The notes below the pieces were generated by a model. That model made no database searches and was not told where the DNA came from. It worked only from the letters and a program-made list of their open reading frames with translations. Positions 1 through 64,000 of a stretch of 64,000 nt of DNA are shown here, piece after piece. The translations under genes were made by a program, and so were the position numbers. The stretch's first letter is position 1, and every line of letters starts with the position of its first letter. This DNA comes from Phyllobacterium sp. 21LDTY02-6 (lineage in GTDB: Bacteria; Pseudomonadota; Alphaproteobacteria; Rhizobiales; Rhizobiaceae): NCBI RefSeq assembly GCF_023554255.2, contig NZ_JAMJWD020000006.1, positions 310,001 to 374,000 on the forward strand. Reading direction: 5' to 3'.

Positions 1-1
1 C

Positions 2-1483
2 TGGATCATGGCGACCAATCCCGTGGTCTCCATGCCGGAGGCGGATCTGGCGGCAAGGGCGCTCGAGCTTTGTCCCTTCGTCGTCGTCTCGGATATCCAG
101 GAACATACCGATACGGCGCGTTGCGCCGATGTTCTCCTCCCTGCCGCCGGCTGGGGCGAGAAGGACGGCACGGTCACCAATTCGGAACGGCGTATTTCGA
201 GGCAAAGGGCATTTCTGCCGCTGCCGGGGAAGGCGCGGCCGGATTGGCGGATCATCGCCGATGTGGCCAAGCGCATGGGTTTCGGCGCTGCCTTCGCCTA
301 TCGCGGTCCGTCAGAGATTTTCGCTGAGCACGCGGCGCTGTCGGGTCATCGCAATTCCGGACAGCGCGATTTCGATATCGGTGCCCACGCCGACATATCG
401 CGGGACGCCTATGATCGGCTGGCGCCGTTCCAATGGCCCTTGCCGTCGAATGCAGCGCGTGAAGGCCAGCGCTTCTTTGGCGACGGCAGGTTCTACACAC
501 CCGACGGGCGGGCGCGGTTTGTTGCGGTAAAGCCCTGGCAAGCCGAGAACCGGGACCCTCGCTTCCCCTTCACCCTCAATTCCGGCCGCATCCGCGATCA
601 GTGGCACACGATGACGCGAACCGGCAAGAGCGCCCGGCTTTCCAGCCACTATGCCGAGCCGTTCGTCGAACTGCATCCGCATGATGCCGCCGAACTCGGG
701 ATCGGCGAGGCGGAACTGGTTTCGATCGAAAACGACCATGGTTCGGCAATCATGCGGGCGCTGATCACCGATCGCCAGCAGCGCGGCAATGTCTTCGTTC
801 CAATGCACTGGACCAATGAATTCGCCTCGATGGCCCGCGTCGATGCCATGGTCACCGCCGCCACCGATCCCATTTCGGGCCAGCCGGCGCTGAAAATGGC
901 GCGGGTCGGGCTGCGCCGCTACACCGCCGCATGGTACGGATTTGCGGTCACCCGCTCGCCAGTGCCTCCTCAAACCCGGTATTGGGCCATGGCGCGCACC
1001 AGCGGCGGATACAGGCTCGAACTCGCAGATTGCAACGAGCCGGCGGATTGGGCGGCATTCGCACGCGAGCTCTTTGCGGTGGCGAGCGATGCCGAGCTTC
1101 TGGCCTATCACGATCCCGGCAGCGGTCAATATCGCTTGGCGCTGTTCGACGGCGCAGAACTGGTCGGAGCACTCTATGTCGACCGCACGCCCGTGATGGC
1201 GTCGCGAAGCTGGCTGAGTTCGCAGCTCGCCAAGCAGGACCATGGCCCGCGCTCGCGCATGCAATTGCTCGCCGGGCGGCCCGGGCAGGATACACCGGAC
1301 AAGGGCGCGATCATCTGTTCCTGCTTCTCGGTCGGCCGAAACGAGATCGAACACGCCGCGAAGAATGGATGCTCGTCGGTCGCATCGATCGGCGAATCCT
1401 TGAAGGCAGGCACAAATTGCGGCTCCTGCCGCGCCGAAATCCGCGAAATCCTGGCAAAGTTTCAGATGGAAGCCGCCGAATAG
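2..1483 (+). CDS. nasA: Assimilatory nitrate reductase catalytic subunit, C-terminal part (5' end outside window)
   Basis: The reading frame is already open at base 2, so this is the 3' part of a larger gene. The protein begins in the molybdopterin oxidoreductase fold (segment reading IMATNPVVSMPEAD, typical of nitrate reductases), passes through the molybdopterin-dinucleotide-binding domain (around TLNSGRIRDQWHTMTRTGK), and ends with a BFD-like [2Fe-2S] domain with Cys pairs ICSC and NCGSC at about bases 1315-1330 and 1420-1435. That C-terminal iron-sulfur domain is characteristic of NasA-type enzymes that reduce nitrate to nitrite in the cytoplasm. Its partners (nitrite reductase, transporter) would lie upstream, outside the window. 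A hairpin overlaps the stop codon. Confidence 0.9.
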   Translation, partial: WIMATNPVVSMPEADLAARALELCPFVVVSDIQEHTDTARCADVLLPAAGWGEKDGTVTNSERRISRQRAFLPLPGKARPDWRIIADVAKRMGFGAAFAYRGPSEIFAEHAALSGHRNSGQRDFDIGAHADISRDAYDRLAPFQWPLPSNAAREGQRFFGDGRFYTPDGRARFVAVKPWQAENRDPRFPFTLNSGRIRDQWHTMTRTGKSARLSSHYAEPFVELHPHDAAELGIGEAELVSIENDHGSAIMRALITDRQQRGNVFVPMHWTNEFASMARVDAMVTAATDPISGQPALKMARVGLRRYTAAWYGFAVTRSPVPPQTRYWAMARTSGGYRLELADCNEPADWAAFARELFAVASDAELLAYHDPGSGQYRLALFDGAELVGALYVDRTPVMASRSWLSSQLAKQDHGPRSRMQLLAGRPGQDTPDKGAIICSCFSVGRNEIEHAAKNGCSSVASIGESLKAGTNCGSCRAEIREILAKFQMEAAE

Positions 1484-1490
1484 CGGCTTT
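1470..1490. terminator. Hairpin between convergent nasA and FAD oxidoreductase genes
   Basis: AAGCCGC (1470-1476) pairs with GCGGCTT (1483-1489) across a 6-nt loop, followed by a short T run. It overlaps the nasA stop codon and lies where two convergent genes meet, so it can serve as a terminator for nasA. The T tract is short, so the call is moderate. Confidence 0.5.
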
Positions 1491-2605
1491 CATGCGTCGA
1501 AGCGGGAGGGCGACAGCCTGTCGAGAATGGCTTCGAGTGCGGGTTCCGGCTGTTCGCCGCGGATGAGCGTGGCCGCAAGCTTCGAAAGCGCCGGCGAGGT
1601 TTGAATACCGTAGCCGCCCTGCGCCGCCAGCCAGAAGAACCCCTTTGCCTGACGGTCGAATCCTGCCACGGGCGTTCTGTCTGGCGCGAAAGTACGAAGA
1701 CCGGCCCAGCTCCGTTCGACGCGATCGACCGATATGGTGACGGCTTGCTCGAACCTGTAAAGCCCTTCGGCCAGTACCATGTCATCGACATAGGCATCAT
1801 GCGGCTCGACTGGAACCTCGTCGCAGGGCGAGACGTACAGACGCCCGCCATCGGGCTTCAGATACCAATCCTCATTGACGTCATCGACCAGCGGCCAGTT
1901 GCGCGGGTCGTGACCCTCCGGGGCGGGAAGAACCGCAATCGAACGGCGCAGTGGTGTCAGGCCAAGCGGCCGCGCACCAAAGAGCCGGGCGATGACGTCG
2001 GCCCAGGCGCCGGACGCGTTGACGACGATCGGCGCCCGGAATCTCGCCTTTCCGGTCTCCACGTCCCAAGCGCTGCTGCGATATTCTGCGGTCACCGCCT
2101 CGCTGTCGAGGAACAGCTTCACGCCGAGACGTCCCGCCTTTCGCAGCCAGCCCTGATGCAGCGCATTGACATCGATGTCCTGAGCGTCCCTCTGAAAGGC
2201 CGCCGCCTTGATTTGTGCCGGGTCGAGGATCGGAACCATGCCGACAGCCTGATCGACACTGATTGCCTCGACGCCGACGGCATTGCGTATGAATTCGGCG
2301 CAAGCATCCACGCCGGCTTCGGAAGCGACGGTCAGGCAGCCACGGGGCGTCAGGAGCGGCGTCGGAAACAGATCCTGCTCGCGATTCTCGAAGAGCGGCG
2401 CACTGACCTTGTTGAGCGCGCGAATGACGTCATTGCCATAGTTTGGCAGGAATATCGCGGCGGAGCGTCCGGTGGAGTGATAGCCGGCCTGGCTTTCACG
2501 TTCGATGATGACGACCTTGTGGGTATCGGCAAGGGCTGCCGCCAGGCCGACGCCGGCAATGCCCGCCCCGATGATGAGAACGTCCGCTTCTACCGCGTCT
2601 GTCAT
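1490..2605 (-). CDS. FAD-dependent amine/amino acid oxidase (DAO family)
   Basis: 371 residues with an N-terminal Rossmann FAD site, IIGAGIAGVGLAAAL at about residues 10-24, and the general DAO/glycine oxidase layout (IVVNASGAWADVIARL in the middle, FFWLAAQGGYGIQTSPALSKL near the end). Members oxidise D-amino acids, sarcosine, glycine or similar amines; the substrate cannot be read from sequence. It lies 6 bp downstream of the ureohydrolase gene on the same strand, so the two are probably one transcript. An imino acid or amine product of the neighbouring amino-acid enzymes is a reasonable but unproven substrate. Confidence 0.85.
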   Translation of the reverse strand: MTDAVEADVLIIGAGIAGVGLAAALADTHKVVIIERESQAGYHSTGRSAAIFLPNYGNDVIRALNKVSAPLFENREQDLFPTPLLTPRGCLTVASEAGVDACAEFIRNAVGVEAISVDQAVGMVPILDPAQIKAAAFQRDAQDIDVNALHQGWLRKAGRLGVKLFLDSEAVTAEYRSSAWDVETGKARFRAPIVVNASGAWADVIARLFGARPLGLTPLRRSIAVLPAPEGHDPRNWPLVDDVNEDWYLKPDGGRLYVSPCDEVPVEPHDAYVDDMVLAEGLYRFEQAVTISVDRVERSWAGLRTFAPDRTPVAGFDRQAKGFFWLAAQGGYGIQTSPALSKLAATLIRGEQPEPALEAILDRLSPSRFDA

Positions 2606-2611
2606 GATCGG

Positions 2612-3676
2612 CTAGTTTCCGATCTTCTGGACAGAGGGGCTGAACACCATCAGGCTCAGTATCTCGAACAGGGTCTGCGCGCCGGCATGTGCCGTATTCG
2701 TCGTCGCATCATATTGCGGCGCGACCTCCACGACATCGCCGCCGACGAGATTGATGCCCTTGAGCCCACGGACGAGTTCAAGGACCTCCCTCGTGGTGAG
2801 CCCGCCGATTTCCGGCGTTCCCGTTCCCGGGGCGAAGCTCGGATCGAGGCTATCGATGTCGAACGAAAGGTAGGTCGGCCCATCGCCGACAATGGCCCGG
2901 GCCTTCTCGATAATGGCGGGAATGCCGAGGCCGGTCACCTCTTCCGCATGGATGACTGTCATCCCGGATTCGTACGAGAACTCCCACAAATATTCGGACG
3001 AGCCGCGGATACCGATCTGTATCGTGCGGGTGGGATCGAGGACGCCATCGAGCACCGCATTGCGGAACGGTCCGCCGTGATGGAACTTCGTCTGGTCGAA
3101 TGCGCCGCCCGTATCGCAATGCGCATCGATGTGGATCATTCCGACAGGGCGGTCCTTGCCCACCGCCCTGAGGATGGGGTGGGTGATGGAGTGGTCTCCG
3201 CCAACGGCAAGGGGAACGACGCCCGCCGTGACGATCTGGTTGAAGCGGCGTTCTATATCGTCATGGCATTGCTCGAGCCGGTAGCGGGTGGCGAAGGGAA
3301 CATCGCCGATGTCGGCGACCCGCAGATCGAAGACGGGCGCGCATTCCAGGAAGTGGTTGTAGGGGCCGATGCGTTCGATCGTCCTGAGCGCTCTCGGTCC
3401 GAAGCGGGAGCCTGAACGGTTGGTCACGCCGAGGTCCATCGGCACGCCGACGATTGCGACCTGCAAATTGCCGAAGTCGGGAGCGATAGCATCAACCGGC
3501 ATGTAGGGAGCGGTGAGGAAGGTCGGAACGCCGGCATAGGGCGCAAGCCGCGTGCCGTTCTTAGAGAATATCTTGTCGGCCACCTTGCGAAACCGCGCAT
3601 CGAAGAGCTCGCCGCCATGGCTCTCACCATATTTCGCGCGTAGTTCAGCGAGTTTTTTCTCGTCCCAAGATGACAT
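2612..3676 (-). CDS. speB: Agmatinase/ureohydrolase family protein (arginase fold)
   Basis: 354 residues when started at the ATG at 3676, which has AGGGA upstream; a longer frame to 3736 lacks support. Manganese ligands of the ureohydrolase family are present: His162 in GGDHSI, Asp184/His186/Asp188 in DAHCD, and Asp273/Asp275 in SFDIDSLDP, followed by GTGTPEIGG. Enzymes of this family hydrolyse guanidino compounds (agmatine, guanidinobutyrate, guanidinopropionate, guanidine) to an amine and urea. It is the first gene of a two-gene unit with the FAD oxidoreductase and is divergent from an aminotransferase, which suggests breakdown of a guanidino amino acid or polyamine. Exact substrate is open. 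Confidence 0.85.
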   Translation of the reverse strand: MSSWDEKKLAELRAKYGESHGGELFDARFRKVADKIFSKNGTRLAPYAGVPTFLTAPYMPVDAIAPDFGNLQVAIVGVPMDLGVTNRSGSRFGPRALRTIERIGPYNHFLECAPVFDLRVADIGDVPFATRYRLEQCHDDIERRFNQIVTAGVVPLAVGGDHSITHPILRAVGKDRPVGMIHIDAHCDTGGAFDQTKFHHGGPFRNAVLDGVLDPTRTIQIGIRGSSEYLWEFSYESGMTVIHAEEVTGLGIPAIIEKARAIVGDGPTYLSFDIDSLDPSFAPGTGTPEIGGLTTREVLELVRGLKGINLVGGDVVEVAPQYDATTNTAHAGAQTLFEILSLMVFSPSVQKIGN

Positions 3677-3821
3677 GTCGATATTTCCCTGATTTGCCTT
3701 GCCGTCATTATCAAGGAAAAGACGCGGCAAAATCAATCGTCAAACGCCGGCAAACTTCTGGCATGACATTGTCGTGTCCGGCGGTTATGCAATTGCCCAA
3801 CATCATGCCCAGGAAATTCCA

Positions 3822-5009
3822 ATGACCAGCGCTTCGCTCAATTCTCTCGTCTCCCGGTTGTCTCCTCCGCCTATTCCCGCCGTCCAGGCCTGGGGCCGCG
3901 CCTATGCCTATGATGGCGCGCTCGGCCCGCTGATCGACCTTTCGCAAGCGGTTCCCGGCTATCCGCCGCATCCGGACATGCTGGAATGGCTGGGCGACGC
4001 AGCCTCGTCAGCGACCTTTTCGAATTATGGCCCGATAGAGGGGGAAGAGGCTCTGCGGCGCGCCTATGCCGCGCATGTCGGCGAGATCTATGGCGCCGAT
4101 CTGTCACCGGCCAATATCCATATAACTTCGGGCTGCAACCAGGCCTTCGTTTGCGCTGCGCTGGCAACCGCCGCCGCGGGTGAAAAGATATTGCTGACCG
4201 ACCCGTTCTATTTCAACCACGAGACGACGCTGGCGATGTTCGGCATCGATGTCGGCCACGTGACCTGTCGTGCCGAAGATGGTTTCGTGCCGACGGCCGC
4301 TGCCGTGGCGTCGGCCATGGACGACAAGGTGCGGGCGCTCGCTCTGGTGACGCCCAACAATCCGACCGGCGCGATCTACCCGCCGGAGCGGCTGCTTGAG
4401 ATTTTCGACTATTGCCGGTCACGGGGGATATGGCTGATCCTCGACGAGACCTATCGCGATTTTCTTCCTGTCGGAGCCGGCCAGCCGCATGCATTGTTCG
4501 CGCGGCCGGGCTGGCAGCACAGTCTGATCCAGCTCTACAGTTTCTCGAAGTCCTATTGCATCCCCGGCCATCGGCTTGGCGCGATCACTGCCGGAAGCGA
4601 AGTCGTGTCGGCGATCGCGAAGATCATGGACAATCTGCAGATTTGCCCGCCGCGCGCCGCGCAGGATGCCGTCGCGAAGGCTATTCCGGCCCTGACCGAT
4701 TGGCGCGAGGAAAACCGCGTGGAGATCGAAAGACGTGCGCAGGCGCTGCGCGAAACCATGTCCGGCCTGAAAGGATGGCATCTGGAGGCGGTCGGCGCCT
4801 ATTTCGCCTTCATCCGCCACCCGTTCGACGGAAAAAACTCCGTGGAAGTGGCGGAAAGACTGGCCAAGGAAGCCGGCATATTGGCGATACCCGGCGAATA
4901 TTTCGGCGAAGGCCAATCGCAATTTCTGCGTTTCGCCTTCGCCAATGCCGACAGCCGGACCATTCGGCTCCTGCGGGACCGAATGGAGAGATTTGGCTCT
5001 TCCTCCTGA
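3822..5009 (+). CDS. Pyridoxal-phosphate aminotransferase, class I/II
   Basis: 395 residues from the ATG at 3822, chosen because AGGA stands 7-10 bases upstream; the frame extends further but without a better start. Fold type I PLP residues are visible: the Lys243 Schiff base in SFSKS, Asn180 in TPNNPTG, Asp208 in LILDETYRDF, and Arg251 in GHRLGA. It transfers an amino group between an amino acid and a 2-oxo acid. It is divergent from the ureohydrolase/FAD oxidase pair across a 145-bp gap, so the three could share a regulator and a substrate. Substrate preference cannot be deduced. Confidence 0.88.
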   Translation: MTSASLNSLVSRLSPPPIPAVQAWGRAYAYDGALGPLIDLSQAVPGYPPHPDMLEWLGDAASSATFSNYGPIEGEEALRRAYAAHVGEIYGADLSPANIHITSGCNQAFVCAALATAAAGEKILLTDPFYFNHETTLAMFGIDVGHVTCRAEDGFVPTAAAVASAMDDKVRALALVTPNNPTGAIYPPERLLEIFDYCRSRGIWLILDETYRDFLPVGAGQPHALFARPGWQHSLIQLYSFSKSYCIPGHRLGAITAGSEVVSAIAKIMDNLQICPPRAAQDAVAKAIPALTDWREENRVEIERRAQALRETMSGLKGWHLEAVGAYFAFIRHPFDGKNSVEVAERLAKEAGILAIPGEYFGEGQSQFLRFAFANADSRTIRLLRDRMERFGSSS

Positions 5010-5023
5010 CGAACGGCAGCGGG

Positions 5024-6769
5024 TCAGTAGCCCTTTGCCGCGCCGGAGCCAGAACGACTGTCCATGGCGCCGTAATAGCGGGCGCCTCCACCTTCCTCGA
5101 TAGCGGCGAGGCTCTTGCCGCCAACGAGAATACCCGCCGCCTGGCCCCAGACCGGCCAAGCCTTGTCGATTCCGACATCGTGGCCCATCTCGGTCAGAAC
5201 CTTCATCGTATCGGCGGAAAGCGCGTAGGGCTCCATATAGACACGATCAGGCAGCCACTGGTGATGAATGCGCGGGGCATCTATCGCTTCCTGAATATTC
5301 ATGCCGTGGTCGATGACATTGATGATCGCCTCGAGCGTGATGGTGATGATGCGCGCGCCGCCCGGGCTGCCGATCACCATGAACGGGCGGCCATCCCTGG
5401 AAATGATGGTCGGGCTCATCGATGAGAGCGGCGTCTTTTTCGGGGCGATGGCATTGGCTTCACCCTGCACCAACCCATAAAGATTGGGCGAACCCGGCTT
5501 CGAGGTGAAATCGTCCATTTCATTGTTGAGAAGGATGCCGGTTCCGGGTGCGACGACGCCCGCACCGAAGGACCCATTGAGCGTATAGGTGACGGCGACT
5601 GCATTGCCCTCCTGGTCGACGATGGAATAATGCGTCGTCTCCTTGCTCTCGCCGAAGCCTTCCGGCATCAGATCCTGCGACACGCCGGCCTTGAAGGGGC
5701 TGATCTTGTCGCGGATTTCCTTCGCATATTTCTTGTCGACCAGTTGCTCGACGGGATTGTCGACGAAATCGGGATCACCGAGGGACTTGTTGCGATCGAC
5801 ATAGGCGAAGCGCATGGCCTCCACCATCGCATGGACCGTTTGCGCCGAGCCGCTGCCGAGATAGCCCAGCGGATAGCCTTCGAGCACATTCAATATCTCG
5901 CAGATGATCACACCGCCGGAACTTGGAGGCGGCGAGGAAACAATGTCATATCCGCGATAATTGCACTTGATCGGCTCAAGTTCGCGCACGCTGTACTGCT
6001 CGAAATCTTCCTTGGCGAGGATGCCGCCGCTATCCTGGCTGGCCTTGACGATGGCGGCGGCCGCGGCGCCCTTGTAGAAGGCGTCGGATCCTTTCTCCGA
6101 TATCTCCGCCAGAACGGTGCCGAGATCCGGCTGTTTCAAGGTCTCGCCGGCCGTATAGGCCTTCCCGTCCGGTTTCAGGAAGATCGCCGCTGCGGCCTTG
6201 TCCTTGGCCAGCATGCCGACGCCTTCCTCGAAAGTCGCGGCATCTCCCTGATCGAGCACAAAACCGTCACGGGCGAGCCGAATGGCTGGTTCGAGCAGTT
6301 CCTGCCGGGACTTCGTTCCATATTTCTCGCGAGCCGTTTCGAACCCGAGAACCGATCCCGGCACGCCGACGGCGAGATAGCCCTCGGTGCTGCGGCCTTT
6401 GGCTATATTGCCCTTGTCGTCGAGATACATCGTTTTGGTTGCAGCAAGGGGGGCACGCTCGCGAAAGTCGAGGAAGGTCGTGGTGCCATCCTTGAGACGG
6501 ATGGTCATGAAGCCGCCACCGCCGATATTGCCTGCAACCGGGTAGACAACGGCCAGTGCGTAACCGACGGCAACCGCTGCATCGACCGCATTCCCACCGC
6601 TTTTCAGCACATTCACCCCTGCTTCCGAAGCGAGGTGCTGGGCGCTTACCACCATGCCGTGCTCGGCGGCCACCGGTTCGGGCGAAGCGGCGAGGGCGGA
6701 ATTGACTGGAGAAAGCGCGAGACTGAGCGCTACGGCGAAAACGCCGGCCTTGACGAGATGACGTTCCAT
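5024..6769 (-). CDS. ggt: Gamma-glutamyltransferase (secreted proenzyme)
   Basis: 581 residues from the ATG at 6769, which follows GGAGGAAATC. The N-terminus is a signal peptide (MERHLVKAG, hydrophobic core, then ALA-AS), so it acts in the periplasm. The family autocleaves at a Thr that becomes the catalytic nucleophile; here this is in KETTHYSIVD at about residue 376. The N-terminal block SEAGVNVLKSGGNAVDAAVA is typical, as is GGGG near residue 90. It removes the gamma-glutamyl group of glutathione and related compounds. The gene lies 80 bp downstream of a GST gene on the same strand, which fits a glutathione theme. Confidence 0.95.
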   Translation of the reverse strand: MERHLVKAGVFAVALSLALSPVNSALAASPEPVAAEHGMVVSAQHLASEAGVNVLKSGGNAVDAAVAVGYALAVVYPVAGNIGGGGFMTIRLKDGTTTFLDFRERAPLAATKTMYLDDKGNIAKGRSTEGYLAVGVPGSVLGFETAREKYGTKSRQELLEPAIRLARDGFVLDQGDAATFEEGVGMLAKDKAAAAIFLKPDGKAYTAGETLKQPDLGTVLAEISEKGSDAFYKGAAAAAIVKASQDSGGILAKEDFEQYSVRELEPIKCNYRGYDIVSSPPPSSGGVIICEILNVLEGYPLGYLGSGSAQTVHAMVEAMRFAYVDRNKSLGDPDFVDNPVEQLVDKKYAKEIRDKISPFKAGVSQDLMPEGFGESKETTHYSIVDQEGNAVAVTYTLNGSFGAGVVAPGTGILLNNEMDDFTSKPGSPNLYGLVQGEANAIAPKKTPLSSMSPTIISRDGRPFMVIGSPGGARIITITLEAIINVIDHGMNIQEAIDAPRIHHQWLPDRVYMEPYALSADTMKVLTEMGHDVGIDKAWPVWGQAAGILVGGKSLAAIEEGGGARYYGAMDSRSGSGAAKGY

Positions 6770-6849
6770 GATTTCCTCCGAGATGGCGAACATCGCCAAT
6801 GGAGCGCCTTCAAAACGGCATGTCCAGAGGAAATCGGCTCGAACCTTGC

Positions 6850-7578
6850 TCAGAGATCCAGGTCGAGCTCAGGATAGTGCCGGAAGATGCCGGAGGTATT
6901 GAAGGCCAGCCGGCGCTCCGAGGCGAGGTAGTTTCGCACATTCGGTATCTGCTCCACGACATCGCGCAGTGTGACCAGACCGGGATATGCCTTGGCCAGG
7001 CCGGCGGTGGCGCGGGGGAATGCGTAGCGAAGCCCCTCGATGACCTGGAAAATCGAAAGATCGACATAGGTGAGCCCGCCGCCGGCGAGGTGCCCGGACT
7101 TCTCCGGGTTCTCCTTGAGGGTCCGTTCGAAATAATCCAGGAATTTGGGCATGCGGTGCTTCAGGAAATCGGTCGCCCGCAACTTCGCCGCCTCCTTCTG
7201 GTCTTCGTAATATTGGGACGTGGCGATCGGATGATGCGTGTCGTGCACCTCGGCGAGAAAATCCGTGATGGTGAGCTGCAGGCCATTGGCGAAGTAGCGC
7301 AAGAACTCGGTTTTTGGGGCCAGTCCGAGCTTCGGAGCGAGATAGAACAGGATGTTGGCGACATGCGAGACGAGGACATCGCCATCCTTGAGGAAGGGCG
7401 GAGCGAAGGGCGTGAACGGCGAAGCCCGGCCCTTCAGAATGTTCATCATGGCGCCCATGCCCTTGCCGTCCTCGGCCCGGCACACTTCGACATAATCGGC
7501 CCCGGCACATTCGAGCGCCAGCCTGACAAACTCGCCGCGCCCCTGCAATCCGTCCCAATAGTACAGTTCATAGGCCAT
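6850..7578 (-). CDS. Glutathione S-transferase family protein
   Basis: 242 residues from the ATG at 7578 with GAGGAA upstream. The N-terminus (AYELYYWDGLQGRGEFVRLA) is a thioredoxin-fold GST domain in which Tyr near residue 6 would contact glutathione, followed by the all-helical domain. The DVLVSHVANILFYLAPKLGL stretch marks the end of the N-terminal domain, and the helical part contains GGGLTYVDLSIFQVIEG, the usual N-capping region. It probably conjugates glutathione to an electrophile or isomerises a substrate. It is followed by ggt on the same strand and preceded by the sugar ABC permease. Confidence 0.85.
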   Translation of the reverse strand: MAYELYYWDGLQGRGEFVRLALECAGADYVEVCRAEDGKGMGAMMNILKGRASPFTPFAPPFLKDGDVLVSHVANILFYLAPKLGLAPKTEFLRYFANGLQLTITDFLAEVHDTHHPIATSQYYEDQKEAAKLRATDFLKHRMPKFLDYFERTLKENPEKSGHLAGGGLTYVDLSIFQVIEGLRYAFPRATAGLAKAYPGLVTLRDVVEQIPNVRNYLASERRLAFNTSGIFRHYPELDLDL

Positions 7579-7664
7579 GGCAGTTCCTCGCACCTGTTTC
7601 AGCAAGACCTACAATAGGCGTGCTGCCGCGAGGTTCAACCTTGCCTACTTCAGATTCGGGGTCA

Positions 7665-8633
7665 CTAGCCCTTGCGCCGCCGGAGCTGGTCGAAATAGAC
7701 GATGACGATGATCAGGACGCCCGTTATCACCCGCTGCCAGAACGAATTCACGTTCAGGAGGTTCGCACCATTGTTGATGGTGGCGAGGATGAATGCGCCG
7801 AGAAGGGGTCCCTGCACCGATCCCACCGCGCCGAAGAGGCTCGTACCGCCAATCACCGAGGAAGCGATTGCCTGCAACTCCCAGCCCTCGGCCTGCGTCG
7901 GATTGCCGACGCCGATGCGCATGGCGAGGAGGATGCCGACGAAAGACGCACAGACGGCCGAGAGCGTATAGGCGAGATAGATCGTCCCTTTGACGTTCAC
8001 GCCGGAAAGGCGGGAGGCTTCGGCATTGGAGCCCACGGAAAACAGGTAGCGGCCCCAGCGGCTGTGCTGCAGGAAGATATAGGCCGGAACACCGACGAGG
8101 ATGACCATCCAGAAAAGGTTCGGCACACCGAGAAAATCGTTGCGCGAGAAGTCGGTGAAGGCGTCATTGTCGATCGAGATCGTCGCGCCATTCGTCAGCA
8201 GCAGCCCGACGCCGCGCAGCGAGGTCAGCGTGGCGAGCGTTATGATGAACGGCGGCAGCCCCATGCGGACGATGCCGAAGCCATGAAAGAGGCCGATGCC
8301 CACGCCGATCAGCAGGGTGATCGAAATAGCCGCCCATATCGGGAATCCCTGGGCCAGAAGCAGTGCCACCACGGTACTGGCAAAACCCGCTATGGCGCCG
8401 ACGGAAAGGTCGATACCGCCCGTGATGATCACGAAAGTCTGCCCGACGGCGAGGATGGCGATCATCGCACCCTGCCGCAGCAGGTTGGCCATATTGTTGC
8501 TGGTCCAGAATGTCGTTGTCGACAGCCCCAGGATCAGCCAGAGCACAAGCAGCAACGCAAACAGCGTCAACCCGAACAGAATGTTGAATCGCTTCCTCGG
8601 CGAAATGGCGGCTTCGGTGTTTTCGATACTCAT
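7665..8633 (-). CDS. Sugar ABC transporter permease (RbsC/BPD_transp_2 type)
   Basis: 322 residues, almost entirely hydrophobic helices, with the family signature GTSLFGAVGSVQGPLLGAFILATINNG near residues 265-290 and FVIITGGIDLSVGAI around residue 68, both typical of ribose/xylose/galactose-type permeases. It forms the inner-membrane channel of a carbohydrate uptake system. Its start codon overlaps the stop of the ATPase gene by 4 bases (8630-8633), so they are translationally coupled. The transporter partners are the ATPase (8630-10201) and binding protein (10305-11297). Confidence 0.92.
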   Translation of the reverse strand: MSIENTEAAISPRKRFNILFGLTLFALLLVLWLILGLSTTTFWTSNNMANLLRQGAMIAILAVGQTFVIITGGIDLSVGAIAGFASTVVALLLAQGFPIWAAISITLLIGVGIGLFHGFGIVRMGLPPFIITLATLTSLRGVGLLLTNGATISIDNDAFTDFSRNDFLGVPNLFWMVILVGVPAYIFLQHSRWGRYLFSVGSNAEASRLSGVNVKGTIYLAYTLSAVCASFVGILLAMRIGVGNPTQAEGWELQAIASSVIGGTSLFGAVGSVQGPLLGAFILATINNGANLLNVNSFWQRVITGVLIIVIVYFDQLRRRKG

Positions 8634-10201
8634 CGGTTCAAATCTCCAGAGGCGGCATTGGTGGAGGTAACTGGCGCCGAGCCGAGAGCCCGGCTCAGAA
8701 TATCTTCGTGGCTCGCGCTGTTATGGGCATGGCTGGCAACGATTTCGCCCCGGCGGAATACATGGAGCGTATCGGCGAGTTCGTAGACCTCCGGCAGGTA
8801 GGAAGAGATGAGGATAATGCCGGCGCCCTGCGCAAGAAGCGCGGAAAAGAGGCGGTAGATCTCCGCTTTCGTCCCGACGTCGACACCCACGGTCGGCTCG
8901 TCGAAGATGAAGAGCTTGGCGCCGTGATTGAGCCATTTCCCGATAACGATCTTCTGCTGGTTGCCACCAGAGAGGCTGGCGGCGCTCGCCGATCGCCCGG
9001 CCGTCTTGATCCGAAGATCAGCGATCTGGCGGTCGGCGCGCGCCTTCTCCTCGCGCGAGGAAACAAGCCCGTTGCGGCTCAACTGCTTGTAGATCGGCAG
9101 GTTGAGATTGAGGCTGACCGGCAAGGACAGGCACAGGCCCTGGTCGCGCCGGCTTTCAGGGGCAAGGGCGATCCCGAGCTTGATCGCATCGCGCTCGCGG
9201 CGGATCGCCACTTCCTCGCCCTGCCAGAGGATGGAGCCTGACGTCTTCGGCTGGCGGCCGAACACTGCCGAGACGAATTCGCTCCGCCCGGCGCCGATCA
9301 GCCCGTAGAGGCCGACAATCTCGCCTTCGCGAACGCTGAGCGATATGTCCTGGAAACCCGGTCCCGACAAATTGCGCGTTTCGAGCACGGTTGCGCCGAA
9401 GCTGAAGCTATCCTTGTGATAAATCTGCTCGATGGAGCGGTTTATCATCAGGGATATCAGTTCGTTCTCGCTTGTTTCGCCGATGTTCCTCGTGCCGACA
9501 AGCGTCCCGTCCCTCAAAACCGAAACACGATCGGCAAGCTCGAAGACTTCCTCGAGGCGGTGGCTGATATAGATGATCGTGACGCCCTCGCGCTGCATGC
9601 GGCGGATCAGCGTGAAAAGCTGTGCAGCCTCCTTGCGGGTAAGATACGCCGTCGGCTCGTCGAATATCAGGAACCGCGCTCCGCGCGTTGCCGCGCGCGC
9701 CGTCGCAATCAATTGCTGCTGGCCGATCGTCAGGTCGCCGAGCAGGGCGTCGGCGGGCAGGTCGAAGCCGAGATCGTCGAGGATCTTCCGTGCTTCACGC
9801 ACCATGCTGCGGTGACGCAGCAGCCCGAAGCGCTGGCGTTCCTCGCCGAGGAAAATATTGGCGGCGACGCTCAGATGCGGACACAGCACCACTTCCTGAT
9901 GCACGGCATTGATGCCGTGGCGGATCGCCTCCAGCGGCGTCTTCAGACCCACAGGCTCGCCGCGCCAGTAGATATCGCCGGCCGTGCGCGGGACGACACC
10001 GGTAAGAAGCTTGATCAGCGTCGATTTTCCCGCGCCGTTCTCACCGACGATCGCGTGGATTTCCCCTGCTTCGAAGGCAAGGTCTGCCGGTTTCAGCGCA
10101 TGGGTGCCGAAATATTGCTTTTCAAGCCCGCGCAGCTCGAGGATTGGCGCCGGTTGGACGCGGCCGGTGACAGAATGCGGTGCAGAATCTTGGCTTGTCA
10201 T
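8630..10201 (-). CDS. Sugar ABC transporter ATPase, duplicated (RbsA type)
   Basis: 523 residues with two ABC domains in tandem, as in RbsA/XylG/MglA. The first half carries an intact Walker A (GENGAGKSTLI, about residue 55) with a degenerate signature (LTIGQQQLIA). The second half has a degenerate P-loop (GLIGAGRSEF) and a strong signature (LSGGNQQKIVIGKWL) followed by the Walker B IFDEPTVGVDVGTK. Such asymmetry is normal for the family. It powers uptake through the permease at 7665-8633 and binds the cytoplasmic face of the membrane. Confidence 0.93.
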   Translation of the reverse strand: MTSQDSAPHSVTGRVQPAPILELRGLEKQYFGTHALKPADLAFEAGEIHAIVGENGAGKSTLIKLLTGVVPRTAGDIYWRGEPVGLKTPLEAIRHGINAVHQEVVLCPHLSVAANIFLGEERQRFGLLRHRSMVREARKILDDLGFDLPADALLGDLTIGQQQLIATARAATRGARFLIFDEPTAYLTRKEAAQLFTLIRRMQREGVTIIYISHRLEEVFELADRVSVLRDGTLVGTRNIGETSENELISLMINRSIEQIYHKDSFSFGATVLETRNLSGPGFQDISLSVREGEIVGLYGLIGAGRSEFVSAVFGRQPKTSGSILWQGEEVAIRRERDAIKLGIALAPESRRDQGLCLSLPVSLNLNLPIYKQLSRNGLVSSREEKARADRQIADLRIKTAGRSASAASLSGGNQQKIVIGKWLNHGAKLFIFDEPTVGVDVGTKAEIYRLFSALLAQGAGIILISSYLPEVYELADTLHVFRRGEIVASHAHNSASHEDILSRALGSAPVTSTNAASGDLNR

Positions 10202-10273
10202 GACGCCTCGCCGGTTCTGAATGGTGGCCGGAGCGGTTCGAACCGAACCGTCCCGCGCCTTGCCAAAAGAATT

Positions 10274-10298
10274 GGGCGGCGGTGTGCGCCCGCCGCCC
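10274..10298 (-). terminator. Intercistronic hairpin between binding protein and ATPase genes
   Basis: GGGCGGCGG (10274-10282) pairs with CCGCCGCCC (10290-10298) over a 7-nt loop. Read on the minus strand it is followed by AATTCTTTT. It lies just after the stop of the binding-protein gene and before the ATPase gene, the usual place for a partial terminator or mRNA-stabilising stem that lets binding protein outnumber the other subunits. Confidence 0.6.
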
Positions 10299-10304
10299 GT
10301 TCCG

Positions 10305-11297
10305 TTAATCCAGCTTGGGATTGAGGAGTTCCTGCGCCCTTGGCTCGTTCATATTGGCCTTGGTGATGAGGTTGGCGCCGGTATCGACATTCGCTTCCAC
10401 CTTCTCGCCCTTGGAGGCGGCGAGCGCGGTCTTGATGCCGTCATAGCCCATCCGGAACGGGTCCTGCACGACGAGGGCATGGATGACGCCGTCACTGAGC
10501 AGCTTCACCAGCTTCTCATCGCTGTCGAACGCGATCAGCTTGATCTTGTCCTGGGCCTTGTTTTCAGCAATCGCCTGGCCCGCGCCTTGCCCCATGATCA
10601 GGTTGGAAGCGAAGATGCCTTTCAGGTTCGGATTGGCGGTTATCAGATCGGTGGTGATGTTGAGCCCGGTGGTCGCCTGGCCGTCGGCTACCTTGTCGGC
10701 CACGAGCTTGAGTCCGGGATATTTGGCTGCCAGTTGCTCCTTGAAGCCCTGCGCGCGCTGATCGAGCGATCCGACGCCCGGGAGCGCGGTGATCAATGCA
10801 ACTTCGCCTTCCGCCTTGCCGAAGGCCTCCGTTATGGCCGCCGCCAGACCATCGGCGGCTACGCGGCCACCCTGGATATTGTCGGTGGTCAGGAAGGAGG
10901 TAAACGCCTTTGAATCGGCCGCTGAATCGATGCCGATGATCTTGACGGACTCGGCGGCGTCGTCGATCGGCTTGCCGAGGGCCTTGAACTCCGTCGGCGA
11001 AATCACGATTGCCGCCGGCGATCCCGAGACGGCGTTTTCCAGTATGGAGATCTGGCCGTTGATGTCGGATTCCGCCTGTGCTCCAAGCTCCGGCACCTTG
11101 ATGCCCAGTTCCTTGCCCGCCTTGCGCGCGCCGGCCAGCACGATCTGCCAGTAGAAGGAGGTTGTATCCTTCACGATGATCGGGATCGTCACGTCCTGCG
11201 CCCTGGCGGGGACGCCGGCAAGGGTTGCGGCGACGAGAGCCGCGCCTGCCGTGGCGAGAATGGTTCTGCGGCGGATGGTTCTTCCGAATGAATTCAT
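10305..11297 (-). CDS. Periplasmic sugar-binding protein (RbsB/peripla_BP_4 type)
   Basis: 330 residues from the ATG at 11297, chosen because GAGAGGA lies upstream; the frame could be read from a TTG 18 bases earlier but that overlaps the ribosome-binding site. The N-terminus has twin arginines (RTIRRRTILATAG) before a hydrophobic stretch and ARA cleavage site, so it may be exported by Tat or Sec. The mature protein has the periplasmic sugar-binding pattern (IIVKDTTSFYWQIVLAGARKA, then IVISPTEFKALGKPIDDAAE). It delivers a pentose, hexose or polyol to the ABC channel. An operator-like palindrome lies 75 bp upstream. Confidence 0.9.
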   Translation of the reverse strand: MNSFGRTIRRRTILATAGAALVAATLAGVPARAQDVTIPIIVKDTTSFYWQIVLAGARKAGKELGIKVPELGAQAESDINGQISILENAVSGSPAAIVISPTEFKALGKPIDDAAESVKIIGIDSAADSKAFTSFLTTDNIQGGRVAADGLAAAITEAFGKAEGEVALITALPGVGSLDQRAQGFKEQLAAKYPGLKLVADKVADGQATTGLNITTDLITANPNLKGIFASNLIMGQGAGQAIAENKAQDKIKLIAFDSDEKLVKLLSDGVIHALVVQDPFRMGYDGIKTALAASKGEKVEANVDTGANLITKANMNEPRAQELLNPKLD

Positions 11298-11371
11298 GGG
11301 TTGCGTTCCTCTCAAAGCGCCGGTTGATTTATTTACTGACCGGATCGAGAGGGCGCTGTTTCAATCCGATC

Positions 11372-11385
11372 TTTATCGATAAAAA
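11372..11385. promoter_or_regulatory. Putative operator, copy 1 (for the GntR regulator)
   Basis: The perfect palindrome TTTATCGATAAA at 11372-11383 lies 75 bp upstream of the sugar-binding protein start. A near-identical sequence (TTTATCGACAAAA) stands between the aldose dehydrogenase and GntR genes. Both contain TTTTTRTCGATAAA when read on the minus strand. Recurrence in the two promoter regions of one sugar module suggests a shared operator. Confidence 0.55.
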
Positions 11386-11444
11386 ACTATGCACGTCGAA
11401 GCTAATTTAAAACCCGCACCTTGGCAAGCGCGGTCGAATCCGGA

Positions 11445-12431
11445 CTATCGGATCACATGCGCCTCGCTCTGTTCATAGACCGATTGCGGCACTTCGACCG
11501 ACAAAAGCTCCATGTTGCGCTTGAGGCTGGCAGGCTTTGCCGTGCCGATCAGCACATTGGCGACGGCAGGCTGTTGCAATGGGAACTGCATGGCGGCGGC
11601 CGCGAGCGGCACGCCATTGCTGCGCGCGATCTCTTCGAGGGAACGCACCTTTTGCAGAACCTCCTCCGAGGCGGGACCATAATCGAAATGCGCGCCGGGA
11701 ACCGGGCCTGTCGCCAATATGCCGGAATTGAACACGCCGCCGATGACAAGGGAAATCTGCCGCCTGTTGCACTCTTCCAGAAGCCCTCTCTCGGCAGACC
11801 GGTCGAGCAGGGAGTAGCGTCCGGCCAGAAGGATGCAGTCGATCTCGCTATGGGCAATGACGTCCATGCAGACTTCGACTTCGTTCACACCGAGACCATA
11901 GGCAGCGATCGCACCGGAAGATTTCAGTTCCGAGAGCGCCTTGATGCCGCTATCGAGAAGCTGCCGCTGATAGACGGCGTTCTTTTCCGCGCCGTGCGTA
12001 TAGGCGCCGATATCGTGCACATATAATATGTCGATCCGGTTGAGACCCAGCCGCGCAAAGCTCATCTCGAACGAACGCATTATGCCGTCATAGCTGTAAT
12101 CGTAATCCACGGTGAATGGCAGCGGATTGACATAGGAATAGTCGGGAACCTGATCCTCCGGCACCGGACGCAGAAGACGGCCAACCTTGGTCGAGAGGAC
12201 ATAGCTGTCTCGAGGCATGCTGCGAAGAAAGTCACCCGTGCGCCGTTCCGAGAGGCCAAACCCGTAGAACGGCGCCGTATCGAAGTAGCGCAGGCCCGAA
12301 TCCCAGGCGGTCTGCAGCGTTTCCATCGCCGCTTCGCGGCTGCATTCGCGGTAAAGCCCGCCGATCGCCGCGCCGCCAAAGCCGAATTCGGTTACGGCGA
12401 GTGACGTTTTCCCTATCCTGCGGATGTTCAA
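11445..12431 (-). CDS. Aldo/keto reductase, L-fucose/D-threo-aldose dehydrogenase type
   Basis: About 328 residues if started at the TTG at 12431, which has GGGAGGGG ideally placed upstream; an ATG at 12461 adds ten residues but has no ribosome-binding site. The N-terminus aligns with aldo/keto reductases, LAVTEFGFGGAAIGGLY then GLRYFDTAPFYGFGLSERR, where Asp and Tyr are catalytic residues of the (beta/alpha)8 barrel. This subgroup includes D-threo-aldose 1-dehydrogenase and pyridoxal 4-dehydrogenase. It lies upstream of the sugar ABC genes on the same strand and is divergent from a GntR regulator, so it probably oxidises the imported aldose. Confidence 0.8.
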   Translation of the reverse strand: MNIRRIGKTSLAVTEFGFGGAAIGGLYRECSREAAMETLQTAWDSGLRYFDTAPFYGFGLSERRTGDFLRSMPRDSYVLSTKVGRLLRPVPEDQVPDYSYVNPLPFTVDYDYSYDGIMRSFEMSFARLGLNRIDILYVHDIGAYTHGAEKNAVYQRQLLDSGIKALSELKSSGAIAAYGLGVNEVEVCMDVIAHSEIDCILLAGRYSLLDRSAERGLLEECNRRQISLVIGGVFNSGILATGPVPGAHFDYGPASEEVLQKVRSLEEIARSNGVPLAAAAMQFPLQQPAVANVLIGTAKPASLKRNMELLSVEVPQSVYEQSEAHVIR

Positions 12432-12469
12432 CGGAGCCCCTCCCAAGCGTTCTGTTGGCATGCACTGTC

Positions 12470-12485
12470 TTTTATCGACAAAAAA
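12470..12485. promoter_or_regulatory. Putative operator, copy 2 (for the GntR regulator)
   Basis: TTTTATCGACAAAAAA lies in the divergent gap, about 40 bp before the aldose dehydrogenase start and 60 bp before the GntR start. It is an imperfect palindrome that matches the site at 11372-11385 except for one central base. The position would let the regulator control both itself and the aldose dehydrogenase. Confidence 0.55.
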
Positions 12486-12546
12486 CCTTTGCAGTCAATC
12501 ATTGTTGCGCCTAAATGTGCTGAGGCGATCATGCCGGGTGAGCGCA

Positions 12547-13440
12547 ATGTCGAAGCAGAACACGGTTTTCAAGCAAGGCTACAACAGGTGTCTGCGGCTC
12601 CTCGACATCGGCGATACCTTGCCTTCGGAAGCCGATCTCGGGGCAAGGCTCAGCGTCAGCCGCACCACCGTGCGCGCTATTCTCAAGGCCCTGGAGGAAG
12701 CCGGGCTCATCCAGATCGGCAAGAGCAAGACGGTCTTGCGTCGCCCGTCCAGCCAGGACTTCTTTCCGGAGATCGAGACAAGTTCGCTCTCGTCGATCAT
12801 CGAACGCAGTTTCATGAAGCGCATCTTGGCCGGCGGAGCCCAGCCGGGAATGCAGATCAACGAGCTGGAACTTGCTCGCGAGATCGGCGTCGGCACGTCG
12901 AGCGTTCGCGAATTCCTTATCCGGTTCAGCCGTTTTGGACTGATCGAAAAGCGCCGCAACAGTCATTGGGTGCTGAAGGGCTTCACCGAGAGCTTCGCGC
13001 TCGAACTGTTCGACATTCGTGAAATCTTCGAGCTGCGCTCGGCCGTTGCATTCAGCAAGCTGGAAGCAGATCATCCGGCGCGCCTGGAACTCGATGAGCT
13101 CGACGCGGAACATCGCGCCCTGCTGAACGATGTCGACCGACGCTTTGGCGAGTTTTCGGAACTCGATGAACGGTTTCATCGCCTGATCCACTCCGCGTCG
13201 CGCAACCGCTTCGTCGATGATTTCTACGATATTATCGCGATCGTCTTCCACTACCATTACCAGTGGAACAAGATTGACGCCAAGCAGCGAAACGCCCGGG
13301 CCCTGGAAGAGCATCTCGACTACATAGAAGCGCTGCGCTCGCGCGATGCCGCGAAAGTGGACAGGGCCTGCCGTGCCCATCTCAGATCGGCGCGCGAAAC
13401 CCTGCTTGCCTCGATTTCGCAAGCCGCGGAAGCGTCCTAG
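12547..13440 (+). CDS. GntR-family regulator with two tandem winged helices and an FCD domain
   Basis: 297 residues from the ATG at 12547; the longer frame upstream crosses the promoter. Two GntR-like winged helices can be read: residues about 14-65 (LPSEADLGARLSVSRTTVRA then LEEAGLI) and about 85-145 (INELELAREIGVGTSSVREF then GLIEKRR). The C-terminal half is an all-helical FCD ligand domain (LFDIREIFELRSAV, DERFHRLIHSAS, RALEEHLDYIEALRSRDA). FadR-subfamily proteins normally have one winged helix. It is divergent from the aldose dehydrogenase gene and probably represses the sugar module when its ligand is absent. Confidence 0.85.
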   Translation: MSKQNTVFKQGYNRCLRLLDIGDTLPSEADLGARLSVSRTTVRAILKALEEAGLIQIGKSKTVLRRPSSQDFFPEIETSSLSSIIERSFMKRILAGGAQPGMQINELELAREIGVGTSSVREFLIRFSRFGLIEKRRNSHWVLKGFTESFALELFDIREIFELRSAVAFSKLEADHPARLELDELDAEHRALLNDVDRRFGEFSELDERFHRLIHSASRNRFVDDFYDIIAIVFHYHYQWNKIDAKQRNARALEEHLDYIEALRSRDAAKVDRACRAHLRSARETLLASISQAAEAS

Positions 13441-15744
13441 TCACTTCTTGCGCAAGGCATCGGCCAATGCAGCACCGAGAGCCCCTTGCGGCGCGCTTTG
13501 CGGCTTCTGCGGCTGCGGCTTCCTTTGCGGCTGCTCGTCCCTCGACGACCTGCGGACCGTATCGCCACCACCATCCTTGCGCATGGTAAGTCCGATGCGA
13601 TTGCGCTTCACATCGACATCGACCACCCGGACCTTAACCACATCGCCGGCCTTGACGACCTCATGGGCGTCCTTGACGAAGCGGTCGGCAAGCTGGGACA
13701 GATGCACCAGCCCATCCTGATGCACGCCGATATCGACAAATGCGCCGAAGGCCGCGACGTTCGTCACCGTACCTTCGAGCTGCATTCCGGGCTTCAGATC
13801 CTTGATGTCGTCGACGCCCTCGGCAAAGGTTGCCGTGCGGAATTCGGGTCGCGGGTCGCGGCCGGGCTTTTCCAGCTCGGAAAGAATGTCCCTTATCGTC
13901 GGCAAGCCGAACTTTTCATCGACGAACAGCCTGGGATCGAGCGCTTTTAGCGCGGCCGGATCGCTCATCAGGGAGCGGACATCGCGACCGCAAGCATTGA
14001 TGATCTTCTTGGTGACGCCATAGGCTTCCGGGTGGACGGCCGAGGCATCGAGCGGTTCGGCACCGCCGCGGATACGCAGGAAGCCCGCGCATTGTTCGAA
14101 GGCTCGCGGCCCGAGACGCGCCACCTTGAGCAGATCGCGCCGCGACTTGAATGGCCCGATTTCATCGCGGTAGGCGATGATGGCTTCGGCCAGCGCAGTG
14201 CCGAGGCCCGAAATGCGCGCGAGGAGCGACGCCGACGCCGTGTTGAGATCGACACCCACGCCGTTCACCGCATCCTCGACCACCGCATCGAGTGCGCGGG
14301 CGAGCCGATATTGGTCCACATCATGCTGGTATTGCCCGACGCCGATGGATTTCGGGTCGATCTTTACCAGTTCCGCAAGCGGATCCTGCAGGCGCCGCGC
14401 TATGGAGACGGCGCCGCGCAGCGAAACATCGAGCTTGGGGAACTCCGCGGCCGCGGCAGCCGAGGCGGAATAGACCGAAGCGCCGGCCTCGCTGACGATC
14501 ACCTTGAGCGGACGGGGCAGAGGCATGTCGCCGAGCATGTCGGCAACGAGACGCTCCGTCTCCCTGCTGCCGGTGCCGTTGCCGATGGCAATCAACTCGA
14601 CACCGTGTTTGCGGACGAGGCTTGCAATTTCTGACTGCGCGCCGCGAACGTCGTTGCGCGGCTGAAACGGGTAGACAGTCGCAGTGTCGAGCAGCTTGCC
14701 GGTTCCATCCACCACCGCCACCTTCACGCCGGTGCGAATGCCGGGATCAAGCCCCATCGTGGCGCGCGAGCCGGCGGGCGCCGCCAGCAACAGGTCCTTC
14801 AGGTTGCGGGCGAAAACATTGATGGCGTCCTCCTCCGCCCGTTCGCGCATCAGCGTCATGAGATCGACCGAGAGATTGAGCGAAAGCCGGATGCGCCAGG
14901 CCCAGCGAACCACGTCCATCAACCAGTTGTTGGCCGCGCCGTCACCGCCGATGCCATAGGCCGCCGCAACCATGCGCTCGACCGGCTTGACCGGGCTGGT
15001 GTCATCGGCATCGACGGTGATTTCGAGGCTGAGCACCTCTTCGTTCCGGCCGCGCAGCATGGCCAGCGCGCGGTGGCCTGGGACCGCTGCCCATCGCTCG
15101 GTGTGGTTGAAATAATCGGAGAATTTCGCACCGGCTTCCTGCTTGCCATCGATGACCCGCGCCTGCAGGACGGCGCGATCCTTCAGATAATTGCGCAAGC
15201 GGCCGACGAGATCGGCATTTTCCGCGAAGGTCTCGACCAATATATCCCTTGCACCGTCGAGTGCGGATTTGACGTCCGGCACCTCCGCATTGATGAAGCT
15301 CGCCGCAAGTTCGGCGGGATTGACGCTTCGGTCGGAAAGCACCGTCTCGGCCAAGGGGCCAAGCCCGCGTTCTCTCGCAATCTCGGCGCGGGTGCGGCGC
15401 TTCGGCCGATAGGGGAGGTAGATATCCTCCAGCTCGGCCTTCGTCGTGGCGGCGATGATCGCGGATTCCAGCTCGGGCGTGAGCTTTTCCTGGCCACGGA
15501 TCGATTCCAGGATCGTGTCGCGCCGCGTATCGAGTTCCCGCAGATAGGACAGGCGGTCGTCGAGCGTCCGCAATTGCGTATCGTCCAGGCCGCCCGTCAC
15601 TTCCTTGCGGTAACGGGCGACGAATGGAACCGTCGCGCCGCCATCCAGCAGTTCTATGGCGGCGGCGGCCTGTTCGGGACGCGCCTGGATCTCGGAAGCA
15701 ATGAGCCGGGCGATACGGATCGTCTTGGAATTGTCAGCGGTCAC
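13441..15744 (-). CDS. tex: Tex family RNA-binding transcription accessory protein
   Basis: 767 residues from a GTG start at 15744, the usual Tex length. Domain order is as in Tex: N-terminal helical region, YqgF/RNase H-like domain ([20 protein letters not shown] at about residue 325), helix-hairpin-helix motifs ([19 protein letters not shown] near 500), and a C-terminal S1 RNA-binding domain ([20 protein letters not shown] near 650) ending in a basic low-complexity tail. Tex binds nucleic acid and affects transcription in ways not fully known. It is a housekeeping gene between two sugar modules. The GntR gene ends immediately before it on the opposite strand. Confidence 0.95.
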
Positions 15745-15764
15745 GGGTTATTCCAGTATGGTGA

Positions 15765-15791
15765 TCGGGGGGCGAACATAGTGCCCCCCGA
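15765..15791 (-). terminator. GC-rich hairpin downstream of the sugar operon
   Basis: TCGGGGGGC (15765-15773) pairs perfectly with GCCCCCCGA (15783-15791) around a 9-nt loop. It lies after the stop of the last gene of the sugar operon and before tex on the same strand. No T run follows, so it could be a terminator or a stem in the tex leader. Confidence 0.5.
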
Positions 15792-15821
15792 CCGCCACCG
15801 CAATCGCTTGGGAGCGATGGA

Positions 15822-16964
15822 TTATACGGTTTTCAACAACGACCTTGCCTCTTTCACGCCCAGCGCCTCAGGCCGGGTGCAACTGGTCTCGATATCGACG
15901 AACTTCTTCTCTTCGCCGGAGCGCAGGATCGACACCATGACGTCGACGCCGTGCAGCGCACGGTCCAGCGAACAACGTATGTCCCGATCGCCAAGGATCG
16001 CCGAAGTCATGTCCGCCAGCCCGGCCGTACGATAATTGGCCATCATGCCGCTCGCGTGCTTCTGGTTGGGGATACCCAGAGGGTGTTGCCACGAGCGGGC
16101 GGGCTTGGGCTTCTTGCCCGGCTTGGCGAGCTTCACCTCTCCACCGAAGAAGTTCGGGTCCGGCAGGAAGAGCGAACCATCCGTGCCGTAAAGCTCCATG
16201 TTCGGATGATTATGCGCCCAGACGTCCCAGCTGGCGGAGAGCGTTACGGAGGCGCCGCTGTCGAATTCGAGCAGGGCCTGAATCGTCGTCGGCGTCGTGA
16301 CCTTGATGATTTCGCCGGCACGCGGCGCGCTGGATATGGTGCGGGTAGGCGTCGCCATCGACGTCAGTGCCGCCACCCGGCGAACGGGGCCGATGAGATT
16401 GACGAGATTGGCGATGTAATAGGGTCCAAGATCGAGGATCGGACCGCCGCCCGGCCTGAAGAAGAAGTCTGGATTGGGGTGCCAATGCTCCATGCCGTGG
16501 CTCAGGACATGGGCCGTGCCCGAGGTTACGGTGCCGATGTTGCCATCGTCGATCAGCTTGCGCGCCAATTGATGTGCGCCGCCAAGAAACGTGTCGGGCG
16601 CGCATCCTGCCTTGAGATTCTTCGAATCCGCGAGCTTTTTCAACGCCAGACCATCCGCCAGTGAAAGGGTCAGCGGCTTTTCCGAATAAAGATGCTTCCC
16701 CGCCGACAATATCTGCTTCGAAACGTCGAAATGAGCGTCCGGGATGGTGAGATTGACGACCAGATCAATATCATCGCTGGCGAGCAGCTTGTCGATGCTG
16801 CGCGCCTCGATCCTGTATTCCGCGGCCCGCGCCGTGGCGGCGGCATCGTTGATGTCCGCGATCGCCCGCACCTCGATGCCCTTGAAGAGCGGCGCCAGCC
16901 TGAGATAGGAGGCCGATATGCTGCCGGCGCCGATTATTCCGATACCCAATGTTCTAGCCATCAT
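15822..16964 (-). CDS. Gfo/Idh/MocA family oxidoreductase
   Basis: 380 residues with a start at tandem ATGs (16964/16961) after AGGAAG. The N-terminus is a Rossmann NAD(P) site (GIGIIGAGSISASYLRL) and the motif EKPLTLS at about residue 95 carries the conserved Lys of the family; the C-terminal alpha/beta domain follows. Family members oxidise or reduce sugars and cyclitols at a hydroxyl group, including C3 oxidation of glycosides. It is the last gene of the ABC operon, 8 bp after the TIM-barrel gene, so it likely acts on the imported sugar. Confidence 0.9.
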   Translation of the reverse strand: MMARTLGIGIIGAGSISASYLRLAPLFKGIEVRAIADINDAAATARAAEYRIEARSIDKLLASDDIDLVVNLTIPDAHFDVSKQILSAGKHLYSEKPLTLSLADGLALKKLADSKNLKAGCAPDTFLGGAHQLARKLIDDGNIGTVTSGTAHVLSHGMEHWHPNPDFFFRPGGGPILDLGPYYIANLVNLIGPVRRVAALTSMATPTRTISSAPRAGEIIKVTTPTTIQALLEFDSGASVTLSASWDVWAHNHPNMELYGTDGSLFLPDPNFFGGEVKLAKPGKKPKPARSWQHPLGIPNQKHASGMMANYRTAGLADMTSAILGDRDIRCSLDRALHGVDVMVSILRSGEEKKFVDIETSCTRPEALGVKEARSLLKTV

Positions 16965-16972
16965 ATTGCTTC

Positions 16973-17719
16973 CTAGATTGCCTTCAGCGTCGCGATTGAG
17001 CGGCTCGCGAACTGCTCGTCATCCGCGGGATTGTCGTGCTCGAGCACGAAATAGCGCACCGGCGTCTTCTCCAGCGCCGCCAGCAGGGCCTTCCAGTCGA
17101 CAGTGCCATGCCCGACATCGGCCCAACCGTCCTGATCCTGATTTTCGCCGCTGGCGGCGATATCCTTGACGTGGACCGAACTGAGACGATTGCCGTCTGT
17201 CTCGATCCACTTGAAGGGATCGCCGCCACCGCGGATGATCCAGGCGATATCGGCTTCCCAGGAAATGCTCGGCGCCGCATCGAGGATCAATCGTTGCGGG
17301 ATGGAACCATCGGGCAGAGCCACGAATTCGAAGTCGTGATTGTGCCAGCCGAAAATATAGCCCGCCTTGGCATAGACGGCATGGGCTGCTTCCAGCCTGC
17401 GGCCGAATTCCGACCAGCCGGCAGCATCCGTCGGGCGTAGTTCCAGTGCCAGATGGGGGCAGTAGATTGCTTTCATGCCGAGTTCACCGGCGATATCCAG
17501 CACCTTGGCGGGTTCGTTCTCCAGCATGTCGATGCCGAAATGCCCTGTCGGGGCGGTCAAGCCATTCGCATCGAGTCCCTGTTTCAGCGCTTTCACGTCG
17601 CCATAGAGGCCACCATAGGGCTCGACCTGGCTGTATCCATGCTGTTTGAGCATGGCGAGGGTCTGCTCGAGCGGCGGAAACTTGCGTGAACTATAGAGCT
17701 GGTAGGAATAGTCGGTCAT
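16973..17719 (-). CDS. Sugar phosphate isomerase/epimerase family TIM-barrel protein
   Basis: 248 residues from the ATG at 17719, placed 6 bases after GGAG; a TTG four codons upstream overlaps this site. It matches the AP endonuclease 2/xylose-isomerase-like barrel (LEQTLAMLKQHGYSQVEPYG at the start, FGWHNHDFEFV near 130, SVHVKDIA near 185, and a metal-binding His/Glu pattern ending VLEHDNP). Members are isomerases, epimerases, dehydratases or lyases for sugars. It sits between the ATPase and the Gfo/Idh oxidoreductase in a single operon. Which reaction it performs is not visible in the sequence. Confidence 0.85.
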   Translation of the reverse strand: MTDYSYQLYSSRKFPPLEQTLAMLKQHGYSQVEPYGGLYGDVKALKQGLDANGLTAPTGHFGIDMLENEPAKVLDIAGELGMKAIYCPHLALELRPTDAAGWSEFGRRLEAAHAVYAKAGYIFGWHNHDFEFVALPDGSIPQRLILDAAPSISWEADIAWIIRGGGDPFKWIETDGNRLSSVHVKDIAASGENQDQDGWADVGHGTVDWKALLAALEKTPVRYFVLEHDNPADDEQFASRSIATLKAI

Positions 17720-17745
17720 TTCATTCTCCAATGATAGCTGGGAGG

Positions 17746-18843
17746 CTAGATGCGATTTTCGGTATTGGCGTCGAAAACGGACGCCATTGCCGGATTGAAG
17801 GTGAGCCAGACATTGTCGCCGGGCTTGAAACGTCTTCCGGCCTCGGTGCGGACCGAGGCTGGCTTGCCGGCTATTTTCAGCCAGATCAGGCTGTCGGAAC
17901 CCATCGGCTCCTCGATATCGACGCTGGCGGCGCAGGATCGGTCGGCCGGGCCGGGAGTATCATTGATGCTCACATGCTCCGGGCGGAAGCCGAAGATCAC
18001 CTCTGCGCCGTCCGTGAGCGGTTCTTGCGATTCGTAACCATCGAGCGAGACGACGAAATCGCCGGAGCGGAACGCGGGCGCCGCGCCCTGCGTGACGATC
18101 TCGCCCTTGAGGAAATTCATGGCGGGCGATCCGATGAAGCTGGCGACGAAGAGATTGCGCGGCTTGTTATAAATGGTCAGCGGCTCGTCCAGCTGCTGGA
18201 TCAGCCCGCCCTTCATCACCGCGATCCGATCGGCGAGAGTCAGCGCTTCGATCTGGTCATGCGTCACATAGATCATCGTGTTCGCCAGCTTGTGGTGGAG
18301 CCGCTTGATCTCCACGCGCAATTCCGAGCGAAGCTTGGCATCGAGGTTCGACAGCGGTTCGTCGAACAGGAACACGTCCACGTCGCGCACCAGCGCCCGG
18401 CCGATGGCGACGCGCTGGCGCTGCCCCCCCGAAAGTTCGCCGGGCTTGCGCTGCAGCAAGGGGCCGATCTGCAATATTTCGGCCGCTGCGGCGACGCGCT
18501 TGGCGATCTCCTCCTTCGGCAGCCCCGCCACGCGCAGGCCGAACGACAGGTTCTTCTCGACCGTCATCTGCGGGTAGAGCGCATAGGACTGAAAGACCAT
18601 GCCGATGCCGCGATCCTTCGGCTCGTCCCAGGTAACGTTCTTCCCCTTGATGACGATCTGCCCTTCGGACACATCGAGCAGGCCGGCGATGCAGTTCAGC
18701 AAGGTGGACTTTCCGCAACCCGACGGGCCGAGCAGGACGAGGAACTCGCCATCGGCAATATCCAGATTGAGGTCCTTGAGCACGTCCACCGAGCCGAAGC
18801 TGACTGCGAGATCCTTTATTGAAACACTGTGCACGGGCATCAT
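17746..18843 (-). CDS. Carbohydrate ABC transporter ATPase (MalK/UgpC type)
   Basis: 365 residues starting at ATG 18843, whose start overlaps the stop of the preceding permease. The open frame continues upstream into the permease gene without a stop but that part is not coding. Walker A is GPSGCGKST (about residue 40), the Q-loop region is VFQSYALYPQMTV, the signature is LSGGQRQRVAIGRALV and Walker B is VFLFDEPLSNLDAKLR. A C-terminal TOBE-type domain follows (GFRPEHV near 280). It energises the two permeases at 18840-20638. Confidence 0.93.
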   Translation of the reverse strand: MMPVHSVSIKDLAVSFGSVDVLKDLNLDIADGEFLVLLGPSGCGKSTLLNCIAGLLDVSEGQIVIKGKNVTWDEPKDRGIGMVFQSYALYPQMTVEKNLSFGLRVAGLPKEEIAKRVAAAAEILQIGPLLQRKPGELSGGQRQRVAIGRALVRDVDVFLFDEPLSNLDAKLRSELRVEIKRLHHKLANTMIYVTHDQIEALTLADRIAVMKGGLIQQLDEPLTIYNKPRNLFVASFIGSPAMNFLKGEIVTQGAAPAFRSGDFVVSLDGYESQEPLTDGAEVIFGFRPEHVSINDTPGPADRSCAASVDIEEPMGSDSLIWLKIAGKPASVRTEAGRRFKPGDNVWLTFNPAMASVFDANTENRI

Positions 18844-19739
18844 CCTTTTACCGCGCCAGCGGCAATGCCCCTGACGAAATACTTGCCGGAGAAGAAGTAG
18901 ACGAGGAGGGGCACGGCGCCCGTGAGAATGGTGGCAGCCATGTTGACGTTGTATTCCTTTACGCCTTGGGTGGAGTTGACGATGTTGTTGAGCTGCACGG
19001 TCATCGGGAAGTTCTTGGTGCCGGCGAAGATCACGCCGAAAAGAAAGTCGTTCCAGATGCCCGTGACCTGCAGGATCACCGCCACGACGAAGATCGGCAC
19101 CGACATGGGCAGCATGATCTGCAGGAAAATGCGCCAGAAACCAGCGCCATCGACGCGCGCCGCCTTGAACAATTCGGGCGGAAGCGAGACGAAGTAATTG
19201 CGGAACAGAAGCGTCAGGATCGGCATGCCGAATATGGTATGGATGACGATCACACCGGTAAGGGTGCCGAATATGCCGAGTTCGCGCGTAATGATCACCA
19301 GCGGATACAGCATCACCTGATAGGGGATGAATGCCCCGAATATCAGCGCGGTGAAGAAGAACTCCGAACCCTTGAAGCGCCAGTTCGAGAGGGCGTAGCC
19401 GTTCACCGAGGCGACGATGATCGATATGATCACGCTCGGGATCAATATCTTCATCGAGTTGAAGAACCCGACCTTGATGCCCTCGCAGCTCAGGCCGGTG
19501 CAGGCGCTGTTCCAGGCAGTCACCCACGGCTGAAACGTGACCTCCACGGGCGGCGAGAAGATGTTGCCGAGCCGGATTTCCGGCATGCCCTTGATGGACG
19601 TCATGATCATCACATAGAGCGGAACGAGGTAATAGATCGCAGCCACGATGAGTATGCCGTAGATCATGATCGAGGCCGGCGACAGAAAGCGCTTCGGCTT
19701 GCGCCCGCGCGGCTCGCCGATTGATGGACGCGTGCTCAT
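18840..19739 (-). CDS. Carbohydrate ABC transporter permease 2 (MalG type)
   Basis: 299 residues with six predicted helices and the EAA-loop signature ELFKAARVDGAGFWRIFLQI (about residues 190-210). The N-terminus MSTRPSIGEPRGRKPKR is cytoplasmic. It forms half of the membrane channel with the gene upstream at 19736-20638; their ends overlap by 4 bases, as do this gene and the ATPase gene, giving a tight translationally coupled unit. It is closest in layout to glucose/mannose-type importers such as GtsC. Confidence 0.92.
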   Translation of the reverse strand: MSTRPSIGEPRGRKPKRFLSPASIMIYGILIVAAIYYLVPLYVMIMTSIKGMPEIRLGNIFSPPVEVTFQPWVTAWNSACTGLSCEGIKVGFFNSMKILIPSVIISIIVASVNGYALSNWRFKGSEFFFTALIFGAFIPYQVMLYPLVIITRELGIFGTLTGVIVIHTIFGMPILTLLFRNYFVSLPPELFKAARVDGAGFWRIFLQIMLPMSVPIFVVAVILQVTGIWNDFLFGVIFAGTKNFPMTVQLNNIVNSTQGVKEYNVNMAATILTGAVPLLVYFFSGKYFVRGIAAGAVKG

Positions 19740-20638
19740 TTCGCACCTCCCTTCCTGTTGGTAGGTCGAAATTCCATCAGTGCCCAGGGGACCAGAATGA
19801 TGAGGACGGTCGTCAGCATGATGGTCGAAGCCGCAAGGCCTTGCCCGAGATTGCCGCGCGAGAACATGAGGTCGTAGACATATTTGGCCGGCACTTCCGA
19901 GGCGATGCCGGGACCGCCATTGGTCATGGCGACGACGAGATCGTAGATCTTGACGATCGCCGCGGCGATAATGACGAGGGTCGTCACGAACACCGGCCGC
20001 ATCATGGGAATGATGATGAAAACATAGGTTTTCCAGGCCGGTATGCCATCGACCCTGGCGGCTTTCCAGATTTCGTCATCGACGGTCCTGAGCCCGGCCA
20101 GCATCAGCGCCATGACCAGTCCCGTTCCCTGCCACAGGCCGGCGATGACGATGGCGTAGATCGTATATCGGCTGTTGGTCAGCAACGAGAACTCGAAGGT
20201 CTCGAAACCGAGGTCGCGCACGACCTTCTGGATGCCGAAAGTCGGCGCCAGGATCCACTGCCAGGCGAGCCCGGTAACGATGAAGGACAGGGCGTGGGGA
20301 TAGAGAAAGATCGTCCTGAACGTATTCTCGAAACGGATCTTCTGATCCATCAGCGCCGCCAGGATGAAGCCGATGACCAGCGAGAAAACCAGCGACAAGA
20401 CGCCGTAGATGGCGAGATTCTTCAACGCCACGTTCCAGCGCGTCGTGCGGAACAGCCGCTCATACTGGTCGAAACCGACGAAATCCAGCACGGGCAGTGA
20501 CCTCGACGACGTGAATGAATAGACCACCGTCCACAGGGTGCAGCCGACGAACACGACGAGCACCGTGGCGATCATGGGAACGGCGGCGACTTTGGCATTG
20601 AAGTTTCGCAGCGGGGCGAAGGGCCGTTTATTGGGCAT
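19736..20638 (-). CDS. Carbohydrate ABC transporter permease 1 (MalF type)
   Basis: 300 residues from the ATG at 20638, which follows GGAGCTTCC; an earlier in-frame start is less likely. It has several hydrophobic helices and the EAA loop DEIWKAARVDGIPAWKTYVF (about residues 205-225). It forms the first half of the channel. The gene begins 70 bp downstream of the binding-protein gene and overlaps the second permease by 4 bases. Confidence 0.92.
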   Translation of the reverse strand: MPNKRPFAPLRNFNAKVAAVPMIATVLVVFVGCTLWTVVYSFTSSRSLPVLDFVGFDQYERLFRTTRWNVALKNLAIYGVLSLVFSLVIGFILAALMDQKIRFENTFRTIFLYPHALSFIVTGLAWQWILAPTFGIQKVVRDLGFETFEFSLLTNSRYTIYAIVIAGLWQGTGLVMALMLAGLRTVDDEIWKAARVDGIPAWKTYVFIIIPMMRPVFVTTLVIIAAAIVKIYDLVVAMTNGGPGIASEVPAKYVYDLMFSRGNLGQGLAASTIMLTTVLIILVPWALMEFRPTNRKGGAK

Positions 20639-20708
20639 GGAAGCTCCATCGGACTGAGCCGTTGCCGCCCGCTCGGACGGCAACAAGGGTCAAGTGGGAA
20701 AGGGCTGC

Positions 20709-21953
20709 CTATTGCGCCTCGGTGATGATCTCGACGAAGCGAGCCTGAGCATCGTCGACGCTCATATTCTTGTCCGCAAAGAACTCCGTCGAGAGATCCT
20801 CGATCTGGCCCTGAGTGTCGGACGAAAACGCCTGCTCATAGGCCGGCAGGACGTTGTTGCTGTCGGCAAGAATCTTGATGCCTTTCTGCATGCAGGCATT
20901 GGCGGTATTCAAGTCGATATCGCCACGGATCGGCAACGAACCTTTTGCGAGGTTGAACGAGACTTGCGTCTCCTTTGAAACGAGCATGCTCGCGAGCTTC
21001 AGCTGCGCTTTCGTCACTTCCGGATTGTCGCTCTTCGGGAAATAGAAGGCATCGCCGCCCGTATCCAACATCGGATAGACGCCGAGGCCGGGCAGGCAGT
21101 CATAATCGGTGCCGGCGACCTTGCCGGCCGTGCCGAACTCGCTCTGCGCCCAGTCGCCCATGACCTGGGCACCGGCCTTGCCTGTCAATACCAGCGACGT
21201 CGCCTCGTTCCACTGCCGTCCGACATAGCCCGGATCGGCAAGCTCACGCGCCTCGGCAAAAGCCTGCAAAACAGCCTTCATCTCCGGGCCGGCCGCCGCT
21301 TCGGCATCCTTTTTCTCGGCGATCTTCAGGTAAAGCTCCTTGCCACCGATCGCGGCAAGCAGCACCCGGAAAATGCCATCGACCTGCCAGGCGTCACCCG
21401 TTGCCAATGGAATGACGCCTTTCTCCTTCAGCTTGGGTGCCGCGGCCACCAAATCCTTCCAGTTTGCCGGCGGGTTGACCCCCGCATCCTTGAATACCGA
21501 CGGATTGGTCCACATCCATTGCCACGAGTGGATATTGACGGGAACGCAATAGATCTTGCCTTCATATTTGCAGGCATCGAGAAGCTTGGAGGGGCGGATG
21601 AAATCCGCCCAGCCTTCCTTGGCCGCGAGCTCCGACAAATCCGTCATCAGGCCGGCCTTGACCAGGTCCTCGGCATCGCGCCCGGTATTGAGCTGCGTCG
21701 CACCCATCGGATTGCCGCCAAGGATACGGCTGACGATGATGGGGCGCGCCGTGGTGCCCGATCCGGCAATGGCGCCGTCCACCCATTTATCGCCACCGAG
21801 CTTGTCGTAGGATTCAGCCAGAACCTTGGCCGCGGCCGCCTCGCCGCCAGAAGTCCACCAATGGGTCACTTCAAGATCGACCGCACCGGCGCTGCCGGCT
21901 GAAAACAGAACCGACGACGCAAACAAGGCGGCAAAACCAGTATGAAAACGCAT
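20709..21953 (-). CDS. Extracellular sugar-binding protein, family 1 (glucose/mannose GtsA-like)
   Basis: 414 residues from ATG 21953, preceded by GGGAGGATAGG. A signal peptide (MRFHTGFAALFASSVLFSAGSAGA) exports it to the periplasm. The mature N-terminus DLEVTHWWTSGGEAAAAKVL and the later blocks YCVPVNIHSWQWMWTNP and GAQVMGDWAQSEF resemble, from memory, the GtsA glucose-binding proteins of pseudomonads and related glucose/mannose binders. The real ligand could be another sugar or glycoside given the oxidoreductase and TIM-barrel genes downstream. It is the first gene of the operon, and a LacI-type operator stands 15 bp upstream. Confidence 0.9.
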   Translation of the reverse strand: MRFHTGFAALFASSVLFSAGSAGAVDLEVTHWWTSGGEAAAAKVLAESYDKLGGDKWVDGAIAGSGTTARPIIVSRILGGNPMGATQLNTGRDAEDLVKAGLMTDLSELAAKEGWADFIRPSKLLDACKYEGKIYCVPVNIHSWQWMWTNPSVFKDAGVNPPANWKDLVAAAPKLKEKGVIPLATGDAWQVDGIFRVLLAAIGGKELYLKIAEKKDAEAAAGPEMKAVLQAFAEARELADPGYVGRQWNEATSLVLTGKAGAQVMGDWAQSEFGTAGKVAGTDYDCLPGLGVYPMLDTGGDAFYFPKSDNPEVTKAQLKLASMLVSKETQVSFNLAKGSLPIRGDIDLNTANACMQKGIKILADSNNVLPAYEQAFSSDTQGQIEDLSTEFFADKNMSVDDAQARFVEIITEAQ

Positions 21954-21967
21954 CCTATCCTCCCAAA

Positions 21968-21983
21968 CCTGAAACGTTACAGG
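21968..21983. promoter_or_regulatory. LacI-type operator upstream of the sugar operon
   Basis: CCTGAAACGTTACAGG is a 16-bp near-perfect palindrome (14 of 16 positions symmetric) centred on CG, the hallmark of LacI/GalR-family sites. It lies just before the binding-protein ribosome-binding site and upstream of the divergent LacI gene. A matching half site, CTGTAACG, occurs at 22181-22188 next to the LacI start. Binding here would block transcription of the whole six-gene operon. Confidence 0.7.
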
Positions 21984-22205
21984 TAGCCTAGAGCAAACTT
22001 TCCTGTGAGGCAATCACCAGAGCGATATTTTTTGGGAAACGAAGGATACGTCTAAAATCACTCTATAAAAACAATGCGTAAGGTTGCTGAACCGAGCATG
22101 TCTGGCTAAACTGGCTTATCGTGGCTCACGACCTTACAGCTTGCGAAGCTTCAAATACATCGCTAGGTTGAAGGCCACAACTGTAACGATATAAGCTGAA
22201 CTTCC

Positions 22206-23249
22206 ATGAATGATGAAGCGAAGGTCACGGGACGAGGCCCTGCGAAGGCCGACGAGCCAATTGAGGCGGAGCGGCCGACATTGAAGACGATCGCCTTCAT
22301 GGCGGGGCTCGGCGTGACGACCGTATCCCGGGCGCTGAAGGATGCGCCCGAAATCGGCCAGGCGACCAAGAACCGGGTCCGGCTGATCGCCAAGCAGATC
22401 GGCTATCGGCCCAATCGCGCCGGCGTTCGGCTTCGAACCGGCAAGACCAACGTGATCAGCCTCGTCCTGAACGCCCAATCGGAAATCATGGGACTTACCT
22501 CGAACATGGTCTACGGCATTTCGGAGGTGCTTTCCAATACGCCCTACCACCTGACGGTCACGCCTTACTCCGCCGAGAACGACCCCATGCAGCCGATCCG
22601 CTACATAGTGGAAACCGGATCGGCGGACGGCATCATCATGTCGCGCACGGAGCCGGACGATCCGCGCGTTCGCTATCTGACCGAGCATGGCATACCATTT
22701 GCGACCCATGGTCGTACGGAGATGGGGATCGAACATCCCTATCATGATTTCGACAATGAGACCTTTGCCGACATGGCGACCAAAAGCCTGTTGGCAAAGG
22801 GGCGCAGGCGGATCGCCATGATGGGCGGACCATCGCCTGCGGTCACTTATTTCAGGCATTTGCAGCGAGGATTTCTACGGGCGATCGAGGAGGGCAATGC
22901 CACTCCGATCGCCGTTGCCGGCATCGATGTCGATACGGCGCTCGGCACGATCAGGCGCAAGACGGAAGAGGTGATGTCTCGGCCCAACCGGCCGGACGGG
23001 ATCGTCTGCTGCAGCGGCAGCACGGCGATCGCGCTGGTTGCCGGCATCGAGGCGGCGGGTTTGAAGATCGGTCACGACGTCGACCTCGTCTCAAAGCAGA
23101 CATCGGATGTCCTGCACTGGTTCCGCCCGGAAATAATCGTCGTCAACGAAGACATTCGCCATGCCGGGCGCCAGCTCGCCCAGGCCGTGTTGCGGCGCAT
23201 CGAAGGCGCGGACCCGCGCGAATTGCAGAGCCTCAGCTACCCGTTCTGA
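22206..23249 (+). CDS. LacI-family transcriptional regulator
   Basis: 347 residues. The helix-turn-helix is PTLKTIAFMAGLGVTTVSRALKD (about residues 24-46), preceded by an unusually long hydrophilic tail of about 20 residues; the hinge helix area contains GYRPNRAGVRLRTGKT. The rest is a periplasmic-binding-protein-like ligand domain (IGFATHGR-type region around 160, VDLVSKQTSDVLHWF near the end). It is divergent from the ABC operon across a 252-bp gap holding a palindromic operator and a half site, so it most likely represses that operon until the sugar or a metabolite binds. Confidence 0.9.
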   Translation: MNDEAKVTGRGPAKADEPIEAERPTLKTIAFMAGLGVTTVSRALKDAPEIGQATKNRVRLIAKQIGYRPNRAGVRLRTGKTNVISLVLNAQSEIMGLTSNMVYGISEVLSNTPYHLTVTPYSAENDPMQPIRYIVETGSADGIIMSRTEPDDPRVRYLTEHGIPFATHGRTEMGIEHPYHDFDNETFADMATKSLLAKGRRRIAMMGGPSPAVTYFRHLQRGFLRAIEEGNATPIAVAGIDVDTALGTIRRKTEEVMSRPNRPDGIVCCSGSTAIALVAGIEAAGLKIGHDVDLVSKQTSDVLHWFRPEIIVVNEDIRHAGRQLAQAVLRRIEGADPRELQSLSYPF

Positions 23250-23278
23250 GGCGCCCGCAACGATCTGCCGCGGGCGCC
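23250..23278. terminator. Bidirectional hairpin between lacI-type and ftsK-like genes
   Basis: GGCGCCCGC (23250-23258) pairs perfectly with GCGGGCGCC (23270-23278) over an 11-nt loop. It fills the 36-bp gap between two convergent genes, so it can end both transcripts. There is no long T tract on either side. Confidence 0.6.
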
Positions 23279-23285
23279 GTGGTTC

Positions 23286-25769
23286 TCAATTCTCGCTCAG
23301 TATCTCGCGCTTGCCGACATGGTTGGCGGGACCGACCAGCCCTTCCTTTTCCATCCGCTCTACCAGCGAGGCGGCACGATTATAGCCGATCTGCAAGCGG
23401 CGCTGGATGTAGGATGTCGAGCATTTCTTGTCGCGCAGGATGATCTTTACGGCCTGGTCGTAAAGCTCGTTGCCGTCCTCGGCAGCGACATTGCCCTTGT
23501 CGAATACGGCGCTGTCCTCGCTCTCGCCTTCATCTTCTTCCGTCTCGTCCGCCGTGACGGTATCGAGATAGTCCGGCTGGCCCTGCAACTTGAGATGCGA
23601 GACCACCTGTTCCACCTCTTCGTCCGAGACGAAAGGCCCATGGACGCGGGCGATGCGGCCGCCGCCGACCATATGCAGCATGTCGCCCTGACCGAGCAGC
23701 TGCTCCGCGCCCTGCTCTCCGAGGATGGTGCGGCTGTCGATCTTCGACGTGACCTGGAAGGATATCCGGGTGGGGAAATTCGCCTTGATCGTGCCGGTAA
23801 TGACGTCGACGGAGGGGCGCTGCGTCGCCATGATCAGGTGGATGCCGGCGGCACGGGCCATCTGGGCGAGCCGCTGGATGGCGCCTTCTATGTCCTTGCC
23901 GGCGACCATCATCAGATCCGCCATTTCGTCGACGATGATGACGATATAGGGCATGGACGTCAGGTCCATTTCCTCCTGCTGATATTCCGCCGCGCCGGTG
24001 CCCTTGTCGAAACCCGTCTGCACCGTGCACATGATGGTCTCGCCCTTTTCACGGGCGCTGGCCACGCGCGCATTGAAGCCGTCAATGTTGCGGACGCCGA
24101 GCTTGGACATCTTGCGGTAGCGGTCTTCCATCTCGCGCACAGCCCATTTCAGCGCCATGACCGCCTTCTTCGGGTCCGTCACCACCGGCGTCAGCAGATG
24201 CGGAATGCCGTCATAGATCGACAGTTCGAGCATTTTCGGGTCGACCATGATCAGGCGGCACTCGTCCGGCGTCAGACGGTAGAGCAAGGAGAGGATCATC
24301 GTGTTGATCGCGACCGATTTGCCCGAGCCGGTCGTACCGGCGACGAGCAGATGCGGCATCTTTGCCAGCTCCGCTACCACAGGTTCGCCGCCGATCGTCT
24401 TGCCGAGGCAGAGAGCGAGCTTGAACTTGGTCTTGTCGAAATTGTCGGATTCGATCATCTCGCGCAGGAAGACGGTCTCGCGGGCGCTGTTCGGCAGCTC
24501 GATACCGATGACATTGCGCCCCGGCACCACCGCGACGCGGGCCGAAAGGGCCGACATCGAACGCGCTATGTCGTCGGCAAGGCCGATCACGCGTGATGAT
24601 TTCACGCCTGGGGCGGGTTCGAACTCATAAAGCGTAACCACTGGACCCGGCCGGACATGGATGATCTCGCCGCGTATGCCGAAATCCTCCAGCACGCTTT
24701 CGAGAAGACCGGCATTCTGCTCCAGCGTCTCCTGCGATATGGTCACCGTATCCTGGGCCGCTTCCTGGAGAAGCTCGACCGGCGGCTTTTCATAGGTGCC
24801 GCTCGCGGCCGCGCCGCGCACGTCGAGGCCCCCGACGAGAGCGAGGCGCTTCGGCTGTATCGGTGCTGCCGGCGTGACATGCACGACAGGTTTCGCCTGC
24901 TGGACCGGCTCGGCCACAGCAGGTGCCGCCGTCACCACTTCCGGTTGCTGTTCGTGGGCGGCCGCCTCGGCGCGCGGTTCCTCGCGCACTGGCTCCGCTG
25001 TTGCTGTCGTTTCGGCCGGCTGGCTCGCCGCAACCGGTTCGGAAGCCTGTTCGGGCTGGGTAGCGGAGGGCTGAGGAATGGCAGGCCGAACCATCTCCTG
25101 AGGGTGCCCGACCCGGCATTCCACCACGCGGAATCGAGCCGTTATCGCCTCCGGCGTGAAGGTGATGCTCGGCGCGGGACGCGATTGCAGCACCGGCGGC
25201 ACATCTGCTGCGACGCCCATGGTTTCGAAGAATGCGAAATCGGAAACGAAGGCAAATGGCGACGGATCGCGCCGGTCGGTTTCGCGGCGGTGCTGGACAT
25301 TGTTGCTGGCGACGAGCGCGCTGTCGACCGACGGAGCCTTGGCGAGGGAGCGGGGCGGCGCGGGCAGGGGCTGCGGCGCCCGCACCCCAACGTTCTCCGC
25401 CGGTATTCCGGTTACGCGCTCCGTCTGTGGTTCCGGCGTTTGCTTGTGCTTCTGCAGGGCGCTGTCGGGCGTCCGGGTAAAGCGCACATTCTCCGAAAGC
25501 GAGAACATGCGCTTGGAAATCGGCTCGGCGGGATCAGCGCTGACATAACCTGCATTCTGCAGGCGTTCCATCGGCCGAAACGCAGGCGACGGGGCCATTT
25601 GGGGCTTTGCGTCGCGCGGCTTGCGAACGTTAACGGGCGCATAGGACGCGGAAGGTGCGGCCGGACTTGGCTGTGGCCCGGTTCCAGAACCGGCCATTTC
25701 GCCAGCCGAAACCTCGTCATCCTCACACTCAATTGATTTTACTGGGAAATTTGTTCTTGAGATTTGCAT
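23286..25769 (-). CDS. ftsK: FtsK/SpoIIIE-type DNA translocase lacking the membrane domain
   Basis: 827 residues from the ATG at 25769, which has AGG upstream; the frame runs 43 codons further to a TTG but with no other support. The first ~330 residues are Pro/Ala/Glu-rich and contain no transmembrane helix, unlike chromosomal FtsK with four. The motor follows: Walker [16 protein letters not shown] (about residue 475) and Walker [16 protein letters not shown] (about 606). The C-terminal gamma winged helix is present ([20 protein letters not shown], about 770-825), which in FtsK recognises KOPS DNA and XerD. It lies 192 bp downstream of an FtsZ paralog on the same strand. It may serve replicon segregation rather than septum assembly. 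Confidence 0.88.
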
Positions 25770-25899
25770 GATGCCTGCGAACGAACGGAAGGAAGTGGCG
25801 TAGTGAACTCCTTTCAAGGAATAAAAAGCGAAGGTTAACAAGTCTCTACCGAGACCGATGAAGTCGATGAAATTTAGATGGTCGATGCCTGCGCACAAG

Positions 25900-25931
25900 C
25901 AAACGGGCGCAGCCGCAGCTACGCCCGTTTG
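25900..25931 (-). terminator. Hairpin downstream of the ftsZ paralog
   Basis: CAAACGGGCG (25900-25909) and CGCCCGTTTG (25922-25931) form a perfect 10-bp stem with a 12-nt loop, 31 bp after the ftsZ-like stop codon and 131 bp before the ftsK-like start. It probably ends or attenuates the ftsZ transcript before the translocase gene. It lacks a clear T run. Confidence 0.6.
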
Positions 25932-25961
25932 GCCGGAAATGCTTGCGATAGGAGCGAGAGC

Positions 25962-26978
25962 CTAGGCCTGGTGCCGGGCGAGGATGGTGGCGGGTTGCTG
26001 CGCCACCTGACTATGGGCATCGATCCCGGTGGCGACGACGGAAACGCGGAAGACGCCTTCGAGCGCATCGTCGAATGTGGCGCCAAGGATGATGTTGGCC
26101 TGGTCGTCGACTTCCTCGCGGATACGGCTTGCCGCTTCGTCCACTTCGAAGAGCGTCATGTCACGGCCGCCCGATATCGAGACCAGGACGCCCTTGGCGC
26201 CCTTCATGGATTCGACGTCGAGCAGGGGATTTGCGATGGCGGCTTCGGCCGCCGCCTGGGCGCGGCCCTGGCCCGTGCCTTCGCCCGTGCCCATCATGGC
26301 GCGGCCCATGTCGCGCATGACCGCGCGCACGTCGGCAAAATCGAGGTTGATGAGGCCCTCGCGCACCATCAGGTCGGTGATGCAGGCGACGCCCGAAAAA
26401 AGCACGCGGTCGGCAATGGCGAAGGCATCGGCGAACGTGGTCGTTGCGCTGGCGACGCGGAAGAGGTTCTGGTTGGGAATGACGATCAATGTGTCGGCGC
26501 TGTCGCGCAATGCCTCGAGGCCTTCCTCGGCCATGCGCATGCGCCGCGTCCCCTCAAATGAAAACGGCTTGGTCACCACACCCACCGTCAGGATGCCGGC
26601 CGAACGTGCGGCGCGGGCGATGACCGGCGCGGCACCTGTGCCCGTACCGCCACCCATGCCGGCGGTGACGAAGCACATATGGGTGCCGGTCAGGTGATCC
26701 ATGATCTCGTCGATGCTTTCCTCGGCGGCAGCTCTGCCGATTTCGGGATGAGAACCGGCACCGAGCCCCTGCGTGACATTCGCGCCCAGCTGAATCAGCC
26801 GCGTGGCCTTGGACGTCGACAGCGCCTGCGCATCCGTATTGGCCACGATGAACTGGGTCCCCTGCAAATTCTCGCGGATCATGTTGTTCACCGCATTGCC
26901 GCCGCCCCCGCCGACGCCGAACACGGCGATGTTCGGTTTCATCTCGGAAATTTCCGGCTTCTGCAGGTTGATCGACAT
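25962..26978 (-). CDS. ftsZ: FtsZ paralog without the C-terminal tail (FtsZ2 type)
   Basis: 338 residues from ATG 26978 with AAGGA upstream. All GTPase features are present: [14 protein letters not shown] (about 21-34), the tubulin signature GGGTGTG at 109-115, and the T7 loop NLDFAD at 211-216, so it can bind and hydrolyse GTP. It stops soon after the globular domain (ending ATILARHQA) and lacks the long linker and conserved C-terminal peptide that bind FtsA and other partners. A short FtsZ2 of this kind is known in Sinorhizobium meliloti. It is upstream of the FtsK-like gene. Two GANTC methylation sites lie in its promoter region. Confidence 0.93.
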
Positions 26979-27051
26979 GGTCCAATCCTTATTTCGCGCT
27001 GGTGATCCCGTTCAAGATGGAGCGCCTCGTTCCAAGATATGCTCTCGATGA

Positions 27052-27093
27052 GAATCAAAAATAGCCGATATCCCCGAGCGGCCGCAAAGAATC
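27052..27093. promoter_or_regulatory. Pair of GANTC (CcrM) methylation sites upstream of the ftsZ paralog
   Basis: GAATC occurs at 27052-27056 and 27089-27093, 74-115 bp upstream of the ftsZ-type start. CcrM methylates GANTC in alphaproteobacteria and, in Caulobacter, methylation state affects division-gene promoters. Two sites in 42 bp is suggestive but could be chance. The rest of the 223-bp gap shows nothing I can name. Confidence 0.3.
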
Positions 27094-27201
27094 AGATGGT
27101 TGACGGCGACGCAAGCCCTCAATTGTGTCTAAACTCGGCGAAAGCGTGTCTGACGGGTGCGTTTTAGCCGCTTATCCAGCGATAATACCGCCTGCCCGAA
27201 G

Positions 27202-28200
27202 TCAACGGACGGCGTGAATGGCTTCGCGCGCGGCGCCCGGCGGATGTCCCATTATGCGCTTGAAGGCACGGCTGAACGCAGCCTGGGAACCATAGCCGAG
27301 GCGGAAGGCCACGGTCTCGATCGCCATCCGGTCGCGGGCGATCCATTGTGCCGCCAGCCGCATGCGGAGTTCGGTCAGATAGCGGACCGGCGTCATGCCC
27401 GTCACGTTGAGGAAACGTTCGGCGAAGACCGAGCGCGAACTGCCCATCTCGGCGGCGAGTTCGGCAAGCGTCCAGTTCCTTCCGGGGTCCCTATGCAGCG
27501 CGGCGATGACGCGACCAAGGCGCGGATCCCGTAATGCCTCCACCCAACCAGTTGCATCGCCACAGCCGCACTCAACCCATGCGCGCACGATGAAGGCCGA
27601 GACGACATCGGCGAGGCGGGCCAGTATGCCGGCGAAACCGGCCCTCTCGCTGCGTGCTTCCCGCTCCATCGCCTCCAGTATCGGCAGGACTTCGGGATAG
27701 CGGTCCAGCAATGTGTGAACGAACATGGCCTCCGGCATCAGCCCCACCAGCGGATGCATCGTGCCGAGATCGAACTCCATGCAGCCGCTGAATATCAGGG
27801 CATCGGAGGGCTGGCACATATCGGTCGAGCAGGCCCTGATCGCGGTCACGCTGGGGCATAGCGGGGCGCCCTCATAGCCGGCGACATCGCGGCACGGCAT
27901 ATCCGGATGGGACACGAGGTCATGCGCGCCGCCGCGCGGCAGCAATACCGCGTCGCCCGTGTTCATCTCCTCGATACTGCCATTGCCGTAGCGGAGAAAG
28001 ACCGGGCCGCGCGCGACGAAATGGAATTGCGAGCGTCCCGCCACCGTGCCGTAGCGCAGGCCGAAGGGCGGCGTGATCTGAATGCGGCGGTAGTCAAGAC
28101 CGTAGAGCCGCATCCCCATCAGGAGCTCGCTGACGAGATCGGGTAGGACAGACGCATCCTTTGGCGCAGACGAATATGGCTCGGACTTACGATCAAGCAT
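27202..28200 (-). CDS. AraC-family transcriptional regulator
   Basis: 332 residues from the ATG at 28200; a TTG 14 codons upstream is less likely. The N-terminal half is a cupin-like sensor domain (FHFVARGPVFLRYGNGSIEE then GDAVLLPRGGAHDLVSHPD). The C-terminal ~100 residues have two AraC helix-turn-helices (WTLAELAAEMGSSRSVFAER and IETVAFRLGYGSQAAFSRAF). It lies 81 bp downstream of the beta-propeller gene on the same strand. A tandem 11-bp direct repeat lies upstream of its start, a form that AraC proteins often bind. Target and ligand are unknown. Confidence 0.9.
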   Translation of the reverse strand: MLDRKSEPYSSAPKDASVLPDLVSELLMGMRLYGLDYRRIQITPPFGLRYGTVAGRSQFHFVARGPVFLRYGNGSIEEMNTGDAVLLPRGGAHDLVSHPDMPCRDVAGYEGAPLCPSVTAIRACSTDMCQPSDALIFSGCMEFDLGTMHPLVGLMPEAMFVHTLLDRYPEVLPILEAMEREARSERAGFAGILARLADVVSAFIVRAWVECGCGDATGWVEALRDPRLGRVIAALHRDPGRNWTLAELAAEMGSSRSVFAERFLNVTGMTPVRYLTELRMRLAAQWIARDRMAIETVAFRLGYGSQAAFSRAFKRIMGHPPGAAREAIHAVR

Positions 28201-28243
28201 GTTCGATTCTATGGCATGGAACGTCCGGCCCGTCCATCCCAAT

Positions 28244-28265
28244 CTTGTTGTCGGCTTGTTGTCGG
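28244..28265. repeat. Tandem 11-bp repeat upstream of the AraC gene
   Basis: CTTGTTGTCGG occurs twice without a gap (28244-28254 and 28255-28265), followed by a degenerate third start (CTGGTTG). It lies 44-65 bp before the regulator start. Spacing of 11 bp puts the copies on the same face of the helix, as for AraC-type binding sites. Confidence 0.4.
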
Positions 28266-28281
28266 CTGGTTGCCTGCTCGA

Positions 28282-29622
28282 TCATTGGGCAATTGCGACG
28301 TGGTGGAGCCCGTGCGGCATCGGGATTCTCCCGCGGCGCAGCAATGAGGGCGTCTCGCCCTTCACCACCTCGAATACGTCTATTCCGGCGCCTATTCCCT
28401 CCTTTTGTCCCTCATGGTCCTGGAACACGGTCACGAGCAGCTTGTCGCCGGTCAGGTCGAAAGTGGCTCCCTCCGGCAATACGCCTTCGAACGGATAATC
28501 GCCGATCTTCGCAAGGCCGCCAGTGTCCGGGTCGAGGCTCAGCAGAGAGACCGTCGCCTCGCGCGTAAACCGCGATGAACTCGGTGGAAATGCCGTCGTT
28601 CTCATATTGACCGTGGCGACCAGGCGTCCGTCAGGGCTGATCGCAATCCCCTCCGCAGCAATGTCGGATTCCGCATTCTCGACCTTCTCATGTCTGGCTT
28701 CGCCCGCCGCCGCCGTCTCGGCGAAACGGATTACTGTCATGCCCGATCGGCGGTCCGGAATACGCCCGTCGAGATCGGTGGCCGAGAAATCCCTTCCCCA
28801 GTCTGACGTGATGTAGAAACGCCCGTCCGGAGTGAAGCGGCCAACAAAGGGATCGGCCCCGACATCGACGATATTGCCCCACGGCTTCAGGACATGCCTG
28901 CCATCCGCCTCGTCGACGGCGAGGAAGGCGATCCTGTTCTGCGTATTGATATTGATGGCGAGAAAGCGCCCGGAAGGATGCCACTGCACATTCGTCGCCG
29001 TCACGCCGCCGCGTGGCGTTCCGGCCGTGCCCTTGATGCCAAGCTCTGCCAGATCGAATGTTTCCACAGCACCGAAACGGCCGCCGGAATAGGTGATGAG
29101 TTGCACCAGGCTCGCTTCCCGGGTGTTGGATACGACTGCGATCCGCCGGCCGGAGGGATCGATCGCAAGGGCCTCGGGAAAATCTGCGATCTTCTGCGTA
29201 TCGGCTTGCCGCGGTGCGGTCTTGTCGGAAAGATCGATGGCGAAGACCCTGTTGCCGGGCCGCAGATCCTTGACGAGCCGCGCATCCTCCGTCCGCTCGG
29301 CCAGCCGCTCGGTTACGAAGGCGGTCCGCCCGTCCGCTGTCAGCGCCAGGACTTCCGGCGCAGCGGTGACTGAATTGGAGACCGGCAGTTCCGCCCGCTG
29401 CAGCTTGCCATCCACGACACTCAGTATGGACAACACGTCCCGATACTCTGCTTCGCGCGGCGCGAGCACGCCGTTCGCATAGGACTGCGCAACAAAGTCG
29501 CCATCCGATATGGCGGCGATGGTTCCTGCCGGGACAGGCGGCAATGCGACACTGGTTTCCTGCGCATGCGCGCTGCCAGCAAGACAAGCCGCAACTGATA
29601 ACAAGGTCGATAGTCGCTTCAT
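28282..29622 (-). CDS. Periplasmic beta-propeller protein of unknown function
   Basis: 446 residues with a clear signal peptide (MKRLSTLLSVAACLAGSAHA). The mature part repeats propeller-blade motifs such as EALAIDPSGRRIAVVSN, VQWHPSGRFLAINI, GRFTPDGRFYITSD and IAISPDGRLVATVN, typical of YVTN/lactonase-like seven-bladed propellers. It could be a lactonase, a sugar-acid enzyme or a scaffold; nothing in the sequence fixes this. It is divergent from a LysR gene across a gap holding a good LysR box, so it is probably the regulated target. Confidence 0.75.
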   Translation of the reverse strand: MKRLSTLLSVAACLAGSAHAQETSVALPPVPAGTIAAISDGDFVAQSYANGVLAPREAEYRDVLSILSVVDGKLQRAELPVSNSVTAAPEVLALTADGRTAFVTERLAERTEDARLVKDLRPGNRVFAIDLSDKTAPRQADTQKIADFPEALAIDPSGRRIAVVSNTREASLVQLITYSGGRFGAVETFDLAELGIKGTAGTPRGGVTATNVQWHPSGRFLAININTQNRIAFLAVDEADGRHVLKPWGNIVDVGADPFVGRFTPDGRFYITSDWGRDFSATDLDGRIPDRRSGMTVIRFAETAAAGEARHEKVENAESDIAAEGIAISPDGRLVATVNMRTTAFPPSSSRFTREATVSLLSLDPDTGGLAKIGDYPFEGVLPEGATFDLTGDKLLVTVFQDHEGQKEGIGAGIDVFEVVKGETPSLLRRGRIPMPHGLHHVAIAQ

Positions 29623-29680
29623 CTCGTACTCCTCGGGCTAGGGTCGAGTGAAAGCTAACGCGAATCGTGATAGGCATCCA

Positions 29681-29697
29681 ATCGCAATTCATGCGAT
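29681..29697. promoter_or_regulatory. LysR-type operator in the divergent promoter
   Basis: ATCGC-N7-GCGAT, a 17-bp dyad of the T-N11-A class, lies between the beta-propeller gene (start 29622) and LysR gene (start 29728). Flanking GTGAT motifs on both sides (near 29666 and 29698) may be extra half sites. Confidence 0.6.
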
Positions 29698-29727
29698 AGT
29701 GATAAGCAAACACAATCAGTGATGGCC

Positions 29728-30621
29728 ATGGATATACGCTCGCTGGAATGCTTCATCGTCGTGGCCGAGGAGCTGCACTTTCATCGCGCAGCGGCTCGGC
29801 TCAACATCACCCAGCCGGCCCTCAGCCAGCGCATCCGCGCATTGGAGCATGAAGTCGGCGTCGCATTGCTGGAGCGCGACCGACGAAGCGTCTCGGTGAC
29901 GGCTGCCGGAAGCGCCTTTCTCGGGCCGGCCCGCACGGCCCTCGCCAGCGCCCGGAATGCCGGGGCGGAGGCGTTGCGTGCCGCGCGCGGCGAGGTCGGC
30001 CGCCTGAGGCTTGGCTTCACCGTGATCGCCTTTTATGGCTTCCTGCCGGAGGCGGTGCGCGTCTTCCGGGAGCGCCATCCCGATGTGCTTGTCGAACTTG
30101 CCGAGATGAATTCGCCATCCCTGGAGGCCGCCCTGGTGGCTGGCAGTATCGACATTGCCATGCTCCACCCGCCGATCGAAATGCCGGGGCTGTCATTGAC
30201 TGCGATGCCCAGCCAGCGGCTCGTCCTTGCCATGCCGGCCAATCATCCGCTCGCCGCCAGTCCGGTCGTCTCGGTCAAGGATATTGGAGGCGCACCGTTT
30301 CTGGCCGCTCCAAGGCATATCGGGCCGCATTTCTACGATCGGGTCATTGCAATGTTCCGGGAACAAGACGTCGCCCTCAACATCGTCCAGGAAGTGTCCC
30401 CCATGACGACGCTTGCCGGCCTCGTCGCAGCGGGAGCAGGGATGGGCTTCGTGACGGAAGGGATTGCAGCCCTGCGCCGCCCCGGCATTGTCTACAAATC
30501 CGTCACGCCCCAGCCACCGGAGCTGCCGCTTGCCGCAGCGTGGATGGGCAAGGAGCCGACCGCAGTGAGCCGGCGGTTCATGGCCGTGGTCGATGAACTC
30601 GCCTGGCCCGCTACGCCCTGA
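29728..30621 (+). CDS. LysR-family transcriptional regulator
   Basis: 297 residues if started at the ATG at 29728 (MDIRSLECF); a GTG and an ATG just upstream are in frame but would be unusual. The N-terminal winged helix is FHRAAARLNITQPALSQRIR, followed by the linker helix and a substrate-binding-protein-like effector domain. It is divergent from the beta-propeller gene and has a T-N11-A dyad in between, so it most likely activates that gene. Its end overlaps the convergent flavin-oxidase gene by 11 bases. Confidence 0.92.
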   Translation: MDIRSLECFIVVAEELHFHRAAARLNITQPALSQRIRALEHEVGVALLERDRRSVSVTAAGSAFLGPARTALASARNAGAEALRAARGEVGRLRLGFTVIAFYGFLPEAVRVFRERHPDVLVELAEMNSPSLEAALVAGSIDIAMLHPPIEMPGLSLTAMPSQRLVLAMPANHPLAASPVVSVKDIGGAPFLAAPRHIGPHFYDRVIAMFREQDVALNIVQEVSPMTTLAGLVAAGAGMGFVTEGIAALRRPGIVYKSVTPQPPELPLAAAWMGKEPTAVSRRFMAVVDELAWPATP

Positions 30622-31576
30622 CCTCGTTCCAGATTCCCGTTGCGAGGGCATTGGGCGACCAGCCGCCGCTTTCAACGTCAAGGCGCAGCGGCAGAGCATC
30701 ATATCGACGCTGGATTTTCCGTGGGCGGAACCGCCAGAAAAGTTCGGCGCCTTCGAGATAGGGCATCGTTCGCCCATCGACGATCTCCGCCTCGCCGGTC
30801 ATTTGCAGCAATTGCCCGTTTTCGACAAAGACCAGTCCGGCACGGCCATTGGCCAGGATATTGCCGAGCGTATTGTAGAAGCGGTTGCCGGTGAATTCGG
30901 GGATGGCAAGGCTGCCGTCCTCCTCCAGCCTTATGAAGCCGGGCCGGCCGCCGCGGTGCGAGACATCGACCTGCCGCGCGCCATCCTTGCGATCGACATA
31001 GGAAGCGACGAAGAAGGTATCGGCCCGCCCGACGAGCTCGCGCGCGGGCCTGTCGAGTTCGCTCATAAGCTCCGTCGTCCCCGCATAGGGCGCATCCGGA
31101 TCGGCGACAAATTCCATGCTGCGGAGCTGAATATATTTCGGGCAATTGCCGAAACTCTGTTCCACGCCGATATCAAAGCCGTTGCCGGCGCTGCGTGACA
31201 ATCTGCCATTCAGCCTGTTGCGCCGCCTTGTGCGCAGGTCGATGCCGAGAAGAGCCACCGGTGCACCATCCTCCATGCCGGCATCGGCCGGATCGGTCGG
31301 ATCACGCTGCAATTCGACATGCAGGGTTTGCGGGTCAGGCGATGCGAGAAAACCGGGATAGCCGGCCCTCACGCTCGCCCAGACATCTCCGGCCGGATCG
31401 ACGGCGCCAAGGACTGCCATCGGCAGCAGCGGGTAGAACTCCCGGTGCTGGTCGATAAGCTCGCGGCGAATGACTTTCCTGCCGATCTCGGCCATGCGCT
31501 CGGCGACACCCTGGAGCCGCTGCAGCGCGATCTCGCCATCGTGCCAGGGGTCCTGGTCGTTCGCGCCAATTGCCAT
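30611..31576 (-). CDS. Pyridoxamine 5'-phosphate oxidase-fold flavin protein
   Basis: 321 residues from the ATG at 31576, with AAGGA upstream. The C-terminal half carries the split-barrel FMN-binding pattern (RADTFFVASYVDRKDGARQV, DVSHRGGRPGFIRLEEDGSL, NRFYNTLGNILANGRAGLVF) seen in YwlC/PNPOx-like proteins. The N-terminal 150 residues form a second, less clear half (FYPLLPMAVLGAVDPAGDVW), so it is a duplicated or two-domain member. Such proteins reduce or bind flavin-linked substrates. It is the second gene after the GST gene (17-bp gap), so both are probably one unit. Confidence 0.8.
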   Translation of the reverse strand: MAIGANDQDPWHDGEIALQRLQGVAERMAEIGRKVIRRELIDQHREFYPLLPMAVLGAVDPAGDVWASVRAGYPGFLASPDPQTLHVELQRDPTDPADAGMEDGAPVALLGIDLRTRRRNRLNGRLSRSAGNGFDIGVEQSFGNCPKYIQLRSMEFVADPDAPYAGTTELMSELDRPARELVGRADTFFVASYVDRKDGARQVDVSHRGGRPGFIRLEEDGSLAIPEFTGNRFYNTLGNILANGRAGLVFVENGQLLQMTGEAEIVDGRTMPYLEGAELFWRFRPRKIQRRYDALPLRLDVESGGWSPNALATGIWNEVRA

Positions 31577-31593
31577 CGCACCCGTCCTTCTGC

Positions 31594-32205
31594 TCAGGCC
31601 GCGCTTGCGACCGGCGTTTCCACGAAAGGCACGAAGCCCGGCAGATCCTCCACGCGCTTCAGCCATGCGCCAACCGACTGGTAGGGCGAAAGATCGACGC
31701 CGCCCTCGGGAGCGCGTGCGACATAGCTATAGAGCGCAATGTCGGCAATGGTCGGATTGCGGCCGACGATCCACGGGCGGGAGGCCAGTTCCGAATTCAT
31801 CAGCGCCAGGATGTCATGGGCCCTGCCGATGACTTCTTCCGGGCGGAACGGGGCGTTGAAAAGAGTGATCAGTCGCGCCGCGGCCGGACCGAATGCCACT
31901 TGCCCGGCAGCTACCGACAACCAGCGCTGCACCAGCGCGGCGCTGGCGGCATCCTCCGGCAGCCAGTCCGTCCGACCGAACTTCTTGGCGAGATAGACCA
32001 GGATCGCGTTGGAATCCGCGATTACGGTCTCGCCATCGACGAGCACCGGAATCTGGCCGAACGGATTGAGCTTGAGAAAGGCGTCCGACTTGTGCTCCCG
32101 GCCCTTCAGATCCACTTCGATCAACTCGTAATCCGCCTGGAGAAGAGCCAGGAACAGGTGCGCCCGATGGCAGTGGCCCGAGATGGGATGATAATAAAGC
32201 TGCAT
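31594..32205 (-). CDS. Glutathione S-transferase family protein
   Basis: 203 residues from the ATG at 32205, which has an ideal AAGGAGG. The longer frame upstream is not coding. The N-terminus [20 protein letters not shown] has the thioredoxin fold of GSTs, [20 protein letters not shown] is the typical cis-Pro and glutathione-binding segment (about residues 48-67), and the helical domain follows ([14 protein letters not shown]). It is probably co-transcribed with the flavin-oxidase gene and is divergent from a LysR gene. Substrate unknown. Confidence 0.9.
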
Positions 32206-32274
32206 GGCTGGCCTCCTTCGATAGTTGCTGCGTGAAATCTGATTGCTTTCTCTCGTCAACTCAATCCATATGTA

Positions 32275-32293
32275 ATGCAGTTCACTATTGCAT
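32275..32293. promoter_or_regulatory. Possible LysR-type dyad between GST and LysR genes
   Basis: ATGCA and TGCAT at 32275-32279 and 32289-32293 are inverted repeats separated by 9 bases in the AT-rich divergent gap. It could be the regulator binding site. The arms are short, so support is weak. Confidence 0.35.
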
Positions 32294-32317
32294 ATTCTGA
32301 AATAATGGAGGCATGGG

Positions 32318-33217
32318 ATGGACCGCCTTGAGGCCATGCGCATATTCGGATCCGTGGCGGAACATCAGGGTTTCGCCAGCGCCGCCAAATCGCTCGGCAT
32401 GAGCGCCGCCAGCGTCACCCGCGCCGTGGCATCGCTCGAGCAGGCCATCGGCGCGCGGCTGCTGATCCGGACGACGCGATCCGTAAAGCTGACGGAGGTC
32501 GGCTACCGCTATCTGCAGGACAGCCGGCGAATTCTCGCCGAGGTCAAGGAGGCCGAGGCCCAGGCTGCCGGTAGTTTTTCGGCGCCGGCAGGCACGCTGA
32601 CGTTGACCGCGCCGGCGCTGTTCGGCCGGCACTACGTGCTGCCGATCCTGCTCGAATTTCTCGACCTGCATCCGGCGATCAATGTGCGGACGGTATTTGT
32701 CGACAGGGTCACCAATCTCATCGACGAAGGCATCGACATTGCGGTGCGGATCGCGCACCTGCCGGATTCCGGCCTGAGCGCCTCAAGGGTGGGCCATGTC
32801 ACCCGGGTCATGTGCGGGGCGCCATCCTATTTCGAGGCCCATGGCGTGCCGCAAGTGCCGGATGATCTACGTGCTCACCGGTTGATCGCACGCATCGGCA
32901 TATTCGGCGCGCAGGAATGGACCTTTGGCCGAAACTCGGAAATCCGCGTTCCCGCAAACAGCCGTTTTGTCTGCAACACCAATGACGCGGCGATCGATGC
33001 TTGCGTCATGGGGTGGGGCATATCGCGCTTCCTTTCCTATCAGGTGGCGCCGGATATCCTTTCGGGCAGGCTGCAGCGCGTGCTGGCTGAGTACGAGGAG
33101 GAGCCGGTGCCCATCCACATCATCCATGCGGAGGGGCGCACGGCTTCCGCCCGCGTGCGGGCCTTCGTCGATTTCGCGACGAAGCGCCTGCGTGCCAATC
33201 GCCACATCAATGGCTGA
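32318..33217 (+). CDS. LysR-family transcriptional regulator
   Basis: 299 residues from the ATG at 32318 with GGAGG upstream. Winged helix [20 protein letters not shown] and the following segment up to [10 protein letters not shown] belong to the common LysR subgroup that includes CrgA-like proteins. It is divergent from the GST/flavin-oxidase pair and likely controls it. It converges with the LysM gene, with only 7 bp between their stops. Confidence 0.92.
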
Positions 33218-33224
33218 CGCCAGC

Positions 33225-36200
33225 CTAATTGGGCGGGAAGATCGACGTTTCCTTTGGGCGATGATACTTCCCCGGGAAGTTATAGCCATGATAGAATGCC
33301 CATAGACCGACGCCCCTGAGGCTCATCGTCTCGGTATAGTGGCTATTCATCGCCCCCGGTCCGGGAAACGGCGCATCCTTTGGCTGCCAATCCGGGGGAG
33401 GCGGGGGTGCCTTCCCCAGATCTTCAAGCGGCACGCCGATTTCGCGTCTCGGATAGGAATAGGGCTTGTTGAAGCGATAATCGTTCGGGAAGGTCATCGC
33501 AAACCCTCCGGTCTTGCCGTTCTTGTCATATTCGTCGGCCACGGTTTCCAGCGCCTGGATGAACTCGGCCGCCGAATCCTTGCTGAGCGTGTTCAGGTAG
33601 TTGACGACAGACGGCCCATCCGTCTCGCACCACCTGCGGGCAAATTCGTCGATTCTCGACGGCATATCCTCCTGATCGGCGATCAGTTCGGCGATTTCCG
33701 GCCGGATATCTGCGCCTTTCAGGTAGTTTTCGGTGTCGGTTTCGCGCTGATTTTCTGCTTTCCAGCTGCCATAGGCCATGTTGGCGATCGATGCGACCAC
33801 TGTAATCGCCAGCGAGGCGGGCGTCACCCATTTCGGCGTCGCGAAGAAGGCAACCATTCCGTCCGCCACCGTCTGCACGCCAAAAATGGCGGCCTCCGCA
33901 TATTTGCCGTCCGACAGGTTCGAGACCGTATAGGCCGCGTCGATGCCGACCCAGCCCTTGAGGTACATGCCGGTCGATTTCGTCCAGAGATCGCGCTCCA
34001 CCTTGACGAAGTCCGTCAGTTTGTCGATACGCCCGCCCTGCATCTTCGGGTTGAGCGCTACGGCTGCCTGACCGAGACCGCCAAGGAATTCAGCACTGTG
34101 CCGCGCCGTCGCCGTGGAGAAGGCGAGGCCATAGGCGGTGCCCCAGAAATCCTTGTTCTGGAACATGGCATCGACATGGAAGCCGCCGAGGATCGAGCTG
34201 GCGAAGCGGTAGTTGAAGCCGAACCTGGTGGTGGAGTTGAAACCGCCGACGGGCTTCGGCCCACCGCTGGCGCTCGGGCCGGCGGACGGACCTTTCGGCG
34301 CCGGTTGCCCGGACTGCGCGGCATAGCGGCTCGAATCGTGGATCTGGCTCATATTGCGTCCGGCAATATCATGGGTCAGGTCCAGCCCGGCGCGAAGGGT
34401 CCACCACGGCGTCACGCCCGGCAGATCCGGCCGCTCCACACGCGCATCGTTGGTCGAGATCCTCACCACCTCGTCCGATCCCATGTCGAGCGCAAAGCCG
34501 AGGCTTTCGCGCTTCTCCTTGTCGTCGTCGGCCTTCGACAGCGTATCCTTCAGGCCCTTGAAGTTCTCCAGATCCTTCAACTGGTCGTCATAGGCCGAAA
34601 CCGCTGCCTGCGCCCGCCAAAGCGCGCGGCCATCCTCCTGGACCGTCGCCAGGCTGTCATCGAATTTCTTCGCACCTTCCGGATTGCCCTCGCGCGCCGC
34701 CTTCATGGCCGCGGGCTTGTCGGCATCGGTGACCAGTTTGCCGGGGTTCTTCTCCAGCGCGATGAACGGTTCCCTTGCCTTGCCGAAGGCGTCCACGTCA
34801 TGCTGTGTCCTGTCGCGCAGTTGCGCGATGCCTTCCTTCGCCGATTTCGCCAGCCCATCCGCATAGTCGGTCCGCTTGAGGCTCTTCATCTGTGTCGCGG
34901 TCGCCAGCGTGAGGACGGTTCCGTTGCGCTCCGATACGACCCATTCGAACGCCTTGGTCACATCGTGGATCGGCCGCTCGCCGGTCTCGTATTTCATGTC
35001 GTCATAGTCCGGCAGCGCCTGGGCCAGCGTAAACGAAACCTTCTTGATGGCGTCTTCGCCCTTGTCGGACCCCGCCGCCGTTTCATAGGCCGCCGAAAGA
35101 TCGCCCAGCACCGCGACGAATGTATTGTCGCTGCGCATGTCCTTGTCCTTGCGCGAATGGTCAAGGAAGGCCTTGTCGCCCTTCAGCAGGTCGGCGACAT
35201 TGCTGGTGGAGTTCGGCGGCAGTTTCTCCCGCGCCTCGGTGCCAAGATCGGTCGCTACCTTGGTCATCGTCAGGTCGGATGCCAGCAAAATACGCCCGGC
35301 GAGCTCCGAGGGAACGCCCTCGGTCTGCTTCCTTGCCTCGAAGGCGGCGGCAGGTGCACCGCCGCGCTCGTAAGCCTCGTCTATGAGCTTGGCCGGCTTG
35401 TCGACCAATTCCCGCTTCGTCGCCGCATCCAGCGCCTTGTAGTAGTTCTCATCCTTGGGCCCGAAATTGGCGAGCGTCAGCACGCGCCCCGTGACATCCG
35501 TCTGCCGTTGGTCCGGGCTCTTGCCCTTGCCGATCTCCGGAAGCTGCCTGGCTGCCTCGTCGGTGACGGCCGCCCACGCCTTGTCCGCTTCCTTGCCGGC
35601 ATCGTCCGCCTTGTCGGCTGATGACTTGTCGCCCTTGGCGACCGCTTCCTTCAACGAGTCGGCGGTCTTCTGCTTCGCCTGCGCCGTTTCCGTCAGGGCC
35701 AGCAGATTATCGAAGTTCTCCGGCGTCCTGCCCACCGCCTTCAATTCGCTGCGCACCGCATTGGCGGCACTGTCGACGATGGTATGAAACCGCGTCTGAT
35801 CCGGCGTGCGATCCTTTATCTCCCTGACCGCCGCATCCAGGGCCTTCTGCGGCGCGCCGCCCTCGCGCGTGACATAGCGCAACTCGGTCTCGACCAGCGG
35901 CTTGAGGCTCTGCCAGGCCTCGTCGCGCATCGCTTGCGCGCCATAACCCTTCGGCAGCTTCTTGATTCCGTCGAGCGCTTTCATCTGCTGTTCAAACGCG
36001 TCGGTGCGCACGGGATCGAGAATGTTGATCTTCGTGCCGGCATCGATGATGTTTTCATTCTTGATGATCGGATTGGCGCGCAGCAGGTTCGTCACGCTCG
36101 TATTGGACTCCTGCGAAATCTGCGCCAGCCTGTCGCCGTTCTCGATCGTATATTGCGTCTGTCCGGTCGGACTCCTGCTCGGATCGACCGGCCTGGTCGC

Positions 36201-36290
36201 GCTTTCCTTCAGTATGGCATCGAAACGAGCTTCGATATCCGACGATGTTCTCCATACACGGCTGAATATGCTGTTCGTGCCAAACGACAT
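33225..36290 (-). CDS. Large LysM-domain protein of unknown function
   Basis: 1021 residues from the ATG at 36290, with GGGAGGGAG upstream. The only domain I recognise is a LysM-like module at about residues 46-91 (TQYTIENGDRLAQIS ... AGTKINIL), which usually binds peptidoglycan or chitin. No signal peptide is visible. The central 500 residues are charged and helix-rich with many Lys/Asp/Glu. Around residue 820-840 lies a hydrophobic stretch (WVTPASLAITVVASIANM), and the C-terminus is Pro-rich. The layout (N-terminal LysM, long helical middle, hydrophobic hairpin) resembles large secreted or injected proteins, but no secretion genes are nearby, so function is open. The upstream gap is AT-rich with palindromes. 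Confidence 0.75.
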   Translation of the reverse strand: MSFGTNSIFSRVWRTSSDIEARFDAILKESATRPVDPSRSPTGQTQYTIENGDRLAQISQESNTSVTNLLRANPIIKNENIIDAGTKINILDPVRTDAFEQQMKALDGIKKLPKGYGAQAMRDEAWQSLKPLVETELRYVTREGGAPQKALDAAVREIKDRTPDQTRFHTIVDSAANAVRSELKAVGRTPENFDNLLALTETAQAKQKTADSLKEAVAKGDKSSADKADDAGKEADKAWAAVTDEAARQLPEIGKGKSPDQRQTDVTGRVLTLANFGPKDENYYKALDAATKRELVDKPAKLIDEAYERGGAPAAAFEARKQTEGVPSELAGRILLASDLTMTKVATDLGTEAREKLPPNSTSNVADLLKGDKAFLDHSRKDKDMRSDNTFVAVLGDLSAAYETAAGSDKGEDAIKKVSFTLAQALPDYDDMKYETGERPIHDVTKAFEWVVSERNGTVLTLATATQMKSLKRTDYADGLAKSAKEGIAQLRDRTQHDVDAFGKAREPFIALEKNPGKLVTDADKPAAMKAAREGNPEGAKKFDDSLATVQEDGRALWRAQAAVSAYDDQLKDLENFKGLKDTLSKADDDKEKRESLGFALDMGSDEVVRISTNDARVERPDLPGVTPWWTLRAGLDLTHDIAGRNMSQIHDSSRYAAQSGQPAPKGPSAGPSASGGPKPVGGFNSTTRFGFNYRFASSILGGFHVDAMFQNKDFWGTAYGLAFSTATARHSAEFLGGLGQAAVALNPKMQGGRIDKLTDFVKVERDLWTKSTGMYLKGWVGIDAAYTVSNLSDGKYAEAAIFGVQTVADGMVAFFATPKWVTPASLAITVVASIANMAYGSWKAENQRETDTENYLKGADIRPEIAELIADQEDMPSRIDEFARRWCETDGPSVVNYLNTLSKDSAAEFIQALETVADEYDKNGKTGGFAMTFPNDYRFNKPYSYPRREIGVPLEDLGKAPPPPPDWQPKDAPFPGPGAMNSHYTETMSLRGVGLWAFYHGYNFPGKYHRPKETSIFPPN

Positions 36291-36396
36291 GGCTCCCTCC
36301 CCAATGCGTGACTGAATGCGCAATAGGTCGGATTCGACTTCAGATCAACAAGTATACAATCATATATTATTTCCATGCTGACAGATTTGATGATAA

Positions 36397-36464
36397 ATTG
36401 TATCATTACATCAGATGTTCATGCAGTTTTATTATCGGCATCCAGTATTGTATCATTACAATAC
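36397..36464. promoter_or_regulatory. Two palindromic repeats in the AT-rich gap upstream of the LysM gene
   Basis: ATTGTATCATTACA occurs at 36397-36410 and 36447-36460, 50 bp apart. The second is part of a perfect dyad GTATTGTA-TCAT-TACAATAC (36445-36464). These lie 107-174 bp upstream of the LysM gene and just after the MarR stop, in DNA much richer in A+T than the surroundings. They look like regulator binding sites. Confidence 0.5.
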
Positions 36465-36478
36465 TGAACTGATCCGCA

Positions 36479-36955
36479 TTACTCCGGACGCGCAGCACGC
36501 CAGCCATATTGCTTGATGCAATCTTCCAGCGCTGCCAGCGCCTCGGAGAGATGCCTCGCCTCCACGCCGCCGATACTGCTCAGCAGGCGCCGTTGAAATA
36601 TCTGGGCCGACGCTGCGAGCTTGTCGTAGGCGCTCGTTCCGGCCGGCGTCAGTTCGAGATGCTCGATACGCCTGTCGGTCTCGTCCCGCGCGCGCTTCAG
36701 CCAATGCCGTTTTTCGAGCCCCTGCACCGCACGGCTCACTTTTGTCTTGTGCATCGACGAATGCTGGCCGATCTCCCTGGCGGTGCGCGAACCGAACTGG
36801 CCGAGCGTCGCCAGCACGCGCCATTCGGGGCGGGTGAGACCATATTCATCGCGATAGTGGCGTGCAAATCCCTGGCTTATGCCCTCGGCGACCTTGTTCA
36901 GCCGATAGGGGATGAAGTCCTCGAGAACCAGCGGTTCCTGCCCTCTGCCGGCCAT
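36479..36955 (-). CDS. MarR-family transcriptional regulator
   Basis: 158 residues from the ATG at 36955 with AGGAAGGA upstream; the longer frame is unlikely. The winged helix spans about residues 45-110 (FGSRTAREIGQHSSMHKTKV then GLEKRHWLKRARDETDRRIE), with dimerisation helices at both ends. It is divergent from hmgA, and a 30-bp dyad (GGTTACA-N16-TGTAACC) stands between the two starts, so it is very likely the repressor of the homogentisate operon. Confidence 0.92.
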   Translation of the reverse strand: MAGRGQEPLVLEDFIPYRLNKVAEGISQGFARHYRDEYGLTRPEWRVLATLGQFGSRTAREIGQHSSMHKTKVSRAVQGLEKRHWLKRARDETDRRIEHLELTPAGTSAYDKLAASAQIFQRRLLSSIGGVEARHLSEALAALEDCIKQYGWRAARPE

Positions 36956-36976
36956 GCCCGATCCTTCCTGTTGATG

Positions 36977-37006
36977 GTTACAAAATAATAGTCGCAAATG
37001 TAACCA
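36977..37006. promoter_or_regulatory. Dyad between marR-type and hmgA genes
   Basis: GGTTACA (36977-36983) and TGTAACC (37000-37006) are perfect inverted repeats with a 16-bp spacer, covering most of the 72-bp divergent gap. This is the natural place for an autoregulatory MarR operator that also controls hmgA-fahA-maiA. Confidence 0.55.
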
Positions 37007-37027
37007 GTTTCAGCGGGAGGAGCTACA

Positions 37028-38344
37028 ATGAACCTTTCCTACATGCCGGGTTTCGGCAACGACTTCGAAACGGAGTCCCTTCCGGGCGCCCTGCCGCAGG
37101 GGCAGAACTCGCCGCAGCGCTGCGCCTATGGGCTTTACGCGGAGCAATTGTCCGGATCGCCCTTCACCGCCCCACGCGGCATCAACGAGCGGTCCTGGCT
37201 TTACCGGATCAGGCCATCCGTCAAGCATAGCGGCCGCTTCCGGCGCCGGGAGCGGAACACATGGAAAACCGCTCCCAACCTGAACGATCACGAGCTTCCC
37301 ATCGGGCAGCTGCGCTGGGACCCGACGCCGATGCCCGGGCAGCCGACCGACTTCCTCGCCGCCATCCGCACGATCACGACGGCGGGCGATGTCCACGGCC
37401 AGACCGGCATGGCCGCCCACGTCTATACCGCCAATCAGGACATGGAGGACGACTATTTCTTCGATGCGGATGGCGAACTGCTGCTGGTGCCGGAGAAGGG
37501 GAGGCTCCATGTCTTCACGGAGATGGGCCGCATCGAGATCGAACCGTCGGAAATCTGCGTGATACCGCGCGGCATGATGTTCAAGGTCGCGCTGCCCGAT
37601 GGCGAGGCGCGCGGCTATATATGCGAAAACTATGGCGCGAAGTTCACCTTGCCCGATCGTGGGCCGATCGGCGCCAATTGCCTCGCCAATCCGCGCGATT
37701 TCAAGACGCCGGTCGCCGCCTTCGAGGAGAAGGAGACACCCTGCCGGCTGCATGTGAAATGGTGCGGGAATTTCTACGAGACGGTGCTGGACCACTCGCC
37801 GCTCGACGTCGTGGCCTGGCACGGAAATTATGCGCCCTATAAATACGACCTGCGCCATTTCTCTCCGGTCGGCGCGATCCTGTTCGATCATCCCGATCCG
37901 TCGATCTTCACTGTACTGACTGCGCCATCCGGCGAGGAGGGGACGGCGAATGTGGATTTCGTCATCTTTCCGCCCCGCTGGCTGGTGGCGGAACACAGTT
38001 TCCGCCCGCCCTGGTATCATCGCAACGTCATGTCGGAATTCATGGGACTTATCTACGGCCAGTACGATGCCAAGGAACGCGGCTTTGTTCCGGGCGGCAT
38101 GAGCCTGCACAACATGATGCTCGCGCATGGGCCGGATGCCATGGGCTTTGAAAAGGCCACCCGCGCCGATCTCCAGCCGCAGCGACTGAAGGATACGATG
38201 GCATTCATGTTCGAAACCCGGTTTCCGCAGCATCTGACGCGTTTCGCCGCCGAACTCGGCTCGCGGCAGGACGATTATGCCGATTGCTGGAAGGACCTGA
38301 AGAAGCGTTTCAACGGCACGCCCGAGGGAGACTGGTCCGAATGA
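37028..38344 (+). CDS. hmgA: Homogentisate 1,2-dioxygenase
   Basis: 438 residues, the normal length. The N-terminal block [20 protein letters not shown] and the iron site near residues 330-370 ([19 protein letters not shown] followed by [12 protein letters not shown]) are diagnostic. It opens the ring of homogentisate to maleylacetoacetate, the central step of tyrosine breakdown, in the cytoplasm. It is the first gene of an operon with fahA and maiA, linked by 4-base overlaps, and is divergent from a MarR gene. Confidence 0.97.
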
Positions 38345-39360
38345 AACTCGCATCACTCAAGGATGGCACGCGCGACGGACGCCTGGTCGTTGTTGCGGCG
38401 GACCTCGCTTATTGCACCGACGCGTCGCACATCGCACCGAACCTGCAGGCCGCGCTCGACGAATGGAGCAGCCTCGCTCCGAAATTGCAGCAATTGGCCG
38501 GGAGCCTGCGCAACAATGCGGTGCCGATGGAGCGTTTTCACGAACATTCCGCGCTATCGCCGCTGCCGCGCGCCTATCAATGGGCGGATGGCTCCGCCTA
38601 TGTCAATCATGTGGAGCTGGTGCGGCGGGCGAGGGGGGCCGAGCTGCCGGCATCGTTCTGGTCCGATCCCTTGATCTATCAGGGAGGCTCCGACAGTTTC
38701 CTCGCACCCCGCGAACCGATCCCGCTCGCGGACGAGGCACACGGGCTCGACATGGAGGGGGAGGTGGCGGTCATCGTCGGCGATGTCCCCGCCGGTATCT
38801 CCATCGACGACGCCCGCGCATCGATCCGGCTGGTCATGCTGGTGAATGACGTCAGCCTGCGGGGGCTCATTCCGGCCGAACTCGCCAAGGGTTTCGGCTT
38901 CTTCCAGTCAAAGCCCTCATCGGCGTTTTCCCCGGTTGCGGTGACACCGGACGAGTTGGGCGATGCCTGGGATGGCGGCAAGGTCCACCTTCCCCTGCAT
39001 GTCGATGTCAATGAGGTCCCGTTCGGCCGCGCCAATGCCGGGATAGACATGACTTTCGATTTTCCGGCCCTCATCGCCCATGCCGCCAGAACGAGGCCAT
39101 TGGCCGCCGGCACCATCATCGGGTCGGGCACGGTGTCGAACAAGAAGGATGGAGGGCCGGGCGCCCCCGTCGAGGAAGGCGGAGCGGGCTATTCCTGCAT
39201 CGCCGAACTGCGCATGATCGAAACCATACGCGGCGGGATGGCAACGACGAACTTCCTGCGCTTCGGCGACATCGTGCGCATCGAGATGAGGGACCGCGCC
39301 GGGCATTCCATATTCGGCGCAATAGAGCAGCAGGTGGTGCGCCGAGCGGTGCGGCAATGA
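38341..39360 (+). CDS. fahA: Fumarylacetoacetase (FAH family)
   Basis: 339 residues from the ATG at 38341, which overlaps the hmgA stop (ATGA). It has the FAH fold with metal-binding acidic residues in [17 protein letters not shown] (about residues 135-155) and the later blocks [10 protein letters not shown] and [14 protein letters not shown]. It hydrolyses fumarylacetoacetate to fumarate and acetoacetate, the last step of the tyrosine pathway. It is translationally coupled to both hmgA and maiA. Confidence 0.94.
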
Positions 39361-40028
39361 GCGACGATATCGTTCTCTACGATTACTGGCGCTCCTCGGC
39401 GAGCTACCGCGTGCGCATCGCGCTGAACATGCTCGAGCTGGAACATGAGACGGTTGCCGTGGACCTGACGCGCCACGAGCACCGGGAAGCGCCGAACCTC
39501 CAACGCAACAAGCAGGGCTTAGTGCCGACGCTGGCTATGGATGGGCGCTTTCTGACGCAGTCGCTCGCGATCATCGAATATCTGGACGAGGTCTATCCCG
39601 CTGCGGGGTTTCTGCCGCATGTGCCCTGGGAACGACAAAGGGTGCGGGCGCTCTCGCACGCCATCGCCATGGACATCCACCCGGTCTGCAACATGAGCGT
39701 CGTTGTTCATGTGATGGGGCTGGCCGCGGATGGCGAGGCGGCAAGGCTTGAATGGATGCGGACGTTCATCGGCGGCGGGCTGACCGCATTCGAAGCGATG
39801 CTCGCCGAGTACGGCACGGGTCTCTTCTGCCATGGCGACAGGCCGGGCATGGCCGATTTCTGCCTCGTCCCGCAGGTTTACAATGCGCGGCGGTGGGGCG
39901 TGGAGATCGACCATCTGAGCCGGATCGGCGCCATCGTCGACCGCTGCATGGCGATTGACGCCTTTATCGCGGCCCATCCCGACAATGTGAAACCCCCGGC
40001 CGATGCTATTCCGCCGCGTCGGCCTTGA
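39357..40028 (+). CDS. maiA: Maleylacetoacetate isomerase (zeta-class GST)
   Basis: 223 residues with an ATGA overlap with fahA. The N-terminal motif DYWRSSASYRVRIALNML is the zeta-class glutathione site (SSxxxRVRIAL), with NKQGLVPTLAMDGRFLTQSL further on. The Cys present in some family members at the third position of this motif is Ala here, as is common in bacteria. It isomerises maleylacetoacetate to fumarylacetoacetate with glutathione. Its 3' end overlaps the convergent hpd gene by 23 bases. Confidence 0.94.
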   Translation: MSDDIVLYDYWRSSASYRVRIALNMLELEHETVAVDLTRHEHREAPNLQRNKQGLVPTLAMDGRFLTQSLAIIEYLDEVYPAAGFLPHVPWERQRVRALSHAIAMDIHPVCNMSVVVHVMGLAADGEAARLEWMRTFIGGGLTAFEAMLAEYGTGLFCHGDRPGMADFCLVPQVYNARRWGVEIDHLSRIGAIVDRCMAIDAFIAAHPDNVKPPADAIPPRRP

Positions 40029-41118
40029 TGACGCCACGCCGAATCTGGTCCTCCTCGATCGATTCGAAGAGCGCCCTGAAATTGCCTTCGCCGAAGCCCT
40101 CATCGCCCTTGCGCTGGATGAATTCGAAGAAGATCGGCCCGATGACGGTCCTGGAGAATATCTGGAGCAGGATCCTGGTCATGCCGCCATCGACGACACC
40201 TTCGCCGTCGATGAGGATGCCGTGCTTCCTCATCCGATCGATGGGTTCGTCATGCCCGTTCACGCGTTCATGCGACTTCTCGTAATAGGTCTCCGGCGGG
40301 CCGGGCATGAATTTCAATCCATTGGCGGCCAGCCTGTCGGTGGCATCGTAGATCGCTTCCGTGCCGACGGCGATATGCTGGATGCCTTCGCCCTTGTACT
40401 TGCGCAGATATTCCTCGATCTGGCTCTTGTCGTCGGTCGATTCGTTGAGCGGTATGCGGATCTTGCCGCAAGGCGAGGTGATGGCCCGGGAGACCAGACC
40501 GGTGAAGCGGCCGGCAATGTCGAAGAAGTGGATCTGCTTGAAGCCGAACAATTCGCGGTAGAAAGCCCACCATTTGTCCATATTGCCGCGATAGACATTG
40601 TGCGTCAGGTGATCGAGGTAATAGAAGCCGACGCCTTCCGGCCTCGGGTTCCGTTCGCCGATCCATTCGAATTCGTCATCATAGGCGGAAGCCTCCGCGC
40701 CGTATTTGTCGATGAAATAGAGCAGCGAGCCGCCGATGCCGATAATGGCGGGAACGTTCAGCGCCTTGTCGTCACCCGCATAGGGTTTTGCTCCCCTGGC
40801 AACGGCATGATCGAAAGCATGCCGTGCATCGACGACCCGCCAGGCCATGGATGGAGCACAGGGCCCGTGTTCGCCGACGAACTTCATCGCGTGGGACCGG
40901 GGCTCGGCATTGATCAGATAGTTGATGTCGCCCTGGCGCCAAAGCTCGATCTTCTTCCGCTTGTGGCGCGCTATCCTGGCATAGCCCATTCTGGCGAAGA
41001 GCGCTTCCAGTTCTGCCGGTTCCGGATGAGCGAATTCGACGAACTCGAACCCATCGGTTCCGGCCGGGTTGTTTGCATCAATGGTCGCCTTCGGTGCGTC
41101 ATGCGGAAATGGGCCCAT
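40006..41118 (-). CDS. hpd: 4-Hydroxyphenylpyruvate dioxygenase
   Basis: 370 residues, two vicinal-oxygen-chelate repeats. Iron ligands of the C-terminal half are seen as His in YYLDHLTHNVYRG, His in GIQHIAVGTEAIYD, and Glu in GPIFFEFIQRKGDEGFGEG; the N-terminal repeat (DGFEFVEFAHPEPAEL) does not bind metal. It turns 4-hydroxyphenylpyruvate into homogentisate, feeding HmgA. It is convergent with maiA and divergent from an Lrp-family gene that probably regulates it. Confidence 0.97.
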   Translation of the reverse strand: MGPFPHDAPKATIDANNPAGTDGFEFVEFAHPEPAELEALFARMGYARIARHKRKKIELWRQGDINYLINAEPRSHAMKFVGEHGPCAPSMAWRVVDARHAFDHAVARGAKPYAGDDKALNVPAIIGIGGSLLYFIDKYGAEASAYDDEFEWIGERNPRPEGVGFYYLDHLTHNVYRGNMDKWWAFYRELFGFKQIHFFDIAGRFTGLVSRAITSPCGKIRIPLNESTDDKSQIEEYLRKYKGEGIQHIAVGTEAIYDATDRLAANGLKFMPGPPETYYEKSHERVNGHDEPIDRMRKHGILIDGEGVVDGGMTRILLQIFSRTVIGPIFFEFIQRKGDEGFGEGNFRALFESIEEDQIRRGVIKADAAE

Positions 41119-41230
41119 CTTCTTCCTCCATATTCAAGAGGAGTATGGCGCAGACCGGTCGCAATGTGTTTGCATTCTGGCCCGCTGGAAGTAACAATTA
41201 TGCATGAATCACGCATGGATTGGCGAGTAT

Positions 41231-41701
41231 ATGCAAATGATCGAACATCTGGATACGCAAGACCGCAAAATTCTGTCCCTGCTGCAGGAGGATGGCCGGT
41301 TGACGAACAATGAATTGTCGGAACGCATCAATCTCTCGGCGTCGCAATGTTCGCGGCGCAGGACGCGGCTGGAGGAGGAGGGCTATATTCGCGGCTATCG
41401 GGCGGAACTCGATCGCGAGAAGCTCGGCCTTGGCATCGTCAACATCATCTCGGTGACCCTTGCCACGCATAATCGCGACAATGCCCGCCGTTTCGCCGAT
41501 CTCGTTGCGAAACTGCCGGAGATCATGGAAGCGCATGCCCTGACCGGCGAGATGGACTACTTCATCAAGGTCGTGACGCCGGACTTGCGGACGCTTTCGG
41601 CCTTCGTCAACGAGGTGCTGCTGCCGCACGAATCCGTCCAGAACGTCAAGACGGCCATTGTCCTCGATACGCTGAAGGAGGACGGGCGCCTGCCTCTCTG
41701 A
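41231..41701 (+). CDS. Lrp/AsnC-family transcriptional regulator
   Basis: 156 residues from the ATG at 41231; a second ATG is at 41237 and the ribosome-binding site is weak, so the start is uncertain. It has the N-terminal helix-turn-helix (DTQDRKILSLLQEDGRLTNN then INLSASQCSRRRTRLEEEG) and a C-terminal RAM effector domain (IISVTLATHNRDNARRFADL then ALTGEMDYFIKVVTPDL). It is divergent from hpd and most likely responds to an aromatic amino acid to control hpd. Confidence 0.92.
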   Translation: MQMIEHLDTQDRKILSLLQEDGRLTNNELSERINLSASQCSRRRTRLEEEGYIRGYRAELDREKLGLGIVNIISVTLATHNRDNARRFADLVAKLPEIMEAHALTGEMDYFIKVVTPDLRTLSAFVNEVLLPHESVQNVKTAIVLDTLKEDGRLPL

Positions 41702-41747
41702 CGGAGACAAGCGCCAAGGCACGGTTGCCTTTCATGCAAATATAGGG

Positions 41748-41761
41748 TAGGGGGGTATAGT
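41748..41761. promoter_or_regulatory. G-tract operator-like sequence overlapping the dmeR translation start region
   Basis: TA-GGGGGG-TATA at 41748-41759 (six Gs at 41750-41755) fits the G-tract plus AT-flank layout of RcnR/CsoR-family sites. It ends 2 bp before the dmeR ATG, so the G run doubles as the ribosome-binding site. A repressor bound here would block both transcription and access to the start. Confidence 0.55.
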
Positions 41762-42040
41762 ATGAGCCATACGACAAAGAACAAGGCCGCGCTGCTGGGG
41801 CGGGTTCGACGCCTCAAGGGGCAGATGGAGGCCGTCGAGCGCGCGCTGGAGGCGGAAGCTCCCTGCGGCGAGATTCTCAATCTGGTCGCTTCGGTACGCG
41901 GCGCCATCAATGGCCTGATGGGTGAACTGGTCGAGGACCACATTCGGATGCACGTGGTCGATCCCGATACCGAAACGGACAAGGTGCGCTCGCAGGGTGC
42001 GGCGGACCTCATAGAAGCCCTGAGGAAATATCTGAAATGA
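41762..42040 (+). CDS. dmeR: DmeR: RcnR-type nickel/cobalt-responsive repressor
   Basis: 92 residues, all-helical CsoR/RcnR family. The four Ni/Co ligands known for RcnR are at identical positions: His3, Cys35, His60 and His64 (MSH, APCGEI, EDHIRMH). This combination distinguishes it from copper-sensing CsoR and formaldehyde-sensing FrmR. It overlaps dmeF by 4 bases (ATGA). The gene pair corresponds to the dmeRF operon of Rhizobium leguminosarum, where DmeR represses the operon until Ni or Co binds. An operator-like G tract sits just upstream. Confidence 0.9.
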   Translation: MSHTTKNKAALLGRVRRLKGQMEAVERALEAEAPCGEILNLVASVRGAINGLMGELVEDHIRMHVVDPDTETDKVRSQGAADLIEALRKYLK

Positions 42041-42999
42041 CACAGCTTGATGCGACGTCCGATGCTCACGGCCATGGCCACGTCTTTCTTGGCGACGATC
42101 ACGAGCGCAATGAACGCAGGACCTGGTTCGTCATCGCATTGACGGCGACGATGATGGTCGCCGAGATCGCGGCGGGAACGATGTTCGGCTCCATGGCGCT
42201 CGTGGCCGACGGCTGGCATATGTCCACCCACGCGGCGGCGCTGCTGATCGCGGCGCTGGCCTATCTTTATGCGCGGAGGAATGCGCGAAATCCCCGCTTC
42301 ACCTTCGGCACCGGCAAGCTCGGCGACCTTGCGGCCTTCGCCAGTGCGGTCGTGCTGGCGCTTATCGCGCTTCTCATCGGCTGGGAAAGCCTGCTGCGTC
42401 TCTCCAATCCCATCGAGATCAGTTTTCCGCAGGCGATTTCGGTCGCGGTCATCGGCCTGCTGGTCAACCTGGCCTGCGCCTGGCTGCTGCGCGACGATCA
42501 CCACCACCACGGCCATGATCATGGGCACGACCATCATGCGCACGATCATCATGAGCACCACGCCCATGGCGGCGACAACAATCTGCGCGCCGCCTATATG
42601 CACGTCCTCGCCGATGCCCTGACCTCGGTCCTCGCCATCGTCGCGCTGCTGGCCGGCAGCGTCTATGGCTGGCTCTGGCTCGACCCGGCCATGGGCCTCG
42701 TGGGCGCCGCCGTCATTGCGCGATGGTCATGGAACCTCATTCGCGATGCCGGACGGGTGCTGCTCGACTATATTCCACCGAGCGAGGATCTGCCTGACGA
42801 GATCCGGGCCGCCATCGAGAGCGACGGCGACCGGATCACCGACCTGCACGTCTGGCAGCTCGGCCCCGGCCATCATGGTGCCATCGTCGCGCTCTTGAGC
42901 GACGATCCGATGCCGCCATCGGCCTATCGCGCCAAGCTGGCCCATATACACGATCTCTCCCACGTCACCGTGGAAGTCGAACCACGCCTCGCGGCCTGA
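42037..42999 (+). CDS. dmeF: DmeF: cation diffusion facilitator for cobalt/nickel efflux
   Basis: 320 residues with six transmembrane helices. A His-rich cytoplasmic loop at about residues 153-180, between helices IV and V, contains 14 His residues. In helix II the metal site reads ADGWHMSTH (Asp58, His61, His65), the DmeF-type pattern; helix V has the HxxxD of AYMHVLADAL. It exports divalent metal (cobalt, nickel) in exchange for protons across the inner membrane. Coupled to dmeR by a 4-base overlap. Confidence 0.92.
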   Translation: MTQLDATSDAHGHGHVFLGDDHERNERRTWFVIALTATMMVAEIAAGTMFGSMALVADGWHMSTHAAALLIAALAYLYARRNARNPRFTFGTGKLGDLAAFASAVVLALIALLIGWESLLRLSNPIEISFPQAISVAVIGLLVNLACAWLLRDDHHHHGHDHGHDHHAHDHHEHHAHGGDNNLRAAYMHVLADALTSVLAIVALLAGSVYGWLWLDPAMGLVGAAVIARWSWNLIRDAGRVLLDYIPPSEDLPDEIRAAIESDGDRITDLHVWQLGPGHHGAIVALLSDDPMPPSAYRAKLAHIHDLSHVTVEVEPRLAA

Positions 43000-43091
43000 A
43001 GGACCGGCTCCTCACTCAAGAGTGATCGCGCATGGGCGGCCGGCTGTGGTTTGATCGCCATTGCGACCATATCCGCAAGGAGGAGATCACG

Positions 43092-43475
43092 ATGTTCAAT
43101 GCGAAACATATTGCGGGCGCCGGACTTCTGGCCTTGTGTTCCGCAACGGCGGCCATGGCCCATCATGGCTGGTCCTGGGCGGAAGGCGAGCAGACCGAGC
43201 TGACCGGCATCATCCGCACGGTCTCGTTCGCGCCGCCTCATCCTTCGCTTTCCGTGGATGCCAATGGCGAGAGCTGGCAGATCGATCTCGGCAATCCGCG
43301 CCAGACCGAACGGTCCGGCTTCCGCGAAGGCGCCGCCAAGCCCGGGGATGAAGTCAACGTTCTCGGCAACCGCTCCCTGGACAAGAACGAGAAACGGATG
43401 AAGGCGGTCCGCATCACCATCTCGGGCAAGAATTACGACATGTACCCGGATCGCATTAAAACGACCGGGGAATGA
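43092..43475 (+). CDS. Exported small protein of DUF6152-like family
   Basis: 127 residues from the ATG at 43092, after AAGGAGGAGA. A signal peptide (MFNAKHIAGAGLLALCSATAAMA) is followed by HHGWSWAEGEQTELTGIIRT, the start typical of the family of short periplasmic proteins with a conserved His-His-Gly motif, then an OB-like beta segment (VNVLGNRSLDKNEKRMKAVR). The function is not known. It overlaps the next gene, a small membrane protein, by 4 bases. A TCACTC-AA-GAGTGA palindrome lies about 70 bp upstream. Confidence 0.75.
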   Translation: MFNAKHIAGAGLLALCSATAAMAHHGWSWAEGEQTELTGIIRTVSFAPPHPSLSVDANGESWQIDLGNPRQTERSGFREGAAKPGDEVNVLGNRSLDKNEKRMKAVRITISGKNYDMYPDRIKTTGE

Positions 43476-43948
43476 TCTGGCCCGTCCTCGAATGGCTTGG
43501 ACAGACGCCGCCTGCGCTGGCGCTCGCCCGCAATTCCACGCTCTACATGCTGGTGAACGCAGCACATATCCTGTCGATATCGGTGCTTTTCGGGGCAATC
43601 CTGCCGCTGGACCTGCGACTTGCCGGCCTGTTCCGGCAGCTGCCGCTGACCCATGTCGGGCCGTTCCTTGCCGGCTTCGCCGCAGTCGGCGCCGCCTGCG
43701 CCATATTGACGGGTTTCATGCTTTTCAGCGTGCGGCCGGTCGTCTACGCGCAAAATCCGGCCTTCCTCGCCAAGCTCTGCATCCTCGCCATTGGAACAGT
43801 CAACGCCGTGGCGCTCCATGCGGGCAAGGGCTGGCGGGCCGCGATAGAGGATGGCGAGATCTCGACCATGGTCCGCACCGGCGCTCTCATCTCCCTGGTC
43901 GCCTGGCCATCGGCGGTCGTCGCCGGGCGCTGGATCGGCTTCCTGTGA
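43472..43948 (+). CDS. Small integral membrane protein (DUF2214/DUF6644-like)
   Basis: 158 residues, four predicted transmembrane helices (about residues 28-48, 65-85, 96-114, 138-156), with a characteristic N-terminus WLGQTPPALALARNSTLYML. It starts at an ATGA overlap with the exported protein gene, so the two act together, perhaps as a membrane complex. It could bind heme through His residues (NAAHILSISVLF, ALHAGKG) but that is only an inference. Confidence 0.7.
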   Translation: MIWPVLEWLGQTPPALALARNSTLYMLVNAAHILSISVLFGAILPLDLRLAGLFRQLPLTHVGPFLAGFAAVGAACAILTGFMLFSVRPVVYAQNPAFLAKLCILAIGTVNAVALHAGKGWRAAIEDGEISTMVRTGALISLVAWPSAVVAGRWIGFL

Positions 43949-43966
43949 GCCGACCCAGCTGCTGGC

Positions 43967-45136
43967 TTAATATATCTCCGCGACCGACTGGCCGAGCGCC
44001 ATCGCGCCGGCATAGCGCGCCTGTTGACTGGGCTGAAGCGGGTGATAGCGCGCGCCCTGCACATCGCGGAAACAGCGCTCCAATCCATGCGACCGGTAGA
44101 AACCGGCGCCGCCCGCCAGTTCCATCGCGAGTTCGGTGGTCTCGATCGCATGCCGCGCCACCAATGTCCGGCCGATCATGACGTCATTGACGGTTTCGGC
44201 CGAAGGCGCATTGCGCGCCACCGCTTCCAGCATCGAGCCATGGGCGATCCGCGCGGCCTTCAGCGCCGTATCCATTCGCCCGGCAAGGCAAAGCAAATGG
44301 TCCGCCGGCGGCCGTTTCCGCACGAGATCGACAGCGATATCCCGGGCGCGCTCGGCAACGCCGAGATAGACCGCATAGATCAGCGGAAAGGCGATCGTGG
44401 CGATGACCTGGAAGAGGGGGTGCCATTCCCCGGCCCGCCGGCTGAAGGCGACACTCGCATCCGGGACGAAAAGCCCGTCGATGATCACATCGTTCGATGC
44501 GGTGCCGCGCATCCCGAGCGTATGCCAGGTCTCTTCGACGCGGACTTCCGCGGCCGCCATGGGCACGCCGAAATGCACGACCGTGCGCGCGCCGTCGGCG
44601 CCTTCATGGATTGCGCCGGTCATCAGGATCGTGCCGGCCTCCGCGCCGGACGTGAAGGCCTTGCGTGCATTGATGCGATAGCCGCCTTCGACCTTTTCCG
44701 CCGTGCCGGAGCCGCCGATCCAGTCCGAGCCGCCGCTGGACAGGAGGATGATGCGCTCGGACGCAACCCGCTTCAGCAGCGGCGCAACCGCCTCCACCTT
44801 CTGGTGCCGCCACCGCCAGGCGGGTATCGCCACCTGGTGCGTGTGCATCGAAAAGGCGAGGGCGGTGGAGCCGCATGCCTGCGCCAGGGTGCGCAGCATT
44901 TCGGCAAGCTCCGGAACTTCCGCGCCGCGGCCGCCGAGTTCGCTGGGCACGGCGGCTTCCACCAGCCCCGCCTGTTTCAGGAGCGCGTAGTTTTCATCGG
45001 CAAAACGCTCCTCGGCATCGAGCATTCCCGCGCGGGCCGCGATGGCCGGTGCAAGCGTCTTCGCAATATCCACCACGCTCAGTTCTTCGACGGAAGCCTT
45101 GTTGGCGGTGGCTGTAACATTCGACAGGTTGGACAT
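43967..45136 (-). CDS. Acyl-CoA dehydrogenase-family flavoprotein (monooxygenase-like)
   Basis: 389 residues from the ATG at 45136 after AAGGAAAAGAAC; the longer frame upstream is not coding. It follows the acyl-CoA dehydrogenase fold: helical N-domain (RFADENYALLKQAGLVEAAV, PSELGGRG), beta-domain (TWHTLGMRGTASNDVIIDGL) and C-terminal helices (GGAGFYRSHGLERCFRDVQG). This subgroup is nearer to flavin monooxygenases of the SfnC/DszC type than to true dehydrogenases, from the missing catalytic Glu pattern, so the substrate is uncertain. It is divergent from an HxlR gene across a gap with a palindrome, hence probably its target. Confidence 0.8.
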   Translation of the reverse strand: MSNLSNVTATANKASVEELSVVDIAKTLAPAIAARAGMLDAEERFADENYALLKQAGLVEAAVPSELGGRGAEVPELAEMLRTLAQACGSTALAFSMHTHQVAIPAWRWRHQKVEAVAPLLKRVASERIILLSSGGSDWIGGSGTAEKVEGGYRINARKAFTSGAEAGTILMTGAIHEGADGARTVVHFGVPMAAAEVRVEETWHTLGMRGTASNDVIIDGLFVPDASVAFSRRAGEWHPLFQVIATIAFPLIYAVYLGVAERARDIAVDLVRKRPPADHLLCLAGRMDTALKAARIAHGSMLEAVARNAPSAETVNDVMIGRTLVARHAIETTELAMELAGGAGFYRSHGLERCFRDVQGARYHPLQPSQQARYAGAMALGQSVAEIY

Positions 45137-45194
45137 GTTCTTTTCCTTTGTTGTTCCCCCAGGGCCGATGATGCGCCTGCTCCGGTCCGCTTTC

Positions 45195-45270
45195 CAGTTC
45201 AGGAACTGTACCAGGCGTCCCGAAAGGGCGACCGCACCCGATCGAGCTAATTGGCTCCGGACCGGAACTG
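45195..45270. promoter_or_regulatory. Putative HxlR operators in the divergent promoter
   Basis: CAGTTC-AG-GAACTG at 45195-45208 is a perfect 6-bp dyad. A second GAACTG half site is at 45265-45270, and each stands after a CTCCGGWCCG copy (about 45180 and 45257). Both lie in the gap between the flavoprotein and HxlR genes. Confidence 0.45.
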
Positions 45271-45310
45271 GACTATGGTTGTCGCTGCGCGATGCAGGAG
45301 GAGGCCTCGA

Positions 45311-46003
45311 ATGCAAGATCGCGGCGGGTACGGCCAGTTTTGCCCCGTATCCATGGCATCTGAAATCCTTTGCTGCCGGTGGACAACTTTGGTTGTCCGC
45401 GAACTGCTCTGCGGCTCGACGCGTTTCAGCGAGTTGCGGCGCGGAGTGCCGCGCATGTCGCCTGCCTTGCTGTCCAAACGGCTGAAGGAGCTGGAACGCG
45501 CAGCCATCATCACCAGCCTCCGCAAGCCGAACGGCGTCGTCGAATATCATCTCTCCGAAGCCGGCGAGGAACTCCGCCCCGTCATCGTCGGGCTTGGTAC
45601 CTGGGCGCAGAAATGGATGGAATCGCGGCTGTCGCTGAAGAATCTCGATGCGTCGCTGCTGATGTGGGACATGAGGCGCAACCTCGACATAAGGCATCTG
45701 CCGCAGCGCCGCTGCACGATACAGTTTCTGTACCGCGAGCTCACGCCGAACGACAGAAGCTGGTGGCTGGTAGTCGAGCAGGGCAAGGTGGACCTGTGCA
45801 ATTTCGACCCCGGCTATGAACTCGACCTTCAGGTGCGCAGCTCCCTCCGTTCCATGACGGCGATCTGGATGGGCTTGTCCACCGTCGGCCACGAGACCGA
45901 TCTCGGCGAAATCGACGTGGAGGGCGATCCGGCGCTTGCCCGCTCCATCCAGGCCTGGCTCGGGCTGAGCACATTCGCCAAGCTGCCAAGGCAGGTTCAG
46001 TAG
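45311..46003 (+). CDS. HxlR-family transcriptional regulator with C-terminal extension
   Basis: 230 residues from the ATG at 45311, with GGAGGAGG upstream. The winged helix is KW-type HxlR (ASEILCCRWTTLVVRELLCG, RFSELRRGVPRMSPALLSKR, LKELERAAIITSLRK at about residues 15-75). The remaining ~110 residues form an SCP2-like sterol-carrier type domain, which would sense a lipid or acyl ligand. It is divergent from the acyl-CoA-dehydrogenase-like gene and likely controls it. Cys residues near the helix start could sense oxidation. Confidence 0.85.
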   Translation: MQDRGGYGQFCPVSMASEILCCRWTTLVVRELLCGSTRFSELRRGVPRMSPALLSKRLKELERAAIITSLRKPNGVVEYHLSEAGEELRPVIVGLGTWAQKWMESRLSLKNLDASLLMWDMRRNLDIRHLPQRRCTIQFLYRELTPNDRSWWLVVEQGKVDLCNFDPGYELDLQVRSSLRSMTAIWMGLSTVGHETDLGEIDVEGDPALARSIQAWLGLSTFAKLPRQVQ

Positions 46004-46041
46004 CAGGTCGTCGTGTTGATATTGCCCGGGCTTGAATTGCC

Positions 46042-46076
46042 ATTATCAACGTATTATCATGTGCATGACATTATCA
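46042..46076. repeat. Direct repeats ATTATCA in the promoter of the ribbon-helix-helix operon
   Basis: ATTATCA is found three times at 46042-46048, 46053-46059 and 46070-46076 (spacings 11 and 17 bp), all within 50 bp of the downstream start codon at 46089. TCATG-TG-CATGA (46057-46068) overlaps them. Arrays of short repeats like this are typical of operators bound by ribbon-helix-helix repressors, so autoregulation is likely. Confidence 0.5.
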
Positions 46077-46088
46077 TGAGGACCAGCC

Positions 46089-46376
46089 ATGGAACACGTG
46101 CAGCAGACGGCAACGGAGAGGGTGACCACCCTTATGACTGTTTCGGAAAAGTCGACTTTGGAATCGAAGGCCAAGCGGGCGGGAATTTCTGTGGGAGAAT
46201 TCGTGCGGCGGTCGGTCGATTTTTACGACCCGGATGAGATCGCCGCGCTGGCACAACTCGCGGATTTTGCCGAGGCGTTGCAGCGGAGCAATCTGGAAGC
46301 GTCCGAGGCGCTTGATCGCGCACTGGCAAGCATAGAGACGACGCGCAGGCAGCTGGACAAGGATCGTGCGGCATGA
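46089..46376 (+). CDS. Ribbon-helix-helix DNA-binding protein
   Basis: 95 residues. The segment VTTLMTVSEKSTLESKAKRA followed by GISVGEFVRRSVDFY (about residues 12-46) fits a ribbon-helix-helix fold of the MobC/antitoxin class. A coiled-coil-like C-terminus (LADFAEALQRSNLEASEALD) follows. It starts after GAGGACC. It overlaps the next small gene by 4 bases (ATGA), so the two are made together. Partner and target are unknown; plasmid mobilisation and toxin-antitoxin roles are both possible but no toxin is recognisable. Confidence 0.65.
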   Translation: MEHVQQTATERVTTLMTVSEKSTLESKAKRAGISVGEFVRRSVDFYDPDEIAALAQLADFAEALQRSNLEASEALDRALASIETTRRQLDKDRAA

Positions 46377-46588
46377 GTGCGATCAAGGATATCCTGGCGG
46401 GCCTCAAGACGGCAATCGAGCTGAATGGAAAGGTCGTGTCCGTAGCGAACGCCGTGGACCGGCTGGCCACCGACATGCGCGACTTCGACCGCCGCCTCGT
46501 ACGGGTCGAAACCGTGATCGAGATTTCCCGGCCTGATGGTTCGGTCCTGCGAATTGCGCGCAACCCGGATGCGGGCGAGGGCGGTTAG
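46373..46588 (+). CDS. Small coiled-coil protein of unknown function
   Basis: 71 residues, starting inside the stop of the ribbon-helix-helix gene (ATGA). It is predicted to be mostly helical (DILAGLKTAIELNGKVVSVA, DRLATDMRDFDRRLVRVETV), ending in a short strand-turn-strand (IEISRPDGSVLRIARNP). I do not recognise the family. Tight coupling to the DNA-binding protein suggests a complex. Confidence 0.55.
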   Translation: MSAIKDILAGLKTAIELNGKVVSVANAVDRLATDMRDFDRRLVRVETVIEISRPDGSVLRIARNPDAGEGG

Positions 46589-46672
46589 CAGGCAGTTCGC
46601 GCTCGCTCATTAAAATCCATCCCAAAATCTGCTTCCCGAATCTCGTTGCGATGACCGAGAAGGTGACACAGC

Positions 46673-46712
46673 GACATTTCTACTTTGCAGAAATAGGACA
46701 TTTTAACTTTGC
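46673..46712. mobile_element. Repeat pair resembling the end of an IS21-family element
   Basis: GACATTTCTACTTTGC (46673-46688) and GACATTTTAACTTTGC (46697-46712) are 16-bp direct repeats differing at two positions, 24 bp apart. Multiple copies of such terminal repeats are usual at ends of IS21-type elements in rhizobia. No transposase gene accompanies them, so this would be a remnant or solo end. The link to IS21 is from memory of family ends. Confidence 0.45.
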
Positions 46713-46795
46713 GCTTACACCCCGTCGGGCATCAAAGTCAGATAATCTGTCTTATGGAACAGAAGAGCGGTAGGCAGCACAACAGGAGCACCAGC

Positions 46796-47542
46796 ATGAA
46801 AATCGGCATTATCGGAATTGGCCACATCGGTAGCACTCTCGCCCGTAAGCTCGCATCAGCGGGACATGAGGTCCGGGTGGCGAACTCGAAGGGAGCCGAC
46901 GCCGTCAGGCCATTCGCCGACGAGATCAGAGCCACTGCGACGGACACGAAGGGCGCGATCTCCGGCGCGGACGCGGTCATTCTTTCAATTCCGCTTCTCG
47001 CCATCGAAAACCTGCCCAGGGACCTCTTCAAGGACCTACCTGTCAACGTCCCGGTCATCGATACCAGCAACTACTATCCGGGCCTGCGTGACCCGCAGAT
47101 CGCCGACCTCGACGCAGGCGAGGTGGAAAGCGTCTGGGTCTCCAGACAGATCGGTCGCCCCATCATCAAGGCCTTCAACAACATCCTTGCGTATTCCCTG
47201 GCGGAACTGGGCCAGCCCGAGGGTACACCCGGTCGTCTGGCCGTGGCGGTCGCAGGAGACGACGACGCCGCGAAGAAGATCGCCATGGCAATAACGAACG
47301 AGGTTGGGTTCGATCCGGTCGACGGCGGATCGCTCGCCGAATCCTGGAGGCAGCAGCCGCTGACACCCGGATATTGCTGCGACTTCGACGCCCCCACCAT
47401 GCGCAAGGCGCTCGACGCTGCAGTTGAGGGTGAGGCACCCACGAGATGGCCGGTGTTCAAGAGCAAGATGGCAACGCTGGGGCCGGACGCGACTCACGAG
47501 GACCGCGTGGCGATGAACCGTTCGTTTGCACCGCTTCGATGA
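46796..47542 (+). CDS. NADP-dependent oxidoreductase, F420H2:NADP oxidoreductase-like (Fno/NADB fold)
   Basis: 248 residues from the ATG at 46796 with AGGAG ideally placed. The N-terminal Rossmann site is KIGIIGIGHIGSTLARKLAS (about residues 2-21), followed by VRVANSKGADAVR and a domain with IKAFNNILAYSLAELG. The family includes F420-dependent NADP reductases, but the organism group rarely uses F420, so it may reduce another cofactor or be a related dehydrogenase. It is a single gene following an IS-like repeat, facing a convergent dehydrogenase with a strong hairpin between them. Confidence 0.8.
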   Translation: MKIGIIGIGHIGSTLARKLASAGHEVRVANSKGADAVRPFADEIRATATDTKGAISGADAVILSIPLLAIENLPRDLFKDLPVNVPVIDTSNYYPGLRDPQIADLDAGEVESVWVSRQIGRPIIKAFNNILAYSLAELGQPEGTPGRLAVAVAGDDDAAKKIAMAITNEVGFDPVDGGSLAESWRQQPLTPGYCCDFDAPTMRKALDAAVEGEAPTRWPVFKSKMATLGPDATHEDRVAMNRSFAPLR

Positions 47543-47560
47543 CGCAACAGCGTCCTCTAT

Positions 47561-47597
47561 TCGATCTGCAACATTATGAGATTGTGTTGCAGATCGA
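47561..47597. terminator. Bidirectional terminator hairpin
   Basis: TCGATCTGCAACA (47561-47573) and TGTTGCAGATCGA (47585-47597) make a perfect 13-bp stem with an 11-nt loop, placed between two convergent genes whose stops are at 47542 and 47617. This is the longest perfect hairpin I found in the window. Confidence 0.7.
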
Positions 47598-47616
47598 CGT
47601 GCGCAACCGGCGCTTG

Positions 47617-48648
47617 CTAGTTTGAGAAGCCGAGGAATTCCGCCGTATCCGGATCGAGCGGTATGCCGTCGCGCAGCCGTTCTTCTTCCACGCGCCATTC
47701 CCGGTCGCCGGGCGCCATGACCTTTCCGCCTTCGACGCTTGGAACCGCGCGCAACTGATCGAGATAGGCACGCATGCCCGCCGCGAAGATCTCCGCGCCG
47801 GCAAAACGCGACGGATCGATCGCGAGGAAGAAATGTCCCATGTTGCGCGGCGTCGATATGTCCGTGCCGCCGACCATCGGGATGAAATCCGGGTCCAGCG
47901 TCGTGCCCATCAGAATCGAGGAAAGCAGTGTTGCAACACCTGCCAGGCCGGCTCCCTTGAAGCCATAGCCGACGCCGCCGAGTGGCAGGAGCATGGCAGC
48001 CGCCCCGGCGTCGAGCGTCGGCTCGCCCTTGTCGTCCGCCGCCACGCCAGCCGGCAGTTCCTTGCCGAGCGAGCGGTAGAGCAACACCCGATTGAGCGGG
48101 ATCGACGATGTCGCCATATCGAGCAGCCAGGGCTTTTCGCCGGGAACAGGCGCCGCAAAGGCAAGCGGGTTGGTGCCGTGGAACGGCTTCGCGCCATCGA
48201 ACAGGGTGACGACGGAATCGGTGTTGGTGGTGGCGAATCCGATCATTCCGGCCTCGGCTATTGCGCGGGCATAGGCGCCGGCGGCACCAAGGTGCGACGA
48301 ACGCACCGCGCCCACCGCGCCGATGCCGCTTTCACGGGCAATCTCGACCGCGAGCGCCGCAGCCCTGTAGGATGTGAGATGGCCGAGCGCATCGTCGCCG
48401 TCGACTACGGCAGTTGCCGCCCCCGTACGCCGCGTCGTGACCTCCGGCGTGGGATTGACCCTGCCGCCCTTCAACACGCGGCTATAATGCACGACCAGGC
48501 GCGCGCCGTGACTGTCGACGCCCAGCAGCGAAGCGTGCATCAGCGCCTTCGTCGTGGCCTCCACGCTTTCTTCCGACGCACCGGCGCTTCTCAGCCTGTC
48601 GGCGATCCGCAATGACAGTTCGGCTGCATCAACCCGTATCTCAGTCAT
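47617..48648 (-). CDS. Malate/L-lactate/ureidoglycolate dehydrogenase family (Ldh_2)
   Basis: 343 residues. The Ldh_2 fold is recognised by ALMHASLLGVDSHGARLVVH (about residues 35-54, with the catalytic His and Asp), GAAGAYARAIAEAGMIGFAT, and NTDSVVTLFDGAKPFHGTNP. It oxidises a 2-hydroxy acid with NAD(P). Candidates are malate, lactate, ureidoglycolate and sulfolactate; the neighbours do not decide between them. It stands alone with its own promoter region upstream (48649-48791). Confidence 0.88.
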   Translation of the reverse strand: MTEIRVDAAELSLRIADRLRSAGASEESVEATTKALMHASLLGVDSHGARLVVHYSRVLKGGRVNPTPEVTTRRTGAATAVVDGDDALGHLTSYRAAALAVEIARESGIGAVGAVRSSHLGAAGAYARAIAEAGMIGFATTNTDSVVTLFDGAKPFHGTNPLAFAAPVPGEKPWLLDMATSSIPLNRVLLYRSLGKELPAGVAADDKGEPTLDAGAAAMLLPLGGVGYGFKGAGLAGVATLLSSILMGTTLDPDFIPMVGGTDISTPRNMGHFFLAIDPSRFAGAEIFAAGMRAYLDQLRAVPSVEGGKVMAPGDREWRVEEERLRDGIPLDPDTAEFLGFSN

Positions 48649-48791
48649 GAATATCGATTCCCATTCTATCTATGCTTGCAAGGCCCCTGAATACGGTTGT
48701 TCAAGCCATGGATGCAAGCTTGTCTGGCACTGGGCGGAACTCAAATGCGGTCGTCGCGTTTCACCGGCATTCAGCATCAGGAGGGAGCGCA

Positions 48792-48992
48792 ATGCCTTCC
48801 AGCGTCATAAGAAACACCGCCTATGACGACCAGAACAGGATATTGTCGGTGTGGTTCGTGCCGAGCGGCAAACGCTATGATTACAAGGGCGTGCCGTCGG
48901 ACGTCTATGCCGCCTTCCGGCGAGCAACGTCAAAGGGCTCGTTCTTCAACAATCACATCCGCGACCATTACCCCTTCAAGGAGGTTCACTAG
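48792..48992 (+). CDS. KTSC-domain protein
   Basis: 66 residues from the ATG at 48792 with AGGAGGGAG upstream; the longer frame is not coding. The pattern WFVPSGKRYDYKGVPSDVYA then FRRATSKGSFFNNHIRDHYP is the KTSC domain, a small domain found alone or fused to lysyl-tRNA synthetases and toxins. As a standalone protein its role is unknown. It ends right before the repeat-rich non-coding region. Confidence 0.75.
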   Translation: MPSSVIRNTAYDDQNRILSVWFVPSGKRYDYKGVPSDVYAAFRRATSKGSFFNNHIRDHYPFKEVH

Positions 48993-49846
48993 CGGTGCCA
49001 TAAAAAAGCGATTGCACCACCGTTGCTGCGCCCTTCGTGCTTCACTTATGCAACACACGGCCCTCCGTGGGGGATAAATGGAAACTTATCCCACCACTTT
49101 GAAACCGGGTTATTGTGATTCGGTCCTTTCCAGTGGGGGAGCAGCTTCCGGTGCTGTTTCGACAAGCTGGGAAAGGGTGGCGTTGCCGAATAGTCGGAAG
49201 TGACAACCCCGATCGGCCGGCAAACTGCAGAAGGAAACGGAGGTAGCGCTCATGTTTCCGGGTTGTTGCGTCTGACAAACGCAATGATAGCAGGCAAAGA
49301 CGTCGCGGGCGGTCTTCGGACCTCGACCCTGATACCTACTGACGCGCTGAAGACCGCCCGTCTCCCCCCATTTTCAATGACCAGACGCGATTTTCGCGGG
49401 CGTGGTGCGGATTTTCCGTATCCAGCATCTGCAACAAGGGATTGCACCCCACCTCCCTCATGGTGAGCCAACCTCCCTCATGCTGAGCCTGGTGAGCCTG
49501 CCGAACCACGAAGCACGCACTATTTCGATGCAGCGCTGTAAGGGGACTGCACAAACGTTGCTGCGCCCTTCGACAAGCTCAGGATGAGGGAGAGTAGAGT
49601 TTTGCAGGGTTCTAGTTCTGCAAGGTTTCAGACCCAAGCTCCCAACCTTCCCGCCATCAAATTAATCCCCTCAGCATGAGGGAAATTGGATTGATTGCAG
49701 GGTAGTGGTTCTGTGAGGTTTCAAGCTCGGCATGATCGAGGCAAGCGGGCGACCGTTCATATGCTGGTCCGCTCCAATGAATAGATTTATACTATTAGAT
49801 CGCTTCGCAGGTTTGGCTATGTTTGCTTCATATCAAGGAGCAGCGC
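48993..49846. other. 854-bp non-coding region rich in short repeats
   Basis: No convincing gene is present: the frames here are short, overlap each other and lack ribosome-binding sites. The region has several related repeats: CGTTGCTGCGCCCTTCG at 49021-49037 and 49556-49572; TTCGACAAGCT near 49160 and 49570; a 20-bp tandem repeat at 49451-49490; and a palindrome CCCTCAGCATGAGGG at 49668-49682. Two degenerate copies of a ~35-bp unit occur at about 49605 and 49697 (GCAGGGT..TAG..TTCTG.GAGGTTTCA). It looks like a graveyard of dispersed intergenic repeats. Confidence 0.6.
49451..49490. repeat. 20-bp tandem repeat
   Basis: Two consecutive copies, 49451-49470 and 49471-49490, both start ACCTCCCTCATG and differ at two positions. 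The reverse complement of the related sequence at 49566-49592 (CTCCCTCATCCTGAGC core) shows that the same unit also occurs inverted about 80 bp away. This resembles alphaproteobacterial intergenic REP-like elements. Confidence 0.55.
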
Positions 49847-50305
49847 ATGACTTCCCCACACACAGTTTTCTTCCTCAACGGTCCGAATGCCAACCTTTAT
49901 GGCCTCGATAAATCGGGGACCTACGGAAACGAGAGTTTTCAGTCGATCGGCGAACGGTGCCACGCCCATGCGGCCACCCTCGGCCTGCAGCTCGAATTTC
50001 GCCAGTCCAACCATGAGGGGCAGATCGTCGACTGGATTCAGGAGGCCAGGCAGGCGGCGCAGGGCGTGGTCATCAACGCCGCCGGGCTGACCTACTCTTC
50101 CATCCCGATCCTCGACGCCCTGCTGGCCTATGACGGCCCGATCATCGAAGTCCATATGAGCAATATATGGAAGCGAGAACCCTTCCGGCATCATTCCTAT
50201 GTGTCAAAGGCGGCCACCGGCGTCATCGCCGGCCTGGGGCCGCTTGGCTACGAACTTGCGCTTACGGCCGTTGCGACGCTCATCCGCGAAGGCAGCGCGA
50301 AATGA
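49847..50305 (+). CDS. aroQ: Type II 3-dehydroquinate dehydratase-like protein (AroQ family)
   Basis: 152 residues from the ATG at 49847 with AAGGAG upstream. The fold is clear: LNGPNANLYG, FRQSNHEGQIVDWIQEA, EVHMSNIWKREPFRHHSYVS. But the mobile lid, usually LGxREPxxYG, reads LYGLDKSGTYG, so the catalytic lid Arg is Asp. The strand normally NPGAxxHxS reads NAAGLTYSS, so its His is Tyr. Glu in NHEG, the His of EVHMSN and Arg of FRHHS are kept. The enzyme may thus act on a different compound than dehydroquinate. It overlaps the hydroxyacid dehydrogenase gene by 4 bases, and both lie near an ABC transporter operon. Confidence 0.75.
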   Translation: MTSPHTVFFLNGPNANLYGLDKSGTYGNESFQSIGERCHAHAATLGLQLEFRQSNHEGQIVDWIQEARQAAQGVVINAAGLTYSSIPILDALLAYDGPIIEVHMSNIWKREPFRHHSYVSKAATGVIAGLGPLGYELALTAVATLIREGSAK

Positions 50306-51231
50306 CGCGGTCCTGCATGGTGTTCTATAGTGCCCTCGACGATTTCGACGCCTGGCGGACAGCGCTCGAACCGGAAGGGATCGAGCTTTGCCGCAGCGAG
50401 GATATCACCGACGCGGACCGCGTGCGTTCCGCGCTCGTCTGGAAGCCGCCGCAGGGCTTTTTCCAGGATTTTCCCAAGCTCGAACTCGTCGTCAACCTGG
50501 GCGCGGGCGTCGATGCCCTTGTCGGCCGCGACGACCTGCCTGACGTTCCCATCACCCGTCTTTCCGATCCGCGCATGGCACGGATGATGGCGGGCTTCGT
50601 GCTGTTTGCCGTCACCCGCTACGCCCGCGACATTCCGCAATTCGAGAAGGCGCAGCGCGACCGGCGCTGGCATTACATTCATCCGAAAGATCCGGACAGC
50701 ATCACCGTCGGCGTGCTGGGGCTCGGGGAACTCGGGCTCGAGGCCGCCCGGGAATGCAGCCGTCACGGTTATCGCGTGCTCGGCTGGTCGCGAACCCGCA
50801 AGGACGTCGAAGGCGTTTCCTGCTCCAGTGGCGCCGATGCGCTCGTCTCCGTATTGTCCCGATCCGACATCGTCGTCTGCATGCTGCCGAAGACCCCGGA
50901 TACCGACAATCTCCTCGATGCAGCCATGTTCCGTTCGATGAAGCAAGGGGCGTTCTTCATCAACGTGTCGCGCGGCAGCGTCGTGGACGAACCGGCGCTG
51001 ATCGAAGCGCTGGCATCCGGCTGGCTCGGCGGTGCGACGCTGGACGTCTTCGCCAAGGAACCGCTTGCGGAAGACAGTCCGCTCTGGGCGATGGAGAACG
51101 TCCTGATCACGCCGCATCTGGCATCGATAGCCCTGCCCTCGTCCGCCGCCAGGCAGATCGGCGAGAATGTCCGCAGGATCGCACGCCGGGAGCCCGTGCT
51201 GAGCCGGATAGATCCGCAACGCGGCTATTGA
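50302..51231 (+). CDS. D-isomer-specific 2-hydroxyacid dehydrogenase (GhrA-like)
   Basis: 309 residues from the ATG at 50302, overlapping the preceding stop (ATGA). NAD-binding GVLGLGELGLEAARECSRHG is near residue 130-150, and the catalytic Arg/Glu/His set of the family can be followed through NVSRGSVVDEPALIEALASG (about 215) and the end of GATLDVFAKEPLAEDSPLW. It resembles glyoxylate/hydroxypyruvate reductase A. It probably reduces a 2-oxo acid produced in the same pathway as the AroQ-like protein. It ends 7 bases inside the convergent LysR gene. Confidence 0.88.
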   Translation: MTRSCMVFYSALDDFDAWRTALEPEGIELCRSEDITDADRVRSALVWKPPQGFFQDFPKLELVVNLGAGVDALVGRDDLPDVPITRLSDPRMARMMAGFVLFAVTRYARDIPQFEKAQRDRRWHYIHPKDPDSITVGVLGLGELGLEAARECSRHGYRVLGWSRTRKDVEGVSCSSGADALVSVLSRSDIVVCMLPKTPDTDNLLDAAMFRSMKQGAFFINVSRGSVVDEPALIEALASGWLGGATLDVFAKEPLAEDSPLWAMENVLITPHLASIALPSSAARQIGENVRRIARREPVLSRIDPQRGY

Positions 51232-52145
51232 ACCAGGCCGAACATGCCGCCCTTGGAAAAGGCCTCGCGCAGGTAGTCCGCGAACGCCTGAACCGCCGGA
51301 CGCGACCCATGGCGCGTCAGGCGCAGGAAGGTGACCGTGGCGGGCGGAAGCCGTTCGGAGATCGGCAGGAGAGCGATCCTGCTGCCGTCATAGCCGATCG
51401 TCGTGCAGGGCAGCACGTTGTGCAGCGAATAGCCCTGCCCATGGCCGACAAGACCGCGGATAAGCTCGGAAGAACGCGTCCTGAATGCAACCTGCGGCTC
51501 CAGCCCGCAGGCGGCGAACAGCGAAAAGAAATAATCGCGCGAATGCGGCAGGTCGAGCAGGATGAACGGGTCGCCCGCCAGCTCCGCAAGACTGATTTCG
51601 TCGCGGCCGGCAAGCGGATGGTTGGCGGAGACCAGCGCATAAGGCGGCAGATCGGCCAATTTTTCGCCGATAATCTCGTCCGGCACGGCAAAATGATAGG
51701 ACAGCGCCAGTTCCGTGCGCCCCGAGATGAGATGGCCGATCATCTCCTGCTGGTCACCCTCCTCGAGCTTCACCGAAATTCCGGGATAGCGCTGCGCAAA
51801 GCCGGACAGCAGCGCCGGCATGAACCGGATCGCCAGCGTCGGGAAACTGCCGACGACGATTTCGCCGCGCAACGCATCGCCGAGCGCCTGTGCGCTGTTG
51901 GCGAAGTCGCGGGCGTGGTTGAGCAGCAGCCGCGCGTCATTGACATATCGCTGCCCGGCCGCCGACAGGGTGACACCGCGGGCGTGATGGCGGACGAATA
52001 TCTGGATGCCAAGCTGGGCCTCCACCTGTGCAAGCGCCGTGGATATGGACGGCTGCGACACGTTCAGCCTCCGGGCCGCCTCGGTGACGCTGCCGCAATC
52101 AGCGGTTTCCACCACATAGCGCAGGACACGAAGTGACAAGTTCAT
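51225..52145 (-). CDS. LysR-family transcriptional regulator
   Basis: 306 residues from the ATG at 52145. The winged helix GSVTEAARRLNVSQPSISTA and the effector domain (GEIVVGSFPTLAIRFMPALL, LALSYHFAVPDEIIGEK) are standard; QVAFRTRSSELIRGLVGHGQ is part of the second subdomain. It is divergent from the ABC transporter operon at 52486 and likely controls it, and perhaps the convergent genes. Confidence 0.92.
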   Translation of the reverse strand: MNLSLRVLRYVVETADCGSVTEAARRLNVSQPSISTALAQVEAQLGIQIFVRHHARGVTLSAAGQRYVNDARLLLNHARDFANSAQALGDALRGEIVVGSFPTLAIRFMPALLSGFAQRYPGISVKLEEGDQQEMIGHLISGRTELALSYHFAVPDEIIGEKLADLPPYALVSANHPLAGRDEISLAELAGDPFILLDLPHSRDYFFSLFAACGLEPQVAFRTRSSELIRGLVGHGQGYSLHNVLPCTTIGYDGSRIALLPISERLPPATVTFLRLTRHGSRPAVQAFADYLREAFSKGGMFGLVQ

Positions 52146-52485
52146 AGTCAAAGCCTATTCAAACCAGAAGATAATAATATTTTCCGGATGCTAAGAGGTG
52201 CACCATCATCCGTCCAGCTTATTTTTGAAGCAAAATAACGAGTGCACTTGGAATTGGTTACAAAATGGGCGTTTATGTCGGCCTGGAGGCTGGGCGTCGC
52301 AACAGACGCACCGATGCAGGCATGGCCTGCCGGCATTGCAGCCTTTTACGCCGCCAGCCTTGTTGTGGCGATTCCAGTCGCGGGAGGAAAAAGGAGGAAC
52401 TGCGCATCGCCGACGGGAGAAGCGGCGAAGTGCGAAGGATATGCCCGGAAACTCAACTTTCACCAAAGAAAAACAGGGGAACAGC
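52146..52485. other. 340-bp gap between LysR and ABC operon
   Basis: No gene here: the open frames are read-through of the ABC binding-protein frame or unrelated. The LysR-proximal part is AT-rich and holds a perfect inverted repeat TTATTTT (52219-52225) / AAAATAA (52232-52238) with a 6-nt spacer, a possible regulator site. The rest is GC-rich with no feature I can name. Confidence 0.5.
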
Positions 52486-53529
52486 ATGTATCGCACATCC
52501 ATATTGATGGCCGGATTGATTTCGGCCCTGACATTTTTTTCACAGGCGGGCGACGGCCATGCCCAGGAAAAGCTGGTCGTCAGCACCTGGGGCGGCAGCT
52601 TCCGCGACCTGATCGACGAGGCGATCGGCCAGAAGTTCACCGAGGAAACCGGCGTCCCGGTCGAATATGTCACCGGCGGCACGATGGACCGGCTCAATCA
52701 GGCCAAGCTTGCAGGCGGCACGCCGGAAAGCGACATCACCTTCACCACCGCCCATGTCGGCTGGCTCTATGCCAATGACGGCCTGTACGAGACGCTCGAT
52801 CTCTCCAAGGTGCCGAATGCGTCGCATCTGGTGGAGCAGGCCAAGATCAGCCCCTACCATATCGGCGCCTGGGCCTATGTCTACACGATCGGCTATCTGC
52901 CGGACCAATTGCCCGAGGGCGTAAAGTTCGACAGCTGGGAGGGTCTGTGGAACCCTGCCCTCAAGGGCATGATCGCCTCGCCTGATTTCGATCCGAGCCA
53001 TGTGATCGCAGTTGCCGCGAAACTCGAAGGCAGCGATGCGGCCGGATGGGAGAAGGGCCAGGAAAAGCTCAAGGCGCTGAAGCCGAACTACAAGGCCTTC
53101 TACACCAACGACGCCAATAGCCAGCAGCTTTTCGCCACCGGCGAGACGCCGGTGCAGGTTATCCTGTCGATGAACGCCTATTACATGCGCGACCAGGGCG
53201 TGCCGGTGGAGATCGTCATCCCCAAGGAAGGCGGCGTGCTCGGTGTGGATACGATGGCCATCATGAAGGGGACCACCAAAAGCGAGCTCGCCTACAAGTT
53301 CTTGAACATCGCGCTCGATCCGGCGGTGCAGGCCAAGATCGCCGAGCTCAAGAAGGGCAGCCCGGTCATCGACAATGCCACCCTGAGCCCCGAGACCGCC
53401 GCCCTCCCCGGCATTTTCACCACCGCCGACCAATGGGCAAGCCAGACGCTGATCATCGACCACAAGCTGCGCGCGGAAAAGACCGCCGAATGGCGCAAGT
53501 GGTTCGCGGAAAACATGATCGGCCAGTAA
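52486..53529 (+). CDS. ABC transporter periplasmic binding protein (PotD/family 1 type)
   Basis: 347 residues from the ATG at 52486 with AGGGGAAC upstream; a much longer frame upstream is non-coding. Signal peptide MYRTSILMAGLISALTFFSQAGDGHAQ. Mature N-terminus KLVVSTWGGSFRDLIDEAIG and the C-terminal ADQWASQTLIIDHKLRAEKT match polyamine/opine-type (PotD-like) binding proteins. The ligand is unknown, perhaps a compound processed by the AroQ-like and dehydrogenase genes. It is the first gene of a four-gene operon. Confidence 0.9.
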   Translation: MYRTSILMAGLISALTFFSQAGDGHAQEKLVVSTWGGSFRDLIDEAIGQKFTEETGVPVEYVTGGTMDRLNQAKLAGGTPESDITFTTAHVGWLYANDGLYETLDLSKVPNASHLVEQAKISPYHIGAWAYVYTIGYLPDQLPEGVKFDSWEGLWNPALKGMIASPDFDPSHVIAVAAKLEGSDAAGWEKGQEKLKALKPNYKAFYTNDANSQQLFATGETPVQVILSMNAYYMRDQGVPVEIVIPKEGGVLGVDTMAIMKGTTKSELAYKFLNIALDPAVQAKIAELKKGSPVIDNATLSPETAALPGIFTTADQWASQTLIIDHKLRAEKTAEWRKWFAENMIGQ

Positions 53530-53551
53530 CGAAGCATGAGGCGCCCGGCAT

Positions 53552-53578
53552 CGCCCGCCCGTCGAAACGGCGCGGGCG
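53552..53578 (+). terminator. Hairpin between ABC binding protein and permease genes
   Basis: CGCCCGC (53552-53558) pairs with GCGGGCG (53572-53578), and within it CCGT-CGAA-ACGG pairs with a tetraloop; one base bulges. It lies 22 bp after the binding-protein stop and 21 bp before the first permease start. It is a likely attenuator that keeps the binding protein more abundant. Confidence 0.55.
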
Positions 53579-53599
53579 GTATCGCGCGAAGGATATCAC

Positions 53600-54451
53600 A
53601 TGAAGCAACGGCCATTCATCGGCTGGTTCGTTTCGCCCGCCGCCCTTGTGGCGCTCGGGCTGGCGGCCGCCATGGCAGCCATCCTGCAATACAGCGTGCG
53701 GGCCTATGTGCCGGGCTCGCTCGACGTAGGCGGGCTGACGCTCGAAAATTTCACCGCGCTCCTGCGCCCCCTTTACGCCTGGGCCTTCTGGGGAACCATT
53801 CTTCTTTGCCTGCTGACGGCGACCTTCACCCTGTTCCTTGCCTATCCGGTCGCCTATGCGCTGGTGCGTGTCCGGAGCAAGGCGCTGAAATCCTTCATCC
53901 TGATCGCGTCGGTGACGCCGCTTTTCCTCGGCGAGGTCGTGCGCACCTATTCCTGGATGATCGTGCTCGGCAATAATGGCTTCATCAACAGCGTGCTGAA
54001 GTCGCTCGGCATTATCGACCGGCCGCTGCAGATGATGTTCACCACGCCGGGCGTCGTCGCCGCGCTCGTGCATGTGACGATGCCGATCATGGTCATCATG
54101 CTGGCGGCGGGGCTTTCCCATATCGACAGGAATTACGAGAAGGCGGCCGAAAGCCTCGGCGCCAGTCCGGTGCGCTGCTTCCTGACGGTGACGCTGCCGC
54201 TGTCCATGCCCGGTATCGTCGCCGGTTTCTCGACTGCTTTCGCCTGGACCTTCAGTGCGTTCGCAACCCCGCAATTGATCGGCGGCGGCAAGGTCAACAC
54301 CGTATCGACCCTCGTCTACCAACTGGGCTTCGCCTCCTTCAATTTTCCATTTGCCGCGAGCCTGTCGCTGGCCGGTCTCGTGATGACCTTTGCGGTCATC
54401 GCCCTGATGAAACGGGCAATGCGCCCGGTCGAACGCCTGGGAGAACAGTGA
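53600..54451 (+). CDS. ABC transporter permease (PotB type)
   Basis: 283 residues with six helices, AAGGATATC before the ATG at 53600. The EAA loop region reads RNYEKAAESLGASPVRCFLT (about residues 175-195), typical of the binding-protein-dependent permeases of the PotB/HMW type. It forms half of the channel. The next permease starts 1 base after its stop. Confidence 0.92.
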   Translation: MKQRPFIGWFVSPAALVALGLAAAMAAILQYSVRAYVPGSLDVGGLTLENFTALLRPLYAWAFWGTILLCLLTATFTLFLAYPVAYALVRVRSKALKSFILIASVTPLFLGEVVRTYSWMIVLGNNGFINSVLKSLGIIDRPLQMMFTTPGVVAALVHVTMPIMVIMLAAGLSHIDRNYEKAAESLGASPVRCFLTVTLPLSMPGIVAGFSTAFAWTFSAFATPQLIGGGKVNTVSTLVYQLGFASFNFPFAASLSLAGLVMTFAVIALMKRAMRPVERLGEQ

Positions 54452-54452
54452 G

Positions 54453-55268
54453 ATGCCGTTTTCGATGCGCAAATCTCCGCTCGCGCTGGCGGGTATATTG
54501 CTGGTGGCGATCATTCTCGGCTTTGTCATGCTGCCGGCGATCGTCGTCACCATCACCGCCTTCAACGACAAGGCCATCCTGGCGTTTCCGCCGCAATCCT
54601 ATTCCTGGCGCTGGTTTGCCCGCGCGCTCAGCTATGGCGATTTCCAGAAGGGCTTCTGGAACGGGCTGATCGTCACCGCATGGGCCTCGACGATCGCGCT
54701 GATCGTCGGCAGCGGCTTCGCGCTTGCCCTCCACCGCTACGCGTTCTCGCTCAAATCGACGCTCGAGGCGGTGCTGCTGTCGCCGCTGGTCATTCCGCAT
54801 TTCACCATCGGGCTCGGCCTGCTGATCCTGTCGGCCCAGTTGACGGTCGGCCGCGGCTTTCCGCTGGTGGTGCTGGCGCATGTCATCCTTGTTCTGCCCT
54901 TCGTGCTGCGCAGCGTCTTCATCTCGCTGCAAAACCTCGACGGGCGGCTGGAACTCGCTGCCAGCAGCCTCGGCGCCTCGCCGCGCCGCGTCCTGTTCAC
55001 GGTCACCTTGCCGCTGCTGGTGCCGGGGCTGGTCAGCGGCTGGCTGTTTGCCGCGATCCTGTCCTTCAACGAGTTCACCGCCACGCTTTTCGTCTCCAAC
55101 CAGGCGACCCAGACCCTGCCGGTCGCCATGTACAATTACGTCCGCGAATATGCCGACCCGACCCTTGCCGCTCTGTCGGTGATCTACATCGTCGTCACGG
55201 CCCTGCTGCTGACCCTCGCCAATCTCTTCTTCGGTCTTGGAAAAATCCTCAATGTTGACGCGCACTGA
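54453..55268 (+). CDS. ABC transporter permease (PotC type)
   Basis: 271 residues with six helices. The EAA loop reads RLELAASSLGASPRRVLFTV (about residues 165-185). It is the second channel half. It starts 1 base after the first permease stop, and its end overlaps the ATPase start by 17 bases, so the genes are coupled. Confidence 0.92.
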   Translation: MPFSMRKSPLALAGILLVAIILGFVMLPAIVVTITAFNDKAILAFPPQSYSWRWFARALSYGDFQKGFWNGLIVTAWASTIALIVGSGFALALHRYAFSLKSTLEAVLLSPLVIPHFTIGLGLLILSAQLTVGRGFPLVVLAHVILVLPFVLRSVFISLQNLDGRLELAASSLGASPRRVLFTVTLPLLVPGLVSGWLFAAILSFNEFTATLFVSNQATQTLPVAMYNYVREYADPTLAALSVIYIVVTALLLTLANLFFGLGKILNVDAH

Positions 55269-56394
55269 TATTGCCACCCCCACATCACTCCCGGCGGAAA
55301 AGCCCGTGGTCCAGCTCGACGGCGTCACCAAGCGGTTCGGCGAAGCGATCGCACTGCACGAGGCATGGCTGAAAATCGTCCCCGGCGAGTTCATGACCCT
55401 GCTCGGCCCCTCCGGCTGCGGCAAGACCACGCTTCTCAACCTGATTGCCGGATTTCTCGATGCCGATGGCGGCGAGATCTTCATCGACGGCATCCTCGTC
55501 ACCGAGACGCCGGCGCATAAGCGCGAAATCGGCATCGTCTTCCAGAATTACGCGCTGTTTCCGCATATGACGGTGGCCAACAACATCGCCTACGGCCTGA
55601 AAACGCGCGGCATCGGCGCCGACGAAATCAAAAGGCGCGTCGACGAAGCACTCGCGCTCGTCAAGCTCGACGGTTTCGGCGACCGCAAGCCGCGGCAGCT
55701 TTCGGGCGGCCAGCAGCAACGGGTGGCGCTTGCGCGGGCGCTGGTGATCCGTCCAAAAGTACTGCTGCTCGACGAACCCTTTTCGGCGCTCGACAAGAAC
55801 CTGCGCGCCTCCATGCAGATCGAGCTGAAGGAAATCCAGCAGCGCCTCGGCGTCACCACCATCTTCGTGACGCATGATCAAGGTGAAGCGCTCTCGATGT
55901 CGGACCGGATCGCCGTCATGTCGGCGGGGCGCATCCGCCAGATCGCCGCGCCGCAGGACATTTATCGCCGGCCGCAGGACCGCTTCGTCGCCTCCTTCAT
56001 CGGCGACGCCAACGTGCTCAAGGGAAAACTGTCGGCGGTGACCGACGCCGTGGCGCAGGTCACGGTCGGATCGCTGTCGGTGGAGGTGCCCGCGGCCCCG
56101 CTGGCCGGGCTCGCCGCCGGGGCGGATGTCGATCTGTTCGTCCGGCCCGAACATCTTGTGCCGGTCGACGGCGATGGGGGTCCGGCCGCCCCGAGCCTTG
56201 CCGGCACGGTCAGGACCCAGGTCTTCCAGGGCGGTCACGTCGACCTGTACATCGATCTCGGCGAGCACGCGGCGCAACCCGTCTTGCTCAGGTCGTCCGC
56301 CGCCCTCGCGCCTTCGAAATGGCAAACCGGCGATGTCGTCCGCGTCCGGCCGGTCTCGGCCGATCTCGTCGCCTTTCCGAAACAGGACGGCTGA
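55252..56394 (+). CDS. ABC transporter ATPase (PotA type)
   Basis: 380 residues from the ATG at 55252. Walker A GPSGCGKTT, the signature LSGGQQQRVALARALV, and Walker B LLLDEPFSALDKNLR are intact. A C-terminal TOBE domain follows (LFVRPEHLVPVDGDGG, GHVDLYIDLGEHAAQPV). It powers the permeases at 53600-55268. It is the last gene of the operon; 245 bp of AT-rich DNA separates it from the TRAP genes. Confidence 0.94.
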   Translation: MLTRTDIATPTSLPAEKPVVQLDGVTKRFGEAIALHEAWLKIVPGEFMTLLGPSGCGKTTLLNLIAGFLDADGGEIFIDGILVTETPAHKREIGIVFQNYALFPHMTVANNIAYGLKTRGIGADEIKRRVDEALALVKLDGFGDRKPRQLSGGQQQRVALARALVIRPKVLLLDEPFSALDKNLRASMQIELKEIQQRLGVTTIFVTHDQGEALSMSDRIAVMSAGRIRQIAAPQDIYRRPQDRFVASFIGDANVLKGKLSAVTDAVAQVTVGSLSVEVPAAPLAGLAAGADVDLFVRPEHLVPVDGDGGPAAPSLAGTVRTQVFQGGHVDLYIDLGEHAAQPVLLRSSAALAPSKWQTGDVVRVRPVSADLVAFPKQDG

Positions 56395-56580
56395 TACGTA
56401 TAGTTAAATAGAGTGGAGCTCTACACCGAACAGTTACAAGCTATTCAAGTTCCAAATCGAGATAAACATGAACTATGTGATGAATTGACGTGCAATATAG
56501 GCTCCACTTATTCGGCATCTGACCAGAAAATAATCAAATTAAAGCAACGAAATGCCTCCTATATAGCCGCTTCGCCTCTT

Positions 56581-56610
56581 GAATATTTTGGAACTTCATC
56601 AAGAATATTC
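56581..56610. repeat. Direct repeats GAATATT upstream of the TRAP operon
   Basis: GAATATT occurs at 56581-56587 and 56603-56609, 22 bp apart (two helical turns). The second is a palindrome GAATATTC (56603-56610). Both lie within 60 bp of the first gene of the TRAP cluster in an AT-rich gap (56395-56639), where the 73-codon frame at 56413-56634 is too weak to be a gene. A regulator operator is possible. Confidence 0.4.
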
Positions 56611-56639
56611 GATCATAACAAGAAAAGAGGGTGATCATA

Positions 56640-57623
56640 ATGTCCATGATAAAGAAGATAGGTTTTGCTTTCGGCCTCGCAGCCAGCGTCCTTTCGGCGG
56701 ACCTGGCGGCAGCCCAGACGAAAATGCGGCTGGCGGTGGAGACCACCAGCGGCGATCCGACCAATGTGATGCTGGCGGCATTCCGGGACGAACTCAAGAA
56801 CACGACCGGCGACGCCTTTGCCATCGAATTCGCCGATGGCGGCTCGCTCGGGGATGAGAATGCGCTGGCGGAGCTTATCCGCGCCGGTGCGGTGGAAGTC
56901 ATTCCGCTCGGCTCGGATGGCGTTGCGGCACTCGACGCGAAGTTCTCGATCTTCGATACGCCCTTCCTGTTTTCCGGCAAGGAACAGGCGCGTGCAATGC
57001 TCGACGGCGAGCTCGGGCAGATCATGGCCGCCTCGCTGAAGGAAAAGGCCAATCTCGAAGTTCTGGCCTTCGGCGAGCTCGGCGTGCGTGTCGTCAGCAA
57101 TTCCAAGCGTGCGATCAATACACCGGCGGATCTCGGCGGCCTGAAGATCCGCACGCCGAACAGCCCGACACGCATCATGGCCTTCGAGACGCTCGGCGCG
57201 TCACCGACGACGCTCGCCCTCGGCGACGTCTATATGGGCCTGAAGCAGGGCGTCATCGACGGGCAGGAGAACCCGCTTTCGGTCATCAAGGAATTCTCGC
57301 TGTTCGAGACCCAGCCCCACATTTCCCTGACCAACCACATCTACACGCCGATCACCCTGGTCATGAACGGCGCGGCCTTCGATGCGCTTTCGGACGATCT
57401 CAAGGCCAAGGTCAAGGCCGCCGCCATGGTCGGCGTCCAGAAGACCCGTGTCCTGTCGGATGAGAGCGACGCAAACCTTGTCGCAGAGTTCGAAAAAGCC
57501 GGCGTGACCATCACCAGGCCGGATATCGCCGCCTTCCAGTCTGCCGCAGCGCCGGTTCGCAGCAAGATCGCGGAAGTCGTCACCCCTGAATTCATGGCCA
57601 AGGTCGAGGAGACACTCCGTTGA
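56640..57623 (+). CDS. dctP: TRAP transporter substrate-binding protein (DctP family)
   Basis: 327 residues from the ATG at 56640 with AGAGGGTG upstream; a second ATG is 2 codons later. Signal peptide MSMIKKIGFAFGLAASVLSADLAAAQ. The DctP fold shows GKMRLAVETTSGDP-like start, LGGLKIRTPNSPTRIMAFET with the conserved Arg that binds a carboxylate, and MGLKQGVIDGQENPLSVIKE. TRAP systems take up carboxylates such as 2-oxo, hydroxy and aryl acids without ATP. The next gene starts 4 bases before its end, then the two membrane subunits follow. Confidence 0.92.
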   Translation: MSMIKKIGFAFGLAASVLSADLAAAQTKMRLAVETTSGDPTNVMLAAFRDELKNTTGDAFAIEFADGGSLGDENALAELIRAGAVEVIPLGSDGVAALDAKFSIFDTPFLFSGKEQARAMLDGELGQIMAASLKEKANLEVLAFGELGVRVVSNSKRAINTPADLGGLKIRTPNSPTRIMAFETLGASPTTLALGDVYMGLKQGVIDGQENPLSVIKEFSLFETQPHISLTNHIYTPITLVMNGAAFDALSDDLKAKVKAAAMVGVQKTRVLSDESDANLVAEFEKAGVTITRPDIAAFQSAAAPVRSKIAEVVTPEFMAKVEETLR

Positions 57624-58438
57624 ACGTCGCAACATCCAGGTCTCCGGCGAAAGCCGGAGCCTACCCGCGTTTTCGCTATGACGGCTCGGGCAATCTGGCA
57701 CGCATCGGCCTCATCTACATCGCCTCCAGCGTGGTGATGGAGGAAGAGATGTGGGCGATGTCGGCTGAAGGCGTCTCCACCCATACGGCCCGCATCAAGC
57801 TGCCGAAAGTGACGGTTCAGGGCATCGAGGAGATGATGGGCGCGCCCGAACTCGAAACCGCGGCTCGCATGGCAGGAGCCGCGCCGATCGACGTCCTGCT
57901 GTTCGGCGGCACCAGCGCTTCGTTCCTGCACGGCACGGCCTATGACCGGGCCCTGATCGACAAGATCAGGCAATGGGTGCCGGGCCCCAAGGTGACGACG
58001 GCATCGACGGCGACCCTCGCTGCCTTGAAGAAGGTAGAGGCCGGCAAGGTGGCTCTTGCCACGCCCTATCTGCCGGAAATCCACGAGCGGGCCATCCGCT
58101 TCCTCGAGGAGAATGGCCACGCCGTCGTCAAGAGCGGCCATCTCGGCATATCGGACGACCATGCGCTGGCGGAGGTCTCGCTTGAAGAGGTCTATGACCA
58201 TGTCCTGTCCGTCGATCATCCGGATGCCAGTGCGATATTCGTCTCCTGCACCAATTTCCGCACCGTGGGCGCCATCGAAGCGCTGGAAGATCGCCTCGGC
58301 AAGCCGGTGATATCGGCGAACCAGGCATCGTTCTGGCATTGCCTGGAACTCGCCGGCGTTGCAGGCGCGCGCCCCGGTTACGGCCGCCTTTTCGACGGCA
58401 GCACCTGCGGCAACACTCGCGACGGGGGTGAACGATGA
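57620..58438 (+). CDS. Arylmalonate decarboxylase/maleate isomerase-like protein (Asp/Glu racemase superfamily)
   Basis: 272 residues, overlapping dctP and dctQ by 4 bases each. Residues 96-101 read GGTSAS where maleate isomerases and racemases have a catalytic Cys; here Gly97 stands in its place, while the second Cys (FVSCTNF) is Cys210. A Gly plus a single Cys (Gly74, Cys188) is the arrangement of Bordetella arylmalonate decarboxylase, and many blocks match it as I recall it (TTASTATLAALKK, VALATPYLPEIHERAIRFL, LAGVAGARPGYGRLFD). So it may decarboxylate a malonate-type acid rather than isomerise. It sits inside a TRAP operon, which fits uptake of such an acid. Confidence 0.8.
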   Translation: MNVATSRSPAKAGAYPRFRYDGSGNLARIGLIYIASSVVMEEEMWAMSAEGVSTHTARIKLPKVTVQGIEEMMGAPELETAARMAGAAPIDVLLFGGTSASFLHGTAYDRALIDKIRQWVPGPKVTTASTATLAALKKVEAGKVALATPYLPEIHERAIRFLEENGHAVVKSGHLGISDDHALAEVSLEEVYDHVLSVDHPDASAIFVSCTNFRTVGAIEALEDRLGKPVISANQASFWHCLELAGVAGARPGYGRLFDGSTCGNTRDGGER

Positions 58439-58953
58439 CGCAGGCTGCCGCACCGACCCCCAGCGAAATCCTGAGCCAAGAGGTGACGCGTCGCTCGAAG
58501 CTCCGCAGCGCGTTCCAGTGGCTGGTCGAGACCGCCGCCATCATGCTGCTCGTCGTCCTTGTCAGTCTGGTGCTTGCCAACTCGCTCGGACGTTATCTCT
58601 TCTCAAAGCCCCTGCCCTGGACCGAGGAAGTGGTGACCGCGCTGCTGATGTGGCTTGGCGCACTTGGCATCACCATCGCCGCGCTCAAGAACGAACTCAT
58701 CAGCTGCGCGATCTGGACGCAACGCCTGACCGGGACTTCCAGATACGCGCTTGCGATCTTCCAGTCGGTATTTTCCATCGCGGTCGTGGCAATCGTCGGC
58801 GTGCTCGCCTGGCGTTATCTCGGCATCTTCGGCTCCGACCGGACGCCGATCCTCGGCATATCGAAGGCCGTCGCCATCTCGGGCATTCTCGCGACCTGCG
58901 CCGGGCTCGGCATCGCCTTTGCCTTCAACATCATCGAGGGGAGGAAAGACTGA
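58435..58953 (+). CDS. dctQ: TRAP transporter small membrane subunit (DctQ family)
   Basis: 172 residues with four transmembrane helices and the family segment RYLFSKPLPWTEEVVTALLM (about residues 62-81). A 35-residue N-terminal extension is hydrophilic. It bridges the binding protein and DctM. It overlaps the decarboxylase-like gene by 4 bases and dctM by 1. Confidence 0.92.
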   Translation: MTQAAAPTPSEILSQEVTRRSKLRSAFQWLVETAAIMLLVVLVSLVLANSLGRYLFSKPLPWTEEVVTALLMWLGALGITIAALKNELISCAIWTQRLTGTSRYALAIFQSVFSIAVVAIVGVLAWRYLGIFGSDRTPILGISKAVAISGILATCAGLGIAFAFNIIEGRKD

Positions 58954-60233
58954 TGCTGGGTCTTGCCGCCGTCACGCTCTTCATCCTCTGCGCCCTCGTG
59001 CTGATCGGGCTGCCGATCGTCATATCGCTCGCGGCCTCGGTGCTGTTTTTCCTCGCGATCAGCGGCGGATGGGAACTGGCGCTGCCGCAGCAGACGCTCG
59101 GCGGCGTCGGCGACTACATTCTCATCACGCTTCCCCTGTTCATCCTTGCCGGCGGCATCATGAACGCCACGGGGATCGCCGACAAGCTCTTCGATTTCGG
59201 CGTCGCCCTGGTGGGCTGGCTTCGCGGCGGCCTCGCCCATGTCGATGTCGTCGCCAGCGTCATGTTCGGCGGCATGATCGGCACTTCGGTCGCCGATCTC
59301 GCCGGCAGCGGCTCGGTCACCATCCCGAAGCTCAAGGCCCATGGCTATCCGGGTCCGTTTGCAGCGGCCGTTACCGCAACCTCTTCGGGCATCGGCGTTC
59401 TCATTCCGCCAAGCTCGCCGATGATCCTCTATTCCGCCGTCACCGGCACCTCGCTCGGCGCACTTTTCCTGGCCGGCGTCATTCCGGGCCTCCTGATGGC
59501 GCTGGCGATGATGATCACCATTTCCATTCTTGCGAGGCGCAACGGCTGGAAGCCCGTGGGAACGTTCCAGTGGAAAGAAGTGCTTCGCACGGGCAAGCAT
59601 GCGATCCTGCCGCTCGGCATGCCCGGCCTTATCCTCTTCGGCCTGATGTTCGGCATTTTCACTGCCACCGAGGCAGGTGCCTTCGCGGTCGCCTATGCGG
59701 TGGTGCTGGCGGCTGTCGTCTATCGCACGCTGACATTCTCCAACTTGCGCCGCGCGCTCGTCGATTCCTGCATCCTCACCGGCGAAGTGCTGATGGTCGT
59801 CGGCTTTTCGACGGCGCTCGGCTGGGCGCTCTCGCAGGCCGGCGTTCCCGCGGCGCTTGCGCATGGGCTGGAAACGGTCTTCCCGTTCGAGAATACGACG
59901 CTCAAGATCTTCGCACTTCTCGCGATCGCGTTGATCGCGGGCATGGTGCTCGATCCGCTGATCCCGATGATAATGCCCGTGCTATTGCCGTCGCTGATGG
60001 CGATGGATGTCGATCTCATCCATTTCGGCGTGCTGATGGTGACGACGGTCGTCATCGGCCAGGTGACGCCGCCGGTGGCGATAGCGCTTCTCGTGGCGGC
60101 GAAGATCGGCAACGAGGATGTCATGCGGGTGACCAAGGCAAACATGCCGTTTCTCGTCGCGCTGTTCCTGTTCCTGATCCTGTTGACGCTGTTCCCCGTG
60201 CTGTCGACGGCGCTTCCGGCCCTCTTGAAATAG
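58953..60233 (+). CDS. dctM: TRAP transporter large membrane subunit (DctM family)
   Basis: 426 residues from the ATG at 58953, which overlaps the dctQ stop by one base; an upstream in-frame stretch is the wrong start. It has about 12 helices with the DctM repeats (GTSVADLAGSGSVTIPKLKA, FAAAVTATSSGIGVLIPPSS near residue 140-160, and VTPPVAIALLVAAKIGNED near 370). It transports the substrate with sodium or proton symport. It is the last gene of the transport unit; a 202-bp gap precedes the monooxygenase gene. Confidence 0.95.
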   Translation: MLGLAAVTLFILCALVLIGLPIVISLAASVLFFLAISGGWELALPQQTLGGVGDYILITLPLFILAGGIMNATGIADKLFDFGVALVGWLRGGLAHVDVVASVMFGGMIGTSVADLAGSGSVTIPKLKAHGYPGPFAAAVTATSSGIGVLIPPSSPMILYSAVTGTSLGALFLAGVIPGLLMALAMMITISILARRNGWKPVGTFQWKEVLRTGKHAILPLGMPGLILFGLMFGIFTATEAGAFAVAYAVVLAAVVYRTLTFSNLRRALVDSCILTGEVLMVVGFSTALGWALSQAGVPAALAHGLETVFPFENTTLKIFALLAIALIAGMVLDPLIPMIMPVLLPSLMAMDVDLIHFGVLMVTTVVIGQVTPPVAIALLVAAKIGNEDVMRVTKANMPFLVALFLFLILLTLFPVLSTALPALLK

Positions 60234-60435
60234 GGAAGAGACATGGCGCGCCACCCTCCAGACCATCCGGCTTGAGCCACCAAGGATTTCCCGAGCTTCT
60301 ACCAAGGAAGATACTTCTTTTCACCGCAGCCCGTCGCACGCAATCCTCTGCGACAGACGTCTTCGATCAGCCAGTCCCGCCGCCTCAAGCAAGGGGCGCC
60401 TGTCTGGTCGCATTGCCCAAATCTAGGAATTGAAG

Positions 60436-61686
60436 ATGACAATCGAAAAAATAGATACGCTCGTCGTCGGCGCCGGACAGTCCGGGATAGCCATGAGCGA
60501 ACATTTGAAGGACTGCGGCGTCCCACACATCGTTCTCGAGCGGAACCGGGTGGCGGAGCAATGGCGGACGGGCCGCTGGGACTCTCTCGTCGCCAATGGG
60601 CCGGCGTGGCACGACCGTTTTCCGAACCTCGAATTCGATGACGTCTCGCCCGACACCTTTCCGCCCAAGGACAGGATGGCGCGCTACTTCGAAGACTACG
60701 CCAACATGATCGACGCCCCGATTCGCACCGGCGTCGAGGTCAAGCGCGTCCAGCGCAACGAGGGACGCCCGGGCTTCCTCGTCACCACGTCCGAGGGCCT
60801 GATCGAAGCGCAGCGGGTGGTGGCTGCCACCGGTCCGTTCCAGGTGCCGCAATATCCCAATATCGTTCCGGCCGACGCCGGGATCGAGCAGCTCCATTCC
60901 TCCGCCTACAAGAACCCGGGGCAACTGCCCGAAGGTGCAGTCCTCGTCGTCGGTGGCGGAGCCTCCGGTTCGCAGATCGCCGAGGAGCTGCAGCGCGCCG
61001 GCCGCAAGGTCTACCTGTCCATCGGCGAGCACTACCGCCCGCCCCGCTCCTACCGCGCGCGCGATTATGTCTGGTGGCTGGGCGTCCTCGGCAAGTGGGA
61101 CGAGATCAAGACGATTGCCAAGAAGAAGCACGTGGCTTTCGCCGTCAGCGGTTATGATGGCGGCAAGACCGTCGATTTCCGCCTTCTGGCCGAAAGAGGC
61201 GTCACGGTTCTTGGCATGACCAGTGGCTACCGCGATGGAATATTGAACATCAACAACGACCTCGCGGATAACATCGCCGAGGGTGACCGCGCCTATCTCG
61301 AGGTCCTGCGCGAGGCCGACGCCTATGTCGAGCGCAACGGCATCGACCTGCCGGCCGAGCCGGAAGCCTGGGAAATCGCGCCGAACCCGGATTGCATCGC
61401 CAACCCGATTCTCGAGCTCGACCTCGCCAGGGCCGGGATCACGACGATCATCTGGGCGACCGGCTTCAAGTTCGATTTCAGCTGGCTGGATGTCGATGCC
61501 TTCCATGAGGATGGCACGCCCTTCCACAAGCGCGGGATCTCTTCCGAAAGGGGCATCTATTTCCTTGGTCTTCCCGAACTGACGAACCGCGCGTCATCCT
61601 TCATCTACGGCTGCTGGTACGACGCGAAATACATAGCCACCCACATCGTGGTACAGCGAAACTACGCTGCCTATGAAAGGGAATAG
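60436..61686 (+). CDS. Flavin-containing monooxygenase family protein
   Basis: 416 residues from the ATG at 60436 (AGGAATT upstream). FAD site TLVVGAGQSGIAMSEHLKDC (about residues 9-28), followed by ERNRVAEQWRTGRWDSLVAN, where the WR...W segment is typical of class B flavin monooxygenases. The second nucleotide site is AVLVVGGGASGSQIAEELQR (about 168-187), for NADPH. It may hydroxylate or Baeyer-Villiger-oxidise the TRAP substrate or a product of the decarboxylase. It starts a second run of genes 202 bp after dctM on the same strand. Confidence 0.88.
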   Translation: MTIEKIDTLVVGAGQSGIAMSEHLKDCGVPHIVLERNRVAEQWRTGRWDSLVANGPAWHDRFPNLEFDDVSPDTFPPKDRMARYFEDYANMIDAPIRTGVEVKRVQRNEGRPGFLVTTSEGLIEAQRVVAATGPFQVPQYPNIVPADAGIEQLHSSAYKNPGQLPEGAVLVVGGGASGSQIAEELQRAGRKVYLSIGEHYRPPRSYRARDYVWWLGVLGKWDEIKTIAKKKHVAFAVSGYDGGKTVDFRLLAERGVTVLGMTSGYRDGILNINNDLADNIAEGDRAYLEVLREADAYVERNGIDLPAEPEAWEIAPNPDCIANPILELDLARAGITTIIWATGFKFDFSWLDVDAFHEDGTPFHKRGISSERGIYFLGLPELTNRASSFIYGCWYDAKYIATHIVVQRNYAAYERE

Positions 61687-61689
61687 TCC

Positions 61690-62715
61690 ATGACCGCCGA
61701 GGCCGCCGCCATCCCTCGAGCCATGACCGCCGTAATCGCCGAAGCCCCCGGCGGAGCTGAGGTCCTGACCCGCGTGCAGCGCGACGTGCCGCGCCCGGCC
61801 ATCGGTGAAGTGCTGATCTCCGTCGCCGCGGCGGGTATCAACCGACCCGACATAATGCAGCGATCCGGCGCCCTGCCCGCACCGGCCGGCACGTCCGACA
61901 TTTTCGGGCTGGAGGTTGCGGGACGCATCGTGGCCTGTGGCGATACGGTCGACGCCGCCTTAATCGGCACCGAGGTCATGGCGCTGGTCAAGGCCGGCGG
62001 TTATGCGACGCATGTCTGCGCCCGCGCCGACCATTGCCTGCCGGTTCCGGCGGGACTTTCGCTGGTCGAGGCCGCCGCCTTGCCGGAAGGGCTGTTCACC
62101 ATCTGGCACAATCTCTTCGACCGGGGTGCGCTCCGCTCCGGCGAAACACTTCTGATCGAGGGCGGCGCATCAGGCATCGGCACGCTGGCGCTGCAGCTGG
62201 CAAAAGCCGTCGGCGCCAGCGTGATCGCGACTGCCGGCGGGGCCGAGAAATGCGCAAGGCTCGCTGCCATGGGTGTTTCGGCAGTCGATTACCGCGAACC
62301 CGGCCAGGACGAACGCATCCTCGAGCTGACCGAGGGTCGAGGCGTCGATGTCGTGCTCGACATTCTCGGCGGCGAGGCCGTCAACCGACACCTGGCGCTG
62401 ATGGCGCCGGGCGGCCGTCATGTCGGCCTGTCGTTCATGACCGGTGCGACGGCCAGCATCGATCTCGGATTGCTGATGCGCAAGGGGCTGTGGCTGACGT
62501 CCTCGACGCTGCGGCCAAAGCCGGATGCGGAAAAGGCAGACATCGCCCGGAGCATCGTCCGCCATCTGCTGCCGCATATCGGCGCCGCCGGTGTCCGTCC
62601 GGTCATTTCCGCTATTCTGCCGCTCACGCAGGCCGCCGAGGCGCATCGCCTGCTGGAGAGCGGTACGAATTTCGGCAAGATCGTCCTGCAGCTAGCCGAG
62701 GAAACGCAGCCATGA
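61690..62715 (+). CDS. Quinone oxidoreductase-like MDR family protein
   Basis: 341 residues, 3 bp after the monooxygenase stop. The Zn-free alcohol dehydrogenase fold shows AVIAEAPGGAEVLTRVQRDV at the N-terminus, NAD(P) motif GGASGIGTLALQLAKAVGAS (about residues 157-176) and the Zn-ligand residues of ADH absent. The closest enzymes reduce quinones or enones with NADPH. In this context it could reduce an unsaturated intermediate. Confidence 0.9.
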   Translation: MTAEAAAIPRAMTAVIAEAPGGAEVLTRVQRDVPRPAIGEVLISVAAAGINRPDIMQRSGALPAPAGTSDIFGLEVAGRIVACGDTVDAALIGTEVMALVKAGGYATHVCARADHCLPVPAGLSLVEAAALPEGLFTIWHNLFDRGALRSGETLLIEGGASGIGTLALQLAKAVGASVIATAGGAEKCARLAAMGVSAVDYREPGQDERILELTEGRGVDVVLDILGGEAVNRHLALMAPGGRHVGLSFMTGATASIDLGLLMRKGLWLTSSTLRPKPDAEKADIARSIVRHLLPHIGAAGVRPVISAILPLTQAAEAHRLLESGTNFGKIVLQLAEETQP

Positions 62716-62779
62716 TCCGCGTATCCTCTGCCGACCATCCGTTAACCCCTTACCCGTGCGAACAAAGGTAACAGCCCAA

Positions 62780-63193
62780 ATGGCCCATTTCCGTCACCGC
62801 AAGTTCAACACTAGCGACACCTATCCCGAGCAGAAGCTCGACAATGATCTGGCGCAGGCCGTGGTCGCCCGCGGAACGACCATCTTCCTGCGCGGCCAGT
62901 GCCCGCAGGACCTGGACACGGCGAAGAACATCGACAGTCACGACCCGGTCGAACAGACCCATAAGGTGATGCAGAACATTCGCCAGCTGGTCGAGGAATG
63001 CGGCGGCAAGATGGAGCATGTGACCAAGCTCGTGGTCTATCTCACCGACGTGCGTCACCGCGAAGCCGTCTATCGCACCATGGGCGACTATATCCGTGGT
63101 GTGCACCCGGTCTGCACCGGCCTGGTGGTCGTGGCGCTGGCCCGTCCCGAATGGCTGGTCGAAATCGACGCCACCGCCGTCATTCCTGATTGA
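62780..63193 (+). CDS. Rid-family protein without the catalytic arginine
   Basis: 137 residues from the ATG at 62780. The Rid fold is clear (TTIFLRGQCPQDLDTAKNID, DPVEQTHKVMQNIRQLVEEC, LVEIDATAVIPD). In deaminating Rid proteins (RidA group) an Arg stands in PxR[ST] before the last strands; here the segment reads HPVCTGLVVVALAR, so the Arg is Cys. That places it in the non-deaminating subfamilies, whose function is largely unknown but which are often next to flavin oxidoreductases. It is 65 bp after the MDR gene. Confidence 0.85.
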   Translation: MAHFRHRKFNTSDTYPEQKLDNDLAQAVVARGTTIFLRGQCPQDLDTAKNIDSHDPVEQTHKVMQNIRQLVEECGGKMEHVTKLVVYLTDVRHREAVYRTMGDYIRGVHPVCTGLVVVALARPEWLVEIDATAVIPD

Positions 63194-63238
63194 CCGGCTT
63201 CGCATGAACGCCGCAGCAAACCGCATCGAGGATAGAAC

Positions 63239-63913
63239 ATGACCTTTTCCATCGTTGGCCACTGCCCCGAAACGGGGATGTTCGGTCTCGCCATCTCCTC
63301 CTCCTCCCCCGCCGTAGCGGCCCGTTGCGCCTTCGCCCGGGCGGGAGTCGGCGCCGTTTCGACGCAGAACATCACCGATCCGCGCCTCGGTCCGAAAACG
63401 CTGGACCTCATGGAGCGCGGAGCCACGCCCGGCGAGGCATTGGCGATCCTCGAGCGGACGGGCGAGCATATGGCCTGGCGCCAGGTTCTCGCCGTCGGGC
63501 GCAGCGGCGAGAGCGCGATCTATTCCGGCTCCGAGGTGCTCGGCCTGTGGAGCGAGGCGCAGGACGTGGACGTGGCCGCGGCGGGCAATCTGCTTGCCGA
63601 CACCGCCGTTCCGGAGGCAATGGTCAGCACGTTTGGCAGGACCAGAGGCGGGCTGGGCGATCGATTGATGGCGGCGCTTGCCGCGGGTCTGGCCGCCGGC
63701 GGCGAGGCGGGGCCCGTGCATTCGGCTGGCCTGCTGATGGTGGACCGGCAAAGCTGGCCGATCGCCGAACTGCGCATCGACTGGACCAATGGCTGTCCGA
63801 TCGAAGCTCTCAGCGAGGCCTGGAAGGTCTTCGCGCCGCAGATGGACGCCTATGTGACGCGCGCGCTCGACCCGCGCAGCGCACCGTCCTACGGTGTGCC
63901 GGGCGACGAGTGA
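63239..63913 (+). CDS. DUF1028 protein (Ntn-hydrolase-like)
   Basis: 224 residues from the ATG at 63239, with GAGGATAGAAC upstream. It starts MTFSIVGHCPETGMFGLAIS, then GAVSTQNITDPRLGPKTLDL and the conserved block GRSGESAIYSGSEVLG; the family has a glutamine-amidotransferase-like Ntn fold but its reaction is not established. DUF1028 genes often stand beside Rid genes, as here. It closes the cluster before a LysR gene. Confidence 0.85.
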   Translation: MTFSIVGHCPETGMFGLAISSSSPAVAARCAFARAGVGAVSTQNITDPRLGPKTLDLMERGATPGEALAILERTGEHMAWRQVLAVGRSGESAIYSGSEVLGLWSEAQDVDVAAAGNLLADTAVPEAMVSTFGRTRGGLGDRLMAALAAGLAAGGEAGPVHSAGLLMVDRQSWPIAELRIDWTNGCPIEALSEAWKVFAPQMDAYVTRALDPRSAPSYGVPGDE

Positions 63914-63947
63914 CCGCCGCCGGCGACAGCCAGAGGATGCAAGCACG

Positions 63948-64000
63948 ATGCCACTTCGATTCACGCTGCGACAGCTCGAATATTTCATCGCCGTCGGCGA
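63948..64000 (+). CDS. LysR-family regulator, N-terminus only (3' end outside window)
   Basis: The frame from the ATG at 63948 reads MPLRFTLRQLEYFIAVG and runs off the window after 17 complete codons. The segment RQLEYFIAVG is the beginning of a LysR winged helix. It is probably the regulator of the TRAP/decarboxylase/monooxygenase cluster. Confidence 0.65.
   Translation, partial: MPLRFTLRQLEYFIAVG

Follow-up and report, generated by a model that had tools for sequence, protein, structure and literature searches.

A gene cluster of Phyllobacterium with a dehydroquinase-like protein and Hin-like late enzymes, probably serving breakdown of an imidazole-ring carboxylic acid

Introduction

A run of genes at the end of the window, the 64,000-nucleotide stretch of Phyllobacterium DNA analysed here, encodes a TRAP importer, an AMDase-like enzyme, a flavin monooxygenase (FMO), an MDR-type oxidoreductase, a Rid protein and a DUF1028 protein, raising the question of which compound is taken up and broken down by such a combination. 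The first-pass annotation of this DNA inferred a pathway, of which it knew no description, that takes up a malonate- or aryl-acid, decarboxylates or isomerises it, oxidises it and clears a reactive intermediate. Comparison with other loci points instead to catabolism of a carboxylic acid carrying an imidazole ring. This we consider the probable reading, with two entry units feeding a Hin-like trunk that would end at aspartate.

According to two published accounts, HinF is an FAD monooxygenase (EC 1.14.13.5), HinL an enamine deaminase, HinH an amidase and HinG an amidase (EC 3.5.1.8), which together take imidazole-4-acetate to aspartate (PMC6467879, PMC8231116). The HinH, G, F and L proteins of P. 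putida U are deposited as AWA45227-AWA45230 (PMC6467879). A literature search, judged from its listings, gave no publication on the whole gene set, and nothing on DUF1028 alone, on imidazolelactate or on Klebsiella plasmids with these enzymes. The claim of novelty is supported for the set as a whole and falls for the FMO, Rid, DUF1028 and M20 genes, which match HinF-L-H-G and are already known as a set; the remaining combination looks undescribed.

Extent and conservation of the cluster

All genes named in the first-pass annotation are present on one strand from 56631 to the window end (56631-63913 plus the start of LysR2), in the order and with the tight overlaps described, those between DctP, the AMDase-like gene, DctQ and DctM being 4, 4 and 1 bases, respectively (Table 1). 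Its boundaries did not hold. The conserved unit reaches upstream to an AroQ'-GhrA-like pair, and also takes in a PotFGHI-type ABC importer (52480-56394, + strand, upstream of DctP), LysR2 and an M20 gene past the end of the window. The window has no GST beside the MDR gene; a GST is found there in 27 of the 39 AroQ-type loci.

Table 1. Features of the cluster, with positions in the window unless stated otherwise
Feature	Position	Strand	Remarks
AroQ'	49850..50305	+	type II dehydroquinase-like; NF003806 186 bits; Asp for Arg19, Tyr for His81
GhrA-like D-2-hydroxyacid dehydrogenase (HADH)	50302..51231	+	PRK15469 186 bits; 4-base overlap with AroQ'
LysR1 regulator	51225..52151	-	nearest solved relatives 6m5f/3fzv
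ABC solute-binding protein, polyamine/opine-type	52480..53529	+	present in 34/39 loci
Two ABC permeases (53600-54451 and 54453-55268)	53600..55268	+	34/39 loci
ABC ATPase	55252..56394	+	33/39 loci
TRAP solute-binding protein DctP	56631..57623	+	TIGR00787 209 bits, PF03480
AMDase/EutA-like one-cysteine enzyme	57620..58438	+	PF17645 113 bits
TRAP small permease DctQ	58435..58953	+	PF04290
TRAP large permease DctM	58953..60233	+	TIGR00786 332 bits
Flavin monooxygenase (FMO), HinF-like, AroQ-cluster clade	60430..61686	+	TIGR04046-like, 344 bits
MDR / PIG3-type NAD(P)H oxidoreductase	61690..62715	+	TIGR02824 383 bits
Rid protein, HinL-like, without YjgF Arg	62756 or 62780..63193	+	PF01042
DUF1028, Ntn-hydrolase-like, probable HinH counterpart	63239..63913	+	PF06267 214 bits
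LysR2, start only in window	63945..64000 (to ~64886 on contig)	+	L033 14945-15886
M20/ArgE-like deacylase, HinG-like	~64913-66076, past window end		L033 15913-17076

That these genes belong together is borne out in other genomes, where the members are kept together across orders and classes. Fifteen of the 26 FMO-bearing loci in named genomes also carry TRAP, AMDase-like, MDR, Rid and DUF1028 genes within the fetched stretches, including one (L061) with a DUF1028 fragment at the stretch end; this co-occurrence is not chance. The wider comparison covers 39 AroQ-type loci, with AroQ seen in 36 and three (L036, L037, L062) assigned by hand because the fetched stretch stops short of it, and 25 loci without AroQ', a non-random sample drawn mostly from FMO or Rid searches and containing several near-copies. 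The ABC importer and the GhrA-like enzyme co-occur, each in 34 of the 39 AroQ-type loci. TRAP and AMDase-like genes occupy the same 20 and are both absent from the 19 others, whose remainder stays; this pair is better read as an optional entry unit than as the core of the pathway. The oxygenase is an FMO in 37 of these loci and an HpaB-type enzyme in two. One locus (L051) is split, with ca. 8.5 kb between FMO and AroQ' and neither the ABC-HADH nor the TRAP-AMD pair in the stretch. Among 148 other, closely related genomes the AMDase-like orthologue is found in G070 alone (71%, other matches at most 38%), which makes this set of close relatives too thin.

Late enzymes and their Hin counterparts

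An FAD monooxygenase, a Rid protein, a third hydrolase and an M20 deacylase are all present in the cluster, and by annotation, gene order and histamine-dehydrogenase neighbours this set resembles HinF-L-H-G. The match favours ring hydroxylation as the role of the oxygenase and ring opening as that of the Rid protein over the generic oxidation and clean-up originally proposed. A close histamine dehydrogenase homologue is found in 4 of the 25 loci without AroQ'; three of these also have FMO, Rid, DUF1028 and M20, and one (L129) has FMO alone in its stretch; the Leisingera homologue scores 1261 bits to 6de6 and 849 to 3k30. With hinFLHG of Pseudomonas putida U and P. aeruginosa the cluster shares the FAD monooxygenase, a Rid-type enamine deaminase, LysR control, an amidase (probably DUF1028) and a deformylase (probably M20). 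What sets it apart is the presence of AroQ', the GhrA-like dehydrogenase, MDR and importers of the ABC and TRAP types (with GST as well in most relatives), an FMO of its own clade, and no homologue of the histamine dehydrogenase and ALDH probes that were used.

The FMO belongs to the same superfamily as the MSMEG_0569 family (TIGR04046) but scores 344 bits, below the cut-off of 498; the glycines of both dinucleotide motifs are kept (33/33). We take the MSMEG_0569 family to be part of the Nit1C cluster. A few kb beyond the cluster, the K. pneumoniae locus L063 has a nitrilase-family gene; the other presumed Nit1C partners are not among the genes named there. FMOs of AroQ-type loci form one clade with support of 100 when L053 is left out, and two changes are needed with it; they fall outside the histamine-type FMO clade, at 56-64% to the other type. 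Since the clade is separate and one genome (G446) carries both cluster types, the FMO substrate may differ from imidazole acetate. In two loci of the AroQ type (L119, L120) and one other (L073), an HpaB-type monooxygenase takes the place of the FMO. L134 has an HpaB-type gene plus an FMO ca. 5 kb away, which means that neither enzyme strictly excludes the other.

The Rid protein was correctly noted as missing the YjgF-type Arg, Thr being present in 28 of 28 distinct rows at the position which we take to correspond to it. For the Rid proteins of AroQ-type loci, a single clade can be rejected (p-AU 8e-65); their tree requires 9 changes, and well-supported branches make no fewer than 3 of these unavoidable. 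The Klebsiella Rid protein, for instance, is 86% identical to that of a Burkholderia locus without AroQ' and 49% identical to that of the window. As the FMOs form one clade but the Rid proteins do not, the late enzymes seem able to change places with their counterparts in histamine-type clusters, an argument for a common intermediate.

DUF1028 carries Thr2 directly after the start Met in 27 of 27 sequences; Foldseek returned 2imh and then proteasome subunits (E 1.5e-4), using a weak model (pLDDT 56). It is probably the HinH counterpart. The M20 protein reaches 374 bits against the acetylornithine deacetylase (ArgE) equivalog TIGR01892, passing its cut-off of 298; this counts against a deformylase-only reading and is still compatible with HinG-like use. 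The Pseudonocardia M20 is only 17-21% identical to the others.

For both regulators the closest solved proteins are 6m5f/3fzv, presumably HinK, the imidazole-acetate sensor. LysR1 scores 241 bits against these and 94 against the next, and in relatives adjoins either TRAP-AMD or AroQ'-HADH-ABC.

AroQ' and the entry units

AroQ' is a whole-length homologue of type II 3-dehydroquinate dehydratase (AroQ), passing the subfamily cut-off of NF003806 (186 bits, cut-off 171) and falling short of that of TIGR01088 (161 bits, cut-off 170). Equivalents of Asn12, Tyr24, Asn75, Glu99, His101, Arg108 and Arg112 are kept, but all 35 distinct copies from the clusters carry Asp for Arg19 and Tyr for His81, the numbering and the catalytic roles of these two residues being as we presume them. 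The Arg is kept in 10 of 10 ordinary AroQ proteins compared. The GhrA-like HADH adjoins AroQ' in all 31 loci having both, keeps its catalytic Arg, Glu and His (26/26) and scores 186 bits against PRK15469, under the cut-off of 403.

The AMDase-like protein aligns best with solved AMDase but lies under both curated cut-offs, with 144 bits against the EutA model and 112.5 against the AMDase model NF052327 (cut-off 225). With AMDase and EutA (ectoine utilisation) it shares the fold family, one cysteine and the GTS and Tyr which we take to form the dioxyanion hole; it differs in having Thr for Gly189 and in its tie to TRAP. Equivalents of G74, T75, S76, Y126 and C188, in what we take to be AMDase numbering, are kept in 18 of 18 sequences, which preserves the one-cysteine decarboxylase active site and is in line with the decarboxylase-like enzyme first annotated. 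DctP is nearest, among solved proteins, to 4p9k/4pdh/4nq8, presumably D-erythronate or pantoate binders, and to 4pak. The importers give no support for a shared substrate, as the ABC binding proteins of Leisingera and of the window share only 25% identity.

Proposed pathway and alternative readings

Going by the observed gene content, co-occurrence, active-site residues and clades, the cluster probably serves the catabolism of a carboxylic acid with an imidazole ring. Related acids would be imported, and their processing begun, by two alternative units, one pairing ABC with the GhrA-like 2-hydroxy/2-oxoacid dehydrogenase and the other TRAP with the AMDase-like enzyme; an imidazole-lactate- or imidazole-pyruvate-like compound is our tentative guess. 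AroQ', MDR and, in most relatives, GST may then shorten the side chain, giving imidazole-4-acetate or a compound much like it. From there the steps are modelled on the described Hin pathway: FMO or the HpaB-type monooxygenase would hydroxylate the imidazole ring, Rid would open it, DUF1028, as an N-terminal-threonine hydrolase, would take off the imino nitrogen, and the M20 enzyme would remove the formyl group to give L-aspartate. Two of the 25 loci without AroQ' contain aspartate ammonia-lyase, which fits such an end product. Counting against this reading are the lack of an aspartate ammonia-lyase homogue in all 39 AroQ-type loci at the threshold used, the missing GST of the window, and the passing of the ArgE cut-off by M20 and of a dehydroquinase subfamily cut-off by AroQ'.

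It is unlikely that the substrate is instead a carbocyclic aromatic or malonate-type acid, imported by TRAP, decarboxylated by the AMDase-like enzyme, oxidised by FMO and cleaned up by Rid. The conserved AMDase active site and the 20 loci that TRAP and AMDase-like genes have in common fit such a route, as do genes named for hydroxyphenylpropionate breakdown ca. 6 kb past the cluster in R. bangladeshense; the 19 loci that do without both genes and the Hin character of the late set speak against it, and the genes named between the two ends of the cluster in the annotated loci examined include none for aromatic ring cleavage. The interchangeable late enzymes would also suit plain histamine or imidazoleacetate catabolism, with AroQ', GhrA, MDR and GST as side genes, which we regard as improbable. 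Homologues of histamine dehydrogenase, ALDH2, NCS1, GMC and aspartate ammonia-lyase (AspA) occur in 0 of 39 AroQ-type loci at the thresholds used, the same probes finding 4, 8, 7, 4 and 2, respectively, in the 25 loci without AroQ' from which they were taken. This genome, moreover, has no close histamine dehydrogenase (best match 30% identity), and the distinct FMO clade and the presence of both cluster types in G446 weigh the same way.

That distinct clade would be expected if the same late logic acted on another azole, e.g. oxazole or thiazole acids, yielding an N-acyl amino acid other than N-formyl-aspartate, yet the apparent exchange of late enzymes with histamine-type clusters makes this quite improbable. 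Catabolism of the quinate/shikimate type, to which the label dehydroquinate dehydratase in databases would point, is very improbable. AroQ and GhrA-like names do appear in annotated records and AroQ' exceeds the NF003806 cut-off; against this stand the replacement of the catalytic Arg and His by Asp and Tyr, the missed TIGR01088 cut-off, a separate ordinary AroQ in 6 of 6 genomes checked (at G000:C10:40872 in this one), and clusters in which quinate dehydrogenase and protocatechuate genes are not among the names in the annotated examples examined. Mycosporine, pantothenate, S-succinocysteine and nicotinate routes were dropped for missing key enzymes, and a homarine route because the literature search gave it no support.

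Returning to the imidazole-acid reading, we see about an even chance that AroQ' represents a new activity on the dehydroquinase fold and stands at the centre of an undescribed pathway, moving horizontally and carried by alpha-, beta- and gammaproteobacteria, including Klebsiella plasmids, in which imidazolyl 2-hydroxy, 2-oxo or malonate-type acids would enter the Hin trunk via two interchangeable units. The cluster gives a testable function to DUF1028 and to several genes whose database names (dehydroquinate dehydratase, argE, ghrA) come from other pathways, and would tie a Rid protein without the usual Arg to ring opening.

Distribution

Clusters of this type occur in bacteria from soil and sea as well as on Klebsiella plasmids, pointing to a compound common enough that all of these keep genes for its breakdown. 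The Klebsiella version spans 13.5 kb, and at least 80% of its length lies in one place in 108 of 72,556 plasmid records; in 5426 E. coli genomes, no single place holds 80% of the Klebsiella core. Among the best 15 of 4812 records, the AH21 plasmid holds 56% of that core in one place, the start of the record falling inside the cluster, and the other 14 match it over ca. 100 bases or less. In G070, the AMDase-like gene sits with GhrA-like, LysR1, M20, a different TRAP and molybdenum-hydroxylase-like genes, the last named from reading the ORFs.

Gene Content and Distribution

The eight genes that the first-pass annotation joined into a carboxylate pathway, from TRAP transporter and decarboxylase-like enzyme to monooxygenase, MDR, Rid and DUF1028, are confirmed by ORF and profile searches on a single strand with the overlaps described there. 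The same strand also carries, upstream, genes for AroQ' (a dehydroquinase-like protein), a GhrA-like D-2-hydroxyacid dehydrogenase and an ABC importer of polyamine type; a LysR gene among them is divergent. The window covers contig positions 310001-374000 of a genome of 4.6 Mb that is 99.65% complete, and the contig extends 2.9 kb past the window, carrying there a LysR gene and an ArgE-type M20 deacylase. No space exists for a GST gene between the window's MDR and Rid.

The members are also conserved together. A scan that used the flavin monooxygenase (FMO) as query against named genomes yielded 26 loci, assigned by their titles to Rhizobiales and Rhodobacterales. Within the stretches fetched, AroQ occurs in 22, MDR in 24, Rid in 23, DUF1028 in 23, GST in 17 and TRAP with the AMDase-like gene in 16, the absences partly reflecting stretches that stop at most 10 kb from the FMO. 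Among 398 Pseudomonadota genomes, 35 carry the FMO (E ≤1e-100) and six carry AroQ at ≥68% identity. FMO of ≥69% identity is found in four genomes, this one included, all with AroQ (≥68%) on the same contig, approximately 0.1 to 10 kb away; AroQ at ≥68% is found in none of the 31 remaining FMO-bearing genomes. Two genomes (G428 and G194) have AroQ without FMO at the E threshold, an HpaB-type monooxygenase adjoining AroQ in both; G428 also has DUF1028 and an M20 gene a short way beyond the stretch read. Annotated plasmids of Klebsiella, Pantoea, E. coli (truncated where the record begins), Rhizobium, Shinella, Roseivivax and Roseinatronobacter carry the cluster, as do, by sequence, Paraburkholderia and Variovorax plasmids whose records lack gene annotation. 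The cluster is real and widely conserved. At one locus (L063), public records label genes of the cluster type II 3-dehydroquinate dehydratase, argE and glyoxylate/hydroxypyruvate reductase A; the dehydratase label is probably a misannotation.

Active-Site Residues

In alignment, all 35 distinct cluster AroQ sequences (≥60% identity to AroQ') replace Arg19 by Asp and His81 by Tyr, Arg19 and His81 being catalytic residues of type II dehydroquinase. Ten other AroQ proteins, aligned for contrast, keep Arg throughout and His in eight, with one Phe and one Ser. As a counterpoint, AroQ' scores above one dehydroquinase subfamily cut-off (186 vs 171), though below that of equivalog TIGR01088 (161 vs 170). 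AMDase residues are conserved in the AMDase-like enzyme (18/18), Thr replaces the YjgF Arg in Rid (28/28), and catalytic or cofactor residues are retained in GhrA-like, M20 and FMO proteins, except that 1 of 15 M20 rows is gapped where the final Zn ligand would align. The M20 protein exceeds the acetylornithine deacetylase equivalog cut-off, so the M20 name alone is no pointer to formyl-aspartate.

AroQ-Type Loci and Their Histories

Thirty-nine AroQ-type loci (36 with AroQ in the stretch, three assigned by hand) were compared with 25 loci without AroQ. GhrA-like dehydrogenase and ABC binding protein each occur in 34 of the 39, both missing from the same five; AMDase-like enzyme and DctP occur in an identical 20. 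Four loci (L038, L039, L040, L068) have TRAP-AMDase without ABC-GhrA, and only L051 has neither in its stretch. From this co-occurrence, two uptake/entry units appear to supply a single trunk. The oxygenase is FMO in 37 AroQ-type loci and HpaB-type in two; an HpaB-type gene also occurs in two of the 25 comparison loci, L073 (no FMO) and L134 (FMO approximately 5 kb away). MDR is present in 36/39 and GST in 27/39, adjoining MDR in all 27 loci where both are found, while AroQ and GhrA are neighbours in 31/31. Rid is found in 36/39, DUF1028 in 33/39 and M20 in 26/39, absences including truncated stretches. An FMN alpha-hydroxyacid oxidase of L-lactate dehydrogenase type occurs in five of the 39.

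In quick trees, AroQ-type FMOs form one clade (support 100) with L053 left out and need two changes with it included, L053 being an FMO of that clade with Rid and DUF1028 and no AroQ in its stretch. The Rid tree needs nine changes, at least three of these by well-supported branches, and a single group of AroQ-type Rid proteins is rejected (p-AU 8e-65). The oxygenase therefore tracks cluster type, whereas Rid tracks host lineage. The plain reading gives Rid a common role in the two cluster types, and likewise DUF1028 and M20, judged by identity. Both FMO types occur on one contig in G446, suggesting that they are not redundant.

Relation to the Hin Module and Proposed Pathway

FMO, Rid, DUF1028 and M20 genes occur together without AroQ in Pseudonocardia, Burkholderia, Bradyrhizobium, Acetobacter and Leisingera, accompanied by aspartate ammonia-lyase in the Pseudonocardia and Leisingera loci. 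A Leisingera locus protein scores 1261 bits to a solved histamine dehydrogenase and has homologues of 75–80% identity in three more loci, two with FMO, Rid, DUF1028 and M20 and the third (L129) with FMO alone in its stretch. In published descriptions, HinFLHG converts imidazole-4-acetate to aspartate, with hinF an FAD monooxygenase (EC 1.14.13.5), hinL an enamine deaminase, hinH an amidase and hinG an amidase (EC 3.5.1.8) (PMC6467879; PMC8231116).

The novelty first suggested for the gene set holds in part: four genes match this known module, which the first-pass annotation could not recognise from sequence alone, but the remainder is, as far as the literature was searched, an undescribed extension, with the re-tooled AroQ at its centre. 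Beyond the observed gene content, co-occurrence, residues and clades, a Hin-like trunk is probable. By analogy with Hin, ring hydroxylation would come first, Rid would lead to ring opening, DUF1028 to hydrolysis and M20 to deformylation, yielding aspartate. We speculate that an imidazolyl 2-hydroxy/2-oxo acid enters via the ABC importer and GhrA-like dehydrogenase, and a malonate-type relative via TRAP and the AMDase-like decarboxylase. The whole scheme, two entry units and AroQ' feeding the trunk to aspartate, is one towards which we lean with reserve, and a substrate of imidazole-lactate type is a tentative, rather doubtful suggestion. In Azospirillum and Ewingella, Rid-M20 clusters with no DUF1028 named carry an agmatinase-family gene, which would fit a C-N bond of formimino or similar type as the target of DUF1028.

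Coordinates of further features in the window and in compared loci
Locus	Position (strand)	Feature	Context
Window	47617-48648 (-)	Ldh/malate-dehydrogenase-2-like 2-hydroxyacid oxidoreductase (named by ORF reading)	A short way upstream of AroQ'
Window	37028-41118	Homogentisate-type genes: HmgA-like, FAH-like, maleylacetoacetate isomerase-like, HPPD-like (named by ORF reading)	Outside cluster
L034 (G070)	4300-18000	AMDase-like, GhrA-like, LysR1	Another kind of cluster; also molybdenum-hydroxylase-like genes, a further TRAP, M20 gene, amino-acid ABC importer
L073 (Paracoccus aminophilus pAMI6)	11515-15321	HpaB-type monooxygenase	Adjoins Rid, DUF1028, ArgE
L075 (Azospirillum plasmid)	13992-16684	Agmatinase-family gene	With Rid and ArgE-like genes
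L078 (Ewingella plasmid)	9863-15579	Agmatinase-family gene	With Rid and ArgE-like genes
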